DNA of 64,000 nt. Source: Tunturiibacter gelidiferens. GTDB lineage: Bacteria; Acidobacteriota; Terriglobia; Terriglobales; Acidobacteriaceae. Each line of letters opens with the position of its first letter. Positions within the stretch are counted from its first letter, which is position 1. The position numbers were made by a program, and so were the translations under genes. This document shows, piece by piece, positions 1 through 64,000 of this stretch. Under the pieces are notes generated by a model. That model saw only the letters and a list, made by a program, of their open reading frames with translations, searched no databases and was not told the origin of the DNA. The stretch is from NCBI RefSeq assembly GCF_013410115.1, contig NZ_JACCCV010000001.1:2170001-2234000 (forward strand), written 5' to 3'.

Positions 1-46
1 TCACCGAAACCGCAGCCAGACCCGCCACAACCCGTTTAGAAGTCAT
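1..46 (-). CDS. Partial gene, N-terminus of a probable exported protein
   Basis: The minus strand has an ATG ending at 46 followed by 15 codons, M-T-S-K-R-V-V-A-G-L-A-A-V-S-V, that run off the left edge. A short basic start followed by a small hydrophobic stretch looks like the beginning of a signal peptide or membrane anchor. Too little is visible for a function. Confidence 0.45.
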   Translation of the reverse strand, partial: MTSKRVVAGLAAVSV

Positions 47-164
47 TACTTTCTAATCTCTCACACCCAACCGCCCCAAATCACGCCAGAAATCCCACCA
101 TCCACCACTCAACCCCAGCCGTACATACTATGGGGTAATAAGATCTGAATCTTATTCACTAAAA

Positions 165-300
165 CCGTCATCTCGGCCGAAGCGGTTCACAGTCTCATCG
201 TGAACCGAGCAGTGGATTGCGGCTACAGCTTTCAATTGCAGCGAACCGATCCATGCTGCGGTATCCGTCAAGACCCTGCTATTTCGCCTTTGCTTTCGCT
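165..300 (+). repeat. Dispersed repeat family A, copy 1
   Basis: About 130 bp nearly identical to 3340-3475. It begins with GTCATCTCG-CCGAAGC, contains an inverted repeat (GTTCAC...GTGAAC), then the block CAGTGGATTG and ends in GTCAAGACCC. No open frame is conserved between copies. It fills most of the 350-bp gap (47-397) before msrP; nothing else is recognisable there. Confidence 0.75.
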
Positions 301-397
301 TACTCGACTTACGAGACAGGCGGAGACTACCCTGTAACCCCAACGCACCTTTCGAGTCATACTCAACGTCAGTTATTCGTTCCGAGGGAACCACCCC

Positions 398-1390
398 ATG
401 CTTCTCCCCAAATCTCCCAGCCTCGAAGCCACCATCCGATCCTCCGAGATCACCCCCCAGCACGTCTTCGAGCAGCATCAACAGACCCGCCGCCGCTTCC
501 TCACCTCCGCCGCCACCCTCGGCGCCGCCGCCCTCGCCGCCCGCACCATCCCCTCCCTCATCAACCCTCCAACAACGGTGCACGCAGCTGGCGAGCCGCT
601 CAAAACAATCCCCAGCAAGTACACCCTCGACGACCCGCAAACTCCCCTCGCCAAGGCCAGCTCCTACAACAATTTTTACGAGTACGGCACCGACAAATCC
701 GACCCATCCCACGAAGCCTACCGCCTCCAAACCCGCCCCTGGCCCATACAGATCACCGGCATGGTCAAAAAGCCCCAGACCATCAACATCGACGACCTCA
801 TCCACTACCGCCCGCTCGAATCGCGCATCTACCGCCACCGCTGTGTCGAAGCCTGGTCCATGATCATCCCCTGGGACGGCTACTCCCTCTCCGAGTTCAT
901 CAACTTCTGCCAGCCTCTCCCCAGCGCAAAATACGTCCAGTTCTTCTCCTACAACAACAAAAAAGTCATGCCCGACGAGCCCTCCGGCTACGACTGGCCC
1001 TATCGCGAAGGCCTCCGCATGGACGAGGCCATGAACCCTCTCACGCTCCTCACCTTCGGCTGCTACGGCCAGGTCCTGCCTAACCAGAACGGCGCTCCCG
1101 TCCGCGTCATCGTCCCCTGGAAGTACGGCTTCAAATCCGCGAAGGCCATCGTCCGCTTCCACTTCACCGACAAGCAGCCCGAGACCACCTGGAACGAAGC
1201 CGATGGCCGCGAATATGGCTTCTACTCCAACGTCAATCCAAACTACGACAACGCCCGCTGGTCCCAGGCCCACGAGCGCCGTCTCGACACCAGTCTCCTC
1301 CCACGCAACATCCCCACCCTCATGTTCAACGGCTACAGCGACCAGGTAGCCAGCCTCTACGCCGGCATGGACCTCAAAAAATTTTATTGA
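398..1390 (+). CDS. msrP: Protein-methionine-sulfoxide reductase catalytic subunit MsrP (YedY)
   Basis: Periplasmic molybdenum-cofactor enzyme that reduces methionine sulfoxide in exported proteins, taking electrons from the heme membrane protein MsrQ. The 330-residue product has a twin-arginine signal (RRRFLT at 31-36 followed by a small-residue hydrophobic segment) and an oxidoreductase-molybdopterin fold. Cys149 in RHRCVEAW fits the molybdenum-ligating cysteine of the family. Length matches E. coli MsrP (about 334). The ATG is preceded by GAGGG about nine bases upstream. Its partner msrQ is at 2409, but an opposite-strand gene and a repeat lie between the two, so they are not a simple operon here. 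Confidence 0.95.
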   Translation: MLLPKSPSLEATIRSSEITPQHVFEQHQQTRRRFLTSAATLGAAALAARTIPSLINPPTTVHAAGEPLKTIPSKYTLDDPQTPLAKASSYNNFYEYGTDKSDPSHEAYRLQTRPWPIQITGMVKKPQTINIDDLIHYRPLESRIYRHRCVEAWSMIIPWDGYSLSEFINFCQPLPSAKYVQFFSYNNKKVMPDEPSGYDWPYREGLRMDEAMNPLTLLTFGCYGQVLPNQNGAPVRVIVPWKYGFKSAKAIVRFHFTDKQPETTWNEADGREYGFYSNVNPNYDNARWSQAHERRLDTSLLPRNIPTLMFNGYSDQVASLYAGMDLKKFY

Positions 1391-1413
1391 ACTAAGCGGA
1401 AGTGCGCCCGGCT

Positions 1414-1498
1414 CGCGACCAACGGGAGCGCCACGCGAAGCGGTATACAAGTCACGAAGTGACCGCGGCCCGCGCAGGGCGCCCGTCCGGCAGGACAC
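1414..1498 (+). repeat. Hairpin-rich 3'-flanking repeat family D, copy 1
   Basis: Starts about 24 bases after the msrP stop. It consists of GACCAACGGGAG, then GGTATACAAG, the palindrome TCACGAAGTGA, a GC-rich inverted repeat around CCCGCGCAGGG, and the palindrome GTCCGGCAGGAC. Other copies are at 12143-12200, 17451-17547 and 55982-56101. The three small hairpins in a row suggest a REP-like or transcript-end element. Confidence 0.75.
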
Positions 1499-1529
1499 AT
1501 CCTTAGTCCCTGTTCCTGAAGACAGAGTG

Positions 1530-2303
1530 TTAAGAAGCACTCCGCTCCCGCACATCGTCCATAATCGGAACAAACGCGAGCATCAGCAGCACTACAGCCA
1601 GCGGCAGCGTCGCGGCAAAGCCCATCCGCCTGAATCCCACCGCCCCCACCACGCCGCCGACAAAGAACAATCCCACCAGCGACACCAGCAGCCACAGCTT
1701 CTCGAAATCTGCCCGCACCGCGGTAAGCCCCTCATCCTCGCCGCGCCGGTTCCAATACAAAGCCTTCCCCAATTCAATTCCAATGTCTGTCACCATGCCG
1801 GTTACATGCGTCGTCCGTATCTCTGCCTGAGAGATCTTCGTGATAATCGCATTCTGGAGCCCCATCGTGAAACAGAGCAGCGCCACCGTCATTGGCACCA
1901 CAAACCACTCATGCCGAGCCAGATGCCCACCCATCAACCCGAAACACAACAGCAGCCCCGCCTCAAGCATCATCGGCAGCGCATACTCGCTATTCAAATA
2001 ACGTCTTCGCCCCCAGTTCACCAGAATTGCAGTACACGCCGCGCCCGCCAGGAACGCCAGCAAGGCACTTACTCCCGCCGCCAGCCACCCGAGATCCTGT
2101 GCCGCCGTCGCATCCGCCATCGCCGACACGATCCCCGACATATGCGAGGTGTACTGCTTCACCGCCACATATCCCCCGGCATTTGCCGCTCCCGCGATAA
2201 AAGCGAGGAAGTGCGCAAGCTGCCGGTTGGCCCTCTGGGTGCGTTCACTTCCCGTCAGTCTGCGAAGATAAGGAACTGGCATCGCACCGTCCGCCTCTAT
2301 CAT
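1530..2303 (-). CDS. DUF1275 (YoaK-type) integral membrane protein
   Basis: A 257-residue protein with about six hydrophobic segments and the family pattern near the N-terminus (LAHFLAFIAGAANAGGY, then HMSGIVS) and later TTHVTGMVTDIG. Family members are inner-membrane proteins of unknown transport or signalling role. The ATG at 2303 is chosen because AGGA lies nine bases upstream. A start at 2378 is in frame but has no ribosome binding site and adds an atypical 25-residue extension. The gene lies antisense between msrP and msrQ, a position not explained by its family. Confidence 0.85.
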   Translation of the reverse strand: MIEADGAMPVPYLRRLTGSERTQRANRQLAHFLAFIAGAANAGGYVAVKQYTSHMSGIVSAMADATAAQDLGWLAAGVSALLAFLAGAACTAILVNWGRRRYLNSEYALPMMLEAGLLLCFGLMGGHLARHEWFVVPMTVALLCFTMGLQNAIITKISQAEIRTTHVTGMVTDIGIELGKALYWNRRGEDEGLTAVRADFEKLWLLVSLVGLFFVGGVVGAVGFRRMGFAATLPLAVVLLMLAFVPIMDDVRERSAS

Positions 2304-2408
2304 CGCAGTTTTTCCTGTCTCGCCCACCAGCCCCCTGACAACTCTGTAACTCAAATCCCACAAACGCGTCCCATTCAACAGCCCGAGCTAAACTAGCCCC
2401 AGTCAAAA

Positions 2409-3119
2409 ATGTCCAAGCGCGCCATCATCCTCCTCAAAGTCCTCATACATCTTCTCTGCCTCGCCCCCATCGCATGGCTTTGGCACTTCTTCACCTCAGG
2501 CGGCCTCGCCCTCAACGCCGACCCTGTCAACTACATCACCCACTTCACCGGCGACTGGACCCTCTACCTCCTCTTCACCTCTCTCGCCATCACCCCCATC
2601 CGCCGCCTCGCCACCAGCCTCGGCTTCCTCATCCGCTTCCGCCGCCTCATCGGCCTCTACGCCTTTTTCTACGCCACCCTCCATCTCGCAACCTACATCT
2701 TCCTCTTCTCCGGCTACGACCTCACCACCGCCATCACCGGCCTCCGCACCGGACATCCCGGCGAGCTCGTCACCCAATGGAAGCTCATCTGGCCCCGCAT
2801 GGTCGACGACGTCCTCAAGCGCCGCTTCATCCAGGTAGGCCTCTTCGCTTGGCTCCTCCTCCTGGCCTTGGCCTGCACCTCACCCGCCTTCATCATGCGC
2901 GCCATGGGAGGCAAGAACTGGCAGCGCCTCCATCGCCTCGTCTATCTCGCCGCTATCGCCGGAGTCGTCCACTTCTGGTGGCTCGTAAAAAAAGGCAACA
3001 ACGCCCCCTGGAAGGTCACCGCAGTCCTGACCCTCCTCCTCCTCGCCCGCGTAGCCTACACCGTGATGAAGCGCCTCAAAAAGCCCACCCCCATCCCCGC
3101 CCGCCCCAGCTCCGTCTAG
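2409..3119 (+). CDS. msrQ: Heme-binding membrane subunit MsrQ (YedZ)
   Basis: Inner-membrane b-type cytochrome that passes electrons from the quinone pool or a flavin reductase to MsrP. The 236-residue product has the usual helices, beginning MSKRAIILLKVLIHLLCL, the conserved TGDWTLYLLF...ITPIRRL segment, and histidines on successive helices (ATLHLATY, RLHRLVYLAAIAGVVHFWW) suited to heme ligation. Length matches E. coli YedZ (about 211) with a modest tail. msrP is about 1 kb upstream, separated by the antisense DUF1275 gene. Confidence 0.93.
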   Translation: MSKRAIILLKVLIHLLCLAPIAWLWHFFTSGGLALNADPVNYITHFTGDWTLYLLFTSLAITPIRRLATSLGFLIRFRRLIGLYAFFYATLHLATYIFLFSGYDLTTAITGLRTGHPGELVTQWKLIWPRMVDDVLKRRFIQVGLFAWLLLLALACTSPAFIMRAMGGKNWQRLHRLVYLAAIAGVVHFWWLVKKGNNAPWKVTAVLTLLLLARVAYTVMKRLKKPTPIPARPSSV

Positions 3120-3170
3120 CGCACACAAGCACCAATCGCCGTTTTTAGTTGCGTCGCCGCTGTCTGTTCT

Positions 3171-3331
3171 TCGCCGTCATCCTGCCCCTGCGCAAAGCCG
3201 AATGGGGAAGGAATCTGTAGTTTCTTTTTGCCGTCATCCTGAACGGAGTGAAGGATCTCGACACCTTCCACCCACCGATACCGTCCGAACCTTCCGACCC
3301 AAACACTCCAACCGTTGCCGCTCTTCCATCC
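3171..3331 (+). repeat. Dispersed repeat family C, copy 1
   Basis: About 160 bp matching 4864-5020. Two successive GTCATCCTG units are followed by GAAGGATC-like blocks, then CGACACCTTCCACC and CCGTCCGAACCTTCC. It has no coding potential conserved between copies. Confidence 0.75.
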
Positions 3332-3339
3332 AAAAAAAA

Positions 3340-3560
3340 TCGTCATCTCGACCGAAGCTGTTCACAGTCTCACCGTGAACAGTGCAGTGGATTGTGGCTA
3401 CAGCTTTCAATTGCAGCGAACCAATTCATGCTGCGGTATCCGTCAAGACCCCCGTATTTGCCTTTGCCGTTGCTGTTGCCGTTGTCGTTGCCTGTTTTTT
3501 GTTTGTCATTCCGCAGCGCAGCGGAGGAATCTGCTGTTGTCGCTGCGGTCGCTGTTGTCG
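3340..3560 (+). repeat. Composite dispersed repeat (families A and B), copy 2
   Basis: The first 130 bp repeat 165-300. The tail is a GCC/GTT-rich low-complexity stretch ending in GTCATTCCGCAGCGCAGC and GGAATCTGCTGTTGT, which recurs at 18727-18765. Together with family C this accounts for most of the 660-bp gap after msrQ. From 3560 to 3782 only low-complexity CTG/GTT-rich sequence and nothing recognisable is seen. Confidence 0.75.
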
Positions 3561-3782
3561 TTGCGGGCGCACCACAAGCCACCATCATCCCACCACAAAC
3601 TCACCACGAAAAGACCACCATCAAACACCCGTGTAGTGGGCCAGTTTGGAGTAAATGACCGAAGTTGCCGATAATGCGACTTTGTGGGAGAGGTCCTATT
3701 TGCCTCTCCAAAATGCGAGGGATGGCTTCTTCGCCCTAGAGCCTTGGCACAAATCGCCCTACAGTTAGGCTTCTGATGAGCG

Positions 3783-4174
3783 TTATTTGGAACGAGTGCT
3801 GCTCGCAAAAACCTTCTCGGCAAGGAATACGCACCCCAATGCCATCAGAAATCCCGGGATGACAAATGCCATTGCACCGATTCCGGTCAAATGAGGCGCA
3901 GCCCACGGCATGAGGAATATGAGTGGTAGTTGTAACGCCGCTCCCACACATAGAGCAACCCAAACCACCATCTTCCGTTAAGATCCCAGCGAGCTTTGGC
4001 GGCGACTATCAGTGCGATAGTGCAGGCTCCTGTTCCCCAAGCCGCGTTACTATTCGTGTGCTGTTTCGCTATCGAAGAAACGATGACAGCAGCCAAGAAA
4101 ATCAGCACCATGAACGAAAAAGGATATACATCTTTCTTCTCTTGATTAGCCAATAGCACCTGCCTTACACACAA
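3783..4174 (-). pseudogene. Frameshifted small membrane protein
   Basis: Two overlapping minus-strand frames make sense only together. The first encodes a hydrophobic segment (YPFSFMVLIFLAAVIVSS) and ends in KARWDLNGRWWF. The second continues WVALCVGAALQLPLIFLMPW and a further hydrophobic helix to a stop at 3783. Restoring one T after TGGTGGTTT, near 3962, joins them as RWWF-WVALCVGA, one protein of about 125 residues with three or four membrane helices. The family is not recognised. The break could be a true one-base deletion or a sequencing error. Confidence 0.6.
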
Positions 4175-4252
4175 ACTGCCTCCATCATTCTAGTCAGCTA
4201 GTAGAAACGGGGTTATAGGTAACTTTGGTTGCCGGGAGTTCAAACTGATCCA

Positions 4253-4774
4253 CTACCAAACACCTGCCCCAATCATCCCAAGATCAACCCACCCATAAGC
4301 CACCACAAGCAGCATCACCCCACCCACTTCCATCTCCTTTGAAGCTACTCGCACTCCTCCCGACCGCGTATAGAAGCCCCCGGAAGAGTTGTCTTCAAGC
4401 ACCCAGGCCACCATGCTCCTGAACCCTCTCTCCTTCAACGACCCAGCCAGCCTCCTCAAAAGAGCCATCCCAACCCCACGCCCCTGCGCATCCTTCAGCA
4501 GATAGACAGCAAACAACTCCGCATCAAACCCCTCCACAGGCTCCCGTATCGCACCGCCACCGATAAACCCAACAACGTCGCCGTCCACCTCGGCAACAAA
4601 CACATCGACATCAAGCGTCAGCCACTCCCGCCACGAGGCCTCGCGCTCCGCCACCTTCAAACTCGCAAGGTAGGCCTCCGGCACAATCCCCGCGTACGTC
4701 GTCCTCCAGCTCTCCACATGCACATGGGCAATCGCGCCTGCATCCTCACCCGCCGCCGCGCGAATCTCTGCCAT
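4253..4774 (-). CDS. GNAT-family N-acetyltransferase
   Basis: A 173-residue single-domain acetyltransferase. It begins MAEIRAAAGEDAGAIAHVHV and has the acetyl-CoA pyrophosphate-binding motif QGRGVGMALLRRL near residues 93-105, followed by the family's beta-alpha region (VLEDNSSGGFYTRSGG). The substrate cannot be predicted; the N-terminal HVESWRTTYAGIVP pattern is common in uncharacterised small-molecule or protein N-acetyltransferases. It stands alone, convergent with the repeat region. Confidence 0.88.
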   Translation of the reverse strand: MAEIRAAAGEDAGAIAHVHVESWRTTYAGIVPEAYLASLKVAEREASWREWLTLDVDVFVAEVDGDVVGFIGGGAIREPVEGFDAELFAVYLLKDAQGRGVGMALLRRLAGSLKERGFRSMVAWVLEDNSSGGFYTRSGGVRVASKEMEVGGVMLLVVAYGWVDLGMIGAGVW

Positions 4775-4863
4775 GCGCCCACCATACCGTCCAGCCGCAG
4801 CACGATCAAGCCCGCCGGCTGTTGTCGATTTTGTTGTATTCGTAAGTTGCCATTATTTGTTCT

Positions 4864-5020
4864 TCGTCGTCATCCCGACCCTGAGCGAAGTCGAATGGGA
4901 AGAATCCGTAGTCTGTTCTTGCCGTCATCCTGAGTGCATCGAAGGATCCCGAGACCTTCCACCAACCCGTACCGTCCGAACCTTCCAACCCAAACACTCC
5001 AGCCGTCGCTGTTCTCCTCA
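4864..5020 (+). repeat. Dispersed repeat family C, copy 2
   Basis: Second copy of the element at 3171-3331, with the same order of GTCATCC units, GACCTTCCACC and CCGTCCGAACCTTCC blocks. It lies upstream of the promoter-like module at 5041. Confidence 0.75.
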
Positions 5021-5040
5021 AAACGTTCCAGATCAAAAAA

Positions 5041-5124
5041 ACCTGTCAAGCCCCCAACTCACCAAAACCCGTGCCAATCCAGCAGATTCGCGTGGCGTAT
5101 CAGTTACCCTCCACTAGCTATACT
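5041..5124 (+). promoter_or_regulatory. Promoter-like repeated module, copy 1
   Basis: ACCTGTCAAGCCC at its left end, CAGATTCGCGTGGC about 50 bases later and TATACT at 5119-5124 recur at nearly the same spacing at 21205-21287, where the hexamer is TATAAT. The conserved spacing (78 versus 77 bases) argues for a functional module rather than chance. The complement of the left end carries TTGACA. It lies 250 bp upstream of the DUF1800 gene. The rest of 5125-5372 holds a second shared block, a G-rich stretch at 5260-5302. Confidence 0.45.
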
Positions 5125-5372
5125 TGATATTAGGATGAAAGAAGGGAATCGCCGCCACCAAACTTCCCAGCTAACTCCCTGATAACAAGTATTTTGTGCG
5201 TAACCCTCTTATTTGCAATATTTTACAGGCAAGCACCACCCGCAAGCCAATGAATCGAAAGATTTTACGCCCAAAATACCCCCAAGGGGGGAGGGGGAGG
5301 TACCGCCACCTCTCTCAAGCCCTGGAGCGCAACTTCGAACTCGATGTCAGGTCTAATCAGCCAGAGGCGTCT

Positions 5373-7496
5373 ATGCGAAGGTTCTTACCGATTCTCCTTG
5401 CTTTATCCGTCGCCGCGCCAGCCTGCCCGCAAACGCAACCTTCGCCCAAACCCTCCCCCAAGCCCACCAAACCCAAGGCCGCCAACCCGCCCAAATCCGC
5501 CCCACTCATCCCCCTCACCCAGCAGGAACGAGCCCAGCAGTTCCTCAACCGCTTCACCTTCGGCCCCCGCCCCGGCGACCTCGAAAAAGTAATCGCCCTC
5601 ACCCCCGAAAAGTGGTTCGAGCAGCAACTCAACCCCGCTTCCATCCCCGACGCCGCCCTCGACCACCGCCTCGCCGACTACACCACCCTCAACCTCCAGC
5701 CCGACCAGGCCCTCCAGCTCTTCCCCGACCACTTCACCATCGCCATCACCGCCGAAGGCAAGCGCCCCTACCCCACCGACCCCCTCCTCCTCGCCATGTA
5801 CGAGGTTCAGGTCTACAAACTGAACAAGGACATCGACAGTAAAAAGACCAACGCAAAGGGCCAGCTCATCATTCCCCCACCCACCGACGCCGAAGCCGCC
5901 GCCCAGAAGAAATCCGACCAGGACACGGCCGCCCGCATCGCCGGAGAGCTCTTCGCCCTCCCTAAAAATCAACGGATGGCCGCGCTGATCAAGCTCTCCG
6001 TCCCCGAGCGCATCGCCTTCACCACCTACGTCGCCGGAGACCAAAAAAATCTCTTGCTAGCCGACTTCAACCCCCGCGAGCGCGAGATCTTCAACGGCAT
6101 GGCTGCGAACATCGGTGCGCCCCACTACATCGTCGATGAGCTATCCCAGGCCAAGATCCTCCGCGCCATCCTCAGCGAGCGCCAACTGCAGGAGGTCATG
6201 GACGACTTCTGGTTCAACCACTTCAACATCTTCATCGGCAAAGACTCCGACACCTGGTACACCACCAGCTACGAACGCGACGCCATCCGCAAACACGCCC
6301 TCGGCAAGTTCCGCGATCTCCTCCTAGCCACTGCCCAAAGCCCGGCAATGATGGTCTACCTCGACAACTGGCTCTCTATCGGCCCCGACTCCCAGGCCAA
6401 CGGCGTCAACCCCGCCAACCCCAACTCGAAGAAGGGCAACCACGGCCTCAACGAGAACTACGGTAGGGAAGTCATGGAACTCCACACCGTAGGCGTCAAC
6501 GGTGGCTACACCCAGGCCGACGTTACCGCACTCGCCGCCATCCTCACCGGCTGGACCGTCGATCGCCCCAACCAGGGTGGCCCCTTCCAGTACGACTACA
6601 AAAAACACGAACCCGGCCCCAAGCAATGGCTGAAGCGCACCATCTCCTCAGAGCCTGTCCTACCCAATGCATCTTCAGCGGCGACGCAAGTCGGCATGAA
6701 AGAGGGAATCGAAGCTCTCACCGTCCTTGCCGCTGACCCACACACCGCGCACTTCATCAGTTACAAATTAGCTCAGCGCTTCGTCGCCGACGACCCACCA
6801 CCTGCTCTCGTCGACCGCATGGCCGCCAGCTATCTCGCCACCGACGGAGACATCAAAGCCATCCTCCGCACCCTCGTCCAATCCCCTGAGTTCAACTCGA
6901 AGAAGTACTTCCGCAACAAGGTGAAGACTCCGATGGAGTTCGTCGCCTCCGCCTTCCGCACCACCGCCACCGACCCGGCGAACCCAGGCGCCCTAGTCAA
7001 TACCCTGAAGACGATGGGTATGCCCCTCTACTACGCGCTTCCCCCAACCGGCTACTACATCACCGCCGACCAGTGGATGAACTCCACCGCTCTTGTAGAC
7101 CGCCTCAACTTCGCCTACTCCCTCACCGGCAGCAAGTTTGCCAATCAAAAGTTCGACTCAGCCCACGTTCTCGCGCTCGGCCTCATGTCTCAACCCGCCA
7201 GTTCACCATCTCCACAGATGTCCGAGACCGAAAAATCCAACCGCGCAAAGTTCTCCGAGGCTCTCCTCTCCGCCGAGATCCACAACGGCACCACGAACCA
7301 GCCTCCACCCGATGCAGCCGGCCAGGACATAGCCCTCCACGTCCTCGAAGACACGCTCATCGGTAACGACGTCTCCGCCCAGACCAATCAACTCATCCAT
7401 AAGCAAATCACCGAAATTCCCACTACCAACTCCACCGACACCCTCAACCTGCTGACCGCTCTCGTCATGGGCAGCCCCGAGTTCCAACTCCGCTAA
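5373..7496 (+). CDS. Secreted DUF1800 family protein
   Basis: The 707-residue protein starts with a signal peptide (MRRFLPILLALSVAAPACPQ) and a Pro/Lys-rich linker, then the DUF1800 domain. That domain has FLNRFTFGPRPGDL near the start, FWFNHFNIF, the block NYGREVMELHTVG, AILTGWTV, and a C-terminal DGDIKAILRTLVQSPEF. The family is exported and of unknown function, often encoded next to a DUF1501 protein. Here no DUF1501 gene follows; a cupin gene does. The ATG at 5373 is chosen over an upstream in-frame ATG because AGAGG precedes it and the signal peptide begins there. Confidence 0.9.
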   Translation: MRRFLPILLALSVAAPACPQTQPSPKPSPKPTKPKAANPPKSAPLIPLTQQERAQQFLNRFTFGPRPGDLEKVIALTPEKWFEQQLNPASIPDAALDHRLADYTTLNLQPDQALQLFPDHFTIAITAEGKRPYPTDPLLLAMYEVQVYKLNKDIDSKKTNAKGQLIIPPPTDAEAAAQKKSDQDTAARIAGELFALPKNQRMAALIKLSVPERIAFTTYVAGDQKNLLLADFNPREREIFNGMAANIGAPHYIVDELSQAKILRAILSERQLQEVMDDFWFNHFNIFIGKDSDTWYTTSYERDAIRKHALGKFRDLLLATAQSPAMMVYLDNWLSIGPDSQANGVNPANPNSKKGNHGLNENYGREVMELHTVGVNGGYTQADVTALAAILTGWTVDRPNQGGPFQYDYKKHEPGPKQWLKRTISSEPVLPNASSAATQVGMKEGIEALTVLAADPHTAHFISYKLAQRFVADDPPPALVDRMAASYLATDGDIKAILRTLVQSPEFNSKKYFRNKVKTPMEFVASAFRTTATDPANPGALVNTLKTMGMPLYYALPPTGYYITADQWMNSTALVDRLNFAYSLTGSKFANQKFDSAHVLALGLMSQPASSPSPQMSETEKSNRAKFSEALLSAEIHNGTTNQPPPDAAGQDIALHVLEDTLIGNDVSAQTNQLIHKQITEIPTTNSTDTLNLLTALVMGSPEFQLR

Positions 7497-7517
7497 CCTC
7501 CACGCCATCTCATTCAC

Positions 7518-8108
7518 ATGACATCAATTGACCGCAGACAATTCGCGACTGGCTTCGTAGCTGCCAGCTTTGCAACCACCAAAACCTTAGCGTCTGCAAT
7601 CGAAACTCCGTTGACTGCAATGCCCGAACAGCTTCATCTCAAACCCAACGGCTGGATGCCGAACAGCCAATTGCCCGTCTTGTTATACCGAAAAGCGCTT
7701 CCACTAACAGGAGACCTCGCATCTGACATGGAGCGCATCTTCTCCGCCAACGGCTGGCCGCCACAGTGGCGCAACGGCGTCTACTCGTTTCACCATTACC
7801 ATTCCACAGCACACGAGGTCCTCGGCTTTGCAGCCGGCCACGCCGACCTCGTCCTTGGCGGTGAAGGCAACGCTCCACTCACCGTACACGCCGGCGACGT
7901 CCTCGTCCTGCCCACCGGTACCGGCCACTGCCGCATCTCTGCCTCAGATGACTTCCTTGTGATCGGCGCCTATCCGGAGAACGAGCACTGGGACATCTGC
8001 CGCACCGCCGCCAGCCCGGAAACACTCGCAAGCATGCGCAAGGTCCGCTTTCCCCACTCCGACCCGCTCACCGGCCCCTCAGGTGCCCTTCCCAGACTCT
8101 GGATCTGA
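7518..8108 (+). CDS. Cupin-domain protein (YjlB-like), possibly exported
   Basis: A 196-residue protein beginning 21 bases after the DUF1800 stop. The N-terminus has a Tat-like DRRQFATGFVAAS segment. The cupin core shows HHYHSTAHEVLG, then VHAGDVLVLPTGTGHCR, with the metal-ligand histidines and glutamate of the two cupin motifs, and a C-terminal YPENEHWDICR typical of YjlB-like proteins. Reaction unknown. Close spacing suggests cotranscription with the upstream gene. Confidence 0.82.
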   Translation: MTSIDRRQFATGFVAASFATTKTLASAIETPLTAMPEQLHLKPNGWMPNSQLPVLLYRKALPLTGDLASDMERIFSANGWPPQWRNGVYSFHHYHSTAHEVLGFAAGHADLVLGGEGNAPLTVHAGDVLVLPTGTGHCRISASDDFLVIGAYPENEHWDICRTAASPETLASMRKVRFPHSDPLTGPSGALPRLWI

Positions 8109-8123
8109 TCCGTCGCCATCAGC

Positions 8124-8720
8124 CTAAGGAAACAATCGTTCCTTACGCCAACCCTCCCCGACTTTAGTAAACAGAAATCGGTCGTGCAGGCGTCCTTCCC
8201 CATCCTTCCAAAATTCAATTTGCTCCGGCCGGAGTACATAACCTCGCCAGTAAGCCGGTCGCGGAATCTCCCCCGGAAACTCTCGGTCCAACTCCTTCAC
8301 CCGCTCCACCAGCACCTCCCGAGAGGCCACCACGCGACTCTGTTCGGAAGCCGCGGCACCAAGCTGACTCAGCCGCGACCGGCTATGAAAGTACTCATCC
8401 GCATCTTCACTCGACAACTCAGTCACCAAACCCGAGATACGCACCTGCCGCCGCAGCGACTTCCAGTGAAAGCACATCGCCGCACGCGGATTCTCCTTCA
8501 ACTCCGCACCCTTCTGACTCTCCGCATTAGTGTAGAAGCAGAACCCTTGAGCATCGAACCGTTTCAACAACACCATCCGCACACTCGGCACACCCTCCCG
8601 TGTAGCCGTAGCCAGCGCCACCGCATTCGGATCGTTCAACTCATCCCTCTCGGCGTCCTTCATCCACAAGCCAAATAACGCAATTGGGTCGACCGCGTTT
8701 TCAACATCGATCTCACTCAT
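8124..8720 (-). CDS. pdxH: Pyridoxamine/pyridoxine 5'-phosphate oxidase
   Basis: FMN enzyme that oxidises pyridoxine or pyridoxamine 5'-phosphate to pyridoxal 5'-phosphate in the cytoplasm. The 198-residue protein has the expected order: DPNAVALATATREGVPSVRMVLLK near residue 30, GFCFYTNAESQKG, FHWKSLRRQVRISG, FHSRSRLSQLGAAAS, and the C-terminal PxxWRGYVLRPEQIEFW-type segment and RLHDRFLF. The ATG at 8720 matches the usual family N-terminus and has GAGG upstream. Convergent with the cupin gene, 15 bases apart. Confidence 0.95.
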   Translation of the reverse strand: MSEIDVENAVDPIALFGLWMKDAERDELNDPNAVALATATREGVPSVRMVLLKRFDAQGFCFYTNAESQKGAELKENPRAAMCFHWKSLRRQVRISGLVTELSSEDADEYFHSRSRLSQLGAAASEQSRVVASREVLVERVKELDREFPGEIPRPAYWRGYVLRPEQIEFWKDGEGRLHDRFLFTKVGEGWRKERLFP

Positions 8721-8904
8721 CAAAACCTCGCTTCGCCTCAAGTCTACAGATGCAAACGACCATCTGATCGAGCTTTGGCGTGGGTCCCGCTTCAGTTTGC
8801 AATGCGTGGAACTTTTCTCTCCCGACCTTGCTCCCGCGAAACAGCTTTCTTTCCCAGCTTCCGGCAAATATGATTCGTCCACCTATTCTCCGAGGAGATC
8901 CTTC

Positions 8905-10077
8905 ATGGCGAAGAACATCGTTATCTGCTGCGATGGCACCGGCAACGCGTATGGCGATAACAACTCCAATGTCGTCAAGCTCTACCAAACACTCCTCATC
9001 GACGGGAAGCGGCAGGTCGGCTACTATCATCCCGGCGTTGGCACCGAAGGCTCTCCCAACTCAACCAACAGGCTGACCGCCGCACTCTCCATCGTTGCGG
9101 GTCTGGCCTTCGGAGCAGGTCTCTTGGGCAATGTCTCCGATGCCTATCGCTACCTGATGGACGTCTACGAACAGGGCGACAACGTCTACCTCTTCGGCTT
9201 CAGCAGAGGAGCCTTTACGGCACGCGCCATCGCGGGCGTCCTTCAGATGTTCGGCCTTCTCTGCCCCGGCAACGATGGACTCATCCCCTACGTCGTCAAG
9301 ATGTACGCGAGACGAAGCCGCAAGGCCGGCGGCATGACCCACACCTTCCACGTCGCCGAAGGCTTCAAAGCGACCTTCTGCCGACCATGCCCTTTACACC
9401 TGGTTGGTGTGTGGGACACGGTCAGCTCAGTCGGTTGGATCTGGGATCCCCTGAAGTTGCCGTACACGGGGCGCAACCCCGATATGGCCAATGGCCGCCA
9501 TGCCATCTCCATCGACGAGCGCCGCTGCTACTTCCGCAATAATCTCTGGGGGGACCCCTTCGACGGCCAGAGCATCAAGCAGGTCTGGTTCGCCGGTGTC
9601 CACTCAGACATTGGCGGCTCCTATCCCAGCGCCGAGGCCGGCCTTTCGCAAGTCACGTTGCAGTGGATGCTCTGCGAAGCCATCTCACTCGGTCTGCTGG
9701 TCAATCCCAACCAGGCAAATCAGATTCTCGCAGAAGTAACTCCCTCCACTGAGGTGGCTCCGAATCCCGCACAGCGCCAACATAACTCCCTTACGGGGTT
9801 TTGGTGGATCCTCGAAATATTTCCTCACTCCTATTACGACGCAGCGACCAAGAAAAAGAGGTGGCGCATCCCTCTCGGCGCTCGCAGAGCGATCCCACCT
9901 GGCTCTGTTGTTCACGAAACAGTTTGGCAAAAGCTCGCTGTCGATTCGTCCTATCGCCCGCCCAATCTGCCCAGCGACTGGAGCACGAATCCCGCCTGGA
10001 GAAATAATGCGGAGCCTGACAGTCCATTCAACTGCTCGAGCACTGGCTCGCGTGCGGAGAGCGCAGAAGCGAACTAG
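8905..10077 (+). CDS. DUF2235 alpha/beta hydrolase (Tle1-like lipase family)
   Basis: A 390-residue protein starting MAKNIVICCDGTGNAYGD, the hallmark start of DUF2235, with the nucleophile motif GFSRGAF (Ser100) and later VWDTVSSVGW and WFAGVHSDIGGSYP, which supply the Asp/His part of the triad. The family includes type VI secretion phospholipase effectors, but many members are solitary cytosolic hydrolases. No VgrG, PAAR or immunity gene is adjacent, so an effector role is not supported here. The ATG is preceded by GAGGAG. It ends 4 bases inside the convergent PIG-L gene. Confidence 0.88.
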   Translation: MAKNIVICCDGTGNAYGDNNSNVVKLYQTLLIDGKRQVGYYHPGVGTEGSPNSTNRLTAALSIVAGLAFGAGLLGNVSDAYRYLMDVYEQGDNVYLFGFSRGAFTARAIAGVLQMFGLLCPGNDGLIPYVVKMYARRSRKAGGMTHTFHVAEGFKATFCRPCPLHLVGVWDTVSSVGWIWDPLKLPYTGRNPDMANGRHAISIDERRCYFRNNLWGDPFDGQSIKQVWFAGVHSDIGGSYPSAEAGLSQVTLQWMLCEAISLGLLVNPNQANQILAEVTPSTEVAPNPAQRQHNSLTGFWWILEIFPHSYYDAATKKKRWRIPLGARRAIPPGSVVHETVWQKLAVDSSYRPPNLPSDWSTNPAWRNNAEPDSPFNCSSTGSRAESAEAN

Positions 10078-10802
10078 GTCAATCCCTCGAACAGATCCGT
10101 CTGCAACTTGCAAGCCTGCGGCTCAGTCGTAGCCGCCAAGGCGTAGAACTCCTCAGCTCCATATCGCTCGAATATCTCTTTTGTCTTTTCCATCAACGGT
10201 GCCTGCGACACATGCTTCCGAAATGCCTCGCTCTTCCGCTCTCGTACAGAGCGGATATCCAGCGTTAGTGTCCAGGGCATCATCATTGCAGGCTGTCGAT
10301 CGGGCATCAAGAAGTTTGCAGTCACGTAATACAGCCGTTGGGCTTTGTGCGGATGCCCCGCTTTTGGATACCGTTTTGGCTGCCCCGCCCAGTGAAACGC
10401 GGCGGTCGTCAGCATAGAAGTCATCATATGATCAGCATGGGTATTCTGGCCGCCGTCACCGCCGAAGGTAATCAAGACATCCGGCTTGAATCGCCGCATT
10501 CGTTCCACCAGCCTCTCGGCGGTCTTCGAGAATTCAACAAACTCTAGCTGCGCGTCCTGGTAATCCATCAGTTCACAATGCGTAACGCCCAGCACTTCAC
10601 ACGAGGCGCGAAACTCTTCTCTCCGCATACTCCCGAGCGCCTCTCCGTTCTCAGCGTCGCCTCGATTCGTTGCTGCCTGACCGTCCGTCAAGCAAACCAC
10701 GTAGGTCTCAACTCCTCGATCCGCTGCCAGCGCCAACGCTCCACCAAAGGCGTAGCACTCATCGTCAGGATGCGCGACCACACACATCAACTTCAAGCCC
10801 AC
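10074..10802 (-). CDS. PIG-L/LmbE-family N-deacetylase (possible BshB)
   Basis: Zinc-dependent deacetylase of GlcNAc-type conjugates. The 242-residue protein has the metal motif AHPDDE at residues 10-15 and the later HADHMMT histidine motif. Members include BshB, which deacetylates GlcNAc-malate in bacillithiol synthesis; that assignment is plausible because a bacilliredoxin is encoded at 48877, but it is not proven. The start is a GTG at 10802 with GGAGG seven bases upstream, overlapping the last ten bases of rnhB, so the two are translationally linked. Confidence 0.88.
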   Translation of the reverse strand: MGLKLMCVVAHPDDECYAFGGALALAADRGVETYVVCLTDGQAATNRGDAENGEALGSMRREEFRASCEVLGVTHCELMDYQDAQLEFVEFSKTAERLVERMRRFKPDVLITFGGDGGQNTHADHMMTSMLTTAAFHWAGQPKRYPKAGHPHKAQRLYYVTANFLMPDRQPAMMMPWTLTLDIRSVRERKSEAFRKHVSQAPLMEKTKEIFERYGAEEFYALAATTEPQACKLQTDLFEGLT

Positions 10803-11569
10803 TCAGCTTCCTCCAGGCCTGCATCCAGATCGGCATCTTCAAACAGAAGTTCAGCCGACATCGCTTGTTCCAGCTCAGCATCCGGATCGACCCCGCGCAC
10901 CGGCGCGAAGCTCCTCCTGTGTAGAGCACACGGCCCAATCTCAGCCAACGCCCGTCGATGCTCCGGCGTCCCGTATCCCTTATGCGAAGCCAGTCCGTAT
11001 CCCGGATGCACAGCGTCCAGTTCACGCATCAACGCATCACGATGCACCTTCGCAATCACCGAAGCGGCGGCAATCGAAAGGCTAAGCGCGTCGCCATAGA
11101 TCAGCTTCGTTTGCCGACAGGGATGATCGAGCCGCATCGCATCGATCAGCAAATGATCCGGCGCGAGCGTCAATCCCTTCACCGCAGCCAGCATTGCCAT
11201 CCGTGTAGCTTGGTAGATGTTCACCCGATCGATCGTCTCGGCGTCGACCTCTGCAACACAAAAAGCAAGTGCCATCCCGCGTATCTGCTGGTTGAGAGAC
11301 TCGCGCTCCTCCCGTGTCATCTGCTTGGAATCTTTCAATCCTGCGTTCGCCAACTCGTCGAGGCACTCCGGCAGAATCACCGCAGCCGCCACCACCGGCC
11401 CAAACAGCGCCCCACGCCCCACCTCATCCACCCCGGCGATTCGTTGAAAACCGTAATACCGCAGAGCCTGCTCTGGCGCATCGCTGCAAACAAGCATCTT
11501 CAACATGCGCTGCTTTGCGGTAGCAGCAGTCACCGTTCGGGGAGCACGAGTGGAGGGAGTCGAAGCCAT
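10793..11569 (-). CDS. rnhB: Ribonuclease HII
   Basis: Cleaves the RNA strand of RNA-DNA hybrids and removes misincorporated ribonucleotides. The 258-residue protein carries the family core AGVDEVGRGALFGPVVAAAV with catalytic Asp48 and Glu49, then GLKDSKQMT and the later LLIDAMRL and DALSLSIAAASVIAKVHRD segments holding the remaining acidic residues. It has an extended N-terminus (about 40 residues) and an acidic C-terminal tail (ELEQAMSAELLFEDADLDAG). Start chosen at the ATG beyond rplS; a second in-frame ATG lies 21 codons in. Part of the rplS-rnhB-deacetylase string. Confidence 0.95.
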   Translation of the reverse strand: MASTPSTRAPRTVTAATAKQRMLKMLVCSDAPEQALRYYGFQRIAGVDEVGRGALFGPVVAAAVILPECLDELANAGLKDSKQMTREERESLNQQIRGMALAFCVAEVDAETIDRVNIYQATRMAMLAAVKGLTLAPDHLLIDAMRLDHPCRQTKLIYGDALSLSIAAASVIAKVHRDALMRELDAVHPGYGLASHKGYGTPEHRRALAEIGPCALHRRSFAPVRGVDPDAELEQAMSAELLFEDADLDAGLEEAEWA

Positions 11570-11603
11570 GCCTTCAAGGTCGAGTGTAAACCCACCGCGC
11601 AAA

Positions 11604-11633
11604 ACTAAGCCACGACCGAAGTCGTGGCTTAGT
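11604..11633 (-). terminator. UUCG-tetraloop hairpin between rplS and rnhB
   Basis: A perfect 13-bp stem (ACTAAGCCACGAC with its complement) closes a four-base loop that reads UUCG on the minus-strand transcript, the extra-stable C(UUCG)G form. It is followed there by TTTTG. It lies 34 bases after the rplS stop and could partially terminate or protect the L19 message while allowing read-through to rnhB. Confidence 0.65.
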
Positions 11634-11666
11634 GTAAAGCTCAGTGGAAAACAGGGAACGAAATGC

Positions 11667-12026
11667 CTACTTGGCGGCGCGCTCAACCTCACGCAGACGA
11701 GCAGCCTTACCGCGCAGACCGCGCAGATAGAACAGCTTCGAACGGCGAACTTCGTAGGAGCGAACCTTCTCGACCTTGTCGACGACCTTGGAGTTGTACG
11801 GGAAGATGCGCTCGACGCCCTGACCGAAGCTCATCTTGCGAACAGTGAAAGATCCCTGCGCGCCCTTGCGGCAGGCAATGACCATGCCCTCGAACGCCTG
11901 CAGACGCTCTTTCTCGCCTTCACGAATCTTTACTTGAACTCGAACTGTGTCGCCGGGGGCGAACGCGGGTAAATCGGTCCGCTCTAACTTTGCGGCCAGC
12001 TTCTGCATAATCGGATGAATGGACAT
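11667..12026 (-). CDS. rplS: 50S ribosomal protein L19
   Basis: A 119-residue protein at the 30S-50S interface. It begins [20 protein letters not shown] and contains the invariant [50 protein letters not shown] and [18 protein letters not shown] blocks. Full length with no oddities. It follows trmD in the conserved order, but the 179-bp gap between them contains a dispersed repeat (12143-12200). Confidence 0.98.
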
Positions 12027-12142
12027 GACACAACTTTCCTATGTTGGACTCGACCTCCAGTGTACACGAAATCTCCGCAAAATGCCTCTAGAATCATCTC
12101 CTCCGCCCGGCGGGAGGGCCGCTTTTCTCAGTTCCCTCAACA

Positions 12143-12200
12143 GGATATACAAGTCACGAAGTGACCGCGCCACGCGTAGTAGGCCCGGCCGGCAGGCCAG
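12143..12200 (+). repeat. Hairpin-rich repeat family D, copy 2
   Basis: Contains GGATATACAAG, TCACGAAGTGA, CGCGTAGTAGGCCCG and GGCCGGCAGGCC, matching the copies at 1414 and 17451. It begins six bases after the trmD stop, in reverse orientation relative to trmD, inside the ribosomal cluster. Confidence 0.7.
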
Positions 12201-12205
12201 ATCCC

Positions 12206-13030
12206 TCAAAAAGATCCTGAATCGCCGCCCCGTAGCTCCGCCAGAATCTCGCGGTCTTCATCCGTAATCTCAATCCTCTCCAACAGGTCCGGACGGTTCT
12301 CCAGTGTTTTCTTCAGCGCCATCCTCCTCCTCCATCGTCGGATCACCTCATGATTGCCTCCAGACAGTGCCTCTGGAATCATTGTCCCCATAAAATCCGC
12401 TGGCCGCGTGTAGTGCGGGTAGTCCAGCAACCCTCCCGCTCCATAGGTTGACCGTGGTGGCCCACCCGCAGCGTCGGAAAGGTTCAAGACGTCCTCCGCG
12501 CCAAAACTTTCAAATCGCGATGAGTCAGGATTCCCCAGAGCCCCCGGCAGCAGTCGAACCACAGCGTCAACAATCACCGCCGCCGCTAACTCCCCGCCCG
12601 ACAAAACATAGTCGCCAATCGAAATCTCCCGGTCGCAGAGCAGTTCGTTAACCCGCTCATCGACACCCTCATATCTTCCGCACAAAATGACAACCCGTTC
12701 CGTTGTCGAAAGCTCCTGCGCCAGCGATTGAGTGAATGGCTGCCCCTGCGCCGACAACAGAATCACGGTCTCTCTGCTCCTGTCCCGTTCAGCCTTCGGA
12801 GAGACATTCAGTGATTGCACCGCATCGTAGATCGGCTGCGCCTTCAGCACCATGCCCTCGCCCCCGCCGAACGGCCGGTCGTCCACCGTTCGATGGCGAT
12901 CGTGCGTGAAGCTGCGCAGGTCATGTATTGCAATCTGCACCAGACCCGTAGTGCGAGCGCGCTTCAGAATCCCGTAATCGAAGGGCCCTGTAAAGAAATC
13001 GGGAAAGATCGTAATGATGTCAAAGCGCAT
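12206..13030 (-). CDS. trmD: tRNA (guanine-N1)-methyltransferase
   Basis: Methylates G37 of tRNAs with S-adenosylmethionine, preventing frameshifting. The 274-residue SPOUT enzyme begins MRFDIITIFPDFFTGPFDYG and shows HRTVDDRPFGGGEGMVLKAQP, the knot segment VILCGRYEGVDERV, IGDYVLSGGELAA, and the C-terminal YTRPADFMG and WRRRMALKKTLENRPDLL. The ATG at 13030 matches the family start. Cluster order rimM-trmD-rplS is kept, but an opposite-strand gene at 13208 separates it from rimM. Confidence 0.97.
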   Translation of the reverse strand: MRFDIITIFPDFFTGPFDYGILKRARTTGLVQIAIHDLRSFTHDRHRTVDDRPFGGGEGMVLKAQPIYDAVQSLNVSPKAERDRSRETVILLSAQGQPFTQSLAQELSTTERVVILCGRYEGVDERVNELLCDREISIGDYVLSGGELAAAVIVDAVVRLLPGALGNPDSSRFESFGAEDVLNLSDAAGGPPRSTYGAGGLLDYPHYTRPADFMGTMIPEALSGGNHEVIRRWRRRMALKKTLENRPDLLERIEITDEDREILAELRGGDSGSF

Positions 13031-13207
13031 AGACGATAAGAGCGGTACAGCCGCTCGTTTTTTGACTCCCAGGTTGCACCATATCACTTGGAAGTTGTGG
13101 AATCACGCGACTGATCTCAACGAAGATCTCATCGAGATGATCAGAGGACCTGGGCGCTTCTCCCGCCGTCTTTTCAGGTCATCGCGGCGAGCCGAAAGAG
13201 CATCCAT

Positions 13208-14098
13208 ATGCTTCAACGAAAACTCGCCGCTCTCCTGATCTTACTGCCGTCGTCTCTCAGCCTCACGGTTACAGCACAGCAACAGACGCCCTCGAATCCC
13301 GTTGCGCCCTCGCAACTCGCCCTGGCTCTGCCGGCAACGGCCAGCCTATCGACCGAAGAATTGCATAAGCCAGCCGTCAAATCCTCCAGCGCCGAAGGAG
13401 TCATCCGTATCACCCCTACACCCCAGCTCGAAAAAGAGCTCCCATCCCAAAGACCGTTCCGCACGGCAGCCTTTGGGATTAAAGCCAATACGTTAGGAGT
13501 CGGCGCAGAACTGGCTACGCCGCTCTTCGGCCGTTTCAATCTCCGCTCCGGCGTCAACTTCTTGGCCTTCGCCTACCCCTTTGGCATCGACGGCGTGAAC
13601 TACAACGCGAATCTCCACTTCAAATCCTCGCAGAGCACTCTCGATTGGTTCCCCGGTGGTCACGCCTTTCACATTAGCCCAGGCATTCTCTACTCCAAAA
13701 ACACAGTCTCCTCGACTGCGACGGTCCCTGCCGGCCAGAACTTCACCCTCGGTGACCAGAGCTTCATCAACAGCGTCGGCGATCCGGTCCACGGCAACAT
13801 GTCGCTCGCGTATCCACGCACTCTGTCCCCCATGCTTCTATTAGGCTTCGGTAACATCCTTCCCCGCAACAGCCGCCGCCTCTCCGTCCCCATGGAGTTC
13901 GGGGTCGCCTACACCGGCGCGGCCACCATCAACGTCAATCTCACCGGAACCGCCTGCACCAACGATGGTTGCACCAGCTTCGGCGGCAACTCCGAGGTCC
14001 AGGCCAGCCTCACGCAGGAGATTCACAAAATCAACGAAGACCTGAAGAAGGTCCCCGTCTATCCGATCCTCTCGTTAGGAGTGGCCTATCACTTCTAG
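13208..14098 (+). CDS. Exported protein, probable outer-membrane beta-barrel
   Basis: A 296-residue protein with a clear signal peptide (LAALLILLPSSLSLTVTAQ), a Pro/Thr linker, and a region of alternating short strands (FGIKANTLGVGAELATPLFG, LRSGVNFLAFAYPFGI, FHISPGILYSKN). It ends in LSLGVAYHF; a C-terminal aromatic residue after alternating hydrophobics is the usual barrel-assembly signal. The family is not recognised. It is placed on the opposite strand between rimM and trmD, breaking an otherwise conserved cluster, which suggests later insertion. Confidence 0.7.
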   Translation: MLQRKLAALLILLPSSLSLTVTAQQQTPSNPVAPSQLALALPATASLSTEELHKPAVKSSSAEGVIRITPTPQLEKELPSQRPFRTAAFGIKANTLGVGAELATPLFGRFNLRSGVNFLAFAYPFGIDGVNYNANLHFKSSQSTLDWFPGGHAFHISPGILYSKNTVSSTATVPAGQNFTLGDQSFINSVGDPVHGNMSLAYPRTLSPMLLLGFGNILPRNSRRLSVPMEFGVAYTGAATINVNLTGTACTNDGCTSFGGNSEVQASLTQEIHKINEDLKKVPVYPILSLGVAYHF

Positions 14099-14133
14099 CT
14101 CTCTGCTTTGAACTTTGCGCTGATGCTTCGAAC

Positions 14134-14739
14134 TTAGCTCTCGTCGCCCGAGCTTCGATTGACTTCGACTAAACCATCAGGCAGCTTCATCTCGATGCGT
14201 TTCGCCTCTGTATCCACCGCCAGTAAAAACGCCTTCGCAAACGGGATGAGAATCACATCCCCGGCGAGCGACCTCACCTCCAGCAGCGGTGCAGCGTCGG
14301 TCAGTCGGCGCGCCCCATCTGCGGTTGTAGCGAATTGAACATCTTCTACAACACCCACCGCCGTTGCTCGGTCATACACCGTACAGCCGATCAACTCGCT
14401 GATGTAGACCGAATCGTCATCTAACGGAAGCCGTTCCTCTCGAGGGACGAGCACGTCTAATCCGGCGACCGCCTCAGCATCCGAAATCGTCTCAATACCC
14501 GACAACTGCAGTACGACGCGTCCCTGGTTCTTCCCAACGGGCAGCCAGAACGCCACAACCTCTATAGCACGTGCCTCCGACTCCTCCCCTTCAAAGCCCG
14601 AGGGCGCGAGAAACACTCTCGTCTGCTCCTCAAACCGCTCGGGGAAGTCGGTAAACAGCTCCGCCAGAACCTCACCCTTGCGACCTTGCGGCCGAAGTAG
14701 ATGTGCCAACACAATCCAGGCTGGAGTAGTTTGCGTCAT
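14134..14739 (-). CDS. rimM: Ribosome maturation factor RimM
   Basis: Assists 30S head assembly and binds S19. The 201-residue protein has the N-terminal RimM barrel (LAHLLRPQGRKGEVLAELFTDFPERF), the middle VVLQLSGIETISDAEAVAGLDVLVP, and the C-terminal PRC-like domain (YISELIGCTVYDR through LIPFAKAFLLAVD). The ATG at 14739 is chosen; a TTG eight codons upstream is possible. It lies 54 bases after khpA in the rpsP cluster. Confidence 0.93.
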   Translation of the reverse strand: MTQTTPAWIVLAHLLRPQGRKGEVLAELFTDFPERFEEQTRVFLAPSGFEGEESEARAIEVVAFWLPVGKNQGRVVLQLSGIETISDAEAVAGLDVLVPREERLPLDDDSVYISELIGCTVYDRATAVGVVEDVQFATTADGARRLTDAAPLLEVRSLAGDVILIPFAKAFLLAVDTEAKRIEMKLPDGLVEVNRSSGDES

Positions 14740-14793
14740 AGAGCAAAATCTGAGGAGAAGCAAAAAACCAGATCCTGCAAGCTGCTCTGAGCT

Positions 14794-15093
14794 TTATGGT
14801 GCAGGGGGATGGTCCTCTTCAACGATGTCGAGCGAAAAGCGGTGTTTCAGCTTCATGCTGGCTGCGCTAAGAATCGTGCGCATGGAACGCGCTGTCCGTC
14901 CTTGCTTCCCGATCACTTTACCGACATCGCTGGCAGCGACCCGCAAGCGAATCGCGGTGCATTCGCCATCTTCTATGGCCTCGACCGAGACACTGTCCTG
15001 GTCGTCTACCAAGGCACGGGCTATCTCTGCTACAAGGTCTGTCATGTTCTTTACAGGGTTGTCCCCTGCAGGAAACTGGGTTGCCTGGGTCAT
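14794..15093 (-). CDS. khpA: KH-domain RNA-binding protein KhpA
   Basis: Small single-KH RNA-binding protein that partners with KhpB in other bacteria. The 99-residue product has MTDLVAEIARALVDDQDSV, an acidic linker, and the KH signature VGKVIGKQGRTARSMRTIL with the GxxG loop as GKQG. The ATG at 15093 has AGAAGG seven bases upstream. Upstream in-frame codons do not resemble the family. Usual position between rpsP and rimM. Confidence 0.93.
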   Translation of the reverse strand: MTQATQFPAGDNPVKNMTDLVAEIARALVDDQDSVSVEAIEDGECTAIRLRVAASDVGKVIGKQGRTARSMRTILSAASMKLKHRFSLDIVEEDHPPAP

Positions 15094-15328
15094 CACACAC
15101 CTTCTGGGTCTGGGAGTCACGGAGGAACGCTCAAGCTCTTTCCCTTTGTCTCGTCTACTGCGAGATCTTCCAGGAAGTGCTGCAACGAGCGATACACCGG
15201 TCGCAGGAAGTCCAGGGCAATAAACCCCGGGCCTTCTGCTTTGCAAGGCCACTGCAGTTCGACTGTGCAATACCAAGGAGTCTACGTGAAACGGTACCAG
15301 GACGTGCTTCAAGGAACCTATTGTGTCA

Positions 15329-15367
15329 GCTATCTTTGGGAACCATTACCTCATGCCCAAAGATAGC
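15329..15367 (-). promoter_or_regulatory. Hairpin between rpsP and khpA
   Basis: A 12-bp perfect inverted repeat (GCTATCTTTGGG with its complement) and a 15-base loop, 16 bases after the rpsP stop. No T-run follows on the minus strand, so it may stabilise the rpsP message or attenuate transcription rather than terminate it. The remaining 235 bases up to khpA show nothing recognisable, unusually long for neighbours in this cluster. Confidence 0.5.
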
Positions 15368-15382
15368 ATTGACCAGTAACTC

Positions 15383-15637
15383 CTAGGCTACCGCGACTGC
15401 CTCTGCAGGCTTCTGCGCCATCAGCTTACCCACGCGCTCAGACAACTGTGCTCCGTTTCCGGTCCAGTAGTCGATGCGGTCGCGCTTCAAATCAACCGTC
15501 GCAGGGTTGGTGCGCGGATTATACGTCCCCACTACTTCGACCGAACGGCCGTTACGGGCGCGGTCCTTCTCGATCACAACGATGCGGTAATGTGGCTGCT
15601 TACGCGCTCCAACGCGCGCCAAACGAATCATCAACAC
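15383..15637 (-). CDS. rpsP: 30S ribosomal protein S16
   Basis: An 84-residue ribosomal protein with the conserved MIRLARVGARKQPHYRIVV start, DRARNGRSVEVVGTYNPRT, and RIDYWTGNGAQLSERVGKLM. The start is taken as GTG at 15637 (giving MLMIRLARVG, the family N-terminus) because AAAGG lies eight bases upstream; a TTG at 15643 is also in frame. First gene of the minus-strand cluster. Confidence 0.96.
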   Translation of the reverse strand: MLMIRLARVGARKQPHYRIVVIEKDRARNGRSVEVVGTYNPRTNPATVDLKRDRIDYWTGNGAQLSERVGKLMAQKPAEAVAVA

Positions 15638-15780
15638 GGGCAATGCCTTTCAGAACATTATTGGTTTGGGTGACATAGCCGCGCTGTCGATCCTTCTCGG
15701 ACAGGGACTTTAGATACATTACCCAACATCTAAGTATGGCTGAAAACGCGCCTTTCCGCAACGAAGAAGCGCAAACTCTC

Positions 15781-16578
15781 TTACCCTGACGGAAAAAGAA
15801 ACCGCAGCACATCCCCAAAGCGCTTCGACCAGGCATTTTCATCGTGAACTGCTCCGTCAACCTTCTCATAGATAAGGTCTTTCCCGGGCCGCCAGCCCCG
15901 ATTCAGCAGCACGCGCTCCAGCATGTCCGTGTCTCGAACATGACGAACCCCCTCCGCCGTCCCTATATCCAGCCAGAGACGAAGCTCAGGCTTCGAGTCC
16001 GTTCGTTCGATCACCTGCAAAATGCTGCGCTGATCCCACCACAGCGATGGCGAAATGACCGCCAGCTTGCCGAACACCTCCGGGTACGAAAATCCCAAAT
16101 ACAGAGAGATCAGTCCGCCCAGCGACGACCCGCCCAGCCCGGTATTCTTTCCATCGGTCAAGGTCCGGTAGGAACGGTCAATCAGAGGTTTCAGCTCCTC
16201 GACCAGCAACCGCCCATACTTCCGTCCCTCTCCCCCGCCCATCTTCAAGTCACGCGTCGGCGTGTACTCTGCCATCCGGCGAAGTCCTGTATTTGCAACG
16301 CCTACCAGGATCACCGGCTCAATCTCCCCGTTCAGGCTCAGCTCGTCAGCCGTCGTATGCGCATTCCAGGTCCGCCCCGCGATGTACGACGTCCGCCCGT
16401 CAAACAAATTCTGACCATCGTGCAGATAAAAAACAGGGAAGCGCCGCTCCTCATCCTCCAGATACTGCGGTGGGAGATAGACCGAAATCATCCGGTCGTC
16501 CGGCAGAATCTCCGAATGAAACTTACGTACGCTATATCTCGGATTGGAATCCAGTTCGTCTGCGGTATGCTCTGTCAT
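15781..16578 (-). CDS. Putative esterase (esterase D/enterochelin-esterase fold)
   Basis: A 265-residue alpha/beta hydrolase. The nucleophile elbow is GSSLGG with Ser152. The preceding pattern FPVFYLHDGQNLFDGRTSY, WNAHTTADEL and ILVGVANTGLRRMAEYTP is typical of the esterase D superfamily, and the C-terminal VHDENAWSKRF supplies the histidine. No signal peptide from the ATG at 16578, which has GAAGAGG upstream. Divergent from a second esterase of the same superfamily at 16723, suggesting related substrates. Confidence 0.85.
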   Translation of the reverse strand: MTEHTADELDSNPRYSVRKFHSEILPDDRMISVYLPPQYLEDEERRFPVFYLHDGQNLFDGRTSYIAGRTWNAHTTADELSLNGEIEPVILVGVANTGLRRMAEYTPTRDLKMGGGEGRKYGRLLVEELKPLIDRSYRTLTDGKNTGLGGSSLGGLISLYLGFSYPEVFGKLAVISPSLWWDQRSILQVIERTDSKPELRLWLDIGTAEGVRHVRDTDMLERVLLNRGWRPGKDLIYEKVDGAVHDENAWSKRFGDVLRFLFPSG

Positions 16579-16722
16579 CGCCTCTTCGGGCAAACCGACG
16601 GACGCAAGCTCGCGCTCAAGTGGCTTAAGCGCAGAAATTGAATGAGATGGCGATGTTTGTTTCAATGCGAAAGAAGCTGCTCCAATAAACTACGATTGCA
16701 TCAGACTAGCAGAGGGAGCTCG

Positions 16723-17433
16723 ATGAAGCGCGAATACCACAAATGGTTCTCTCCCTCCCTCGGGCGCGATATGGAACTGCTCGTCTTCGGACACGCAGGG
16801 TATCCCGCCGTCGTCTTCCCCACCTCCCAGGGCCGCTTCTACGAGTTTGAAGATCGCCAGATGGTCAGCACCGTGCAAGACAAGCTCGAGCACGGCCACC
16901 TCCAGCTCTACTGCGTCGACTCGGTCGATGGCGAAAGCTGGTACAACCGCGACGTCCCACCCCGCTGGCGAATCGCCCGTCAGGCGCAGTACGGCAACTA
17001 CATCATGAATGAGGTCGTTCCCCTCATTCGCCAGATGAACCAGTACTCCGGCATCGGAACCATCGGCACCAGCTTCGGCGGCTACCACGCCTTGAACATC
17101 GCCCTCCGTCACCCCGACGTCTTCACCGGCATGCTCTCCATGAGCGGAGCCTTCGACCCATCCCACTTTCTCCGCGGCTACTACGACGACGACTGCTACT
17201 TCAACATCCCCATGCACTACCTCCCCAACATCGGCGACCCTTGGTATCTCGACCGTTACCGCCGTAATAACTACGTTCTCGCAACCGGCGTCCACGACCA
17301 GTGCTGGAACGAGAACGAACGCATGGCGCAGATCTTCCGCGCAAAAAACATCCCCTGCCGCCTCGATGTCTGGGGCGACAACACAGGCCACGACTGGCCC
17401 TGGTGGCAGAGAATGCTGCAGACCTATCTCTAA
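16723..17433 (+). CDS. Cytosolic esterase-family hydrolase linked to peptide ligases
   Basis: A 236-residue alpha/beta hydrolase starting MKREYHKWFSPSLGRDMELL after AGAGGGAG. The nucleophile elbow GTSFGG has Ser117; VHDQCWNENER and NTGHDWPWWQRML near the end fit the acid and histidine regions. No signal peptide. It lies upstream of an ATP-grasp gene and a YbdK-type ligase on the same strand, so it may release, transfer or edit the product made by those ligases. That role is inferred from context only. Confidence 0.82.
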   Translation: MKREYHKWFSPSLGRDMELLVFGHAGYPAVVFPTSQGRFYEFEDRQMVSTVQDKLEHGHLQLYCVDSVDGESWYNRDVPPRWRIARQAQYGNYIMNEVVPLIRQMNQYSGIGTIGTSFGGYHALNIALRHPDVFTGMLSMSGAFDPSHFLRGYYDDDCYFNIPMHYLPNIGDPWYLDRYRRNNYVLATGVHDQCWNENERMAQIFRAKNIPCRLDVWGDNTGHDWPWWQRMLQTYL

Positions 17434-17450
17434 AGCCAGGCCTTGATCCC

Positions 17451-17547
17451 GACCAACGGGAGGAACCAAGCATCAAAACAATCAAGACCGGTATACACGT
17501 CACGAAGTGACCGCCCCACGCGCAGTGGGCCCGTCCGGCAGGACATT
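17451..17547 (+). repeat. Hairpin-rich repeat family D, copy 3
   Basis: Begins 18 bases after the esterase stop with GACCAACGGGAGG, then GGTATACACG, TCACGAAGTGA, CCCCACGCGCAGTGGGC and GTCCGGCAGGAC. It sits between the esterase and the ATP-grasp gene and might uncouple their expression. Confidence 0.75.
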
Positions 17548-17606
17548 GCAGGAGAAACGACTCGAGCCGCACCCTAACCAAACCCAAAACCCGTATGGAG
17601 GATTCA

Positions 17607-18620
17607 GTGAAGAAGATCGGTGTTCTGTTCGGAATGGAAAATACCTTTCCCGGCGCATTAGTCGATCGCATCAACGCGATGGAGATCGAAGGCATTCACG
17701 CGGAGTTCGTCTGCGTAGGCGGCGTTCGAATGGCCGCGCCCTCGGGCTACGCCGTTATCCTCGACCGCATCTCGCACGACATGCCCTTCTACCGTTCGTT
17801 CCTCAAAAACGCGGCTCTCAGCGGCACACAGATCATTAACAATCCCTTCTGGTGGTCCGCCGACGACAAGTTCTTCAACTACGCCCTCGCCTCAAAACTA
17901 GGCGTAGCCGTCCCTAAGACTGTTCTCCTTCCGCACAAAAAATTTCCACCACAGATCAACGAGCGCTCCCTACGCAACCTGCAGTTTCCTCTCGACTGGG
18001 ATGGCATCTTCGACTACGTAGGCTTCCCGGCCTTCCTCAAACCGCACGACGGCGGCGGATGGCGCGATGTCTTCCACGTCCACAATCGCGACGAGTTCTT
18101 CTATGCCTACGATCAGACCCGCGACCTCTGCATGACCCTCCAGGCTGCGGTCAACTTCAAGGAGTACTTCCGCTGCTACGTCGTCGGTCAAACTGACGTC
18201 CGCATCATGCCCTACGATCCGCGCCGCCCACACGAGCACCGCTACGTCCTCGACCCACCGGAGTACGACAAGAACCTCCTCAAGCGCGTCGAGAAAGACG
18301 CCCTCACCCTCTGCAAAGCCCTCGGCTACGACCTCAACACCGTCGAGTTCGCCGTAGAAGACGGCATCCCCTACGCCATCGACTTCATGAACCCCGCACC
18401 TGACGCCGACCTTCACGCCGTCGGCAAGGAGAGCTTCGACTGGATCGTCGACAAGGTCGCGAAACTAGCTGTAAAAAAGGCGCAATCCTCCGCCAAAGTG
18501 AAAACGGAGATGAACTGGTCCGCGTTCCTCGCCCCCTCGAGGAAAAAAGAGATATCTAAATCAAGCGCCAAATCTGCACCAAAAAAAGCGGTGAAGAAGA
18601 AAACAAAAAAAGAGGAATAG
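17607..18620 (+). CDS. ATP-grasp domain ligase
   Basis: A 337-residue protein of the ATP-dependent carboxylate-amine/thiol ligase fold. Visible elements are FGMENTFPGALVDRIN at the N-terminus, the nucleotide-binding lysine segment FPAFLKPHDGGGWRDVF, and the metal-binding end VEFAVEDGIPYAIDFMNPAPDADL. The C-terminal 40 residues are a lysine-rich tail (KKAVKKKTKKEE) outside the fold. The start is taken as GTG at 17607 because GGAGG lies six bases upstream; an ATG four codons earlier has none. Substrates unknown. The neighbouring GCS2-type ligase suggests successive peptide-bond formation. Confidence 0.85.
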   Translation: MKKIGVLFGMENTFPGALVDRINAMEIEGIHAEFVCVGGVRMAAPSGYAVILDRISHDMPFYRSFLKNAALSGTQIINNPFWWSADDKFFNYALASKLGVAVPKTVLLPHKKFPPQINERSLRNLQFPLDWDGIFDYVGFPAFLKPHDGGGWRDVFHVHNRDEFFYAYDQTRDLCMTLQAAVNFKEYFRCYVVGQTDVRIMPYDPRRPHEHRYVLDPPEYDKNLLKRVEKDALTLCKALGYDLNTVEFAVEDGIPYAIDFMNPAPDADLHAVGKESFDWIVDKVAKLAVKKAQSSAKVKTEMNWSAFLAPSRKKEISKSSAKSAPKKAVKKKTKKEE

Positions 18621-18665
18621 CTACAACAAAAAAAAGAATAACCACTACTGGCGCTCCTCAAGAAT

Positions 18666-18775
18666 CGTCATCTCGACCGTAGCAGTTGGACAGTTTTGTT
18701 TTTGCCGTTGCCCGTTCTTTTGTTGTCATTCCGCAGCGCAGCGAAGGAATCTGCTGTTGTGCTTGCCTTTGCTTT
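18666..18775 (+). repeat. Composite dispersed repeat (A and B fragments), copy 3
   Basis: Starts with CGTCATCTCGACCG, passes through a GCC/GTT-rich spacer and ends with GTCATTCCGCAGCGCAGC and GGAATCTGCTGTTGT, matching the tail of the element at 3340-3560. It lies just upstream of the carboxylate-amine ligase gene. Confidence 0.7.
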
Positions 18776-18832
18776 TCCACCACCCTTGCTTCAAGTGGTA
18801 CGCTTCTGACTCAATTGAAAGACGGAGAGCAT

Positions 18833-19936
18833 ATGCGGCCATCGTTTACGCTAGGCATCGAAGAGGAATACCAGACAGTCGACCCCGAAACACGCGACCT
18901 GCGCTCCCACATCGCGACCGAGATGCTCGCCAAGGGCAAGCTTCGTCTCGAAGAGCGCGTCAAGGCCGAGATGCATCAATCCGTCATCGAAGTAGGCACC
19001 CGCATCTGCAGCAACATTCAGGTAGCGCAAGAGGATCTCTTCGATCTCCGCCGCAACATGATCGCCCTCGCCGAAGAGCATGACCTCCTCCTCATCGCCG
19101 GCGCAACCCATCCCTTCGCCGACTGGCGCGTTCAGGAGATCTACCCCGACCCTCGCTACGCCCAGGTCGTCGAAGACCTCCAACTCGTAGCCCGCGCCAA
19201 CCTCATCTTCGGCCTCCACGTTCACGTCGGCATCGAAGACCGCGAAGCCGCCATCCGCATCATGAACTCGCTCCGCTACTTCCTCCCCCACATCCTCGCC
19301 CTCTCCACCAACTCCCCCTTCTGGCTCGGCATGGAGACCGGCTACAAGAGCTACCGCGCCAAGGTCTTCGAAAACTTTCCCCGTACTAACCTCCCCGACA
19401 GCTTCGCCAGCTACTCGGAGTTTGAGAGCTACGTAAACCTACTCATCAAAACCAACTCCATCGACAACGCCAAAAAAATCTGGTGGGACGTCCGCCCACA
19501 CCCCTTCTTCGACACCGTTGAGGTCCGCATCTGCGACATCCCCCTCCGCGCGCACGAGTCCATCGCCATCGCCGCGCTCATCCAGGCCACCGCCTGCAAG
19601 CTCTGGCACCTCCACTCCCGCAACATCGACTATCGTCAGTACTCCCGCGCCCTCCTCATGGAGAACAAGTTCCGCGCCGTCCGCTACGGCCTCGACGGCA
19701 AGATGATCGACTTCGGTAAACAGGCCGAGGTCCCCGTCCGCGAGCTCATCCTCGAATATCTCGCCTTCGTCGATGACGTCCTCGACGAACTAGGCAGCCG
19801 CACCGAGATCAACTACATCCACACCATGCTCCGCGAAGGCTCAGGAGCCGACCGCCAGCTAAAAGCCTTCCGCGAAACCGGGAACCTGAAATCCGTAGTC
19901 GACTACATGGCCGCCGAGACCCGCGCCGGCCTCTAA
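18833..19936 (+). CDS. ybdK: Carboxylate-amine ligase of the GCS2/YbdK family
   Basis: ATP-dependent ligase related to plant/proteobacterial glutamate-cysteine ligase 2. The 367-residue protein starts MRPSFTLGIEEEYQTVDPE, with the acidic IEEE motif of the active site, and has RICSNIQVAQEDLFDLRR, FGLHVHVGIEDRE, WWDVRPHPFFDTVEVRICD and RALLMENKFRAVRYGLDG. E. coli YbdK has only weak glutamate-cysteine ligase activity, so the natural substrates are open. The ATG has GGAGA upstream. Same strand as the ATP-grasp gene, 212 bases downstream with a repeat in between. Confidence 0.92.
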   Translation: MRPSFTLGIEEEYQTVDPETRDLRSHIATEMLAKGKLRLEERVKAEMHQSVIEVGTRICSNIQVAQEDLFDLRRNMIALAEEHDLLLIAGATHPFADWRVQEIYPDPRYAQVVEDLQLVARANLIFGLHVHVGIEDREAAIRIMNSLRYFLPHILALSTNSPFWLGMETGYKSYRAKVFENFPRTNLPDSFASYSEFESYVNLLIKTNSIDNAKKIWWDVRPHPFFDTVEVRICDIPLRAHESIAIAALIQATACKLWHLHSRNIDYRQYSRALLMENKFRAVRYGLDGKMIDFGKQAEVPVRELILEYLAFVDDVLDELGSRTEINYIHTMLREGSGADRQLKAFRETGNLKSVVDYMAAETRAGL

Positions 19937-19945
19937 GATAAGAAA

Positions 19946-21103
19946 CTACCCACGCTTACGGAATCGGGAACCTGAGAAGATGCGGATATCCGTTGAAGTC
20001 TCTCGTGTCATTGCGAGGTCGCAAAGAATCTCTCCTACTACGGAAGAAAATTTGAAACCATGACCGGAGAATCCGGCAGCAAGGCTCACCTGCGGATAAT
20101 TGGGGTGCGTATCGATAATAAAGTGTTCGTCAGGCGTCATCGTATACATGCAGGTCGCCGTGTGAGAGATCTCCCCGTTGAGCGCGGGAATTCTAGTCCC
20201 GATAGCAGACCTGATTGCTGATGCATCACGCGGATGGATGCGCCGATCAATTGTCGACGGAGTGCATGTCTCATTACCAGAATGAATCCCCACCTTTGGG
20301 CTCCCATTTTCGCTTATTCGCGGAAGGCCATAGAACAACGGAGATCCCTCAGGCTCCCACAGGAAGATCGGGAACACTCCACGATCAAAGTTGGAAGATT
20401 CGTAAAGAGGCTTAAGCCAGAACAGCACCCTGCGCGAGACGACGACCGGCATCGCAACGTCTGGTAACAGCTCCGCGAACCACGGACCAACAGAAATCAC
20501 CAGCGATCTGGCATGGTAAGTCTGCTTTTCTGTCGTAACGCTTATACCGTCACCCTCTTGAGAAGCCGTCCACGAAAGCACTGGTTCTTCGAAACGAAGA
20601 TCTGCACCGCGCCTGGATGCACCGCGTAGATGCTGTCGGATACATTCCTCGGGCTTGAGGTAGCCTGCCTTCTCTTCGTAGAAAGCGACTTCGTCCTCTG
20701 TCAGGGCAAACTGCGGAAAGCGACGGCGCATCTCTTTGGCGTCGAATAGGTCGTGTCCGAGACCGTACTTTGTCGCGCTTCTCAAGCAGCCCGTCACCAG
20801 CGTTCCTTTGGTCGGTCCAATAGCAACGCCACCAGTGATGGTCAAGAGGTTCTCGTTGCTTTCCTCTTGCAACTGGTCCCAAAGCTCATATGCCCGTAGA
20901 ACGAGCGGAACATAGGCAGGGTCTTCGAAGTACGCCTGCCGGATAATGCGCGACTCCCCTTGCGACGACCCCTTATCATGAGCGGGAGTAAAGGCCTCCA
21001 GCCCCAACACCTTTGCGCCTCGCTTAGATAGTTGGTATGCCGTGGCGCTTCCCATAGCGCCGAGGCCGACGACGATAACGTCAAATGTGCTTTCCAGCGT
21101 CAC
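19946..21103 (-). CDS. FAD-dependent N-methyl amino acid oxidase (SolA/sarcosine oxidase family)
   Basis: A 385-residue flavoenzyme with the dinucleotide fold VIVVGLGAMGSATAYQLSKRG at residues 9-29 and the covalent-flavin cysteine in ATCMYTMTPDEHF (Cys318), matching monomeric sarcosine oxidase and N-methyltryptophan oxidase. It oxidises N-methyl amino acids to the amino acid, formaldehyde and hydrogen peroxide. Start is a GTG, with GGAGG immediately before it. It converges on the YbdK gene nine bases away; a shared pathway is possible but unproven. Confidence 0.9.
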   Translation of the reverse strand: MTLESTFDVIVVGLGAMGSATAYQLSKRGAKVLGLEAFTPAHDKGSSQGESRIIRQAYFEDPAYVPLVLRAYELWDQLQEESNENLLTITGGVAIGPTKGTLVTGCLRSATKYGLGHDLFDAKEMRRRFPQFALTEDEVAFYEEKAGYLKPEECIRQHLRGASRRGADLRFEEPVLSWTASQEGDGISVTTEKQTYHARSLVISVGPWFAELLPDVAMPVVVSRRVLFWLKPLYESSNFDRGVFPIFLWEPEGSPLFYGLPRISENGSPKVGIHSGNETCTPSTIDRRIHPRDASAIRSAIGTRIPALNGEISHTATCMYTMTPDEHFIIDTHPNYPQVSLAAGFSGHGFKFSSVVGEILCDLAMTRETSTDIRIFSGSRFRKRG

Positions 21104-21204
21104 CCTCCACGGTGCAACAGTTCAAGGATTAAGGGACCAAAGTCTCCTTCTCTAACGATATGTGGTTAGGAGGATCTTTTGCAGGAGCGTTTCCTTTTGG
21201 ACAA

Positions 21205-21287
21205 ACCTGTCAAGCCCTAAAATCGCAAATCACCGCGCCAGACAAGCAGATTCGCATGGCACAATACCCCACCAAACCCAATATAAT
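21205..21287 (+). promoter_or_regulatory. Promoter-like repeated module, copy 2
   Basis: ACCTGTCAAGCCC at 21205, AGCAGATTCGCATGGC in the middle and a consensus TATAAT at 21282-21287, in the same arrangement as 5041-5124. No good -35 hexamer is placed 17 bases upstream, so an unusual recognition mode is possible. Only about 40 bases separate the TATAAT from the terminator at 21308. Confidence 0.5.
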
Positions 21288-21307
21288 TAAAACAGGACCA
21301 AAGAGTG

Positions 21308-21336
21308 CCCCGACCCAGTGTCGGGGTTTTCGTTTT
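21308..21336 (+). terminator. Intrinsic terminator without an upstream gene
   Basis: A 7-bp GC stem (CCCCGAC with GTCGGGG, loop CCAGT) is followed by TTTTCGTTTTCT on the plus strand. The nearest gene to the left is on the minus strand, so this ends either a very short transcript from the TATAAT at 21282 or a leader of the aminopeptidase gene at 21584. The rest of 21337-21583 has a G-rich block at 21459-21493 also seen at 5260-5302. Confidence 0.7.
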
Positions 21337-21583
21337 CTACAGGCCAATGAAATGAGGACTTTACAGACAGTAATCGAAAGAAGCATCTGTCTTTTCAAGA
21401 CTTTGCTTCTAAGTCAATCTAAGTCAAAAAGGAAGTCCAAACCTAAGCCTCAAAGATGGAAGACTTTAGCGCCAAAGTGCCGGGGAGGGGGAGCAGTAGA
21501 TACCCTCTCAAACTCCTTTTTCTCCTGTAACTCCTCAGTAACAAGCTATCTTAGAAAGAAGTTTTATTCGGAAGGCCGCACCC

Positions 21584-22642
21584 ATGGTTGATCAAGCAAC
21601 GCAGGCAGCACCAGACCTCCGCACCACCGCCTTCCCCCCTGAGTTCACCCCCGGTGCTCGCAACGCCGTCACTACCTGCCTGCGCATCCAACCCAACGAG
21701 AAGGTCACCCTCATCACCGACGAGCGCTGCCTCACCATCGCCGCCTCCCTCGTCGCGGAGCTAGACCAGATCGGCTGCACCTGGAACGCCTTCGTCCTCG
21801 AAGCTCTCGCCCCACGCCCCCTTACCGATCTGCCTTCAGCCATCCTCGAAGACATGGAGTCCTCGCAGGTCAGCATCTTTGCCGTCGAAGTCCAGCCCAA
21901 CGAACTCCACAGTCGTATGCAGATGACCGACGTCGTCAATCGCCGCCGCATGCGCCACGCCCACATGGTCAACATCACCCCCGAGATCATGACCCAGGGT
22001 ATGCGCGCCGACTTCCTCGCTATCGACCGGCTCTCCCAGGCCGTCCTCGACAAGGTCCGCGCCGCCACTTACGTCCGCGCCACCACCCCCGCCGGCACCG
22101 ACATTCACGCCCAGCTCAACCCCGACTATCGCTGGTTCAAAACCTCAGGCATCATCAGCACCGAGAAGTGGGGCAACCTCCCCGGCGGCGAATGCTTCAC
22201 CGCTCCCGGTGAGGTCAACGGCGTCTTCGTCGTCGACGGCGTCGTAGGCGACTTCCTCTGCGCTCGCTACGGCATCCTCCGCGCCCATCCCCTCACGATC
22301 AACATCGAAGGCAATCGGATCACTCGTGCCTCCAGCGAGAACAAAGCCCTCGAGCGCGATTTTTGGGCCTACACCCACACCGACGAAAACTCCGACCGAG
22401 TGGGCGAGTTTGCCATCGGCACCAACATCGGCGTCGACCGCGTCATCGGCAACATCCTTCAGGACGAAAAATTCCCCGGCATCCACATCGCCTTCGGCGA
22501 CCCGTACGGCGCCCACACCGGCGCCCCCTGGAAGTCCTCCACCCACATCGACGTAGTAGGCCTCGAGTTCAGCATCTGGCTTGGCGACGCGCAGGGTGAA
22601 GAGCAGATCATGCGCGACGGCCAGTTTCTACTCGACGCCTGA
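21584..22642 (+). CDS. M29-type aminopeptidase (AmpS/aminopeptidase T-like)
   Basis: A 352-residue metallopeptidase-like protein. The C-terminal half has the family pattern: WGNLPGGECFTAPGEVNG, VGEFAIGTNIG, PGIHIAFGDPYGAHTG and STHIDVVGLEF, which carry the glutamate, histidine and aspartate metal ligands of the M29 fold. The N-terminal half is the usual alpha/beta domain. No signal peptide. Members remove N-terminal residues from peptides; with the ligases upstream it might trim or turn over a specialised peptide, but it may equally be general. Confidence 0.82.
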   Translation: MVDQATQAAPDLRTTAFPPEFTPGARNAVTTCLRIQPNEKVTLITDERCLTIAASLVAELDQIGCTWNAFVLEALAPRPLTDLPSAILEDMESSQVSIFAVEVQPNELHSRMQMTDVVNRRRMRHAHMVNITPEIMTQGMRADFLAIDRLSQAVLDKVRAATYVRATTPAGTDIHAQLNPDYRWFKTSGIISTEKWGNLPGGECFTAPGEVNGVFVVDGVVGDFLCARYGILRAHPLTINIEGNRITRASSENKALERDFWAYTHTDENSDRVGEFAIGTNIGVDRVIGNILQDEKFPGIHIAFGDPYGAHTGAPWKSSTHIDVVGLEFSIWLGDAQGEEQIMRDGQFLLDA

Positions 22643-22693
22643 GCGGGCTGTACTGAAGGAGTCCGGTCCGCGTTACAGTGCTCCGCGATAACC

Positions 22694-23398
22694 TCAGTGC
22701 GAATCAGTCGTCGTCTTACTGTCAGTCTTTATCTGATAAGGCTTGGTATCTACACCCTGGTTGTATCTGATGTTGGCGTAGACGGCAGTTCGATAGTCAT
22801 CGGACGGCATGTAGAAGCTTTGTTTCAGAGTAATGCCGCGGACAGGGTCTACCCAGATCGTCATATGCGTGCAATTGTTGCGGACAGACGGATCCTTCGG
22901 CACCAGATCCAGCTTAGCGGTCTGCACTCCGTTCAGCATCTCATCCCCTAGATCTGAGATTGCCCATGCTTTGGCCATCTCTCTGCCACTGCCACCGAAG
23001 CCAAGCGTGAGAAAGCTCTCCATCTGAGCCTGGTTCCCCTTAGGAGTAATGATGGTCTCGTGGTCGGTGCCAGGGTCAAACAGAGTCAGAATCCCGTTGC
23101 GGTATTCAAGAACCTTGATCGAGGGAGACGCAACCTTGGCTCCCATGACGGTCTTCACGCCTTCCTTCTTGAAGTAAATGGTGCCCTTCTGCGTGGTCGT
23201 CTGCTGCACAACCTTCTCGTAGAGGTCCCACTGAAAATCCGCCTCAGCCGACTGGAACTTCAGGCTCGCCGCGTCCATCTGACGAAGCACTTCATCCAGG
23301 TGGCCAGGCTTCGGCTGCGCAACACCAAAAACTGTGGCGAGACCTGAAACAACAGATGACAGGAAAAGTGATGCAACGATACGACGGAATGTGGTCAT
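22694..23398 (-). CDS. LolA-like outer-membrane lipoprotein-sorting protein
   Basis: A 234-residue exported protein with a signal peptide (SLFLSSVVSGLATVFGVAQ) and the LolA-like half-barrel pattern: LDEVLRQMDAASLKFQSAEADF, GTIYFKKEGVKTVMG and a C-terminal VDPVRGITLKQSFYMPSDDYR. The fold carries lipid or lipoproteins in the periplasm; sequence of this type in acidobacteria is usually an uncharacterised paralog rather than LolA itself. The ATG has AGGAG upstream. It follows the 126-residue gene by 43 bases. Confidence 0.75.
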   Translation of the reverse strand: MTTFRRIVASLFLSSVVSGLATVFGVAQPKPGHLDEVLRQMDAASLKFQSAEADFQWDLYEKVVQQTTTQKGTIYFKKEGVKTVMGAKVASPSIKVLEYRNGILTLFDPGTDHETIITPKGNQAQMESFLTLGFGGSGREMAKAWAISDLGDEMLNGVQTAKLDLVPKDPSVRNNCTHMTIWVDPVRGITLKQSFYMPSDDYRTAVYANIRYNQGVDTKPYQIKTDSKTTTDSH

Positions 23399-23441
23399 AA
23401 CTCAGGTGCTCCTGGAAGTTGGATGCATTATGTGTCAGAAG

Positions 23442-23822
23442 TTAACGAAGCACCCAGGCGTTGTAGGCGATGATCTTCCCCTGTGCGTCGTGGACGGCCT
23501 CGTACCGCTGGATCGATACCTCGCCAGATATCGGTTCGATCACGCGCAAGATCGCGGCGCGGCGCTCGAGGTCAGTGCTAGCGCCGCTCATATCATCAGC
23601 GCGAACCTGGTAGATGAAGCGGCTGCTTCCGCCGGAGGTCCCAGCTTCTCGGACCAGCACCTCGCTCGCATGGAGAGCGATCGTCTCAACGGGTTTGTCC
23701 TTGAAGTCAATCAAGCGGGGCGAGACAAACATGAAGACGAGAATGGCTGTCACCATGACGTCATAGTGGAAGCTGCCTCGCTCGTAGGCCCAGAAGATGT
23801 AGCTGCGGATCAGTTTGAACAT
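23442..23822 (-). CDS. Small membrane protein downstream of serS
   Basis: A 126-residue protein, not recognised. It has one N-terminal hydrophobic helix (VMVTAILVFMFVSPRLI) after FWAYERGSFHYD and a soluble C-terminal domain. It starts five bases after the serS stop with AGGAG nine bases upstream of the ATG, so it is very probably cotranscribed with serS and the LolA-like gene. Confidence 0.75.
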   Translation of the reverse strand: MFKLIRSYIFWAYERGSFHYDVMVTAILVFMFVSPRLIDFKDKPVETIALHASEVLVREAGTSGGSSRFIYQVRADDMSGASTDLERRAAILRVIEPISGEVSIQRYEAVHDAQGKIIAYNAWVLR

Positions 23823-23827
23823 GGTTG

Positions 23828-25156
23828 TTAGCTCCTGCCTTGCTGCTTGCCGATGACTGTATCGCCGTTCATATACGGAACTAACACGGATGGGATCTTT
23901 ATCGTTCCGTCAGCCTGCTGGTAGTTCTCCAGAATCGCAAGATAGGTGCGGCCTACGGCTAGTCCGCTGCCATTCAGGGTGTGAAGAAACTCACTCTTCT
24001 TTGCTTGGGCCGGGCGGTAACGGATATTTGCCCTACGAGCTTGGAAGGACTCAAAGTTGGAGCAGGACGATATCTCGCGATAGAGCTGTTGACCGGGCAA
24101 CCACACCTCGAGATCGTAGGTTTTAGCAGCAGAAAAGCCCATGTCGCCCGTGCAGAGCAGCATTCGCCGATAAGGGAGGCCGAGACGCTCAAGCACGGTC
24201 TCGGCGTGACGCGTGAGACGTTCATGCTCAGCGTTGGAGTCTTCGGGGCGTACAAATTTGACCAACTCGACCTTCTGGAACTGATGCTGGCGGATCATGC
24301 CACGAACATCCTTTCCGTAAGAGCCTGCCTCGGACCGGAAACAAGGGGTGTAGGCGCAGAAGGATATTGGAAGCTGCGATTCTTCGAGCGTCTCATCGCG
24401 GAATAGATTCGTGACTGGAACCTCAGCAGTAGGGATGAGCCAATGATCGTTCTCCTGGTAAACACCGGTCTGGTAGGAACCCTTGTCGTCGCAATGGAAG
24501 CTATCTTCGGCAAACTTCGGCAGCTGGCCCGTGCCAAAGAGGGACTTAGAGTTGACCATATACGGTGGAAGGACTTCGGTATAGCCGTGCTCGCCAGTGT
24601 GAAGGTCAATCATGAAGTTGGCGAGGGCGCGTTCGAGCCGTGCTCCTTGGCCGAAGTGGACAACAAAGCGCGAGCCTGAGATTTTGGCCGCGCGACCAAA
24701 ATCGAGGATGCCCAGCGCTTCGCCGAGGTCCCAATGAGGTTTTGCGGGGAAGTCGAAGACCGTTTGCTCGCCCCAGACCTTCTCCTGTCGGTTGTCGTCC
24801 GCCGATTTGCCGATGGGTACGCTGTCCTGCGGCAGATTGGGGAGGGCTTGCAATATCTCTTTCAATCGCTCGTCGGCAATTGCTGCGGAGTACTCAAGCG
24901 ACTCTGCTTCAGACTTCAGGGCGCGTGTCTGATCGGACTGTGAGGTTGCATCTACTCCTTCACGTTTGAGCTTTGCGATCTCTTCCGTTAACCTGTTTCT
25001 CTGGGCCTTGAGCGTCTCCACTCGAGTGATAGCCTCTCGCCTCTCGCGATCGACTTCGACGAAGTTACCCAGTGCAAGTTCGGGATCTATTCCCCGATTA
25101 CGCAACTTCTCTTTCACAAGGGCCAAATTAGCCCGAACAAATGCAAGATCAATCAT
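23828..25156 (-). CDS. serS: Seryl-tRNA synthetase
   Basis: Class II aminoacyl-tRNA synthetase charging tRNA-Ser. The 442-residue protein starts [20 protein letters not shown] and has the N-terminal coiled-coil arm ([18 protein letters not shown]), motif 2 [33 protein letters not shown] and motif 3 [18 protein letters not shown]. Full length. ATG at 25156 used; a GTG directly upstream is in frame. First gene of a three-gene string. Confidence 0.98.
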
Positions 25157-25625
25157 CACGTTACATTTTAGCGTCTTCCCGCTGGAACACGGACCAGCGA
25201 TGTCTTGCCATACTCGCCCTTTACCTTCAGTTGACTACGAAAGTCGATTTTTTCCGGTTATCTCGGCTCCCCGGCTGCACGCTCACGTAAAGCTGAAGTT
25301 GGTTATCGATCAGTTTCGAGCCGGCTACCTCGGATCGCACGGGTTCAGTCTTGTGCTGAAACGAGCATCTACTTCAACTCTTGCCAGCTTTAACTATGCC
25401 AATACCAAGACAGCACGGGACACGACACCACTGGAACGGGTTATACAGACAGACGGCAGGGCATCGCAGTCAGGAGTGATGAGATTTGATCCGCAACCTC
25501 CTACCTACGACCCAAATGAGCGAAGAAGATTCGCTTCGGCCGTGACAAGTAAAAGGGCTAACGGGCCGCGGGATTGAGTCCTAGAATGAATGAATTAGTG
25601 AATCGAGTGGCTATCCACTTGACGG

Positions 25626-25643
25626 ACTGAATGGTCATTCAGT
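25626..25643. promoter_or_regulatory. FadR/TetR-type palindromic operator upstream of the fad genes
   Basis: ACTGAATGGTCATTCAGT is an 18-base palindrome with 8-base arms and a GT centre, 46 bases before the fadN-like ATG. TGAATG...CATTCA arms are those of the Bacillus FadR (TetR family) operator, though there the arms are further apart. A degenerate half-site (TGAATGAATTAGTGAATC) lies at 25588-25605. The rest of 25157-25625 holds no recognisable gene. Confidence 0.6.
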
Positions 25644-25689
25644 ATGCTTCGCATCGTTCGGGTATTCCTGCCCGCCGGAGCCTTTGACC

Positions 25690-28209
25690 ATGCCTTCCAG
25701 CACTATCGAAGCACCCACGCCGCAGAGTGCGGCAAAGCCCAGCCAGTCTAGGGAACATAGACAGATCACCAAGGTTGCCGTTCTTGGAGCGGGAACCATG
25801 GGTTCGCGTATCGCAGCCCACATCGCCAATGCCGGGTTGCCGGTGGTTCTGCTGGATATCGTTCCGCTGGGTACGGATGCCAGTGCCCCGAAGCAGGAGC
25901 GGAACAAGTTTGTCCTGGCGGCCATGGATGGGTTGAAGAAGTCGAAGCCTGCGGCGTTTTATGCGGTCGAGAGCTCCCGGCTGATAGCGATTGGCAACTT
26001 CGAGGACGATCTGGCTCTGATCGCGGACTGTGACTGGATCATCGAGGTAGTGGCGGAGAATCTTGAGATCAAGCGGGCTCTGCTGGATAAGGTGCAGCAA
26101 CATCGCCGTAAGGACACGATCATTACGAGCAATACGAGCGGACTGCCGATTCACAAGATCGTGGAAGGAATGCCGATGGAGTTGCGCCGCCATTGGTTTG
26201 GAACGCACTTCTTCAACCCGCCCCGGTACATGCGACTGCTCGAGATTATTCCGACTCCAGACACGGATCCGGCGGATATTGCGGCGGTGGAGCGCTTCTG
26301 CGATCTGCGGCTGGGGAAGGCGATTGTTCATTCGCACGATACGCCGAACTTTATTGCGAATCGGATTGGTACGTTCTCGATGGGGAATGCGATTCGCCTA
26401 ATGCAGGAGCAGGGTCTGTCAATCGAGGAGGTTGATACGTTGACTGGCTCTGCGCTAGGTTGGCCGAAGAGTGGGACTTTTCGACTCGGCGATATGGTCG
26501 GCGTGGATGTACTGGCACATGTGGCGACGAACTTTTCCGCGCAGGCCACAAGGATCAAGGACGAGCGTGCCGAGGTGACGCTTGCGCCTTTTATCGGCAA
26601 GATGCTGGAGAAGAAGTGGCTTGGAGACAAGACAAAGCAGGGTTTTTATAAAAAGGAAGGCAAAGACGCAGAGGGTCGGGATCTGCGCCATGTTCTGGAC
26701 TGGCAGACGCTGGACTACAAGCCGAGTATGCGGCCGAAGTTTGCTGCGATCGAGATGGCGAAGAATGTGGAGTCGACTCACGCACGCATCGCGCAGCTGC
26801 TGCATGCGGATGCGACGAAGGACAAGGCTGCTGCGTTTTACTGGCCGCTGCTGACGGAGCTGTTTACGTACAGCGCGAACCGGGTGCCGGAGATCGCGGA
26901 CAATATAGTTGAGATCGATCAGGCTATGAAGACGGGTTTCAACTGGGAGCTTGGCCCATTTGAGATGTTCGATGCTGCGGGTGTGCTCGCCACGACGGAG
27001 AAGATGCGCGCTGCTGGTGCGCAGATCTCGGCGAACGTGGAGAAGCTGCTTGCTTGTGCAGAGAAGCGCGGGGAGGCTAATCCAGCGTGGTACAAGGATG
27101 ATGCTTCGGTCGCTTCGGGGCGGCTCTTTTTCGATTCTGTCAGCGGGGAGTACAAGCCAGTTGTGACAGCGGAGGGAGTGACCTCGCTAGCGGTGATCAA
27201 GAAGGCGAACGGAGTGGTGAAGAAGAACCCGGGTGCTTCGGTCATCGATCTGGGTGATGGAGTGGCGGCCATTGAGTTGCACTCCAAGATGAACGCACTG
27301 GGCGATGACATCGTCAATCTAATTACACAGACGCTAAAGCCTTCGAGCGAGATCGTAAGCAACTTCGAGGCTTTCGTCATTACGGGTGACTCCACTAATT
27401 TTTCGGTCGGTGCGAACCTAATGCAGCTTCTCCTTGGGGTTCAGGAAGAGGAGTGGGATGAGGTGGAGATGGCAGTGCGCGCGTTCCAGAATATGACGCA
27501 GGCCATCAAGTTCTGTCCGCGCCCTGTGGTGGTTGCGCCATATGGAATGTGTCTGGGAGGAGGCGTGGAGATTTCGCTTCATGCCGCTGCGCGTCAGCCT
27601 CACTCTGAGCTTTATATGGGTCTGGTGGAAGCCGGCGTTGGGCTGATTCCGGGCGGCGGCGGTTGTAAGGAGATGACGATCCGGTCGGTAGAGGCTGGAT
27701 CGAGCATTCGTCCGGACGCACGCGGCGAGGGCGTCGAGATATTTGAAGCGCTTAAGAAGAACTTCGAGACGATCGCGATGGCGAAAGTTTCGACCAGTGC
27801 GGCGGAGGCTCGTTCGTTCGGCTTCTTCAAGCAGTCGGACAACATTACGATGAATCGCGAGCGGCTGCTGACGGATGCGAAGACGAAGGCCCGCGCGATC
27901 GCCGATGCTGGCTATAGTGCGCCCGCCCCGCGTACTGACATTGCAGCTCCAGGAGAGAATGCACTGGCTACGCTGAAGCTGGCGGTGTGGACTATGCGGG
28001 AGGGGCAGTACATCTCTGATCATGACGCGAAAATTGCGAACTGGGTGGCGTATGCGTTGTGCGGAGGTAAGGTCACACCGGGTACACCGCTTACAGAGCA
28101 GTATCTGCTGGACCTTGAGCGTGAAGCTTTCCTATCGCTTTGTGGAGAAAAGAAGACGCAGGAGCGAATTGCGTTCACTTTGAAAACGGGCAAGCCTTTG
28201 CGGAATTAG
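25690..28209 (+). CDS. fadN: 3-hydroxyacyl-CoA dehydrogenase/enoyl-CoA hydratase fusion (FadN-like)
   Basis: Two steps of fatty-acid beta-oxidation in one 839-residue protein. The dehydrogenase comes first: NAD-binding VLGAGTMGSRIAAHIANAG at residues 31-49, SNTSGLPIHKIVEG, HFFNPPRYMRLLEIIP. The crotonase domain is C-terminal: NFSVGANLMQLLLG and GMCLGGGVEISLHAAARQ, PGGGGCKEM. This order is that of Bacillus FadN and opposite to E. coli FadB. The ATG at 25690 is chosen (GGAG upstream); a TTG two codons earlier is possible. It heads a fadN-fadA-orf-fadE string. Confidence 0.93.
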   Translation: MPSSTIEAPTPQSAAKPSQSREHRQITKVAVLGAGTMGSRIAAHIANAGLPVVLLDIVPLGTDASAPKQERNKFVLAAMDGLKKSKPAAFYAVESSRLIAIGNFEDDLALIADCDWIIEVVAENLEIKRALLDKVQQHRRKDTIITSNTSGLPIHKIVEGMPMELRRHWFGTHFFNPPRYMRLLEIIPTPDTDPADIAAVERFCDLRLGKAIVHSHDTPNFIANRIGTFSMGNAIRLMQEQGLSIEEVDTLTGSALGWPKSGTFRLGDMVGVDVLAHVATNFSAQATRIKDERAEVTLAPFIGKMLEKKWLGDKTKQGFYKKEGKDAEGRDLRHVLDWQTLDYKPSMRPKFAAIEMAKNVESTHARIAQLLHADATKDKAAAFYWPLLTELFTYSANRVPEIADNIVEIDQAMKTGFNWELGPFEMFDAAGVLATTEKMRAAGAQISANVEKLLACAEKRGEANPAWYKDDASVASGRLFFDSVSGEYKPVVTAEGVTSLAVIKKANGVVKKNPGASVIDLGDGVAAIELHSKMNALGDDIVNLITQTLKPSSEIVSNFEAFVITGDSTNFSVGANLMQLLLGVQEEEWDEVEMAVRAFQNMTQAIKFCPRPVVVAPYGMCLGGGVEISLHAAARQPHSELYMGLVEAGVGLIPGGGGCKEMTIRSVEAGSSIRPDARGEGVEIFEALKKNFETIAMAKVSTSAAEARSFGFFKQSDNITMNRERLLTDAKTKARAIADAGYSAPAPRTDIAAPGENALATLKLAVWTMREGQYISDHDAKIANWVAYALCGGKVTPGTPLTEQYLLDLEREAFLSLCGEKKTQERIAFTLKTGKPLRN

Positions 28210-28304
28210 GAGCGGGTTCCTAGCAGTTAGTTCAAGTCAAAAGATACCTTTCATTTACGGTCTTCGGATTAAATTCGGAGACAGAGATCGGGAGTTAGTT
28301 GGTT

Positions 28305-29483
28305 ATGAAAGAAGTTATTATTGCCTCCGCTGTTCGCACCGCCGTCGGAAAAGCCCCGCGCGGCACCCTTCGCACCACTCGCCCGGATGATTTGGCCGCC
28401 TTTGCGATTAGTGGTGCGTTGGAGCGTATTCCGCAGCTCGACAAGTCGGAGATCGAAGATGTGATCCTGGGCTGCGCCATGCCCGAGGCGGAGCAGGGAA
28501 TGAATGTGGCGAAGATTGCCAGCTTTCGGGCGGGTTTGCCGATTACTAGTGCCGGGATGACGATCAACCGATACTGCGCGTCAGGTTTGCAGTCGATTGC
28601 TCTAGCTGCGGACCGGATTCGTGGCGGGTCGGCGGATTGTATTGTTGCGGGTGGCACGGAGAGCATGTCGTATGTTCCGTTTGGCGGCAACAAGATCTCG
28701 GTGAACCCCTGGCTCGTGGAGAACTATCCGGGTTCATACATGTCGATGGGGCTGACGGCCGAGCGGGTGGCGACTCACTATGGAATCACAAGAGAACAGA
28801 TGGACCAGTTTTCGTATGAGAGTCATCGGAAGGCGCTGGCTGCGATCGGCGGAGGGAAGTTTGAGGACGAGATTGTTTCGGTGACGGTTACAAGTTCTGT
28901 TCCGAATGGCAAGAAGGCTAAGATAACTGAGTCGACGTTCAAGCAGGATGAGGGCCCGCGTGCTGATACTTCTCTTGAAGCGCTGGCGAAGTTGAAGCCT
29001 GTGTTCCACGCGAAGGGAACGGTGACGGCGGGGAACTCGAGCCAAACCTCGGATGGAGCTGCGGCGGCAGTTGTGATGTCGGCGGACCGTGCCGCTCAGC
29101 TTGGCATCAAGCCGATGGGAAAGTTTATTGCGTTCGCTTATGCGGGATGTGACCCGGAGGAGATGGGGATTGGGCCGATCCATGCTATTCCTAAGGTGTT
29201 GAAGATGGCGGGGCTTTCGGTTGAGGATATTGATCTGTTCGAGTTGAACGAGGCGTTTGCGGCTCAGTCGCTGGCGGTGTTAAAGGTCCTGGGGATTGAT
29301 CCGGCGAAGGTGAATGTGAATGGGGGAGCGATCGCGCTTGGGCATCCGCTTGGTTGCACCGGCGCAAAGTTGACCGCCACGCTGCTGCGCGAGATGCCTC
29401 GGCGTAACGCGAAGTACGGGATTGTCACAATGTGTGTAGGCGGCGGTATGGGAGCGGCTGGGATCTATGAGGCGATGAGTTAG
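28305..29483 (+). CDS. fadA: Acetyl-CoA acyltransferase (3-ketoacyl-CoA thiolase)
   Basis: Thiolytic last step of beta-oxidation. The 392-residue enzyme begins [20 protein letters not shown] and has the acyl-accepting Cys91 in [11 protein letters not shown], the histidine motif [12 protein letters not shown] and the second catalytic cysteine in [10 protein letters not shown] near the C-terminus. [15 protein letters not shown] is also conserved. The ATG at 28305 is preceded by GGGAG. It follows the fadN-like gene by 95 bases. Confidence 0.96.
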
Positions 29484-29486
29484 GCA

Positions 29487-29930
29487 ATGAGTCGAGACTC
29501 CATGTCGGATCGAAGTAGCTGGTCAAAGTTGCGGCCCGGCAGCTGTGATGGCTGGCATTCGATTCGAGTAGTGAGTGGATATATCGCACTGGCTGCGGTG
29601 TTTGTCGCAGTAGCTTTCTTTATCAAACACCGGCACCATCAAGAGATTCAACAACGCTGGAAGTGCGCCACAGCCATTGTCGAAGAGGTTCGCCCTGAGG
29701 TGATCGAGACGGTGAGCAATGCTAAAGGTAGCAGAACGGCGCTGTACGAAGTTTCAATTCTGGCGAAGTATGTTTCGGACGGTGTAGAGCATGAAAGGTG
29801 GATTACCGTGGAACAACCGCCGGTATCACTCGCTGAAGCAGAATTGCAGACGTTTCGCTGGAAGGGCCAACATTGTGTCGTTCGATGGAAGGCCGCCGCA
29901 CCTGAAGATTTGATCGCTGAAGTGGATTAG
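29487..29930 (+). CDS. Small membrane-anchored protein inside the fad string
   Basis: A 147-residue protein starting three bases after the thiolase stop. It has one hydrophobic helix (GYIALAAVFVAVAFFI at about 32-47) followed by a soluble beta-rich domain with ATAIVEEVRPEVIE and YEVSILAKYVSDG, reminiscent of DUF3592-like proteins. Function unknown. Its tight position suggests cotranscription with fadA and fadE. Confidence 0.72.
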   Translation: MSRDSMSDRSSWSKLRPGSCDGWHSIRVVSGYIALAAVFVAVAFFIKHRHHQEIQQRWKCATAIVEEVRPEVIETVSNAKGSRTALYEVSILAKYVSDGVEHERWITVEQPPVSLAEAELQTFRWKGQHCVVRWKAAAPEDLIAEVD

Positions 29931-29971
29931 TTCGCAATTTTGAGCCCAGAAGCTGCAGAAGGAGTAACACC

Positions 29972-31792
29972 ATGGCAACGATGACGACCCCCGACCCGAC
30001 CACCACTCCCCGGATTGCTGGTGGCAGCTTTCTTATCAGCGATCCGACGCCTGCGGATTGTTTCTTTCCTGAAGATTTTACCGATGAGCATAAGCAGATT
30101 GCTGAGACAACCGCGAACTTTGCGGTCAACGAGATTATGCCAGCGTCTGACTCGATTGAGGCAAAGGACTTCTCAGTTACGAAGCGTCTGCTGAAGGAGG
30201 CCGCGGAGCTTGGACTCACCGCGATTGATATTCCTGAGGAGTACGGCGGCTTGGAGATGGACAAGGCTACCTCCGCTATCGTCGCGGAGAACATCTCGAA
30301 GCAGGCTAGCTTTTCGGTGGCGTTCTCGGCACATACCGGCATCGGGACTCTGCCTCTGGTCTGGTACGGCAACGCGGAGCAGAAGAAGAAGTATCTGCCG
30401 AAGATTGCATCGGGTGAGATTGTTTCGGCGTATGCGCTGTCGGAGTCGACGAGCGGTTCGGATGCGGTCAATGCGAAGACGAAGGCGGTGCTCTCTGCGG
30501 ATGGGCAGACCTACACGCTGAACGGCGAAAAGATGTGGATTTCGAATGCGGGATTTGCTGATCTGTTTACCGTCTTTGCGAAGTGTGCGATTCCCGACGG
30601 TCCGGATGCAGGGAAGGAGAAGCTCACGGCGTTTTTGATCGAGCGAGGAACGCCTGGTTTTACGCAGGGGAAAGAGGAGCACAAGCTGGGAATTCGCGGT
30701 AGCTCGACGTGTCCGCTGATTCTTAACGACTGTGTGATCCCGGCGGAGAATCTGTTGGGCGAGGTAGGAAAGGGCCACCACATTGCATTCAATATTCTGA
30801 ATGTCGGGCGTTACAAGTTGGGGAATGCCGCGATTGGTGGCGCGCGGATGGCGTTGAATAATGGGATTAAGTATGCGATTGACCGCAAGGCGTTTGGAAA
30901 GTCGATCTCCGAGTTTGGGTTGATTCAGGAGAAGATTGCGAACTGCGCCACTGGCATCTTTGTTGGCGGTGCTGTGTGCTATCGCACGGTGGGGCTGATC
31001 GATCGGGCTTTGGCAGGTGTGGACAAGAACGATACGAAGGAGATTCAGAAGCGTATCGAGGACTACGCGGTCGAGTGTTCGATTGTGAAGGTGTGGGCGA
31101 GTGAGATGCTGGACATGGTCGTCGACGAGACGCTTCAGATCTTCGCGGGCTATGGCTATGTAGAGGAGTTTCCGGCCGAGCGAGCTTACCGCGATGCTCG
31201 AATCAATCGAATCTTCGAGGGAACCAATGAGATCAATCGCCTGATCATTACAGGCTGGCTGATGAAATCTGCCATGAGTGGCAAGCTGGCTCTGATGCCT
31301 GCAATCAAGAAGTTGATGGACGAGGTGATGTCAGGGCCGAGCGAGAAAGTGGAGCGCGAAGGGCCGCTGGCTGACGAGCGCAATCTCTTGGCGAATGCAA
31401 AAAAGCTGACGCTGTTTGTCGCTGGAGCGGCTACGCAGAAGTATATGGCACAGATCGCAGATGAGCAGGAGGTAATGGGGGCCATCTCGGACATGATCAT
31501 TGAGGTCTTCGCGATGGAGAGTGCGATTCTACGCGCTGAGAAGATCGCGGCAGGCCAGTCGGCGGAGGCGTCGGTTATGCCTGTTGCGATGGCGCGGATC
31601 TATGCTGACAAGGCCATGGCTACGGTCGAGCTGGCAGCGCGGAAGGCAATAGCGGCGGTGGCTGAGGGAGATATGTTTCGGACTCAGCTTACGATTCTTC
31701 GCCGCCTGTCCAAACATGACTCCGCCGATACGATCAAGCTGCGCCGGCAGGTGGCTCAGCACGTGCTGAAGGCAGGAAAGTACAGTATTTAG
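29972..31792 (+). CDS. fadE: Acyl-CoA dehydrogenase (Bacillus FadE type)
   Basis: FAD-dependent first step of beta-oxidation. At 606 residues it is longer than short-chain enzymes and has the extended C-terminal helical region of the FadE/very-long-chain group. Visible blocks: EEYGGLEMDKATSAIVAENI, SAYALSESTSGSDA, GEKMWISNAGFADLFTVFAK, AFGKSISEFGLIQEKIA, and EEFPAERAYRDARINRIFEGTNE with the usual catalytic-region glutamate. The ATG has AGGAG upstream. A terminator at 31811 follows. Confidence 0.95.
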   Translation: MATMTTPDPTTTPRIAGGSFLISDPTPADCFFPEDFTDEHKQIAETTANFAVNEIMPASDSIEAKDFSVTKRLLKEAAELGLTAIDIPEEYGGLEMDKATSAIVAENISKQASFSVAFSAHTGIGTLPLVWYGNAEQKKKYLPKIASGEIVSAYALSESTSGSDAVNAKTKAVLSADGQTYTLNGEKMWISNAGFADLFTVFAKCAIPDGPDAGKEKLTAFLIERGTPGFTQGKEEHKLGIRGSSTCPLILNDCVIPAENLLGEVGKGHHIAFNILNVGRYKLGNAAIGGARMALNNGIKYAIDRKAFGKSISEFGLIQEKIANCATGIFVGGAVCYRTVGLIDRALAGVDKNDTKEIQKRIEDYAVECSIVKVWASEMLDMVVDETLQIFAGYGYVEEFPAERAYRDARINRIFEGTNEINRLIITGWLMKSAMSGKLALMPAIKKLMDEVMSGPSEKVEREGPLADERNLLANAKKLTLFVAGAATQKYMAQIADEQEVMGAISDMIIEVFAMESAILRAEKIAAGQSAEASVMPVAMARIYADKAMATVELAARKAIAAVAEGDMFRTQLTILRRLSKHDSADTIKLRRQVAQHVLKAGKYSI

Positions 31793-31810
31793 GGGAATGT
31801 GATTTTGAAA

Positions 31811-31848
31811 AAGGACTAGTTGAGCGATCCTCGGCCAGTCCTTTTTTG
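31811..31848 (+). terminator. Intrinsic terminator after fadE
   Basis: AAGGACT pairs with AGTCCTT across a 19-base loop and is followed by a T-run (CCTTTTTTGG), 19 bases after the fadE stop. It marks the end of the fad string. Confidence 0.75.
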
Positions 31849-31966
31849 GTGGGAGTGAGGGACAAAACGATCCGATGTGGAGCCATTGAACATCTGCCAA
31901 AGGTTGCGGCTCTAGGTTCCAGCTTTTCTTCCTGAAATGGCACAATCAGAGAGACGAAATAATCTC

Positions 31967-31980
31967 TTTACATCTGTAAA
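31967..31980. promoter_or_regulatory. Candidate BlaI/MecI-type operator upstream of an S53 peptidase
   Basis: TTTACATCTGTAAA is a palindrome with the TACA-N2-TGTA core used by BlaI/MecI-family repressors, 135 bases before the S53 gene at 32115. No BlaI or BlaR1 gene is in the window, so the assignment rests on the motif alone. Nothing else is recognised in 31849-32114. Confidence 0.35.
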
Positions 31981-32114
31981 CGCAACATTTCGTTTTATCG
32001 TCTGTCTAAGCATGTACCTCACCTCGGTCCCTCTCTGGTTCGTCGGGCCAGTCGATCTCAGTGTGTGGACCAGCAGGCCACCCCGTAACCCGGTAGTAAG
32101 GTAGAAGATATCCA

Positions 32115-35063
32115 ATGCGCAGCCGCCTTCTCTCTCATCTGATTGCCCCCATTACCCTCCTTGCCTCCGCGTTTAGCCCTCTTAGCCAGGCTGCAGTCCA
32201 GAGCCGAATTGCCAGTGCTGTCGACGGCGGTTCTCGGACCCCTCTGCCCGGCACGATTATGAGCCGGGCGCGGCGCGCTACGGATCTTGGTGCTGCGCCG
32301 GCGGACAAGAAGCTCGAGTCGATGTCACTGCGTTTCAGCATGACTTCCGCCCAGCAGGCAGGTCTGAGCCAGTTGCTCGCCGATCAGTTGAACCCCAGTT
32401 CGGCGAGTTATCACCAGTGGCTGACTCCGGAGCAGTTTGGGACTCGGTTTGGACTCAGCAGCGCGGATATTGCCAAGGTTTCGACGTGGCTCACCAGTCA
32501 GGGCTTAACCATCACCCGGACGGCTCGGAGCTCTACCTTCATCTCTTTTTCAGGCACGGTTGCGCAGGTGCAGCAGGCTTTTGGGACCTCGATTCACAGT
32601 CTTTCGCTCAACGGCGAACCGCATATTTCGAATGTCACTGATCCCGTGCTTCCGTCAGCCATCGCCGGGGTGGTGACCTCGATTGTTGGGCTGAATGACT
32701 TTAAGGCGAAGCCTCACTCGCGTGCGCGCAATGTCTCCCCGATTGACCCGTCCCAACCGCTTTACACGCAAACTCTGAACGGAGTTACGAGTCACTACAT
32801 TTCGCCGGCTGATTTTTACACCATCTACGACGAGAATCCTCTGCTTACCGCTTCCACCCCGATTAATGGCACGGGCGTAACGATTGCTGTGATGGGAAAT
32901 ACGGATCTTACCTCAGGCAACGTCCTTCCCGACGCAAATGTTGCGCAATTTCGGTCGGCGGCTGGCCTTCCCACAATCAATCTCAAGCTGCAATCCGCTA
33001 TTCCTGCCGGCGGCTCTGACGCTGGCGTTTCGGCGAGCGATATCGATGAAGCGCATCTTGATATTGAGTGGTCGAGTGCGGCCGCTCCGGGAGCCACGAT
33101 TCTTTATGTTTACAGCAGCAGTAACATCTTTGCGGACTCTCTGACTTACTCCATCGACAACAAGGTGGCTCCGATTATCACAATCAGCTATGGCTTGTGC
33201 GAGAGCGGTTGGGGTACCGCAATGCTGTCGAGTTACAATAGTTTGCTGGCGCAAGCGAACGCGCAGGGGCAGACCGTAGTCAGTTCATCTGGCGATGCCG
33301 GTGCTGCCGACTGCGATGCAGACGGTCTGGCTACTGAGGGGCTTAATGTCGACTTCCCCTCCAGCTCGCCTTATGTCACATCTGCCGGCGGTGCCATGTT
33401 CAGTGGAGATGTGAACACCCCTGCGACCTATTGGAGCAGCAGTAATGGAACCAACGGCGGCTCCGCTCAGTTGTACATTCCGGAGCAGCCTTGGAACGAG
33501 ACAACATCCAGTGCTGGTCTTGGCTTCGGCAACGGAACCGGGGGCGGCGCTGGGGGCGGCGGAGCAAGTGCTTTCTTCTCTAAACCTGCATGGCAGACAG
33601 GCGCCGGAGTTCCGAGTGACTCTTCGCGGGATCTTCCTGACATCGCGCTCAACGCTGCGGCTTTGCACGACGGATATCTGGTTTGTAGCTCAGGCGATGG
33701 ACAAGGCGAGACACCTTGCGTAAACGGCTTCCTTTCCTCCAACGGCGACCCAAACGTGTTTGGAGGGACCTCATTCGTTGCTCCCGTCTTCGCCGGTATC
33801 TTGGCTCTGGTAGAACAGAAGACGAATCCGACCGGCGCAACGACGGGCTGGCTCGGCAATGTTGGACCAACTCTCTATGGCTTCTTGAACGGGCCAACTT
33901 ACAGTAGCGTCTTCCACGACATCATCTCCGGCAACAACTCCGTTCCCTGCACCCAGGGAACACCGAACTGTCCAAACGGTGGATCGATCGGCTTCACCGC
34001 AGGGAATACGTACGATCAGGCGACAGGTCTCGGCAGTTTTGATGTAAATGCGCTGGTCACCGGTTGGAGTGGCGTGAAGCCAGTCGGCACGGGCGTCGGC
34101 AGCGGGATTGGGACGAGCGTCAGTACAACGGCGCTTACCACCACCGCCTCTCTGTGCGCTGTGTCGGCGGGTACTCTGGCACTCAATGTGACAGTTGCGG
34201 GGACTGCTTCGGGTCCAACGCCAACGGGCACAATCCAATTCTTTGTCGACAACGTGGCTGTCGTGGGCGGCACTGCTACTCTGTCGAGTGGAACCGCGAG
34301 CTATAGTCTTGTCACCTCCTCGCTTTCTTCTGGGGGCCACAACATCAGCGCGGTTTACTCCGGCGATGGCAACTATGCTGGGTCTAAAGGGACGCTTCTG
34401 GGGCCAAACATCAACGCCAGCTTCTACCCGAACGGACCGATCGCGTCAGTCGACATAGTCTCGTCCTCATCTTCCGGCAAGCCCGATTTTTCTTTCGCCC
34501 CTGCGACCTGCGGCGCGACGACAACCGTACAACCGGGGGCTACGGCCTCGGGGGTTATCTTCACGATCACACCGGTTAACGGCTTTACGGGTACGGTCAG
34601 TCTGACGGCGACCAACAATGATGGAATGGCTGCAACGCCTAGTTTCTCTGTGTCGCCGGTCGCAATCACTACTTCTAGTGGCGTGACCACTTCGTTTGTT
34701 GTGGTAGCTTCTGAACCGACGACGGTCGCGAATTCAATCCGACCCGGACTGAAGCCTTCCGGTCGACGTCCCTCGGCTAAGATGCCATGGTATGCGGCTG
34801 GTTCTGGAGCTACGCTTGCTGGATTGTGTTTGCTTATGCTGCCGCGTCGCCGTCGTTGGGTCGCTCTGCTTGCTGCTGTGATTAGCATCTCTGCTCTAAC
34901 AGCGGCTGGCTGCGGATCCAGCACCTCCAACACCGGCGGAGGCGGCGGGACTACTCCTCCTGCTGGGACGACAAATGCCTCTAAGGGCATTTATACGTTT
35001 ACGGTGACTGCAGTAAGTGGCACTCTGGTGCATAGCACACAGATTTCCTACAACGTACCGTAG
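32115..35063 (+). CDS. S53 (pro-kumamolisin/sedolisin) peptidase with Ig-like repeat and C-terminal membrane segment
   Basis: A 982-residue exported acid serine-carboxyl peptidase. Order: signal peptide (LIAPITLLASAFSPLSQA), pro-kumamolisin activation domain (MTSAQQAGLSQLLADQLNP, YHQWLTPEQFGTRFG), S53 catalytic domain with the Glu/Asp pair in DEAHLDIEWSSAAAPGA and the serine in FGGTSFVAPVFAGI, an Ig-like domain (GTIQFFVDNVAVVGGTATL, SAVYSGDGNYAGS), a second beta domain, then a hydrophobic segment, RRRR, and AAGCGSS, ending in a short beta domain (YTFTVTAVSGT). Paralogous to the next gene. Probably degrades protein outside the cell in acidic soil. Confidence 0.93.
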   Translation: MRSRLLSHLIAPITLLASAFSPLSQAAVQSRIASAVDGGSRTPLPGTIMSRARRATDLGAAPADKKLESMSLRFSMTSAQQAGLSQLLADQLNPSSASYHQWLTPEQFGTRFGLSSADIAKVSTWLTSQGLTITRTARSSTFISFSGTVAQVQQAFGTSIHSLSLNGEPHISNVTDPVLPSAIAGVVTSIVGLNDFKAKPHSRARNVSPIDPSQPLYTQTLNGVTSHYISPADFYTIYDENPLLTASTPINGTGVTIAVMGNTDLTSGNVLPDANVAQFRSAAGLPTINLKLQSAIPAGGSDAGVSASDIDEAHLDIEWSSAAAPGATILYVYSSSNIFADSLTYSIDNKVAPIITISYGLCESGWGTAMLSSYNSLLAQANAQGQTVVSSSGDAGAADCDADGLATEGLNVDFPSSSPYVTSAGGAMFSGDVNTPATYWSSSNGTNGGSAQLYIPEQPWNETTSSAGLGFGNGTGGGAGGGGASAFFSKPAWQTGAGVPSDSSRDLPDIALNAAALHDGYLVCSSGDGQGETPCVNGFLSSNGDPNVFGGTSFVAPVFAGILALVEQKTNPTGATTGWLGNVGPTLYGFLNGPTYSSVFHDIISGNNSVPCTQGTPNCPNGGSIGFTAGNTYDQATGLGSFDVNALVTGWSGVKPVGTGVGSGIGTSVSTTALTTTASLCAVSAGTLALNVTVAGTASGPTPTGTIQFFVDNVAVVGGTATLSSGTASYSLVTSSLSSGGHNISAVYSGDGNYAGSKGTLLGPNINASFYPNGPIASVDIVSSSSSGKPDFSFAPATCGATTTVQPGATASGVIFTITPVNGFTGTVSLTATNNDGMAATPSFSVSPVAITTSSGVTTSFVVVASEPTTVANSIRPGLKPSGRRPSAKMPWYAAGSGATLAGLCLLMLPRRRRWVALLAAVISISALTAAGCGSSTSNTGGGGGTTPPAGTTNASKGIYTFTVTAVSGTLVHSTQISYNVP

Positions 35064-35088
35064 ACGAAAGTACGTTTAGTCTTTTCCT

Positions 35089-35116
35089 GCCGCGCCATTG
35101 AAGGCGCGGCCTTTTT
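35089..35116 (+). terminator. Intrinsic terminator after the first S53 gene
   Basis: GCCGCGCC and GGCGCGGC form an 8-bp GC stem with a six-base loop, followed by CTTTTTCCCTT, 26 bases after the stop codon. The two S53 genes are therefore likely separate transcripts. Confidence 0.85.
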
Positions 35117-35269
35117 CCCTTAATAGAACTGTTTCTCCGAATATTCCTATCTTGCTGACTATCTTTCGTTGACGCTCGATGTTGAGCACGACAGAATCAG
35201 GCCTGTAGTCCTTGTCACAATTTATCTGCTAAGAATTTTTCTGTTTTCTCAGCAGCAGGAAACGAAAGA

Positions 35270-38200
35270 ATGTTTCGTATCATCCGAAAGCTGCTATTTC
35301 TTGTTCCGGCGATTTTGCTGTTGCTCGCCGATTCTGCATCGACGTTCGCGCAGTTGTCGTTTCCTACGCCGCGTTCGAGGATTTTGCAGCCCGTCGAGGA
35401 GAGTCGCCGTACGACGCTCGCCGGGAACACTCATCCGATGGCGCGCGCGGAGTTCGACCAGGGCGCGATGGCCGATGCCGCTCCCCTTCGCAGCATGGTT
35501 TTGATTCTTCAGCGCGGTCCCGAGCAGGAGGTTGAGCTGCAGCGGTTAATCGATCAACAGCAGGACAGGAACTCCTCGACTTACCATCAGTGGCTCACTC
35601 CAGAGAGCTTCGGTGCAACGTTTGGCCCATCCGACCGGGATCTGTCCTCGATTACTACGTGGCTCTCAGGGCACGGCTTCGGCGACGTTCGGGTCAACTC
35701 CGGACGAACGCTGATTGAATTCAGCGGAACGGCGGGGATGGTCCGCACAGCGTTTCGCACAAACATGCACAGGTACGTTATTCGGGGCGAACAGCATTTC
35801 GCGAACGCATCCGATCCGCAGATTCCACTTGCACTAGCACCCGTGGTGTCAGGCATCGCGTCGCTCAACGACTTTGGACGCAGGCCTGCAAGCCGTAGGG
35901 TCGGCAGCTTTCGACACGATGCGGCGGCGAACCTCACGACTCGCCTGCCGGATCAAGCTACGAGCAAAGGTAGGCCTGCCTTCACCATTGCCAGTGGCGC
36001 CAATACCCTCTATGGCGTGACTCCGTATGACTTCGCCACAATCTATAACGTGCTGCCGCTGTGGAACGCTAGCACTCCGATTGACGGTACTGGCCAGACG
36101 ATAGCCATTGTCGGACAGACCGACATCAATCCCGCCGACTTCGTCAACTTTCGCAAGCTCTTCAGCCTTCCGCTTGGCAATACTGCGACACCAACTGGAA
36201 CTGAATACCTCAACATCATCTACAACGGCCCCAACCCCGGCGTCACTGCGGACGAAGGGGAGGCGGACATCGACACCCAGTGGTCGGCTGCAGTCGCAAA
36301 AGGTGCGACCATCGATTACGTTGTTTCGGAGGGAACTGAGGTCACCCAGGGCACCGATTTGTCGGCCATCTACATCGTCGACAATAATCTTGCTCCTGTA
36401 ATGAGCTACAGCTACGGACAGTGCGAACTTTTTCTAGGGTCTACAGGAAATGCCTTCTATAAGGCGCTCTGGCAACAGGCCGCTGCCCAGGGGATCTCGG
36501 TTCTGATCGCCAGCGGCGACTCCGGGGCAGCGGGTTGCGACACGGCAGACGATACCGGAGCGAGCTATGGTCTTGGGGTCAACGGACTTGGCAGCACACC
36601 TTATAACATTTCCGTGGGCGGGACTGATTTTTACATGCCCCAGGGCGGGACTGCGTTCTGGAATGGCATCAATAGCTCCACCACCCAGGCCTCGGCGAAA
36701 GGCTATATCCCCGAGGTTCCATGGAACGAGAGCTGCACCAATACGGTCTTCGCTACCTCCCGTTTCTTCTCCGGTCAGACTACCGAACAGATCTGTAATA
36801 CTGGCGTCGCGTTGACGGACGGACTTCTTTCTGTCGTTGGGGGCGGCGGAGGCGCGAGTTCCTGCACTCAGTCCAATGGATCGTCGCCTTTGAGTTGCAA
36901 GGGATACTACAGCAAGCCATCCTGGCAGATGGCTGCTGGAGTTCCTTCAGATGGGGTTCGCGATATTCCCGACGTCTCTCTCTTTGCCGGCGCGGGTTTC
37001 TTCAACGCGTTCTATGTCGTTTGCCAACAGAGTACGAACGCGGATGGCCGGCCCTGCAACCTCGCCGCTCCGACCTACGACTTTGCAGGTTACGGTGGGA
37101 CTTCGGTTGCTACTCCCGCGTTTGCCGGCATCCTCTCGCTGATCAACCAGAAGACCGGCAGCCGGCAAGGTAATGCCAACTATGTTCTCTACAATCTTGC
37201 CAGCCAGCAGCAAAAAGCTGGAAAGACTTGCAGCGCAATCTCGGGAGTTCCAGCCGCCGGCTGTGTCTTCAACGACATCACGACCGACACCATTGCCATG
37301 CCTTGTCTCAAAGGCAGCCCCAACTGCACCGTCACCAACTCAGCCGACCGATATGGCGTGCTGTCGGGGTACAACAGCGGCGCGGGATACGATTTCACTA
37401 CAGGCCTTGGCAGCGTAAATGCGGCTAACCTCGTCAACAACTGGACGAATGCGAACTTTACAGCCAGCTCAACGACCCTTACGCTCTCACCTTCAACCAT
37501 TCCCCATGGCAGCCCTGTCTCCGCGGTCGTTAACGTAACCTCCGTTGCAGGAACCCCGACCGGCAACGTTTCAGTCAACGCGCTGACGGCAAACGGCTCG
37601 GTTCAGACAGAGACTCTCCAGAATGGCAGCTATAGCGCGCTGCTCAGCAGTTTTCCCGGAGGCTCCTACTCGGTCCAAGCACACTACAGCGGTGATGGAG
37701 TCTATGCGCCAAGCGATTCCAATGCAGTCGCGCTCACGGTAAGCCCGGAGGACAGCATGACGAGCCTACAGCCTCTGCTCTACAACCCAGCCAACGGTGC
37801 CGTCACGCCGGTGCAGCCTGGCTCTACGTACCCGTATGGAGGATTCTTTCTTATCCGTGCAGAGGTCGCGGGCGTTTCTGGACAGGGACTGGCCACCGGC
37901 AACATCATGCTGACCGATTCAGGTCTCGGGCTTGATGGCGGAATTTTTCGACTCAACGCCGCCTCGAATACCGAGGATCAGACACGCTCGCTGAGCCCGG
38001 GCACCCACGTATTAACTACGGCTTACTCTGGCGATGCGAGCTTCAATCCCAGCCAATCGCCTCCGTTCGCGTTTACTATCGTCAAAACGCAGACTGATAG
38101 CCTGCTTCAAACAAACGCAGGTTATGTGTCCGCGGGCACAACGGTTACACTCACCGCTCAGATCAACGCACTGGGCTTTGCAACGGGTGGACTAGGAGGT

Positions 38201-39553
38201 TTCGGTGCCGCGGCTCCTGGTGGTACGGTGACCTTCACCGCTGGTGGCCTTACGCTCGGCAATGCAGTTGTCACGCAAAATGCCTATCCCGCATTCACCA
38301 CAGACTCTGGGCTGGTGAACTTTAGTTTCCCTGCCAGCCAACTCTCAGCTGGCAACAACACCATTACGGCCAGCTATTCGGGCGATATAAACTATCAACC
38401 GTCTAGCTCCACCCCGGTCGGCGTCTATGTTACCGCCTCCTCCCTTGGCCTTAGCACTACAGCACTCAGCTTATCGAGCGCGAGCATAGTTCCGGGAGAT
38501 TCGTTCGTCTTCTCCGCTACCGTCTCTCCTAACAGCCCGCTACCTACCGGCACCGTCGTCTTTCTCAGTGACAACCAGGTCGTCAGCAAGCCGCTGCCAC
38601 TCTCCTCCGGGACAGTGAGCGCGTCCAGCCAAGTCATTACGATTACTCCGGGCTCGCACCTCATCACCGCGCTTTACTCTGGCGATGCCACACATCAGGC
38701 CTCCGTTTCTGCACCGGCGTCCTTCACCATCGGTGCAGCTCTCCCAAGCATCGCTACCATCAGCGTCTCGCCCGCCACCGTCGAACAGGGAGCTGCTGTT
38801 ACCGTCGCCACTACCATCTCGCCTGCGTCCCCTATCCCCGGCGGTGTGACGCAATTACTACTTGATGGCAATCCCTACGGACAATCCGTTCCACTTACCA
38901 GCACTACCACTATCCTCCCTCTTCTTACGAATACGCTCCAGTCCGGGGCTCACGTCCTTCAGGTCAACTACTCCGGCGACAAAAATCATTCCGCCAGTAC
39001 TTCCGCGGCCGCCACGCTCACCGTTATCGCTCCAAGCGGCACTTTTACTTTGTCTCCTTTGACGTCATCGACCACCATGGCCGAGGGCAAAAGTTCCAAT
39101 GCGATTACGCTTACTGTCGCTCCAGTCGGCGGCTTTCACTCGGTCATCATGTTTGCGTGCACCGGAGGCCTGCCCGCGGGGGCAACTTGTCTCTTCTCCC
39201 CGGCTTCGATTACGCCCACCAATTCCACCCCCCGGACCACGGTGCTCACCATCTCATCTACTGCGTTGTCCAGCCGCACCGTGGAGCCATCGACCTCTCA
39301 TGACCTGGTGCCGGTTTTGGGCGTAGCCTGCGCAGGTCTGATTGTTTTCATGGTGCCGGGCCGGGGCACTCGTAGGTGGGGTGCCTTCGCTCTGCTTGCG
39401 CTCTCCACGCTGGGCGTCCTAAGCGGTTGTGGCAGTGGTGGAGTCGACCCTAATGCTGCGAAACCTCTCTCGACCGGAAGCTATGCAGTCACCGTGAGAG
39501 CCACCGGCGGTTCGACCATCCAGACCGCTGCCATCAATTTGACGATTCAATAG
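35270..39553 (+). CDS. Large S53 peptidase with several bacterial Ig-like repeats
   Basis: A 1427-residue paralog of the preceding protein. Signal peptide (LLFLVPAILLLLADSASTFAQ), activation domain (YHQWLTPESFGATFGPSDRD), catalytic domain with the Glu/Asp pair in EGEADIDTQWSAAVAKGA and the serine in YGGTSVATPAFAGILSL. It then carries about five Ig-like (Big_3-type) repeats, each recognisable by a YSGD motif (HYSGDGVYAPS, YSGDASFNPS, YSGDINYQPS, YSGDATHQAS, YSGDKNHSAS). The end repeats the hydrophobic-Arg-hydrophobic-LSGCGSGG arrangement and a final short beta domain. It differs from its neighbour mainly in repeat number, as expected from repeat expansion after duplication. Confidence 0.93.
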   Translation: MFRIIRKLLFLVPAILLLLADSASTFAQLSFPTPRSRILQPVEESRRTTLAGNTHPMARAEFDQGAMADAAPLRSMVLILQRGPEQEVELQRLIDQQQDRNSSTYHQWLTPESFGATFGPSDRDLSSITTWLSGHGFGDVRVNSGRTLIEFSGTAGMVRTAFRTNMHRYVIRGEQHFANASDPQIPLALAPVVSGIASLNDFGRRPASRRVGSFRHDAAANLTTRLPDQATSKGRPAFTIASGANTLYGVTPYDFATIYNVLPLWNASTPIDGTGQTIAIVGQTDINPADFVNFRKLFSLPLGNTATPTGTEYLNIIYNGPNPGVTADEGEADIDTQWSAAVAKGATIDYVVSEGTEVTQGTDLSAIYIVDNNLAPVMSYSYGQCELFLGSTGNAFYKALWQQAAAQGISVLIASGDSGAAGCDTADDTGASYGLGVNGLGSTPYNISVGGTDFYMPQGGTAFWNGINSSTTQASAKGYIPEVPWNESCTNTVFATSRFFSGQTTEQICNTGVALTDGLLSVVGGGGGASSCTQSNGSSPLSCKGYYSKPSWQMAAGVPSDGVRDIPDVSLFAGAGFFNAFYVVCQQSTNADGRPCNLAAPTYDFAGYGGTSVATPAFAGILSLINQKTGSRQGNANYVLYNLASQQQKAGKTCSAISGVPAAGCVFNDITTDTIAMPCLKGSPNCTVTNSADRYGVLSGYNSGAGYDFTTGLGSVNAANLVNNWTNANFTASSTTLTLSPSTIPHGSPVSAVVNVTSVAGTPTGNVSVNALTANGSVQTETLQNGSYSALLSSFPGGSYSVQAHYSGDGVYAPSDSNAVALTVSPEDSMTSLQPLLYNPANGAVTPVQPGSTYPYGGFFLIRAEVAGVSGQGLATGNIMLTDSGLGLDGGIFRLNAASNTEDQTRSLSPGTHVLTTAYSGDASFNPSQSPPFAFTIVKTQTDSLLQTNAGYVSAGTTVTLTAQINALGFATGGLGGFGAAAPGGTVTFTAGGLTLGNAVVTQNAYPAFTTDSGLVNFSFPASQLSAGNNTITASYSGDINYQPSSSTPVGVYVTASSLGLSTTALSLSSASIVPGDSFVFSATVSPNSPLPTGTVVFLSDNQVVSKPLPLSSGTVSASSQVITITPGSHLITALYSGDATHQASVSAPASFTIGAALPSIATISVSPATVEQGAAVTVATTISPASPIPGGVTQLLLDGNPYGQSVPLTSTTTILPLLTNTLQSGAHVLQVNYSGDKNHSASTSAAATLTVIAPSGTFTLSPLTSSTTMAEGKSSNAITLTVAPVGGFHSVIMFACTGGLPAGATCLFSPASITPTNSTPRTTVLTISSTALSSRTVEPSTSHDLVPVLGVACAGLIVFMVPGRGTRRWGAFALLALSTLGVLSGCGSGGVDPNAAKPLSTGSYAVTVRATGGSTIQTAAINLTIQ

Positions 39554-39586
39554 CTCAATCCTTATCGCGTTCAGACTTGCGAAGCA

Positions 39587-41752
39587 CTAATGAGTTGTAA
39601 TCTTTTCATGTTTCGCAGCTTCGGGAACCTTCTCGTCTGCGCCATCGGCTACTCCCATCAGATAGTTTTGTGCACTGAACGGAGCTCCCGTCTTCGGAGC
39701 CCTCTCATACTCGCCGTCCGACCGTAGGAGTCTTGCCTTGGTGTTGTCCGCTAGATAGGCGGCCAGAATCTCTTCGCGCAGCCGTTTGTGGAGGTCTGGC
39801 TGGGCTACCGGAAATACCACCTCGCATCGTTCGATCAGATTTCGGGGCATCCAGTCGGCGCTTCCGCAGTAGACCTCTTCCTTGCCGCCGTTCGCGAAGC
39901 AGAAGATTCGACTGTGTTCGAGAAAGCGTCCGACGATGCTTCGCACCCGAATTCTCTCGCTCACACCCTTGAGGCCGGGCCTTAGGGAACACATTCCGCG
40001 AACAATCAGGTCGATCTCGACGCCAGCGTTCGAAGCTGCATATAAGGCCTCTACCGTTCGCCGATCTAGTAGGCCGTTCATCTTGGCGATGATGGATGCA
40101 GGGCGACCGGCCTTGGCATGGGCCGCCTCTCTTTCGACGAGCGCGACAAGGCCGTCGGCGAGTGTCAACGGTGCGACCAGGAGAGGCTTATAGGACTCTG
40201 ACTCGGTTTCAGCGGTGAGGTAATTGAAGACCTTCTGCACCTCGCCCGTTAACTCCGGCTTCGAGGTCAGGAGACTGATATCGGTGTAAAAACGCGCCGT
40301 GACAGGATTATAGTTCCCCGTTCCCAAGTGCGCGTACCGTCGCACCACGCCATCGGGATCGCGCCGCACCAAAAGGGACAGCTTGCAGTGGGTCTTCAAA
40401 CCGAAAATGCCGTGAAATACCCCGACACCTGCGTCCTCCAGTTCTCGTGCCCAGCGGATGTTCGAGTCTTCGTCGAAGCGTGCCATCAATTCCACGACGA
40501 CAGTCACCTCCTTACTCTGTCCGGCGTCGGTAAGAGCAGTAAAGATAGGCGAGTCTTTGCTTGTGCGATAGAGTGTCTGCTTCATCGAGATCACACTGGG
40601 GTCCTGCGCTCCGGCCTCGATAAACTCCTCAACGGTCTTGTACGAATCGAAGGGATGATGCAACATCACATCCCGTTTCCGCAGTTCGTCGAAGATATCG
40701 GTGGACTTTGCGCTCAGCTTGAACTCTTTCGCAGCGAATGCTGGATACTTCAGCTGGGGCTGCTTCACTTCGGAATAAAGATTCATCAGGCGCGAAAGAT
40801 TTACGGGTCCGTCGGTCCTGAAGACCTGCTCCGGCTCGAGCTCGAAGTTGATCCGCAAACGCTCGACCATCTCTTCGACAGCGGAACTTTCAATCTCCAT
40901 CCGGACGGCATCGCCCTTGCGTCGATTATGTAACTCCGCGCGAACACTTTCCAGAACAGAGCGCGACTCTTCCTCTTGCATATAGAGATTGCTGTTGCGC
41001 GTGACTCGAAACGCCGACCGAGACAGTACTTCGTACCCACGAAACATCCGCTCTACTTGAGACTCGACCAGCTCATGCAAAAGGATGAAGTCGCAGCTTC
41101 CGTCTGCGCTCTTAAACGGGACCAGTCGCGGGAGGGCGCGAGGTACGGTCACCACGCCCAGAGCCGTCGCAGCCTTCAGGCCACGCCGCTTATGTCTCAG
41201 CAGGAGACCTATGCAGAGCGCCTTGTTCAGCACTCGCGGAAAAGGGTGAGAAGGATCGATGGTCACAGGGGTTAACAGAGGATCGACCTCATTGTCGTAG
41301 AAATCCAACGCCTGTTTCCGTGCCGCATCGTTCAGCTGACTCCACCGCAGCACACGAATCTTTGCTGCCTGCATCGCTGGTAACAGTTGTTCATTCCAGC
41401 ACTGGTATTGCGCCATTACGAATAGATGAATTCGCTCCATCAATCCATCCAGACGTTCCTGCGGGGTGAGTCCACCCTCATCTGGTGGCTGCGCGAGATT
41501 GTAACCATCCTCGATCCGCTGGAGGAAGCCAGCGACCCTGATCTCCACGAACTCATCCAGGTTGCTCGCAGTGATGGCCAGAAACTTTACTCGCTCCAAA
41601 AGTGGATTGGTCTCGTCCTGCGCTTCTTCGAGTACACGCTGGTTGAAACGCATCCAGGACTCGTCGCGGCTGAAAAAAAGATTCTCGACCACCTTCGCGG
41701 CGGCTTTTTTGGCACTGGCAGAGCTTCCGGCAGTTCGCTTCGTAGAAGTCAT
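39587..41752 (-). CDS. ppk1: Polyphosphate kinase 1
   Basis: Makes long-chain polyphosphate from ATP. The 721-residue protein has the four-domain PPK1 order: N-terminal FSRDESWMRFNQRVLEEAQD and FLAITASNLDEFVEIRVAGF, central HHPFDSYKTVEEFIEAGAQDP, the autophosphorylated histidine in RYAHLGTGNYNPVTARFY, and the C-terminal SSADWM-type GSADWMPRNLIERCEVVFPV. A basic Ser/Ala-rich extension of about 25 residues precedes the fold. Convergent with the S53 gene; divergent from the sigma-factor gene. Confidence 0.97.
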   Translation of the reverse strand: MTSTKRTAGSSASAKKAAAKVVENLFFSRDESWMRFNQRVLEEAQDETNPLLERVKFLAITASNLDEFVEIRVAGFLQRIEDGYNLAQPPDEGGLTPQERLDGLMERIHLFVMAQYQCWNEQLLPAMQAAKIRVLRWSQLNDAARKQALDFYDNEVDPLLTPVTIDPSHPFPRVLNKALCIGLLLRHKRRGLKAATALGVVTVPRALPRLVPFKSADGSCDFILLHELVESQVERMFRGYEVLSRSAFRVTRNSNLYMQEEESRSVLESVRAELHNRRKGDAVRMEIESSAVEEMVERLRINFELEPEQVFRTDGPVNLSRLMNLYSEVKQPQLKYPAFAAKEFKLSAKSTDIFDELRKRDVMLHHPFDSYKTVEEFIEAGAQDPSVISMKQTLYRTSKDSPIFTALTDAGQSKEVTVVVELMARFDEDSNIRWARELEDAGVGVFHGIFGLKTHCKLSLLVRRDPDGVVRRYAHLGTGNYNPVTARFYTDISLLTSKPELTGEVQKVFNYLTAETESESYKPLLVAPLTLADGLVALVEREAAHAKAGRPASIIAKMNGLLDRRTVEALYAASNAGVEIDLIVRGMCSLRPGLKGVSERIRVRSIVGRFLEHSRIFCFANGGKEEVYCGSADWMPRNLIERCEVVFPVAQPDLHKRLREEILAAYLADNTKARLLRSDGEYERAPKTGAPFSAQNYLMGVADGADEKVPEAAKHEKITTH

Positions 41753-41913
41753 AGAGGTCTAAAAGATTACCGCAATGGTATGAATCCCAAGTATGAAGAA
41801 CCGAGAAATATCGGCGGTTGCGCCCTCGGTGGTCCTCTCATACCCGCAAACGGACGCAAAACAAAATCCGTGGCCATAAAATATTCAAGCGCTTGATCCG
41901 TCTACACCTACAG

Positions 41914-42489
41914 ATGAGTGAGATTCCGGGCAATTGGACAATTATCGAGCAGAACCAGCTCATCTCTCAGGCGCTGGAGAGAGACAGACCCAGGCTGCGA
42001 AGCTTCATCCGTAAACATGTCGCCGACACTGGCGAAGCGGAGGACATCCTTCAAGACGTCTTTTATGAACTTCTTGAGGCCTATCGTCTGATGAAGCCCG
42101 TAGAGCATGTGACTGCGTGGCTCTTTCGTGTGGCCCGGAATCGGATGATCGATCTCTTCCGTAGAAAAAAGCCCGCCTCGCTCAACAGCCCGGCGTCCGT
42201 CGAAGAGGATGGGGACACACTCGAAGACCTGCTTCCTTCGGCCGACGCGGGACCTGAAGCAGCCTATGCAAGGAATTTACTCCTCGATGCGTTGGAAGAA
42301 GCTCTTGAAGAGTTGCCGCAAGCGCAGCGAGAGGTATTCATCGCTCATGAATTGCAGGGCCAGAGCTTTAAAGAGATATCCGCCGAAACTGGTCTCAGTG
42401 TCAACACTCTGCTTTCGCGCAAGCACTATGCCGTCACGCATCTGCGCCAAAGACTGCAGTTGATCTACGAAGATTTTGCTAAGAAATAA
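41914..42489 (+). CDS. ECF-type RNA polymerase sigma factor
   Basis: A 191-residue sigma-70 family protein with only regions 2 and 4. Region 2: ADTGEAEDILQDVFYELLEAY and VTAWLFRVARNRMIDLFRRK. Region 4: LEELPQAQREVFIAHELQGQ, then the helix-turn-helix SFKEISAETGLSVNTLLSRK. No zinc anti-sigma gene is adjacent; instead two small genes follow tightly, one of them a membrane protein that could be a regulator. The ATG at 41914 is inferred from family length; no clear ribosome binding site precedes it. Confidence 0.88.
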   Translation: MSEIPGNWTIIEQNQLISQALERDRPRLRSFIRKHVADTGEAEDILQDVFYELLEAYRLMKPVEHVTAWLFRVARNRMIDLFRRKKPASLNSPASVEEDGDTLEDLLPSADAGPEAAYARNLLLDALEEALEELPQAQREVFIAHELQGQSFKEISAETGLSVNTLLSRKHYAVTHLRQRLQLIYEDFAKK

Positions 42490-42499
42490 GGAGTCATAT

Positions 42500-42838
42500 A
42501 TGGGGCATCATCCAGCAATCAAAGTGGTAAAAATCGCATTATTCTCCGTAGTTGCCAGCGCAGCGCTTGGCTTCCTGATCAAGAGCCTGTGGAACGTTCT
42601 TATGCCGCCGATCTTTGGATGGCACATGATCACCTTTTGGCAGGGCCTCGGCCTGTTTTTGCTCAGCAAAATTCTGTTCGGAGGCTTTCACCGGCATGGC
42701 GGGGGAGGCCGCAATCGTTGGAGACAACGCATGAAAGATCGCTGGGATCACATGACACCCGAGGATCGCGAGAAGTTTCGTAAAGGTGTGCGTTGCGGCC
42801 GCGCGCCCTTCGCTTCACACGCGGAGACGCAGATATGA
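42500..42838 (+). CDS. Small membrane protein coupled to the ECF sigma gene
   Basis: A 112-residue protein starting ten bases after the sigma-factor stop, with AAGGAG seven bases before the ATG. Two hydrophobic helices (IALFSVVASAALGFLIKSLW and MITFWQGLGLFLLSKILFGG) are followed by a His/Gly/Arg-rich stretch and DRWDHMTPEDREKFRKG. The cytosolic basic tail plus the genetic link suggest a membrane partner or anti-sigma role, but no known anti-sigma domain is visible. Confidence 0.8.
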   Translation: MGHHPAIKVVKIALFSVVASAALGFLIKSLWNVLMPPIFGWHMITFWQGLGLFLLSKILFGGFHRHGGGGRNRWRQRMKDRWDHMTPEDREKFRKGVRCGRAPFASHAETQI

Positions 42839-43041
42839 ACGAGATCGAAACAAGTCGCATCGACACTGAAGAAGATGCGGAGCCTGGCGGTTTTAGGCAA
42901 TCCTCTTCCTCGATTTACAGTCGACAGTCCGCCGCCCACTTCAAGGACCGCCTCGGCGAACTCGAGATGGAGAACGCTCGTCTTCATCGCCTGGTCGCAG
43001 AGCTTTTGATCAAAAACCAGCAACTCCGCAGACCTGACTAA
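42835..43041 (+). CDS. Very small coiled-coil protein, third gene of the sigma string
   Basis: A 68-residue protein whose ATG overlaps the stop of the preceding gene (ATGA), a typical sign of translational coupling. The N-terminal half is acidic and polar. The C-terminal half (FKDRLGELEMENARLHRLVAELL) is a short leucine-heptad coiled coil. No family recognised. It may act with the membrane protein upstream. The following 43042-43447 stretch holds nothing clearly coding. Confidence 0.7.
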   Translation: MNEIETSRIDTEEDAEPGGFRQSSSSIYSRQSAAHFKDRLGELEMENARLHRLVAELLIKNQQLRRPD

Positions 43042-43447
43042 ATGGCAAGAATTCTTCCCTTACCGGTTCCGATCATCTATCCAAGAATCCAGCCAATGCT
43101 TGCGTTGGTTTTCCAAGAAAATTTACGCCGTCAGTTCTACTGCGTTTCAGACGTTCACCTTCGGCTTCGAATGTCTGTATAGTTTTAAAGAAGATCGCTT
43201 TATGCAGCCGTTCAAGACGGGCCATCTGACCTTCGAACTGATCACCTCTCGAACGTTGCAAATATTCAACAGCGATTTTTCAGCCACCGTGACTCGATCA
43301 GCGTGCCTATTCGACACTGCGCGGGCTCTTATACGATTCGCTTCGCTGGGCGGATCCGAGAGCCGGACGCCGTGTCGTTATGAATCGCTTTTCCTGAACC
43401 GATACTCTATCCGTAAGGGGGTTTATGTGAACCTCAAAAGGAGAAAT

Positions 43448-43813
43448 ATGCACGTTAGAAAACTAGGATTTATCATTTTGGCATCCGCGCTCGCTGTATC
43501 CACTTCAGCCAGCTTCGCCCTCGCTCAGGATAGCGCCGGGCACGACCTGAAGGCTGCCGGAACTGACACAAAAGACGCAACCAAAGATACAGGTCACGCT
43601 ATCGCTACCGGATCCAAAAAGACCGCCACCGGAACGAAGAAGGTCTATCACAAGACCGTCAGCGGGACGAAGACAGCGGCCGATAAAACCGCTGAAGGAA
43701 CCAAGACCGCAGGTAAGGATATTGGTCACGGCACCAAGGTCGCGGCGAAGGACGCTGCTCACGGAACCGAAAAGGTCGGCGATAAGATCGCAGGCAAGCC
43801 AACTCCGCAGTAG
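43448..43813 (+). CDS. Exported Lys/Thr/Gly-rich repeat protein (LEA-like)
   Basis: A 121-residue protein with AAAGGAG before the ATG, a signal peptide (GFIILASALAVSTSASFALAQ), and a mature part of about 95 residues made of imperfect repeats (ATKDTGHAIATGSKK, TATGTKKVYHKTVSGTKT, AEGTKTAGKDIGHGTK, AAHGTEKVGDK). The highly charged, low-complexity helix-prone composition resembles late-embryogenesis-type stress proteins. A stress role is inferred from composition and from the nearby ECF sigma string only. Confidence 0.75.
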   Translation: MHVRKLGFIILASALAVSTSASFALAQDSAGHDLKAAGTDTKDATKDTGHAIATGSKKTATGTKKVYHKTVSGTKTAADKTAEGTKTAGKDIGHGTKVAAKDAAHGTEKVGDKIAGKPTPQ

Positions 43814-43832
43814 CTCCGCTTGCCCAATAGCG

Positions 43833-43876
43833 CTATCTCTTTGAGCCTCTGTTTCATCGAAGGGGCTCAGAGGTAG
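43833..43876. terminator. Hairpin between convergent genes
   Basis: CTATCTCT-TT-GAGCC pairs with GGCTC-AGAGGTAG (one G-T pair, a two-base bulge) across a 16-base loop, placed between the LEA-like gene and ctaA. There is no strong T-run, so it is a weak bidirectional terminator candidate. Confidence 0.45.
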
Positions 43877-43880
43877 CCGT

Positions 43881-44864
43881 TCAATCGGCGGTGCACGCTC
43901 TGCTTGGGGATTGTTGTGGCCACATCACCATAGCTGCAAGCGTCACCAGTGTGACCCAATAGAGATCGGCTCCCAGCAGATGCAGGATCTGCATCCACAC
44001 TGGCGCCAGCAGCAGAACGTCCGCTAGTCCAAGTGCGAACTGTAAGCAAAGAAAAGATAGCACCAACCCGGCGATGCGACTCGCGCCCGCGCGCCTGGCC
44101 TGTCCCGTCAACGAAAGTACGAATGCTGCTGCAATCACTGCGCTGATCGGATGTACACCTCGCAACCGTAAAAGCCAGGGAGAGCCCGCTGCAAAGTCCT
44201 GTGTGAACGCCGCCCGCAGAGAGGAAGCAGGGAACAATGTATCTCCCAAAGCTGCAAGCGACCCGCTCACACCGACAACCAGCGTTGCCCCAAGCCCCAG
44301 CAATGCCCACAGCTTTCTCGCTCCGCTTACCCTTAACTCAGCCCATCGTTGTCTAGTCCCCAACAGCCGCGCCGTCAGCGTCAATGCGGCGAGAAGTAAC
44401 AGAGTATTACTCAGATGAATTGAGAGCACAACCACTCGTCCCATCGACTGATTGCCCGTGACATACCCCAACTTGACCAGCAACGCGCCGAGGAACGCTT
44501 CGTTCAGCAGTAATACCATAGACGCGACTGCTAGCCCTCGTGCTGCCTGCCCCTTCAGGGTTCCCCGAAACGTCCAGATCAGTAGCCCAACGACAAGAAA
44601 AGTCGAACCGCCGGTCATGCACCGATGAGTGAACTCAATGACCGTGTCGATGCGCGGCGACAGCGGAATCACCTGACCATTGCAAAGCGGCCAGTGGTTC
44701 CCGCATCCGGCGCCGGAACCTGTAGCCCGCACCAGATCTCCCCAAAGGATCACCAGCACGTTGTAGCCGACCACACCCCAGGCAAACCGCACCAGCGCTC
44801 GAGACGCTTCAAGCCTCGTCGTTTTCAAACCGTCCGGCGTCTTTACCGTTCCAGCCGTAGCCAT
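43881..44864 (-). CDS. ctaA: Heme A synthase (COX15/CtaA)
   Basis: Membrane enzyme converting heme O to heme A for cytochrome oxidase. The 327-residue protein has about eight helices with paired-histidine motifs: EFTHRCMTGGS, SIHLSNTLLLLA, GVHPISAVIA and LHLLGADLYWVTLV. The extracytoplasmic cysteine pair in GAGCGNHWPLCNG matches the redox-active pair of Bacillus-type CtaA. No ctaB or oxidase genes are in the window. Confidence 0.93.
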   Translation of the reverse strand: MATAGTVKTPDGLKTTRLEASRALVRFAWGVVGYNVLVILWGDLVRATGSGAGCGNHWPLCNGQVIPLSPRIDTVIEFTHRCMTGGSTFLVVGLLIWTFRGTLKGQAARGLAVASMVLLLNEAFLGALLVKLGYVTGNQSMGRVVVLSIHLSNTLLLLAALTLTARLLGTRQRWAELRVSGARKLWALLGLGATLVVGVSGSLAALGDTLFPASSLRAAFTQDFAAGSPWLLRLRGVHPISAVIAAAFVLSLTGQARRAGASRIAGLVLSFLCLQFALGLADVLLLAPVWMQILHLLGADLYWVTLVTLAAMVMWPQQSPSRACTAD

Positions 44865-44942
44865 ATCATCATTCTACGCAGCTTTGACGCCGCCGTTTCA
44901 ATCGCGGGTGTCGTGCGCTTTCACGCGAAGAACGAACCAGGA

Positions 44943-45794
44943 CTATCCGTTCGCTAACTCTTTCGCCCGCTGGGTCGCTCGCTTTACAGCCTTGATCAAG
45001 GTCACGCGCAGTCCACCCTCCTCGAGTTCCAGAATGCCATCCACCGTGCACCCGGCAGGTGTCGTCACAGCGTCCTTGAGTAGCGCGGGATGGTATCCAG
45101 TCTCAAGCACCATCCTCGCCGAACCCAGAGTCGTCTGCGCGGCCAGCAGAGTAGCCACATCGCGCGGTAGCCCTACGTTCACTCCCGCCTCGGCAAGGGC
45201 CTCGATGATGATGTAGAGGAACGCGGGCCCAGAACCTGAAAGACCGGTCACCGCATCCATGTGCTTTTCATCGACCACAACAGTCCGGCCAACCGTCTGG
45301 AAGATCTTCTGCGCCATTGCCATCTGTTCAGCCGAGACGAACCGCCCGCCGCAGAGCGCCGTAATACCCGCAGCCAGCATCGCCGGAGTGTTTGGCATTG
45401 CGCGGATTACAGCAAGTTCGCATCCCGCGCCGTCCTCGATACTGCGCGTCTTTACGGAAGCCGCAAACGACAGCACCGTCTTCTTCGGAGTCAGCGCAGG
45501 CCTGATCTCCTCGATCAACGCGGGCACCTGTGTGGGCTTTACTCCAAGCAGAATCACATCTGCCTGTTGCGCTGCGGCAAGGTTGTCGGTCGTTACCTCG
45601 ACGCCGAACTGCGCCGACAACGCCTGCGCTCGCTCCGCGTGTTGCACTGTGGCAAAGATCTGCTCAGGCGCAAGCAGGTTGTTCTTCAAGAAGGCCTGCA
45701 GCAGAATGCCGCCCATCTTTCCTGCGCCCAAAACTGCTACCCGCAGCCCCGGCATCACCGGAGCCGGAACCATCACTTCATAGCTCTCGCTCAT
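44943..45794 (-). CDS. proC: Pyrroline-5-carboxylate reductase
   Basis: Last step of proline synthesis, NADPH-dependent. The 283-residue enzyme has the Rossmann motif VAVLGAGKMGGILLQAFLK near the N-terminus, VLSFAASVKTRSIE, VIRAMPNTPAMLAAGITAL, and the C-terminal signature GLSGSGPAFLYIIIEALAEAG and SPAGCTV-like TTPAGCTVDGI. About 15 residues precede the usual start, so the true start could be the internal MPGLRVAVLG methionine. Confidence 0.95.
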   Translation of the reverse strand: MSESYEVMVPAPVMPGLRVAVLGAGKMGGILLQAFLKNNLLAPEQIFATVQHAERAQALSAQFGVEVTTDNLAAAQQADVILLGVKPTQVPALIEEIRPALTPKKTVLSFAASVKTRSIEDGAGCELAVIRAMPNTPAMLAAGITALCGGRFVSAEQMAMAQKIFQTVGRTVVVDEKHMDAVTGLSGSGPAFLYIIIEALAEAGVNVGLPRDVATLLAAQTTLGSARMVLETGYHPALLKDAVTTPAGCTVDGILELEEGGLRVTLIKAVKRATQRAKELANG

Positions 45795-45831
45795 CTTCAA
45801 AGGCTATCAGACAGCGCTTTTTCCACGCAGC

Positions 45832-47637
45832 CTACTTTTTCTCTGCGGCGATCCAGGCGTCGACGCGCTGCTCCAGTACGTCCATTGGAAGCGCGCCGGA
45901 GTCGAGCACTTGATCATGAAACGCCTTGATATCAAACTTTGGGCCTAGCGCCGTCTTCGCGCGCTCCCTCAACTCGAGGATCTTCAGTTGTCCCATCTTA
46001 TAGCCCAACGCCTGCGCCGGCCACGCTATGTAGCGATCAACCTCAGCCTGGATATTCGTCTCGTCAATGGCCGAGTGATCGTGAAAGTAATCGACCATCT
46101 GCTGCCGCGTCCAGTGCTGCGAGTGCACGCCCGTATCCACGACCAACCGGATTGCGCGCCAGATATCCGCCTCCAGCCGGCCATAGTCGCTGTAGGGGGC
46201 CTTGTAGAACCCGACGTCCTTACCAAGCCGCTCGCTGTACAGTCCCCAGCCCTCGGTATAAGCCGTGTAGTAGGTGTACTTTCGAAACTCCGGAATCCCG
46301 GTAAGCTCCTGCGCAATCGAGATCTGCAGATGGTGCCCTGGAATGCCCTCGTGATACGACACCGCTTCAACTGGGGCGAGCGAGCGCTCCGCAAAGTTAT
46401 ACTCGTTGACATACACTCGGCCCGGCCTACTTCCATCTGGCGTACCGTTGTCGTAGTAAGCAGCCGATTGATCCTTCTCCATATACGCGGGCACCGGCAC
46501 AATCTCCAGTGGAGCCTTCGGGAGACGGCCGAACAGCTCCGGCAGCTTCGGCTTCATTCCAGCGATGTATCCCTTGTAGTCATCAATAAGAGCGTCGGCG
46601 GAGGCAGGGTGCTCCTTTGGATTGGACTTCAGCGCGGCACTCAAGCTCTTGATATCAGCGAAGCCAAGGCTCTTCACAATCGTCAGCATCTCGGCCTCAT
46701 CGCGCTTCACCTCGTCGAGCCCTATCTGATGGATCTCAGCGGCGGACTTGCTCAACGTGGTGCTCTGTCGAATCCGAAACGCATAGTAGGCATCTCCGTC
46801 CGGCAACGCTGATGCCCCGATCTCCTTGCGCGAGTTTGGAATGTACTCGGCCTTCAGAAATCCGGCAAAGCGTTTGTACGATGGAAATACGTCAGCAGAG
46901 ATCGCGTCGATCGTCTCCGCTGAAATCCGCTTCTGCTCAGCCGCGCTTACTGTCTTCGGAAATTTCTTAAGAGGCTGCGCAAACGGACTCTCCTCCGCCT
47001 TCTGATTCGCCAGCGCTAGAGTCTGCACCAGCACCTTCTCCATCAGATACTGCACCTGCACCCGGCCTTCGTCCGCTCCCAGCTGCATGTTCGTCATGAT
47101 CTGCGAGAAGGCATTCGGAACTTTTTTGAGCCGCGTAATGTAGTCGTCGTAGTCTTTGACCGAGTCAAATTGAAGCCGGTTCGGAAGCTGCGGAAGCTCG
47201 GTGTGAAAGCCGTAGAACTGGTTGACTGGCATCTCCCATTCTTTGAACTTCGCCGCCTCCTGCTCCTCGATCAGTTGACGCAGCATCAGATCTGCCGACA
47301 GCTTCTCCTGATCTGTCAGCCCGGTCGTATCGATCTCCGAAAGCTTTCGAATGTATTCGCGTCCGCGTGCCAGCGCAGCGTTCAACGCCTGGGTCGAATA
47401 GTCCGTCAATTGATCGTTGTAGCGTTTATCTCCGATCGAGGAAGCAAACTCGGGCGAGCGCTTCAGCCGGTCCTCCCAGATCTGCGTGAAGAGTGTGGAT
47501 AACGCTTTGCTCTGTCCCGCAATCGAAGTGGCGGTTGACGCCGCAGCCGTCAACTGACCCTGCACCATCTTCGGCGTTACACTCAAACAGCAAACAAGCA
47601 CCCACCCACCTGCGCGACCCAGCCACAATCTCGTCAT
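45832..47637 (-). CDS. Exported DUF885 family protein, probable metallopeptidase
   Basis: A 601-residue protein with a signal peptide (GGWVLVCCLSVTPKMVQGQ) and the DUF885 zinc motif HEGIPGHHLQ (HExxHH-like), preceded by VEAVSYH. YTAYTEGWGLYSERLG and the final MGQLKILELRERAKTALG are also family-typical. Such proteins are uncharacterised periplasmic peptidases. The ATG at 47637 has GAGGAC upstream. It precedes proC by 38 bases on the same strand. Confidence 0.88.
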   Translation of the reverse strand: MTRLWLGRAGGWVLVCCLSVTPKMVQGQLTAAASTATSIAGQSKALSTLFTQIWEDRLKRSPEFASSIGDKRYNDQLTDYSTQALNAALARGREYIRKLSEIDTTGLTDQEKLSADLMLRQLIEEQEAAKFKEWEMPVNQFYGFHTELPQLPNRLQFDSVKDYDDYITRLKKVPNAFSQIMTNMQLGADEGRVQVQYLMEKVLVQTLALANQKAEESPFAQPLKKFPKTVSAAEQKRISAETIDAISADVFPSYKRFAGFLKAEYIPNSRKEIGASALPDGDAYYAFRIRQSTTLSKSAAEIHQIGLDEVKRDEAEMLTIVKSLGFADIKSLSAALKSNPKEHPASADALIDDYKGYIAGMKPKLPELFGRLPKAPLEIVPVPAYMEKDQSAAYYDNGTPDGSRPGRVYVNEYNFAERSLAPVEAVSYHEGIPGHHLQISIAQELTGIPEFRKYTYYTAYTEGWGLYSERLGKDVGFYKAPYSDYGRLEADIWRAIRLVVDTGVHSQHWTRQQMVDYFHDHSAIDETNIQAEVDRYIAWPAQALGYKMGQLKILELRERAKTALGPKFDIKAFHDQVLDSGALPMDVLEQRVDAWIAAEKK

Positions 47638-47742
47638 ATCTGTCCTCAACCTTGACCTTCAGTCTATCGTGGCGAGCGGAGCATCTGCACTCCGTCTGCC
47701 GCTTCTACTGAAGCGCTTTTCACAGCAATACCAAGATGAGGT

Positions 47743-48759
47743 TTATTGCAAAACCGCCGATGCCGAGGCATCCAGCATCCTGTAGAGCGTTGAGCGGCTG
47801 ATCCCCAGCATCTCCGCCGCGCGCACCTTGTTGCCACCGCAGTCCTTCAGCACGCGAAGTACGTGGTGCTCGACCACATCCTCCAGCCGCAAACTTTCTG
47901 TCGTTCCCTCTCTTATGAGCGTTGTCTCTTCAGCCAGCGCGGGAAGATGATGCGATTCGAGTACGTCGCCCTCAACTCGCGATAGGCTGCTCTGCACAAT
48001 GCCTTTCAGCTCCCGCACATTCCCCGGCCAGTTGTACCTCTGCATGCGTTCCATCGCTTGCTCAGACACAGCGGGCATCTTTTTCTTGTAAAGCGGCGCA
48101 AGCTGACACATGAAATGTTTCGTCAGATCCGGAATATCGTCTCTGCGAGCCCGCAGCGGTGGCAGGGTAATCTCCACCGTGGCAAACCGTTGGTAGAGCT
48201 CCTGCTGAAATCGTCCGGCAGAAGCTAATATCTTCAGGTTTTCGCTTGTTGCGGCAATCATCCGCAGATCGGACCGGAGGTCGTGCCTGCATGTTTCCTG
48301 CTGCTTCTGCGTCGAGTCGAAACGTCGCAGAAGGCGTAGCAGACGAAGCTGTGTCTGCAACGGCATCTCGTGGATTCCATCGAGAAAGAGCGTCCCTCTG
48401 TGCGCCATCCTGGTAAGACAACAGATTGCATCGGAGTGGTCCAAGCCCCCATCGTTCTCCTGCAGGCGTCCGGCGACTGCTTCTTCAAGAGCGGCTCCGT
48501 GACAGACCACAAACGGGCCGTCGGCAGCGTGGCTCATTCCATGCAGCGCACGAGCCACCTGTTCCTTGCCGGTCCCGGTCTCGCCATGGACCAGCACCGT
48601 TCGGAAGTGCGGGCCGATCCGTCGCACCTGCAAACGCAGCCGCCGTATCTCCGCGCTCGAGCCCACAATCTCGAGACCGTTCCCCTCGGGCCATGGCTCT
48701 TCGACAAGCCCATGAGAAGGATCAATGAAGATGGAGGAATCAGATCGTGTGATCGACAT
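47743..48759 (-). CDS. AAA+/Fis transcription regulator lacking the sigma-54 GAFTGA loop
   Basis: A 338-residue NtrC-family protein with no receiver or sensor domain before the ATPase. Walker A GETGTGKE is at 59-66, Walker B is altered to TLFLDGIHEMP (Asp127 then Gly), the arginine-finger region LPPLRARRDDIPDL and sensor II NWPGNVRELKG are intact, and a Fis helix-turn-helix (KVRAAEMLGISRSTLYRML) ends the protein. Where GAFTGA should stand (about residues 97-105) there is AGRLQENDGGL. It may therefore regulate sigma-70 promoters or be a repressor, as known for GAFTGA-less relatives such as TyrR. Confidence 0.85.
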   Translation of the reverse strand: MSITRSDSSIFIDPSHGLVEEPWPEGNGLEIVGSSAEIRRLRLQVRRIGPHFRTVLVHGETGTGKEQVARALHGMSHAADGPFVVCHGAALEEAVAGRLQENDGGLDHSDAICCLTRMAHRGTLFLDGIHEMPLQTQLRLLRLLRRFDSTQKQQETCRHDLRSDLRMIAATSENLKILASAGRFQQELYQRFATVEITLPPLRARRDDIPDLTKHFMCQLAPLYKKKMPAVSEQAMERMQRYNWPGNVRELKGIVQSSLSRVEGDVLESHHLPALAEETTLIREGTTESLRLEDVVEHHVLRVLKDCGGNKVRAAEMLGISRSTLYRMLDASASAVLQ

Positions 48760-48811
48760 GGCTGTCTCTTACATCGGCACAATTCGCCTTCCGTTGAGTC
48801 CGAAGACACGA

Positions 48812-48855
48812 AAAAGCCGGAGACCGCTCGATACAGCAGCGAGTCTCCGGCTTTT
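48812..48855 (-). terminator. Bidirectional intrinsic terminator after the bacilliredoxin gene
   Basis: AAAAGCCGGAGAC and its perfect complement form a 13-bp stem with an 18-base loop; the arms end in A and T runs, so it works on both strands. It separates the bacilliredoxin and regulator genes. Confidence 0.85.
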
Positions 48856-48876
48856 AGATTTCAACAACTTCCTAGC

Positions 48877-49302
48877 TTATGCAGTCGTTGGCGCGCAGTA
48901 GGTATCGAACGCACGCTGAAGCTCCTGGGCAATCGCCGGAGCGGTCGAGGTCTCGATTGCCGAACGCTGCATCAGGTAAACGAGCTGGCCGTCGCGCAGA
49001 ATCGCAATCGCCGGCGACGTCGGAGGATGTCCGCCGAAGTAGCTGCGCGCCTTCTCGGTTGCTTCGCGGTCCTGGCCTGCGAACACCGTGACGGAATGAT
49101 CGGGCTTCGCGCTATGCTGCATCGCCAGACGAACTCCCGGACGCATCTTGCCGGCTGCACAACCGCAGATGGAGTTCACCACCACCATCGTTGTTCCCGG
49201 CTTTGCAACTGCTGCATCCACCTCGGCCGCACTGCGGGCCTCCGTCAACCCAGCGCGCGTCAGCTCCTCGCGCATCGGAATCACCATAATCTCTGGATAC
49301 AT
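48877..49302 (-). CDS. Bacilliredoxin (BrxA/BrxB family)
   Basis: Thiol-disulfide oxidoreductase that removes bacillithiol from proteins. The 141-residue protein has the CGC active site in NSICGCAAGKMRPG (Cys46 and Cys48), typical MYPEIMVIPMREELTRAG start, FGGHPPTSPAIAILRDGQLVYLMQR and family length. GGGAG precedes the ATG. Together with the PIG-L deacetylase at 10074 it suggests that this organism uses bacillithiol. A terminator follows at 48812. Confidence 0.93.
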   Translation of the reverse strand: MYPEIMVIPMREELTRAGLTEARSAAEVDAAVAKPGTTMVVVNSICGCAAGKMRPGVRLAMQHSAKPDHSVTVFAGQDREATEKARSYFGGHPPTSPAIAILRDGQLVYLMQRSAIETSTAPAIAQELQRAFDTYCAPTTA

Positions 49303-49561
49303 AACACTCTCCCTTTAACCCTTTTGCTCGCGGGTAAAAGCCGCGCTTGTTTCGATTCTACGTTCTACTTACGAGCCTTGCACCCCACCCCCGGCAAAAA
49401 GTACGCAAAGTATTCGAAACAAAACAGATAGCTCTGGACTTCGAGTGGACCTTTTCACCTGGGAAGGAGCTAGCGCCAAAGCGAACCACCATTTGAAGGT
49501 ATCAGGTGTGTCAAATCCCAGTAGCCGGGCGATGTTGTACTCTCAAGCGGTGCTGCGTCCC

Positions 49562-50623
49562 ATGATCGACCTCCGCGAGTTCGTTCCGCTTGCCCCCTAC
49601 ACCACGCTTCAGATAGGGGGTCCGGCCCGCTTCTTTATAGAGGCGGCGAGTGAGGATGAGGTGGTAGAGGCAACCTCCTTCGCGCGGGATCGAGGTATGC
49701 CGCTGTTCGTTCTGGGCGGCGGAAGCAATGTGCTGATAAGCGATGCTGGATTTGACGGCGTGGTGATGCGGGTTGGCGTACCGATCTCCAGACGGGAGCT
49801 GCACGAAGGCGAGAGTGTTCTTCTCGAAGCCGGCGCAGGCGAGAGTTGGGACGATGTTGTGCTCTACGCCGTCGATCGCGGGTATGCCGGCATCGAGTGC
49901 CTGGCGGGCATTCCCGGCGATGTCGGCGGCACTCCGGTCCAGAACGTCGGCGCGTACGGGCAGGAGGTTGCCGAAACCATCGTCAAGGTTCGTACCTACG
50001 ATCTCAAGAGCCAAAACTTTGTGGATCTGGATCACACAGCCTGCCGCTTCGGCTACCGGCGCAGCCTCTTCAACACGGAGCAGCGCGGCCGATACATCGT
50101 AACGGCTGTGACCTATAGATTGCGGCCCGGGGGAGAGGCCGCACTGCGGTACGCCGATCTCTCGCGATACTTCGCGGCCACGCTCGAAGCAGGGGAGAAG
50201 CCCACGCTTCGCCAGGTTTACAATGCAGTCCGTTCGATCCGCGAGCAGAAGGGAATGCTGGTGGGACAGGGGGGAGCGGATGGGAGAAGCGCCGGCTCGT
50301 TCTTCAAGAACCCCGTGGTTCCCTCTGCCGTTGTTTCGCAGGTCGCTCTCGGCGCCGGTTGCAGGCCCGATGAGGTTCCGCAGTATCCGGCGGGTGATGG
50401 CATGGTGAAGCTACCTGCGGCGTGGCTCGTGGAGCGGGCCGGGTTTTACAAAGGCTTTGCCATGGGACGGGCAGCAATCTCCTCCCGCCATACCCTCGCT
50501 CTGGTGAACCTGGGCGGCGCGAAGGCTGCCGAACTGATTGCACTTCGCGACGCTGTGGTCGAGGGCGTAGAGCGGAAATTTGGTGTTCACCTTGAACAGG
50601 AGCCGGTGCAGCCCGGCGAGTGA
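49562..50623 (+). CDS. murB: UDP-N-acetylenolpyruvoylglucosamine reductase
   Basis: FAD/NADPH enzyme that makes UDP-MurNAc for peptidoglycan. The 353-residue protein begins VPLAPYTTLQIGGPARFF, has the FAD-binding VLGGGSNVLISDAGFDGVV, ECLAGIPGDVGGTPVQNVGAYGQE and CRFGYRRSLF, and the catalytic serine region GRSAGSFFKNPVV. The C-terminal block KLPAAWLVERAGFYKGFAMG completes it. The ATG at 49562 fits family length; upstream in-frame ATGs exist and no clear ribosome binding site separates them. No mur cluster neighbours. Confidence 0.95.
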   Translation: MIDLREFVPLAPYTTLQIGGPARFFIEAASEDEVVEATSFARDRGMPLFVLGGGSNVLISDAGFDGVVMRVGVPISRRELHEGESVLLEAGAGESWDDVVLYAVDRGYAGIECLAGIPGDVGGTPVQNVGAYGQEVAETIVKVRTYDLKSQNFVDLDHTACRFGYRRSLFNTEQRGRYIVTAVTYRLRPGGEAALRYADLSRYFAATLEAGEKPTLRQVYNAVRSIREQKGMLVGQGGADGRSAGSFFKNPVVPSAVVSQVALGAGCRPDEVPQYPAGDGMVKLPAAWLVERAGFYKGFAMGRAAISSRHTLALVNLGGAKAAELIALRDAVVEGVERKFGVHLEQEPVQPGE

Positions 50624-51343
50624 TTACGGCTCGCGAAGCTGCCCGATTAACCGCCGACGTTCCTCCGCCAGCACGTCCGCCGCCGGCCCCTGTTTCACAA
50701 TCTCTCCCTCCGCGATCCTGATCACTTCAGCTCCAAGCTGAAACGCCTCCCCAACATCGTGTGTCACCGAAAGCACCGGCGTCTTCCACCGCCCCAGGTA
50801 CTCCCGCAATCCGTCGACAAGTCCATCTCGCATCGCGTAGTCCAGTCCAGAGAATGGCTCATCGAGCAACAACAACGCTGCTCCGGCTCCTTCGTAAGTG
50901 ATCGCAGAGATTGCTGCGCGTGCGACCGAGACTCTCTGCTTCTCCCCTCCACTCAGATCATGTGGCTTTCGATTCACCAGCTCCCCCAAGCCGAATAAAC
51001 TGATGACTTCGTCAACAACCTTACTGGCGTCGTCAGGTTTATCTCTCCATCCAATGCCATAAATCGCATTCGACCGCACGGTCAGATTGGGGAAGAGCCG
51101 GGCCGTCTGCCCTGCGCTCCTCACCGGTCGAAGGTATGGCGGAACAAACACACCCGAGGCCCGATCCACCAACACACGGTCTCCTCGCACAATCGATCCC
51201 GCATCCGGCCGCACAAAGCCGGCAATGGCCCTCAGCAGGGTCGTCTTGCCGCTCCCGGACGGCCCAAACAGCACCGTCCACGGTTTGATCAACGCGAACC
51301 TGACATTCAGCGAGACGGTTCCGACCCGATGTTCCATACTCAT
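50624..51343 (-). CDS. modC: Molybdate ABC transporter ATP-binding protein, short form
   Basis: ATPase of the molybdate importer. Walker A GPSGSGKTTLLRAIAGF, signature LSGGEKQRVSVARA, Walker B LLLLDEPFSGLD and the switch histidine in VLSVTHDVGEAF are present. At about 239 residues it ends after the ATPase; the C-terminal TOBE/molybdate-binding domain of E. coli ModC (352 residues) is missing. ATG at 51343 is preferred over a TTG at 51388 that overlaps modB. The Q-loop is SAGQTARLFPNL. Order modA-modB-modC. Confidence 0.9.
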   Translation of the reverse strand: MSMEHRVGTVSLNVRFALIKPWTVLFGPSGSGKTTLLRAIAGFVRPDAGSIVRGDRVLVDRASGVFVPPYLRPVRSAGQTARLFPNLTVRSNAIYGIGWRDKPDDASKVVDEVISLFGLGELVNRKPHDLSGGEKQRVSVARAAISAITYEGAGAALLLLDEPFSGLDYAMRDGLVDGLREYLGRWKTPVLSVTHDVGEAFQLGAEVIRIAEGEIVKQGPAADVLAEERRRLIGQLREP

Positions 51344-51377
51344 CGTCAGCACTCGCTCCGGCGATTCACACGGCAGA

Positions 51378-52064
51378 CTATCGGACAATGTCAGCCTGCC
51401 TTCCGTCCACCTTCCGCATCGAGGGCAGAAGATAGATTGTCAGCAGCGCCACCGTCGCAAACCCGATCAACACCAGCGCCGTCCGATTCGCAGCCGCATA
51501 GTTTCCGTCCTGCACGAGATCGTAGAGCGAAATCGACAACGTCCGCGTCGCCCCAGGGATATTGCCGCCAAGCATCAGCACCACGCCGAACTCGCCCACC
51601 GTGTGCGTGAATGTCAGTACTGCGCTCGTCAGCAGGGAAGCGCGCGCCATCGGCAGCACCACCGTCGTGAACACCTTGGTCGGCTTCGCACCCAGCCCCG
51701 CCGCCGCCTCGACGAATCCTCGATCCACTGCCTGAAACCCTGCCACCAACGGCTGCACTGCAAACGGCAGACTGTAGAGAATCGACCCCACCAGCAGGCC
51801 GCCAAAGCTGAACGCCAAAGGATGCCCAAAGACTCGCATCAAGAGCCTTCCCGGCGCGGTCAGCGGACCCATCGCGATCAACAGATAAAACCCAAGCACC
51901 GTCGGAGGCAACACCAACGGCAGAGCCACTATCGACTGCACGAAAGCACGCCCAGCCCCATGTCCTGACGCGATCCACCACGCCAGCGGCAACGCTACCA
52001 CCAGCAGAATCGCCGTCGTCCCGACTGCCAGCCGCAACGTCAACCAGAGCGCCTCAAAATCCAT
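51378..52064 (-). CDS. modB: Molybdate ABC transporter permease
   Basis: A 228-residue inner-membrane permease with five or six helices. It begins MDFEALWLTLRLAVGTTAIL, has LPLVLPPTVLGFYLLIAMG near residue 55 and the cytoplasmic coupling motif EAAAGLGAKPTKVFTTVVLPMA, the EAA loop that contacts ModC. FTHTVGEFGVVLMLGGNIPG is ModB-typical. It supplies cofactor metal for molybdoenzymes such as MsrP at 398. Confidence 0.95.
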   Translation of the reverse strand: MDFEALWLTLRLAVGTTAILLVVALPLAWWIASGHGAGRAFVQSIVALPLVLPPTVLGFYLLIAMGPLTAPGRLLMRVFGHPLAFSFGGLLVGSILYSLPFAVQPLVAGFQAVDRGFVEAAAGLGAKPTKVFTTVVLPMARASLLTSAVLTFTHTVGEFGVVLMLGGNIPGATRTLSISLYDLVQDGNYAAANRTALVLIGFATVALLTIYLLPSMRKVDGRQADIVR

Positions 52065-52157
52065 ACAGCGCCAGTCTATGACACTCGAGTCTGCACACTC
52101 GAATGCTGTCGACGACCCTTCACCGTTCGTCTCGACGGCTAACCCGCGCTGAACCGC

Positions 52158-52973
52158 TTACTTCACCGCACCCAAGCCCGACTTGCTCAAACTCCCCTGA
52201 ACCTCCGAAGACAACATCCAGTCCAGAAAAGCATGTGCCTCTGCCTTTCGGTCCGACTTTGTCATGATCACCGCGCACTGTCGTATCGCCGGATACTGCG
52301 AGGTCGGCATCAGCACGTAGGTCCCGATCTCCTTGAAGTGTTCGGTACTAGCCGCCGTCAACGATATCAGCCCCAACTGCGCATTGCCGGACTCCACAAA
52401 CTGCGCCGTCTGCGAGATATTGTCTCCCACCACAAAGTGCGGGGCTAACTTGTCGTAGAGCTTCATATTTCGCAGCGCCGCGGCCGCCGCGCGCCCATAG
52501 GGCGCATGCAACTCGTTCGCGATGGCGATTGTCTTCACTCGCGGATCAGACAGCGTCTCCAGACTAAGCGGCAGCAGGCCGGAGTCTTTCCGGGTCCACA
52601 ACACCAGCGTGCCCTTCGCGTAAGCCGTTGGTTCGCCCCCATCTGCCAGCCCGGCAATCACAACCTTCTCTGGAAACACATAATCCGCCGCCAGAAAGAT
52701 ATCAAACGGAGCGCCATTCAAAATCTGTGTCACCAGCGTCGACGACGACCCAAAGCTAACCACCAGCTTCACGCCCGTCCCCTTTTCGTACTCCTGCGCC
52801 AGCACAGGCATCACCGGCTGCAGATCCGCCGCCGCCGCCACCCGTAGCTCCTTCTGTCCCCAGGCATGCTGACCGCCCAAAACCACGCCCAGACACACAA
52901 CAAGGCACACCAAGGCCGCAGACGCACTTCGACCTTTACGATAGGCTAGTAGCAACCATGAAAGTAGCAACAC
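52158..52973 (-). CDS. modA: Molybdate-binding periplasmic protein
   Basis: Captures molybdate or tungstate for ModBC. The 271-residue precursor has a signal peptide (AALVCLVVCLGVVLGGQHAWG), then ELRVAAAADLQPVMPVLAQEYE, VSFGSSSTLVTQI, the ligand-site serine region, PFDIFLAADYVFPEKV, and APYGRAAAAAL. The upstream end is uncertain: the frame opens at a GTG at 52973, which would overlap the divergent thrC start (52958) by 16 bases. A later start at TTG or GTG is possible. No Mo riboswitch is seen. Confidence 0.92.
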   Translation of the reverse strand: MLLLSWLLLAYRKGRSASAALVCLVVCLGVVLGGQHAWGQKELRVAAAADLQPVMPVLAQEYEKGTGVKLVVSFGSSSTLVTQILNGAPFDIFLAADYVFPEKVVIAGLADGGEPTAYAKGTLVLWTRKDSGLLPLSLETLSDPRVKTIAIANELHAPYGRAAAAALRNMKLYDKLAPHFVVGDNISQTAQFVESGNAQLGLISLTAASTEHFKEIGTYVLMPTSQYPAIRQCAVIMTKSDRKAEAHAFLDWMLSSEVQGSLSKSGLGAVK

Positions 52974-54346
52974 ATCACCTTAGATGCACCGAATGCACGA
53001 CCGTCATCGGCAAGGATGAGGTCAGCAGCAACTTTCGCTGCCCGCTCTGCAACGGTCTCTATGAAGTGGTCTACTCGTGGACCAACGCCGCAGCCGGTCC
53101 CGACAGCAGACTTCCCAATCCCAGCGCCCTCCGCTGGCTCTGGCAGGAGCGCCGATCGTCTACCATGCCCGTCGACCAATCCGGCGTCTGGCGCTTCCGC
53201 GACCTGCTGCCCATTGTCGACGACCTCGAAAAAGTCATTACCCTCCGTGAGGGCAACACGCCTCTCTACGATCTTCCTCGCTGCGCCAAAGCCGCCGGCA
53301 TCGACTGGCTCCTCGCCAAGCACCAGGGCATGAATCCTACCGGCTCCTTCAAGGACACCGGCATGACCGCGGCCCTCTCCGTCGCCTCCCAACGTGGCTT
53401 CGAGTGGGTAGCCTGCGCCTCCACTGGCAACACCTCCGCAGCCATGGCTGCCTATGCCGCCCGCGCTGGCCTCCGCAGCATCGTCTTTATCCCCGAGGGC
53501 AAGATCGCCTGGGGCAAGCTCTCGCAGTCGATGGACTACGGCGCTCTTACGATCCAGCTCAAGACTGACTTCGACGGCTGCGTCAAAATTCTCGGCGAAC
53601 TCGTAAAACAGTTCCCCATCTACCTTCTCAACTCCGTCAACCCGTACCGCCTCGAAGGCCAGAAGACGCCCGCCTTCGAACTCGTCGAACAGATGGAGTG
53701 GCAGGTTCCCGAGCACGTCATCGTTCCCGGCGGCAATCTCGCCAACTCTTCAGCCCTGGCCAAAGGCTTCGCCGAGATGCGCGAGCTTGGTCTCATCCCG
53801 CGCACTCCCAAGATCAGCATCATTCAGGCCGAAGGCGCCAACCCGCTCTACCGCAGCCTGCAGGAGAACGGCGGCGAAAGCCTTACGCCGGTCGTTGCCA
53901 ACACCCGCGCCACCGCCATTCGCATCGGCAACCCAGCCTCCTGGCGTAAGGCCGTCAACGCCCTCCGGACCACCGGCGGCTGGTGCGACCAGGTCAGCGA
54001 GCAGGAGATCGCCCTCGCCAAGGCCGAGATCGGGGCCGAAGGCGTAGGCTGCGAACCCGCCTCGGCTGTTACCCTCGCCGGCCTCAAAAAGCTCGTAGCC
54101 CAGGGAAAGATTTCCACAGAGGAGCGAGTCGTCCTTATCCTCACCGGCCATACCCTCAAAGACTCCGCTTATACCATCGACTATCACCGTAACGAATTGT
54201 TCTCAGATGCTGAAAAAGCTCAGCTTAGCCCCGGGGAACAACTCCAGCATGCGGCTCTGCGCAAGCCCCCTATCGTCCTCGACGCCGACCCCAGTCTGGT
54301 TCTCCGTACCCTCGAATCCCACATGCATCAGCCTCAACCAGCATGA
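52958..54346 (+). CDS. thrC: Threonine synthase
   Basis: PLP enzyme converting O-phosphohomoserine to threonine. The 462-residue protein has an N-terminal zinc-ribbon-like pair (CTEC at 10-13 and CPLC at 28-31), the PLP lysine in NPTGSFKDTGM (Lys132), ACASTGNTSAAMAAYAARAG, HVIVPGGNLANSSALAKGF and LTGHTLKDS. Its last four bases overlap thrB (ATGA), a translationally coupled pair. Divergent from modA. Confidence 0.96.
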   Translation: MKVATHHLRCTECTTVIGKDEVSSNFRCPLCNGLYEVVYSWTNAAAGPDSRLPNPSALRWLWQERRSSTMPVDQSGVWRFRDLLPIVDDLEKVITLREGNTPLYDLPRCAKAAGIDWLLAKHQGMNPTGSFKDTGMTAALSVASQRGFEWVACASTGNTSAAMAAYAARAGLRSIVFIPEGKIAWGKLSQSMDYGALTIQLKTDFDGCVKILGELVKQFPIYLLNSVNPYRLEGQKTPAFELVEQMEWQVPEHVIVPGGNLANSSALAKGFAEMRELGLIPRTPKISIIQAEGANPLYRSLQENGGESLTPVVANTRATAIRIGNPASWRKAVNALRTTGGWCDQVSEQEIALAKAEIGAEGVGCEPASAVTLAGLKKLVAQGKISTEERVVLILTGHTLKDSAYTIDYHRNELFSDAEKAQLSPGEQLQHAALRKPPIVLDADPSLVLRTLESHMHQPQPA

Positions 54347-55260
54347 GTCAAAGCACTGCAAAAAGCCCAGCCAAACCTTACCACCTCCGTTTGCCTGCTA
54401 CCTCGGCTAATCTGGGGCCCGGGTTTGACGCCCTTGGCCTGGCCATGGCTCTTTACCTCACCATAGACGCCACAGTTGCCGACGCCTTCCAAATCGACGC
54501 CACCGGTCGCGACGCCGACCAGTGCGCCAAGCTCGAAGACAATCTCATCTTCACGACCTACATCGACGTTCTGGCCAACGCCGCAATCAGGGCTCCCCGC
54601 CTTCACCTCCAGCTCCACAACGAGATCCCTCTCGGAATGGGGTGCGGTTCGAGCGCCTCCGCGCTGCTGGCCGGTGTCTTCCTGGCAAATCACTTTGGCA
54701 ACCTCGGCTGGTCAGGACAACAAATCCTTGAAGAGGCCTGCCTTCGCGAAGGCCATCCCGATAACGTAGCCGCCTGCTATCTGGGTGGAATGACCGCATC
54801 CGCAATGAGTGAAAACTCAGTAACAACAGCGAGTTGTGGAGAAAATATAATCTGGGGGTTGAATTTGACGCTGCCCTCCCACAGCCTCGCCACAAAGAAA
54901 GCCCGAGCCCTGCTCCCTGCCACCTACTCCAGGGAAGATGTAGTGGCCAACATTCAGTCAACCGCTCTGCTTGTGGCCGCCTTCGCCCAGGGACGCGGCG
55001 ATCTCCTCCGTACCGCCATGAAGGACCGCATCCACCAACCCTACCGGATGAAGGCCTGCCCTCTGCTCCCGCTGTTGCTGCCCCTGGCCAGCCATCCGGC
55101 GATCCTCGGCGTCGCTCTCAGTGGCGCCGGCCCGTCTGTTCTGATCATCACCCAGGAGGCAAGACCCTCGGTCCTTCCAGACATCATCCGCCAGGCTGCT
55201 GGCGACCGATCACTTGAAGTTATTCAGACCACGATCTCTACGGGAGCACTTGAAGCCTGA
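54343..55260 (+). CDS. thrB: Homoserine kinase
   Basis: GHMP-family kinase that phosphorylates homoserine for ThrC. The 305-residue protein begins with the family pattern LRLPATSANLGPGFDALGLA, has the ATP-binding loop EIPLGMGCGSSASALLAG and the C-terminal GVALSGAGPSVLII. The start overlaps the thrC stop by four bases, so the two enzymes are coexpressed in reverse pathway order. Confidence 0.96.
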   Translation: MSQSTAKSPAKPYHLRLPATSANLGPGFDALGLAMALYLTIDATVADAFQIDATGRDADQCAKLEDNLIFTTYIDVLANAAIRAPRLHLQLHNEIPLGMGCGSSASALLAGVFLANHFGNLGWSGQQILEEACLREGHPDNVAACYLGGMTASAMSENSVTTASCGENIIWGLNLTLPSHSLATKKARALLPATYSREDVVANIQSTALLVAAFAQGRGDLLRTAMKDRIHQPYRMKACPLLPLLLPLASHPAILGVALSGAGPSVLIITQEARPSVLPDIIRQAAGDRSLEVIQTTISTGALEA

Positions 55261-55368
55261 CACCCATCCCTCTCTCGCAAAAGGAATTACAATACGCAAG
55301 TAACATATCAGTAATGATCATTTTGTTACCTAAGAGTTCTTTACGAATCGCAAAAAGCCTCGTACTTT

Positions 55369-55440
55369 AGCCGAGTGGGCAGTTCTGGGGAGGGCTGCTA
55401 CGCCGCCCGTTGACCTCTTTACAGAGGTCCGGGCGTTTAC
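55369..55440 (+). ncRNA. Structured intergenic element between thrB and trxA
   Basis: CGCCCG (55404-55409) and GACCTC (55412-55417) pair with GAGGTC (55424-55429) and CGGGCG (55430-55435), a 12-bp stem with a two-base bulge, followed by TTTACTCTTT. Upstream, GGGCAG and CTGC...GCCC can form an alternative fold that competes for the CGCCCG arm. It could be the thrB terminator, a leader attenuator for trxA, or a small RNA. No known riboswitch recognised. Confidence 0.4.
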
Positions 55441-55555
55441 TCTTTAAGTGGTATTTCGCTCGCTGAAACTCCCGGTTCAAAATTGCATCTACTATAGAGA
55501 AGACTGCGCCGCACCGGATGGGTGTAAAAGTGCAGAGCATTCTGGAGGAAGATAA

Positions 55556-55888
55556 ATGGCTGGACAGTTCATCACCGAAGTAAATGATGCAACTTTTGAA
55601 AAAGATGTTCTACAGTCGACCGAGCCCGTTCTCGTCGATTTTTGGGCTGCCTGGTGCGGCCCCTGCCGCGCTCTCGCTCCGGTCGTCGACGAGGTTGCCA
55701 CTCACTATCAGGGCAAGCTCAAAGTCATGAAGATGGACGTCGACTCCAACACTGCGACCCCGATGCGCTATGGCATCCGAGGGATCCCCGCCCTGCTCAT
55801 CTTCAAGGATGGCAAGGTCGCCGAGCAGATCGTTGGCTTCGTCCCCAAGGACACCATCGACAAGTCCGTGAATAAGGTTCTGGCGTAA
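55556..55888 (+). CDS. trxA: Thioredoxin
   Basis: A 110-residue cytosolic thiol-disulfide reductase with the WCGPC active site (Cys34 and Cys37), VLVDFWAAWCGPCRALAPVV before it, and the cis-proline region RGIPALLIFKDGKV. Canonical length. The ATG has GGAGGAAG upstream. It is probably transcribed alone from the 295-bp gap after thrB. Confidence 0.97.
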   Translation: MAGQFITEVNDATFEKDVLQSTEPVLVDFWAAWCGPCRALAPVVDEVATHYQGKLKVMKMDVDSNTATPMRYGIRGIPALLIFKDGKVAEQIVGFVPKDTIDKSVNKVLA

Positions 55889-55981
55889 GTTTTAAGCAAC
55901 GCCAAGGGACGGCCCGTTGAGTTCAGCTCGCGGGCCGTTTCGTTTGCCTGGAAAGTGGACAGGCTTGCTACGCGCGAGGCA

Positions 55982-56101
55982 GTCACTTCGTGAGTGATAT
56001 ACCCCTTCGGTCGGACGCTTCCGGTGGCCGCGATAAGAGATTTTCCGCCGACCAACGGAAGGCCCAGTGCGAAGCCGGTATACACCCCACGAAGTGGGAT
56101 A
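55982..56101. repeat. Repeat family D, copy 4, in two inverted halves
   Basis: GTCACTTCGTGAGTGATATACC at 55982-56003 is the reverse form of the GGTATAC/TCACGAAGTGA block, and 56049-56101 has GACCAACGGAAGG, CCGGTATACACC and CCACGAAGTGG in direct orientation. The halves face each other across 45 bases and lie 94 bases after the trxA stop. Confidence 0.65.
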
Positions 56102-56114
56102 AACTCAAGCCTTA

Positions 56115-57512
56115 ATGCTCGAGTGGATGCTCTTCCGCATAATCATGGTGGCCTTTTTCATTCTGGCCAGCAGCTTCTTTGTGGCTGCGGAGTTCGCCCT
56201 GGTCAGCGTCCGCGAGACTCGCATCCAGCAACTTATCGCACTGGGCCGTCCCGGCGCCCGCACCGTCCTCAAACTCAAACACTCCATCGACGAGTTTCTT
56301 CCCGCAGTCCAGTTGGGCGTTACCGTCGCAGGTCTAGCCTTGGGATGGATCGGTGAGCCCGCCGTCGCCGAGATTATCCTCAACTTCCTTGGCGGTCCGC
56401 TCCATCGCGTGCCACCTCATGCTGTCCTCTACGCCCACACCGCGGCAGTCATCCTTGCTTTTTCGCTGATCACCTACTTCGAGGTCCTCCTCGGCGAACT
56501 CGTCCCCAAGTCCCTTGCACTGCAACGCACTGAGCGCATTGCCCTGGCCGTAGCCGGTCCCATGGACGTCTTCATCCGCCTCACCCGGCCCATCGTGAAG
56601 CTGATGAACTCCTCCGCGGCGCTCGTCCTCCGGCTCTTTCGCGCCCCCCTGCGCGGCGAAGGCGCAGTCCACTCCCCCGAAGAGCTAAAACTCATCGCCA
56701 CCGCCACCCGCCGCATGGGCCTTCTCCCCGTCTTCCAAGAGGAGATCATCCATCGCGCCATCGAGCTCAACCACGTCACCGTCCGCGAGATCATGACCCC
56801 TCGCGGCAGTATCTTCTCTCTCTCCGCGGACCTGCCGCTCCAGCAGGCCTCCGCCCGTATCGTTGAGGAGCAGCACTCCCGCGTCCCCGTCTACGACCCC
56901 GCCAGCGGCCCCGAGCACATCATCGGCATCGTCTACTCCAAGGACATCTCGCGCCTCATGCACTTCCGCACCGTCGCTCTCTCGCTCGGCGGCAAAGGCG
57001 AGTCAACCCTCACCCTCCGCCAGGTCATGCGCGAGCTCACCGTTGTCCCCGAGACCAAGCTTGCCATCGAGCTCCTCCAGGAGTTCCAGGAGCGCCGCCG
57101 CCACATCGCCATCGTCGTCGACGAGTTCGGCTCAACCGTCGGTCTCGTCACCGCCGAAGACGTCCTCGAGCAGATCGTCGGCGAACTCGAAGACGAATTC
57201 GATATCAGCAAATCTCCTCTCCTCAGCACCACCGGAGCCATGCTGCTCGATGGCAGCACCACCCTCCGCGACCTCGGCAACCAACTCCACTGGACCTTCC
57301 CGCGCGAGCCCGGTGTTGAAACTCTCGCCGGCTTCCTCCTCGCCAACCTTGGCCACATTCCCAGCGTCGGCGAAAGTGTCGAGCATGGCGCCCGTCGCTA
57401 CGAAGTCGCCGAGATGGCCGGCCGCCGTATCAGCCGTGTCATCGTAGAGGACATTGCTCCCCCGCCCAACCAGATCCAGGACGAAGCCGACAGCAGGGAA
57501 GCCATCCAGTGA
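56115..57512 (+). CDS. HlyC/CorC-family CBS membrane protein
   Basis: A 465-residue protein with an N-terminal CNNM (DUF21) domain of about four helices (FRIIMVAFFILASSFFVAAE, LGVTVAGLALGWIGEP, VILAFSLITYFEVLLGELVP), two CBS domains (REIMTPRGSIFSLSAD, SRVPVYD; HIAIVVDEFGSTVGLVTAED) and the C-terminal CorC_HlyC domain. Family members affect magnesium or cobalt efflux. No ribosome binding site is obvious before the ATG. Its stop overlaps the GTG of the permease gene. Confidence 0.92.
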   Translation: MLEWMLFRIIMVAFFILASSFFVAAEFALVSVRETRIQQLIALGRPGARTVLKLKHSIDEFLPAVQLGVTVAGLALGWIGEPAVAEIILNFLGGPLHRVPPHAVLYAHTAAVILAFSLITYFEVLLGELVPKSLALQRTERIALAVAGPMDVFIRLTRPIVKLMNSSAALVLRLFRAPLRGEGAVHSPEELKLIATATRRMGLLPVFQEEIIHRAIELNHVTVREIMTPRGSIFSLSADLPLQQASARIVEEQHSRVPVYDPASGPEHIIGIVYSKDISRLMHFRTVALSLGGKGESTLTLRQVMRELTVVPETKLAIELLQEFQERRRHIAIVVDEFGSTVGLVTAEDVLEQIVGELEDEFDISKSPLLSTTGAMLLDGSTTLRDLGNQLHWTFPREPGVETLAGFLLANLGHIPSVGESVEHGARRYEVAEMAGRRISRVIVEDIAPPPNQIQDEADSREAIQ

Positions 57513-58465
57513 CCCTGAATCGCGCGGCCATCTGGCGACCACTCCGCCGTATCCTCCTCACTCTGCCGGTCCTCTGGGTCGTGGTCTCGGTGGTCTTCCT
57601 CCTCATCCACCTTGTCCCCGGCGACCCCATCGTCCAGATGCTCGGCGAAGGTGCCACCGCCTCCGACATCGACGCCCTTCGCCACTCCTACGGCCTCGAC
57701 GCCCCGCTCACCCAGCAGTATGCCCACTACTGGCACGGCATCCTCCACGCCGATCTCGGGCAGTCCCTCCGCCTCCATGACTCGGTCGTCCACCTCGTTC
57801 TACAGCGCTACCCCTACACCTTGGCTCTCACCGCCGCGGCGTTGCTCATCGGCATCGCACTCTCCATCCCCGCCGGCATTGCCTCTGCCCTCCATCGCAA
57901 CCGCTGGCAGGACCGCACCCTCGGCGTCGTCTCCCTCGTCGGCCTCTCCTTCCCGAACTTCGCCCTCGGCCCCATCCTGATCCTGGTCTTCTCCATCCAG
58001 TTCGGCTGGCTTCCCGTCTCCGGAGCAGGCACAGGCGACGCCACCAGTTTCATCCTCCATCTCATCCTTCCCGCGATCACATTAGGCCTGAGTCTCGCCG
58101 CCATCCTCACCCGCATGGTTCGCACCGCCATGCTCGAAGAGCTGAGCCAGGACTACATCCGCACCGCCCGCGCCAAAGGCCTCACCCAGAACGCCGTCGT
58201 CTACCGCCATGCCCTGCGCAACGCCCTCATCCCTGTTCTGACCGTCATCGGCCTCCAATTTGGCAGCCTTCTTGCGGGTGCGATCGTAACCGAAACAATC
58301 TTCAGCTGGCCCGGGATCGGCCGCCTCACCCTCTCCGCCATCTCCAACCGCGACTACGCCTTAGTCCAGGGCTGCATCCTCGCCGTCGGGCTAACTTATG
58401 TTGTAGTGAATCTCCTCACTGACATCGCCTACACTATAGCCAACCCGCGCATGCGCGCCCAGTAG
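57509..58465 (+). CDS. Orphan DppB/OppB-type ABC permease
   Basis: A 318-residue permease starting with GTG inside the previous stop codon (GTGA). It has the family start LPVLWVVVSVVFLLIHLVPGDP, six helices, and the coupling loop DYIRTARAKGLTQNAVVYRHALRNALIP. FSWPGIGRLTLSAI is DppB-typical. The partner permease, the ATPases and the binding protein normally encoded with it are absent, so it must pair with subunits encoded elsewhere or be a remnant of a fuller operon. Confidence 0.9.
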   Translation: MTLNRAAIWRPLRRILLTLPVLWVVVSVVFLLIHLVPGDPIVQMLGEGATASDIDALRHSYGLDAPLTQQYAHYWHGILHADLGQSLRLHDSVVHLVLQRYPYTLALTAAALLIGIALSIPAGIASALHRNRWQDRTLGVVSLVGLSFPNFALGPILILVFSIQFGWLPVSGAGTGDATSFILHLILPAITLGLSLAAILTRMVRTAMLEELSQDYIRTARAKGLTQNAVVYRHALRNALIPVLTVIGLQFGSLLAGAIVTETIFSWPGIGRLTLSAISNRDYALVQGCILAVGLTYVVVNLLTDIAYTIANPRMRAQ

Positions 58466-58485
58466 CCGCGCCCAGAGAAGGAAGC

Positions 58486-59160
58486 ATGAGACCCAGCCCC
58501 CTCGTTCGCTGCACCACTGCCGTTCTGATGACCGTCTTCGTTTCCATCGCCGCTTCGGCGCAGGCCAAATCCGCCGGCTCCGAGCCAGTTCCCCCCATGT
58601 TTCGACCCAAGCCCCCGGCCGTTGAGCCGACCATGCCGCCCGCCCACCCCTTTCACGACACCCGCTACGGAGTCACCTTCACCGTCCCCGCGGCCTGGGA
58701 GCTCAATCGCAAAGACTCCGAGGTCAGCACCTTCAACCTCGACGCCCGATCCATCGCCCACACCACCCAGATGCGCGCCGTCGCCAGCATCGGCTTCAAC
58801 CCGCACCCCAACTCCACTTTCAGCGGAGCCTTCTTCTACTTCAGCGTCACCCCACACCTCAGCTCCGCCGAGTGCAGCGCGCAGGCCACCGTGCGCGATC
58901 CTCACACCGCCTCCAGCGCCGAGATCGGCGGCATACCGTTCACCCACGGCTACGACGAGCACGGCGGCATCTGCACCGAATCCCGCGACGAGATCTACAC
59001 CACCGCCCACAACAACGCCTGCTATCGCTTCGACGCCGTCATCAACACCTTCTGCGGCGGCGACGTCAGCGGCGTACAGGACATCTCCCCCCGCGAACTC
59101 GACGCCGTCCGCCATCGCATGCAGAAGATCCTCGACTCCGTCCACTTCGACACCAACTAA
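58486..59160 (+). CDS. Exported protein of unknown function
   Basis: A 224-residue protein with a signal peptide (CTTAVLMTVFVSIAASAQA) and a proline-rich linker (PPMFRPKPPAVEPTMPP), then a globular part with RYGVTFTVPAAWELNRK. The YGVTFTVP-x-W-x-L pattern is seen in small secreted proteins of unknown role. The four later cysteines could form disulfides. AGGAAG precedes the ATG, 20 bases after the permease stop. Confidence 0.7.
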   Translation: MRPSPLVRCTTAVLMTVFVSIAASAQAKSAGSEPVPPMFRPKPPAVEPTMPPAHPFHDTRYGVTFTVPAAWELNRKDSEVSTFNLDARSIAHTTQMRAVASIGFNPHPNSTFSGAFFYFSVTPHLSSAECSAQATVRDPHTASSAEIGGIPFTHGYDEHGGICTESRDEIYTTAHNNACYRFDAVINTFCGGDVSGVQDISPRELDAVRHRMQKILDSVHFDTN

Positions 59161-59247
59161 AGATTTGGCAAAAGTAGCCGGAGGGCGACGCCGTTCCCGG
59201 AAGACGCTAAACTGTCCGTGGACAAGGCTTGACCCGAGGACTCCGCG

Positions 59248-60321
59248 ATGAAGAAGAATCTGCCCACTACTCCTGACCGCCGCACCTTTCTTAAAACCGG
59301 AGGCGTCGCCGCCGCAGCCCTCCTCACCAAAGGCGCGATCGCCGCGCAGACTCCGCACACCCTGCCGCCTCTGCCGGTCAACGAGCGCACCCGCACCGCG
59401 ATGCCCACACGCAACCTCGGCAAGACCGGCTACAAGGTAGGCATCTTCTCGCTTGGCGGCCAGGCTGCCTTGGAGAAGCACGACAACTTCGACGTCGCCG
59501 TCCCCATCATCGAGCGCTCGCTCGACCTAGGCGTCAACTACATCGACACCTCTTCCATCTACGGCGGCCCCGAGCGATGGAGCGAGCAGTACGTCGGCCG
59601 CGTCATGAAGACCCGCCGCAACGAAGCCTTCCTCGCCACCAAGACCAAAGAACGCACCCGCGACGGCTCCCTCCGCATGATCGAGAAGTCCCTCCAACTC
59701 CTCAACACCGATCACGTCGACCTCTGGCAGCTCCACGACGTCGGCCTGCCCGAAGACGTTGACGCCATCTTCGCCAAAGGCGGAGCCATGGAAGCCCTCC
59801 TCGAGATGCAGGACCAGAAGGTCGTCCGCTACCTCGGCGTCACCGGCCACTACCGGCCCGAAGCCCTCATCGACGCCGTCAACCGCCACAACTTCGACGC
59901 CATCCTCATGGCCATGAACGCCGCCGACACCCACATCCACAGCTTCACCGACAAGCTCCTCCCGCTCGTCGTCGAAAAGCAGATGGGCATCATCGGCATG
60001 AAGGTCCCCTCGCGCGGCCGTCTCCTCGCCTCCTGGACGCCACCGTCCCTCGACGCTCAACGCCACTCATGGGAGGGCTCCGCCATCGCCCATCGCCCCG
60101 GCGTCATGACCATGAAGGACGCGATGAACTTCACACTCTCGCACCCGGTCAGCACCGTCATCATCGGCTGCGACAATATCGCCCAGCTCGAAGAAAACGT
60201 AAAGATCGCCCAGAACTTCACGCCCCTCTCCAACTCCCAGATGGCCGCCCTCAACGAACTAGCCGCCCCCGTAGCCGAGCAATCCCTCTTCTTCCGCTTC
60301 ACCGACCGCAGCAAAGGCTGA
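59248..60321 (+). CDS. Exported (Tat) aldo/keto reductase
   Basis: A 357-residue AKR-family oxidoreductase with a twin-arginine signal (DRRTFLKTGGVAAAALL at 10-26). The catalytic tetrad is visible: Asp in NYIDTSSIYGG, Tyr in the same segment, Lys in FLATKTKERT, His in LWQLHDVG. SLGGQAALEKH and the final TVIIGCDNIAQLEENV fit the family. The substrate is unknown. Its 3' end, 60296-60323, is duplicated at 61868. Confidence 0.9.
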   Translation: MKKNLPTTPDRRTFLKTGGVAAAALLTKGAIAAQTPHTLPPLPVNERTRTAMPTRNLGKTGYKVGIFSLGGQAALEKHDNFDVAVPIIERSLDLGVNYIDTSSIYGGPERWSEQYVGRVMKTRRNEAFLATKTKERTRDGSLRMIEKSLQLLNTDHVDLWQLHDVGLPEDVDAIFAKGGAMEALLEMQDQKVVRYLGVTGHYRPEALIDAVNRHNFDAILMAMNAADTHIHSFTDKLLPLVVEKQMGIIGMKVPSRGRLLASWTPPSLDAQRHSWEGSAIAHRPGVMTMKDAMNFTLSHPVSTVIIGCDNIAQLEENVKIAQNFTPLSNSQMAALNELAAPVAEQSLFFRFTDRSKG

Positions 60322-60323
60322 TG
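60296..60323 (+). repeat. 28-bp direct repeat, left copy
   Basis: Includes the last nine codons of the aldo/keto reductase gene and its stop. It is identical to 61868-61895, same orientation, 1572 bases away, with the GloVer gene in between. Confidence 0.85.
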
Positions 60324-60343
60324 CTCAACAGAGACTTCAAAGA

Positions 60344-60380
60344 GTGACTTTTCCGGTCCACCATCGACCGGAAAAGTCAC
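60344..60380. terminator. Perfect 15-bp hairpin between convergent genes
   Basis: GTGACTTTTCCGGTC and its exact complement flank a seven-base loop, 22 bases after the aldo/keto reductase stop and 10 bases after the GloVer stop on the other strand. It is likely a shared terminator, although the T-runs are inside the stem. Confidence 0.6.
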
Positions 60381-60390
60381 TCGTGTCTCG

Positions 60391-61752
60391 TTAGGGATTA
60401 GTCAGCGTAAAAGTGTAAAGAGTGCCGCAACCTATATTTATATTTTGTCCGCAGGACTGATTAGGGGCAGAGAGAGCGCCTCCTCGAGCGGTCGCACCCC
60501 AGAAGTTCCCATTCGCATCCACGACGAGTCCGCTGGACGGTAGCGACCCGTCGCCCCCGGAACTCGTGAATGCGTGGAGAACTGTCTCGGTTCCATTGAG
60601 ATCGAGCTTGAACACCACCCCGCATCCGCCGGAGCATATCGACTTGGCGTCATAGCCTCCCGACTGAGTCGCACCATAGATGCTGTTTCCAATCAGGAGT
60701 GGAACCCCAACCGGGCTCGCCCCGTCTGGTCCGCCTGTGAAGGTGTACACGACCGAAAACTTTCCAGTTGTATCGTACTTAAACACGAGGCCGCAGCCAC
60801 CTGTCTCGTTACATGCCACCAGGCTGGGTCCCGCTTTGGCGCAGCCATCTGCTAACGTACATCCTCCCGCTGAGGCGTAGCCATACAAATTGCCCTGTGG
60901 GTCACGAACAAGGTTCGTCGGCGTGGCACCATCAGTTGTGCCATTAAAATAGTGAAGCACCGTCAGCTTGCCGCTCGGAGCCAATTTAAACAACACGCCA
61001 GAGCCCGAAGTGTCATTCACATTCGCATGGGTACCGCCGAAGGAAGTAGTCCCGTAGAGATTTCCCTGCGCATCTTGAACAAGAGCGGATTGTGGATTAG
61101 ACCCTTCGTTTCCGCCAGTAGGGAAGGTGTAAAGAACAGTCTCAGAGCCAGCAGGATTGATCCTGAACACCTCCCCGCAGCCGACGCCAGGGTTGCAGCG
61201 ACCGTTAGTAACGCCATAAAGGTTTCCGGCCGCATCCTGAATCAGGCCGCCGCTCGGCCAAAACTCCTGCTCAGTAAACGAATGCAGCACATTGATATTG
61301 CCTAGCGTATCCAACTTGTAGACTGTCCCAAAATCGCCGTTCGTCTCTCCGTAAAAATTACCTTCCGCATCACGAATGAGGCCGGAGTCAGGAAAATAGA
61401 TGCTGGGGTTCTGGCCCGTAAAGTCATGCAAAGTGGTAAACCGGCCATGGCCCCACTTATAAAGAACACCGCAACCAGGCCCGGGAGTGCACTCGCCATA
61501 ATCGGCGCCACCGTAAACCGTCGTTCCGTACACAAACCCTTGGCTGTCCAGAAAAAGCTCTCCGACCGGCTGAGCTCCATTGAAGGTGCCATTGAACTTA
61601 AGAGCGACGGTGTATTTAATCTCCGGCGGCGTCTGACAATAGAGGGATGACGCCGCGAACATAACGACACCGATAACTGTCGCAACTGCGGACGGCAATT
61701 TGCGCGGATGCTTGCTCCGAGAACTTGCAGATGATACCCCGTTGATCAACAT
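60391..61752 (-). CDS. Exported GloVer-repeat (TIGR03803-like) protein
   Basis: A 453-residue protein with a signal peptide (SAVATVIGVVMFAASSLYCQ) and about seven tandem repeats of the G-N-x-Y-G-x-T type (GFVYGTT, GNFYGET, GNLYGVT, GNLYGTT, GNLYGYA, NSIYGAT, GNFWGAT) with alternating FKLD/VLHSFT strands, as in the choice-of-anchor tandem-repeat family, probably a beta-propeller. Cysteine pairs (CGxxY/CG-VFK) recur in several repeats. Function unknown, presumed surface or secreted. It lies within a 28-bp direct repeat (60296 and 61868). Confidence 0.88.
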   Translation of the reverse strand: MLINGVSSASSRSKHPRKLPSAVATVIGVVMFAASSLYCQTPPEIKYTVALKFNGTFNGAQPVGELFLDSQGFVYGTTVYGGADYGECTPGPGCGVLYKWGHGRFTTLHDFTGQNPSIYFPDSGLIRDAEGNFYGETNGDFGTVYKLDTLGNINVLHSFTEQEFWPSGGLIQDAAGNLYGVTNGRCNPGVGCGEVFRINPAGSETVLYTFPTGGNEGSNPQSALVQDAQGNLYGTTSFGGTHANVNDTSGSGVLFKLAPSGKLTVLHYFNGTTDGATPTNLVRDPQGNLYGYASAGGCTLADGCAKAGPSLVACNETGGCGLVFKYDTTGKFSVVYTFTGGPDGASPVGVPLLIGNSIYGATQSGGYDAKSICSGGCGVVFKLDLNGTETVLHAFTSSGGDGSLPSSGLVVDANGNFWGATARGGALSAPNQSCGQNINIGCGTLYTFTLTNP

Positions 61753-61867
61753 TTGGCCTCTCCAGTGTTTGAAACGCGTTCAGCTTGCGCTAGCTTCTGG
61801 GCTGATGTCAAATGCATATTTCTGAATGCTTGATCGCCCACGAACGCAGTCGAAACTCACGTCGACG

Positions 61868-61895
61868 GCTTCACCGACCGCAGCAAAGGCTGATG
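61868..61895 (+). repeat. 28-bp direct repeat, right copy
   Basis: Identical to the 3' end of the aldo/keto reductase gene (60296-60323) but not part of any gene here. It lies between the GloVer and amidohydrolase genes. Confidence 0.85.
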
Positions 61896-61920
61896 TTTTG
61901 CTCAAGGGAACCCGCCGCAC

Positions 61921-63120
61921 TTAGCGCGCCGGAGCTGAGGCGATCACTCTTCCGTCGCGAATAGTAAAAAGCACACGCGTGAATGCAAGCGGATCGGTGG
62001 CCGGATCGACCGACAACACAGTCAGGTCGCCCGCCATACCGACCGTAATGCGCCCTTCGTGATCGGCCACTCGAAAACGCTGTGCGGGCGCAGTCGTCAA
62101 CATCCCCAGCACATCCCGGTAAGACAATCCGGCAAGCGCGAGCTGACGATACTCCTCCTTCACGTCATAGTCGGTAAGAAAGCCCGTGTCCGTGCCGAAC
62201 AGAAGCGGCCCTCCAAGCTGATGAAACCTGAACACAACTGACCGTATCGCCGCGATGTTCGAATCACCGGAAAAAAGCTTGAGCGTCGGAATCATAGCCA
62301 TATGATGAGCGACCATCTGATGAAGAAGAGCGTCGTCAATCCCTTCAAGTGCCTCTGGGGAATGAGCTAAAACATCCACTCCGCTCTCCATGGCCACGCG
62401 AGTCCCCGCAAGATCCGAAGGATGAGCAAAGACAAGCTGGCCGTGCTCGTGACCAGCCGCCGCAGCCGCCGTAGCAATAGCAAGCGGCATAGGGACGATA
62501 TGTCCGGGAGCTACGATAGAACCGGTAAAGAGCTTCACAATATCCGCACCCGCCGCGATGTTCTTCCGCACATCGGCTGCAGCTTCAGCCGGAGTATCAG
62601 GCTGCGGCAGTTGAGCCAGCACCTCCGGCGGCATGTCTTTCACGTAGTAGGGAAGCGCGTGTGGCGGAAAGAGCCCCGCGCCAGCGGTATAAATACGCGG
62701 CCCCATCACCTCTCCGGATTCAATGCGACGACGAAGAGCAACGGTGTTGTCCGGAATCGAAGCAGTATCGACAACAGTTGTAAAACCGGAAAGAGTGAGC
62801 ATCTCCCGCAGCTGTTGCGTCAGCTTGTCGGCAGGCTGGCTGGCCGCGCCCACCCACTTCAGCTCCGTGAAATGAACATGGGTATTCCAGAAGCCTGCAA
62901 ACACAATGCAGTTCGCGCATTGGAGCGCATCAACGCCCTGAGGAACCGGGACATGTTGACCAACCGAGACAATCTTCCCGCCACGTATCAGGATCGTTGT
63001 GTCTGCGACTCGCTCCGCAGTGGGTGACGCGTAAACCGTCGCGCCAACAACCGCGAGGTCCTGAGCACGGAGGCTTTGGGATGAAAGAACCAACATAAGG
63101 ATTGGGAACATTTTGCGCAT
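61921..63120 (-). CDS. Exported amidohydrolase
   Basis: A 399-residue metal-dependent hydrolase with a signal peptide (FPILMLVLSSQSLRAQ). The metal ligands fit the imidazolonepropionase-type amidohydrolases: HVH in WNTHVHFTELK, lysine in DIVKLFTGS, histidine in LVFAHPSDLAG, DVLAHSPEA, and aspartate in LLFGTDTGF. The C-terminal VGMAGDLTVLSVDP is also typical. Substrate unknown. ATG at 63120 is used; a TTG two codons earlier is in frame. Confidence 0.9.
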   Translation of the reverse strand: MRKMFPILMLVLSSQSLRAQDLAVVGATVYASPTAERVADTTILIRGGKIVSVGQHVPVPQGVDALQCANCIVFAGFWNTHVHFTELKWVGAASQPADKLTQQLREMLTLSGFTTVVDTASIPDNTVALRRRIESGEVMGPRIYTAGAGLFPPHALPYYVKDMPPEVLAQLPQPDTPAEAAADVRKNIAAGADIVKLFTGSIVAPGHIVPMPLAIATAAAAAGHEHGQLVFAHPSDLAGTRVAMESGVDVLAHSPEALEGIDDALLHQMVAHHMAMIPTLKLFSGDSNIAAIRSVVFRFHQLGGPLLFGTDTGFLTDYDVKEEYRQLALAGLSYRDVLGMLTTAPAQRFRVADHEGRITVGMAGDLTVLSVDPATDPLAFTRVLFTIRDGRVIASAPAR

Positions 63121-63138
63121 GCCCAAACTCTACGTAAT

Positions 63139-63597
63139 TCAACCCACCAAAAGTTCCCGCACACTAGCCTCCACCCCCTCCTCCACCGTCACAAACCCCA
63201 CCGTAACCGGCAGCGAAAATCTCCGCGGCCCCGCACTCCCTGGATTGAAATAGATCACCCCATCCTTTGCCTCAACCTTGGCCTTATGCGAGTGCCCACT
63301 CACCACCATCGCTACCCCCGCCGCCTTAGGGTTGATATCCAGATCGTGCACTGAGTGCACCATATAAAAAAGTTGCCCACCTAACTCCACCACATCGGTC
63401 GCAGGCAGCTCCGCACAAGCCCCGGCCAAATCCACATTTCCACGAATCGCCGTCACCGGAGCAATTTCGCGCAGCGCATCGAGGACCGCAACATCCCCCA
63501 CATCGCCCGCATGCAGAATATGCTCTACCCCACGCAGCGCAGCCAAAGCCTCCGGCCGCATCAATCCATGCGTATCCGAGATCACCCCAATCAACAT
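63139..63597 (-). CDS. YfcE/MJ0936-type metallophosphoesterase
   Basis: A 152-residue calcineurin-like phosphoesterase with all metal motifs: SDTHG at 7-11, HAGDVGD, RGNVD, the MVHSVHD histidine and VSGHSHK. It also has YFNPGSAGPRR near the end. Likely a phosphodiesterase of unknown physiological substrate. Together with the amidohydrolase gene, 18 bases downstream, it may form an operon. Confidence 0.93.
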   Translation of the reverse strand: MLIGVISDTHGLMRPEALAALRGVEHILHAGDVGDVAVLDALREIAPVTAIRGNVDLAGACAELPATDVVELGGQLFYMVHSVHDLDINPKAAGVAMVVSGHSHKAKVEAKDGVIYFNPGSAGPRRFSLPVTVGFVTVEEGVEASVRELLVG

Positions 63598-63657
63598 ATC
63601 TGCACTCTCTCGAACGCAAAAATTACGTCACCTGGACCGAAGGCGGCCTACTCTGCC

Positions 63658-63695
63658 GCCGCAGTGGAGAGACCCCCGTATCTTGTCGTGGTCAT
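63658..63695 (+). repeat. Fragment of dispersed repeat family A
   Basis: CGCAGTGGAGAGACCCCCGT, followed by ATCTTGTCGT, resembles the CAGTGGA...AGACCCCCGTATTTG end of the elements at 165 and 3340. Truncated, in the gap between the phosphoesterase gene and the last partial gene. Confidence 0.45.
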
Positions 63696-63700
63696 TGAGT

Positions 63701-64000
63701 CTAAGCCAGCTTCAGACTCTGCAGCGAGGCGTACTCTTTACTCGCCTTCGGATCGTGGCTCCGGTCAGGATCGATCCGCAGCTCAAGCGTAGTAATCCCG
63801 CTCAGGCTCTCCGCGTAGTCCTCAATCTCTTCCGTCGAACCACTCGGACTAAACGTCCACTGCTGTCGCACAATCTCCTTCAACTCGGTCCCCGCACCCG
63901 CATACAACGCAAACTCCTGCGACCGCTCTGAAGTCTTATCCACAAAGTGCAGCTGCAGCCGCTTGATCGTCAAGGGCTCATCAAAGTGCAGGCGGATCAC
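63701..64000 (-). CDS. Partial gene, C-terminus with a discoidin-like beta domain
   Basis: The last 99 codons of a minus-strand gene whose start is outside the window. Visible are IRLHFDEPLTIKRLQLHFVD, ERSQEFALYAG and LELRIDPDRSHD. The pattern of beta strands resembles carbohydrate-binding or F5/8-type C domains. Family not certain. Confidence 0.6.
   Translation of the reverse strand: MIRLHFDEPLTIKRLQLHFVDKTSERSQEFALYAGAGTELKEIVRQQWTFSPSGSTEEIEDYAESLSGITTLELRIDPDRSHDPKASKEYASLQSLKLA

Follow-up and report, generated by a model that had tools for sequence, protein, structure and literature searches.

Do the neighbouring ligase and hydrolase genes of this acidobacterial locus belong to one pathway and, if so, what would that pathway make? 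Within the 64,000 nucleotides of Tunturiibacter gelidiferens DNA analysed here (the window), the initial annotation had grouped two esterases, an ATP-grasp ligase (AGr), a YbdK-type ligase, an M29 aminopeptidase and a SolA-like oxidase into a possible peptide-metabolite locus. All six ORFs were confirmed at the positions it had given, and those retained in our analysis are the following.

EstA, 15781..16665, minus strand: divergent from EstB; an alpha/beta-hydrolase esterase (PF00756) whose start, TTG 16665 or ATG 16578, is uncertain.
EstB, 16723..17433, plus strand: 236-aa esterase-family hydrolase that opens the plus-strand unit.
AGr, 17595..18620, plus strand: ATP-grasp carboxylate-amine ligase with a D-Ala-D-Ala-ligase/RimK-like fold and no Pfam match; Lys-rich C-terminal tail; GTG 17607 is a possible start.
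YbdK, 18833..19936, plus strand: YbdK/GCS2-type carboxylate-amine ligase, PRK13515 equivalog; its GhExE motif reads GIEEE (residues 8-12).
M29, 21584..22642, plus strand: M29-type metallo-aminopeptidase-like protein.

The likely start of EstB is 16723, because relatives align from that residue, and that of YbdK is 18833. AGr perhaps begins at GTG 17607, since GGAGG lies 5 bases upstream and the consensus opening of its relatives is MKKIG. The uncertainty for EstA arises because genus mates align from residue 1 and remoter relatives from residues 26-46; an ATG stands at 16578. The divergent arrangement of EstA and EstB was borne out. M29 lies immediately 3' of YbdK in many relatives; in this locus SolA and, at 21307, a terminator-like hairpin come between the two. 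Between 16400 and 22800, 11 terminator-like sites were counted versus 6.7 in shuffled sequences (sd 2.5), a scan for sigma-70-type promoters returned 0 sites versus 1.8 in shuffles, and an Rfam scan of 10000-26000 gave no match.

Comparison of related genomes, the check proposed in the initial annotation, showed that EstB, AGr, YbdK, M29 and EstA are neighbours elsewhere, in the same order in several phyla. Loci in Acidobacteriota and Opitutia repeat the order EstB - AGr - YbdK - M29 with a divergent EstA, as do loci in Ignavibacteria and Bacteroidetes, most of which lack M29. Maps were made by tblastn for 140 loci, namely the best 80 of 590 relatives (genome_contigs), a sample that leans to close relatives, and 60 phylum loci picked by hand; the latter come from 59 genomes (two loci from G026) out of 87 in which AGr gave a match, and 53 of these loci hold AGr proper. 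A further conserved member, the unannotated ligase AG2, is often encoded by the last gene of the operon. In Bryocella elongata DSM 22489 (L092) the operon is contiguous, with EstB at 9167-9880, AGr at 9995-11020 and then YbdK, M29 at 12364-13398 and AG2 at 13535-14752. Of the 80 genome_contigs loci, 50 have EstB on the same strand as AGr and no more than 5 kb away, 62 have YbdK, 45 M29 and 42 AG2 so placed; for the 23 among them titled neither Acidobacteriota nor Rhodanobacteraceae, the corresponding counts are 11, 17, 5 and 16. EstA is found within 5 kb of AGr in 21 of the 80. Linkage is not universal, as in the 53 hand-chosen phylum loci with AGr the genes fall within 5 kb in 29 (EstB), 31 (YbdK), 13 (M29) and 14 (AG2). 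The gaps between match ends are short or negative in many loci, with -4 bp between YbdK and M29 in L122 and L133 and between M29 and AG2 in L141. The neighbour association is far above chance. A search of a plasmid collection for plasmid-borne relatives gave no match.

The idea that unrelated genes merely lie together in this genome has a close to negligible probability for EstB, AGr, YbdK, M29 and AG2, given the gene order that several phyla share and the distribution described below. It does hold for the housekeeping genes upstream of the cluster, which show ordinary synteny in the family, and for SolA. The latter is a clear member of its own family (459 bits against PRK11259, cut-off 257) and had been taken as a flanking part of the locus, a role that was not upheld: it lies near the cluster in only one of the 140 mapped loci, the window's own (L051). 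SolA is a local passenger and stands outside the pathway.

The distribution of the genes was then scored in 297 phylum genomes with presence cut-offs of at least 246 bits for AGr, 377 for YbdK, 123 for EstB, 414 for AG2, 257 for M29 and 235 for CPAG, a second ligase that takes the place of AG2 in the set in other lineages. The presence sets leave out 10 remote relatives of AGr that score 106-130 bits and were handled separately as a far branch (AGfar), YbdK paralogues at or below 236 bits and YbdK fragments (G151, G134, G266), EstB matches below 123 bits (G052 at 90), AG2 fragments (G213, G132, G134), CPAG matches at or below 189 bits and M29 matches at or below 127 bits. AG2 or CPAG is present in 64 of the 65 genomes with both AGr and YbdK, the lone exception ending at a contig edge, against 7/12 with AGr and no YbdK, 0/24 with YbdK and no AGr, and 3/196 with neither. 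This identifies the unit as a three-ligase pathway plus esterases and metallopeptidase, and the two-step ligation put forward in the initial annotation has to be revised, AG2 (or CPAG elsewhere) belonging to the set. The genome of the window carries a CPAG match of 37 bits, which falls below the cut-off. In this genome AG2 is unlinked, at 2557765-2558970 of contig C1 and about 0.37 Mb from the cluster, and is therefore not visible within the window.

The same pattern holds at closer range, in spite of this separation. Among 15 genomes of the genus, the 7 with YbdK invariably contain AG2 and M29 and match EstA strongly; in the other 8, of which 4 have EstB and AGr alone and 4 neither of them, AG2 and M29 are absent and EstA matches stay below 40 bits, so that AG2 occurs in 7/7 genomes with YbdK versus 0/8 without. 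Across the family, EstA scores at least 138 bits in 15 of 31 genomes, which are exactly those with the full set, and at most 43 bits in the other 16. In the window's family, gain or loss of EstB, AGr, YbdK, M29 and EstA goes together. Farther out M29 is less constant, being over its cut-off in 22 of the 297 genomes and missing from most genomes with AGr and YbdK outside that family. Over 31 loci, the pairwise distances calculated for EstB, AGr, YbdK and AG2 are correlated with one another (r 0.79-0.87; at most 0.34 in permutations). Like the Fisher values on the presence data, these correlations are inflated by shared ancestry. The unit is a conserved, co-inherited gene set, mostly on one strand where linked, and holds three kinds of ligase: a Ddl/RimK-type ATP-grasp enzyme, a GCS2 enzyme and an ATP-grasp enzyme of the glutathione-synthetase/glutathionylspermidine-synthetase fold. 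On balance we lean towards the view that these genes form an accessory operon for biosynthesis (EstB - AGr - YbdK - M29 - AG2, EstA divergent), whose main block lies in the window, and that a small pseudopeptide would be assembled in three steps of ATP-dependent carboxylate-amine ligation.

Regarding the GCS2 enzyme, the physiological role of YbdK-type ligases is, to our knowledge, not settled. The window protein gives a full-length GCS2 match (PF04107, 214 bits, cut-off 21) and belongs to the same family as E. coli YbdK (1r8g, E 6e-56); it passes the cut-offs of the YbdK family TIGR02050 (308 bits, cut-off 176) and of the NCBIfam carboxylate-amine ligase PRK13515 (523 bits, cut-off 371) but fails that of the equivalog PRK13516 (276 bits, cut-off 425). 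The GIEEE motif, kept in 97% or more of 58 sequences, corresponds to GhExE, which an excerpt of PMC2588565 gives as the ATP/Mg signature of GCS2-type ligases.

No Pfam family matches AGr at E 0.01, and its match to the RimK family TIGR00768 is weak (22.4 bits, below the cut-off of 143.4). Assignment of AGr to the ATP-grasp fold is supported by a structure model (pLDDT 85) and the matches of that model in the VIA comparison (residues 86-304), where D-Ala-D-Ala-type ligases (Ddl) reach Z of about 13-14 (at most 14.3) and RimK and LysX about 12.5. K149, E251, D263 and N266 are invariant in 51 sequences; we take them to be the catalytic Lys, Glu, Asp and Asn, the roles being those of the ATP-grasp superfamily. 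EstB adjoins AGr also in loci without YbdK (L056-L058, L070), and since some genomes keep EstB and AGr alone (4/15 in the genus), AGr may work independently of YbdK and AG2. The Lys-rich tail that had been singled out as an oddity is present as described, yet it is no one-off: a tail of at least 15 residues with at least 20% Lys+Arg occurs in 41 of 77 measured homologues from several phyla.

An alternative reading is peptide tagging, with AGr (RimK/TTL-like) and YbdK (PafA-related) attaching amino acids to a protein, perhaps the AGr tail itself, and M29 and the esterases removing the tag. The likeness of the AGr model to RimK, the recurrence of the tail and the proposal, in an excerpt of PMC2588565, that a GCS2 precursor gave rise to the Pup ligase PafA are consistent with it. 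We nevertheless regard tagging as unlikely, because the free-dipeptide ligases match AGr slightly better than RimK does, the length and sequence of the tail are highly variable, and no ORF family of at least 90 aa in at least 5 loci resembles a conserved acceptor outside Acidobacteriota.

For AG2, searching the PDB sequences with profile A3 gave no match at E 1, and none of three members scanned had a Pfam match over cut-off; the PDB sequence search with CPAG was likewise without a match at the limit used. The fold was examined on a model built for AG2 from Bryocella (L092) rather than for the protein of the window's genome. Its closest fold is that of E. coli YgiC/YjfC (Z 26.4, rmsd 3.4-3.7 over 344-347 residues), at 12-14% identity, followed by human glutathione synthetase (Z 25.1, rmsd 3.7 over 376 residues) and glutathionylspermidine synthetase GspS (Z 24.8). 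The whole-chain match covers about residues 1-405, and the polyamine ligases and glutathione synthetases score near-equally; fold likeness does not reveal the substrate. E. coli YgiC/YjfC have, according to the title of Pederick et al. (cited in PMC12568646), peptide-spermidine ligase activity.

The match to human glutathione synthetase also suits a glutathione-like redox thiol, for which YbdK would make gamma-Glu-Cys and AG2 add a third residue, in the manner of GshA and the eukaryotic-type synthetase. E. coli YbdK is described, by title, as a carboxylate-amine ligase with gamma-Glu:Cys ligase activity, and GshB (PF02955) is over cut-off in none of the 31 family genomes, with one weak match (in a control, over cut-off in 8/14 genomes); both points speak for this reading. 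Against it, the bacillithiol gene BshC is over cut-off in 31/31 of these genomes, 16 of which are without the full set, so the product would not be the main thiol; AGr, EstB and EstA are also left unexplained, making this reading quite improbable. The canonical glutathione pathway was rejected on the GshB and BshC counts.

The hydrolases belong to known families. EstA and EstB match PF00756 with 110 and 49 bits, respectively, and their predicted catalytic Ser and His, read from the GxSxGG motif and the His positions, are well kept: S117 in 80 and H223 in 82 of 84 EstB homologues, the Ser nucleophile being absent in 4, and S181 in 22 and H274 in 20 of 23 EstA homologues, the remainder being gaps. 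M29 scores 50.2 bits against PF02073 (cut-off 27), a match that spans only positions 205-406 of the 406 in the profile, and has no PDB sequence match at E 0.01. Its E203, E275, H301, H321 and D323 are conserved to 97% or more across 44 sequences and may be the Glu, Glu, His, His and Asp ligands of the two metals in M29 enzymes. With two esterases and a peptidase-like protein, the set might serve instead for degradation or salvage, hydrolysing compounds with ester or amide links while the ligases act in recycling. The pair retained most widely is indeed a ligase with a hydrolase, AGr-EstB in the YbdK-less loci above and AGfar-EstB in L049, L071 and L072. A salvage role is highly doubtful in that the genes shared between phyla include all three ligases and EstB, while M29 and EstA are most often missing.

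Under the biosynthetic reading that we prefer, the product is best interpreted as a small gamma-glutamyl-type pseudopeptide, perhaps amine-capped. YbdK would form a gamma-glutamyl or similar side-chain amide, AGr would add a second residue via acyl-phosphate chemistry, and AG2 or CPAG would cap the free carboxylate with an amine, which could be an amino acid, by the model of glutathione, or a polyamine, by that of glutathionylspermidine. M29 may trim or recycle the product, and EstB and EstA may act on an ester or acyl group, either removing or transferring it. YbdK is thereby placed in a co-inherited context with two ligases lacking a Pfam match, in several phyla, which turns it into part of a testable pathway; a probably new small amide metabolite is pointed to, and the genes to co-express are named, including AG2 beyond the window. 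A bolder version, which we judge rather unlikely, is a multi-phylum pathway not recognised before, in which the three kinds of ligase, acting one after another, assemble gamma-glutamyl pseudopeptides of a new class with a probable polyamine cap (glutathionylspermidine-like without glutathione), with the Lys-rich tail perhaps acting as tether or acceptor arm; this would give the orphan YbdK a role.

Several known systems resemble the set in part. Iyer and co-workers reportedly predicted, in 2009, amidoligase gene neighbourhoods in which ATP-grasp and GCS-like ligases occur with peptidases, the same kind of system as the window cluster. Glutathione synthesis by a GCS2-type first ligase and a eukaryotic-type synthetase, and GspS, share with it a GCS2 ligase and an ATP-grasp enzyme of the GSS/GspS fold, whereas AGr, the esterases and M29 are extra here and AG2 stands apart by sequence. 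The tripartite E-64-type pathway, in an excerpt of PMC12568646, makes a small pseudopeptide without NRPS by successive stand-alone ligases, of which Cp1B has the GSS fold (AG2 against 9cjn, Z 22.3); that pathway is fungal and combines ATP-grasp and amide bond synthetase with an oxygenase-made epoxide, whereas the partners here are GCS2 and Ddl-like ligases. The CDC123-type ATP-grasp clade, as far as an excerpt of PMC4431377 goes, was set aside as having no bearing on the cluster. Among the top literature matches, judged by titles and abstract openings and with subscription papers mostly outside the scope, no paper described the window cluster.

Finally, additional neighbours were sought as ORF families present in at least 5 of the 140 loci, a coarse screen whose ORF set included antisense ORFs. 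Nearly all recurring families are confined to Acidobacteriota, and two have one locus outside; one of those occurring outside resembles, by eye, an aldo/keto reductase.

The initial annotation proposed a peptide-metabolite locus at 15781-22642 made of two esterases, two ligases, a flavin oxidase and an aminopeptidase, and all six of its open reading frames are present in this part of a single 5.3-Mb genome (G000:C1:2170001-2234000):

15781-16665, minus strand: EstA, PF00756 esterase
16723-17433, plus strand: EstB, PF00756 esterase
17595-18620, plus strand: AGr, ATP-grasp protein, without a Pfam family match at E 0.01
18833-19936, plus strand: YbdK, GCS2 ligase, above the PRK13515 equivalog cut-off
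19946-21103, minus strand: SolA, flavin oxidase, above the PRK11259 cut-off
21584-22642, plus strand: M29-like protein, matching the C-terminal half of PF02073

Upstream, at 10793-15312, lie RNase HII, rplS, trmD, rimM and adjacent genes, identified by eye; they are ordinary housekeeping genes that are syntenic within the family. The gap from SolA to M29 carries terminator-like hairpins at 21295-21328, of which the best, with 8 pairs, is on the plus strand, so that M29 may be transcribed separately in this genome; over its full range the scan counted 11 sites vs 6.7 in shuffles. An imperfect palindromic short repeat, TCATTCCG...CGAAGGAATCTG, occurs at 18726-18753, in the AGr-YbdK gap, and at 3506-3533; it has 37 genome copies at no more than one mismatch (reversed control, 0) and looks like a REP-type element.

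There is good evidence that the cluster genes function jointly, and the group belongs with a known kind, the clusters of stand-alone amidoligases. In a phylum set of 297 genomes, AGr matched in 87, EstB in 115, YbdK in 99, M29 in 84 (mostly weakly), AG2, a third ligase, in 39, and CPAG, a circularly permuted ATP-grasp ligase, in 76; the mapped loci comprise 60 from 59 genomes of this set and the best 80 of 590 relatives retrieved by scanning genome_contigs with the AGr alignment, the closest titled of which are Acidobacteriaceae. No AGr relatives were found in the plasmid collection. The recurring order is EstA, divergent, followed by EstB-AGr-YbdK-M29-AG2. Among the best 80 of the 590 relatives, EstB (50), YbdK (62), M29 (45) and AG2 (42) lie within 5 kb on the AGr strand, and EstA lies within 5 kb on either strand in 21. 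The 23 of these 80 loci with titles outside Acidobacteriota and Rhodanobacteraceae (Ignavibacteria/Chlorobiota/Kapaibacterium, Bacteroidetes groups, Opitutia groups and Cloacimonetes) include EstB in 11, YbdK in 17, M29 in 5, AG2 in 16 and EstA in 5, the sole Cloacimonetes locus being AGr-YbdK-AG2 without EstB; since many contigs are short, the counts in both sets are lower bounds. Linkage is looser in 53 hand-chosen AGr-bearing phylum loci (EstB 29, YbdK 31, AG2 14, M29 13, CPAG 12, EstA 9). A Rhodanobacteraceae-titled contig (L104:9262-14787) carries a complete operon with 61-86% identity to Acidobacteriaceae queries; its title probably reflects mis-binning, otherwise recent transfer.

The conserved order and joint presence pattern bear out the proposal of a coherent, uncharacterised amide-bond locus, and the neighbour maps, in which EstB, AGr, YbdK, M29 and EstA recur together in related genomes, support both esterases, both ligases and M29 as members. 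SolA, also counted as a member, drops out, being near the cluster solely in the window's own locus among the mapped phylum loci and the best 80 of the 590 relatives. The pairing of ATP-grasp and YbdK ligases stands; the count of two does not, since a third, AG2, belongs to the set but lies outside the window, beyond the reach of the initial annotation. In the literature searched, no paper on this cluster was found; a 2009 amidoligase survey outside that set may list the neighbourhood.

With presence cut-offs of at least 246 bits for AGr, 377 for YbdK, 123 for EstB, 414 for AG2, 257 for M29 and 235 for CPAG, 65 of the 297 genomes hold both AGr and YbdK, and 64 of these have AG2 or CPAG (AG2 33, CPAG 36, both 5); in the single exception the cluster sits at a contig end (M29 ends at 33617 of 33737 bases). 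AG2 or CPAG is found in 0 of 24 genomes with YbdK without AGr, in 7 of 12 with AGr without YbdK and in 3 of 196 with neither, while EstB is present in 73 of 77 AGr genomes. Within the window's genus (15 genomes), seven match EstA strongly and also hold EstB, AGr, YbdK, AG2 and M29, four hold only EstB and AGr, and four none; the remaining 16 family genomes divide into eight with the full set (EstA identity down to 40% in some), two with EstB alone and six with none above cut-offs. Distance correlations reach r 0.79-0.87 over 31 loci (permutation maximum 0.34), values which, like the Fisher values for co-occurrence, are inflated by shared ancestry. The all-or-nothing pattern within one genus and the unlinked AG2 point to joint inheritance and are hard to explain otherwise. 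A main cellular thiol pathway was rejected: all 31 family genomes score above the BshC cut-off, whereas 16 of the 31 lack the full set; GshB was above cut-off in none of the 31, with one weak match.

AG2, of about 400 residues and frequently the final gene of the operon, had no Pfam family above cut-off in three members scanned. In the window's genome it lies at C1:2557765-2558970, with 65% identity to a genus mate's operon copy; it is also distant or on a separate contig in four other genomes (G094, G103, G155, G163), and in G241 YbdK, M29 and AG2 form a separate block about 35 kb from EstB-AGr, which indicates that the operon was broken up in the window's lineage and the gene set retained. 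The model of the Bryocella copy (pLDDT 94) gives whole-length fold matches to YgiC and YjfC (Z 26.4), human glutathione synthetase (25.1), glutathionylspermidine synthetase (24.8) and the E-64 ligase Cp1B (22.3), and the lead of YgiC is too small to distinguish an amino-acid from a polyamine acceptor. CPAG passes the cut-off of PF04174 (27.1 bits against 23.1) and just misses that of PF14403 (29.8 against 32), both circularly permuted ATP-grasp families. It sits between AGr and YbdK in seven loci of other families (L040-L044, L074, L168), where AG2 is mostly absent, and after AGr with YbdK not nearby in L082-L085; from the presence pattern, we infer that it substitutes functionally for AG2. 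One branch (L031, L036, L045, L090) has an extra protein of about 340 residues between YbdK and AG2 that resembles class-I amidotransferases by eye; the one copy scanned matched no Pfam family.

GCS2-type enzymes are described as phosphorylating a carboxylate, usually the glutamate gamma-carboxylate, before coupling it to an amine (PMC2588565), and ATP-grasp enzymes as likewise proceeding via acyl phosphates (PMC6920838, PMC12568646). For three such ligases retained alongside esterases and a peptidase-like protein, the simplest reading is stepwise synthesis of a small pseudopeptide, for which any step order, building blocks, cap and roles of EstA, EstB and M29 would be conjectural. The EstB-AGr pair is kept without other cluster genes in L056-L058 and L070. 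A sister system is formed by a distant ATP-grasp branch, here the far branch (L047-L050, L071-L073; about 28% identity, longer C-terminus), with S51-peptidase-like and enterochelin-esterase-like neighbours, and EstB directly follows its ATP-grasp gene in three loci (L049, L071, L072). Because the pair persists alone and in the far branch, we think that its reaction is an independent core or first step, onto which YbdK and the third ligase were added. In four EstB homologues (L146, L150, L152, L086), all still beside AGr, the Ser nucleophile is gone, a hint that EstB has a non-hydrolytic role in these loci.

The AGr model (pLDDT 85) matches D-Ala-D-Ala-type ligases (Z 13-14) and RimK and LysX (about 12.5) over residues 86-304, the first 85 residues being barely covered by the match list. 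Among 77 homologues measured from the best 80 of the 590 relatives, the tail after the conserved Trp motif has at least 15 residues in 47, and 41 of these contain at least 20% Lys+Arg, both in Acidobacteriota and in loci whose titles name Bacteroidetes, Ignavibacteria or Cloacimonetes. This Lys-rich tail, modelled with low confidence (pLDDT below 50 at residues 314-337), may aid solubility, contact nucleic acid or a membrane, or serve as an acceptor arm.
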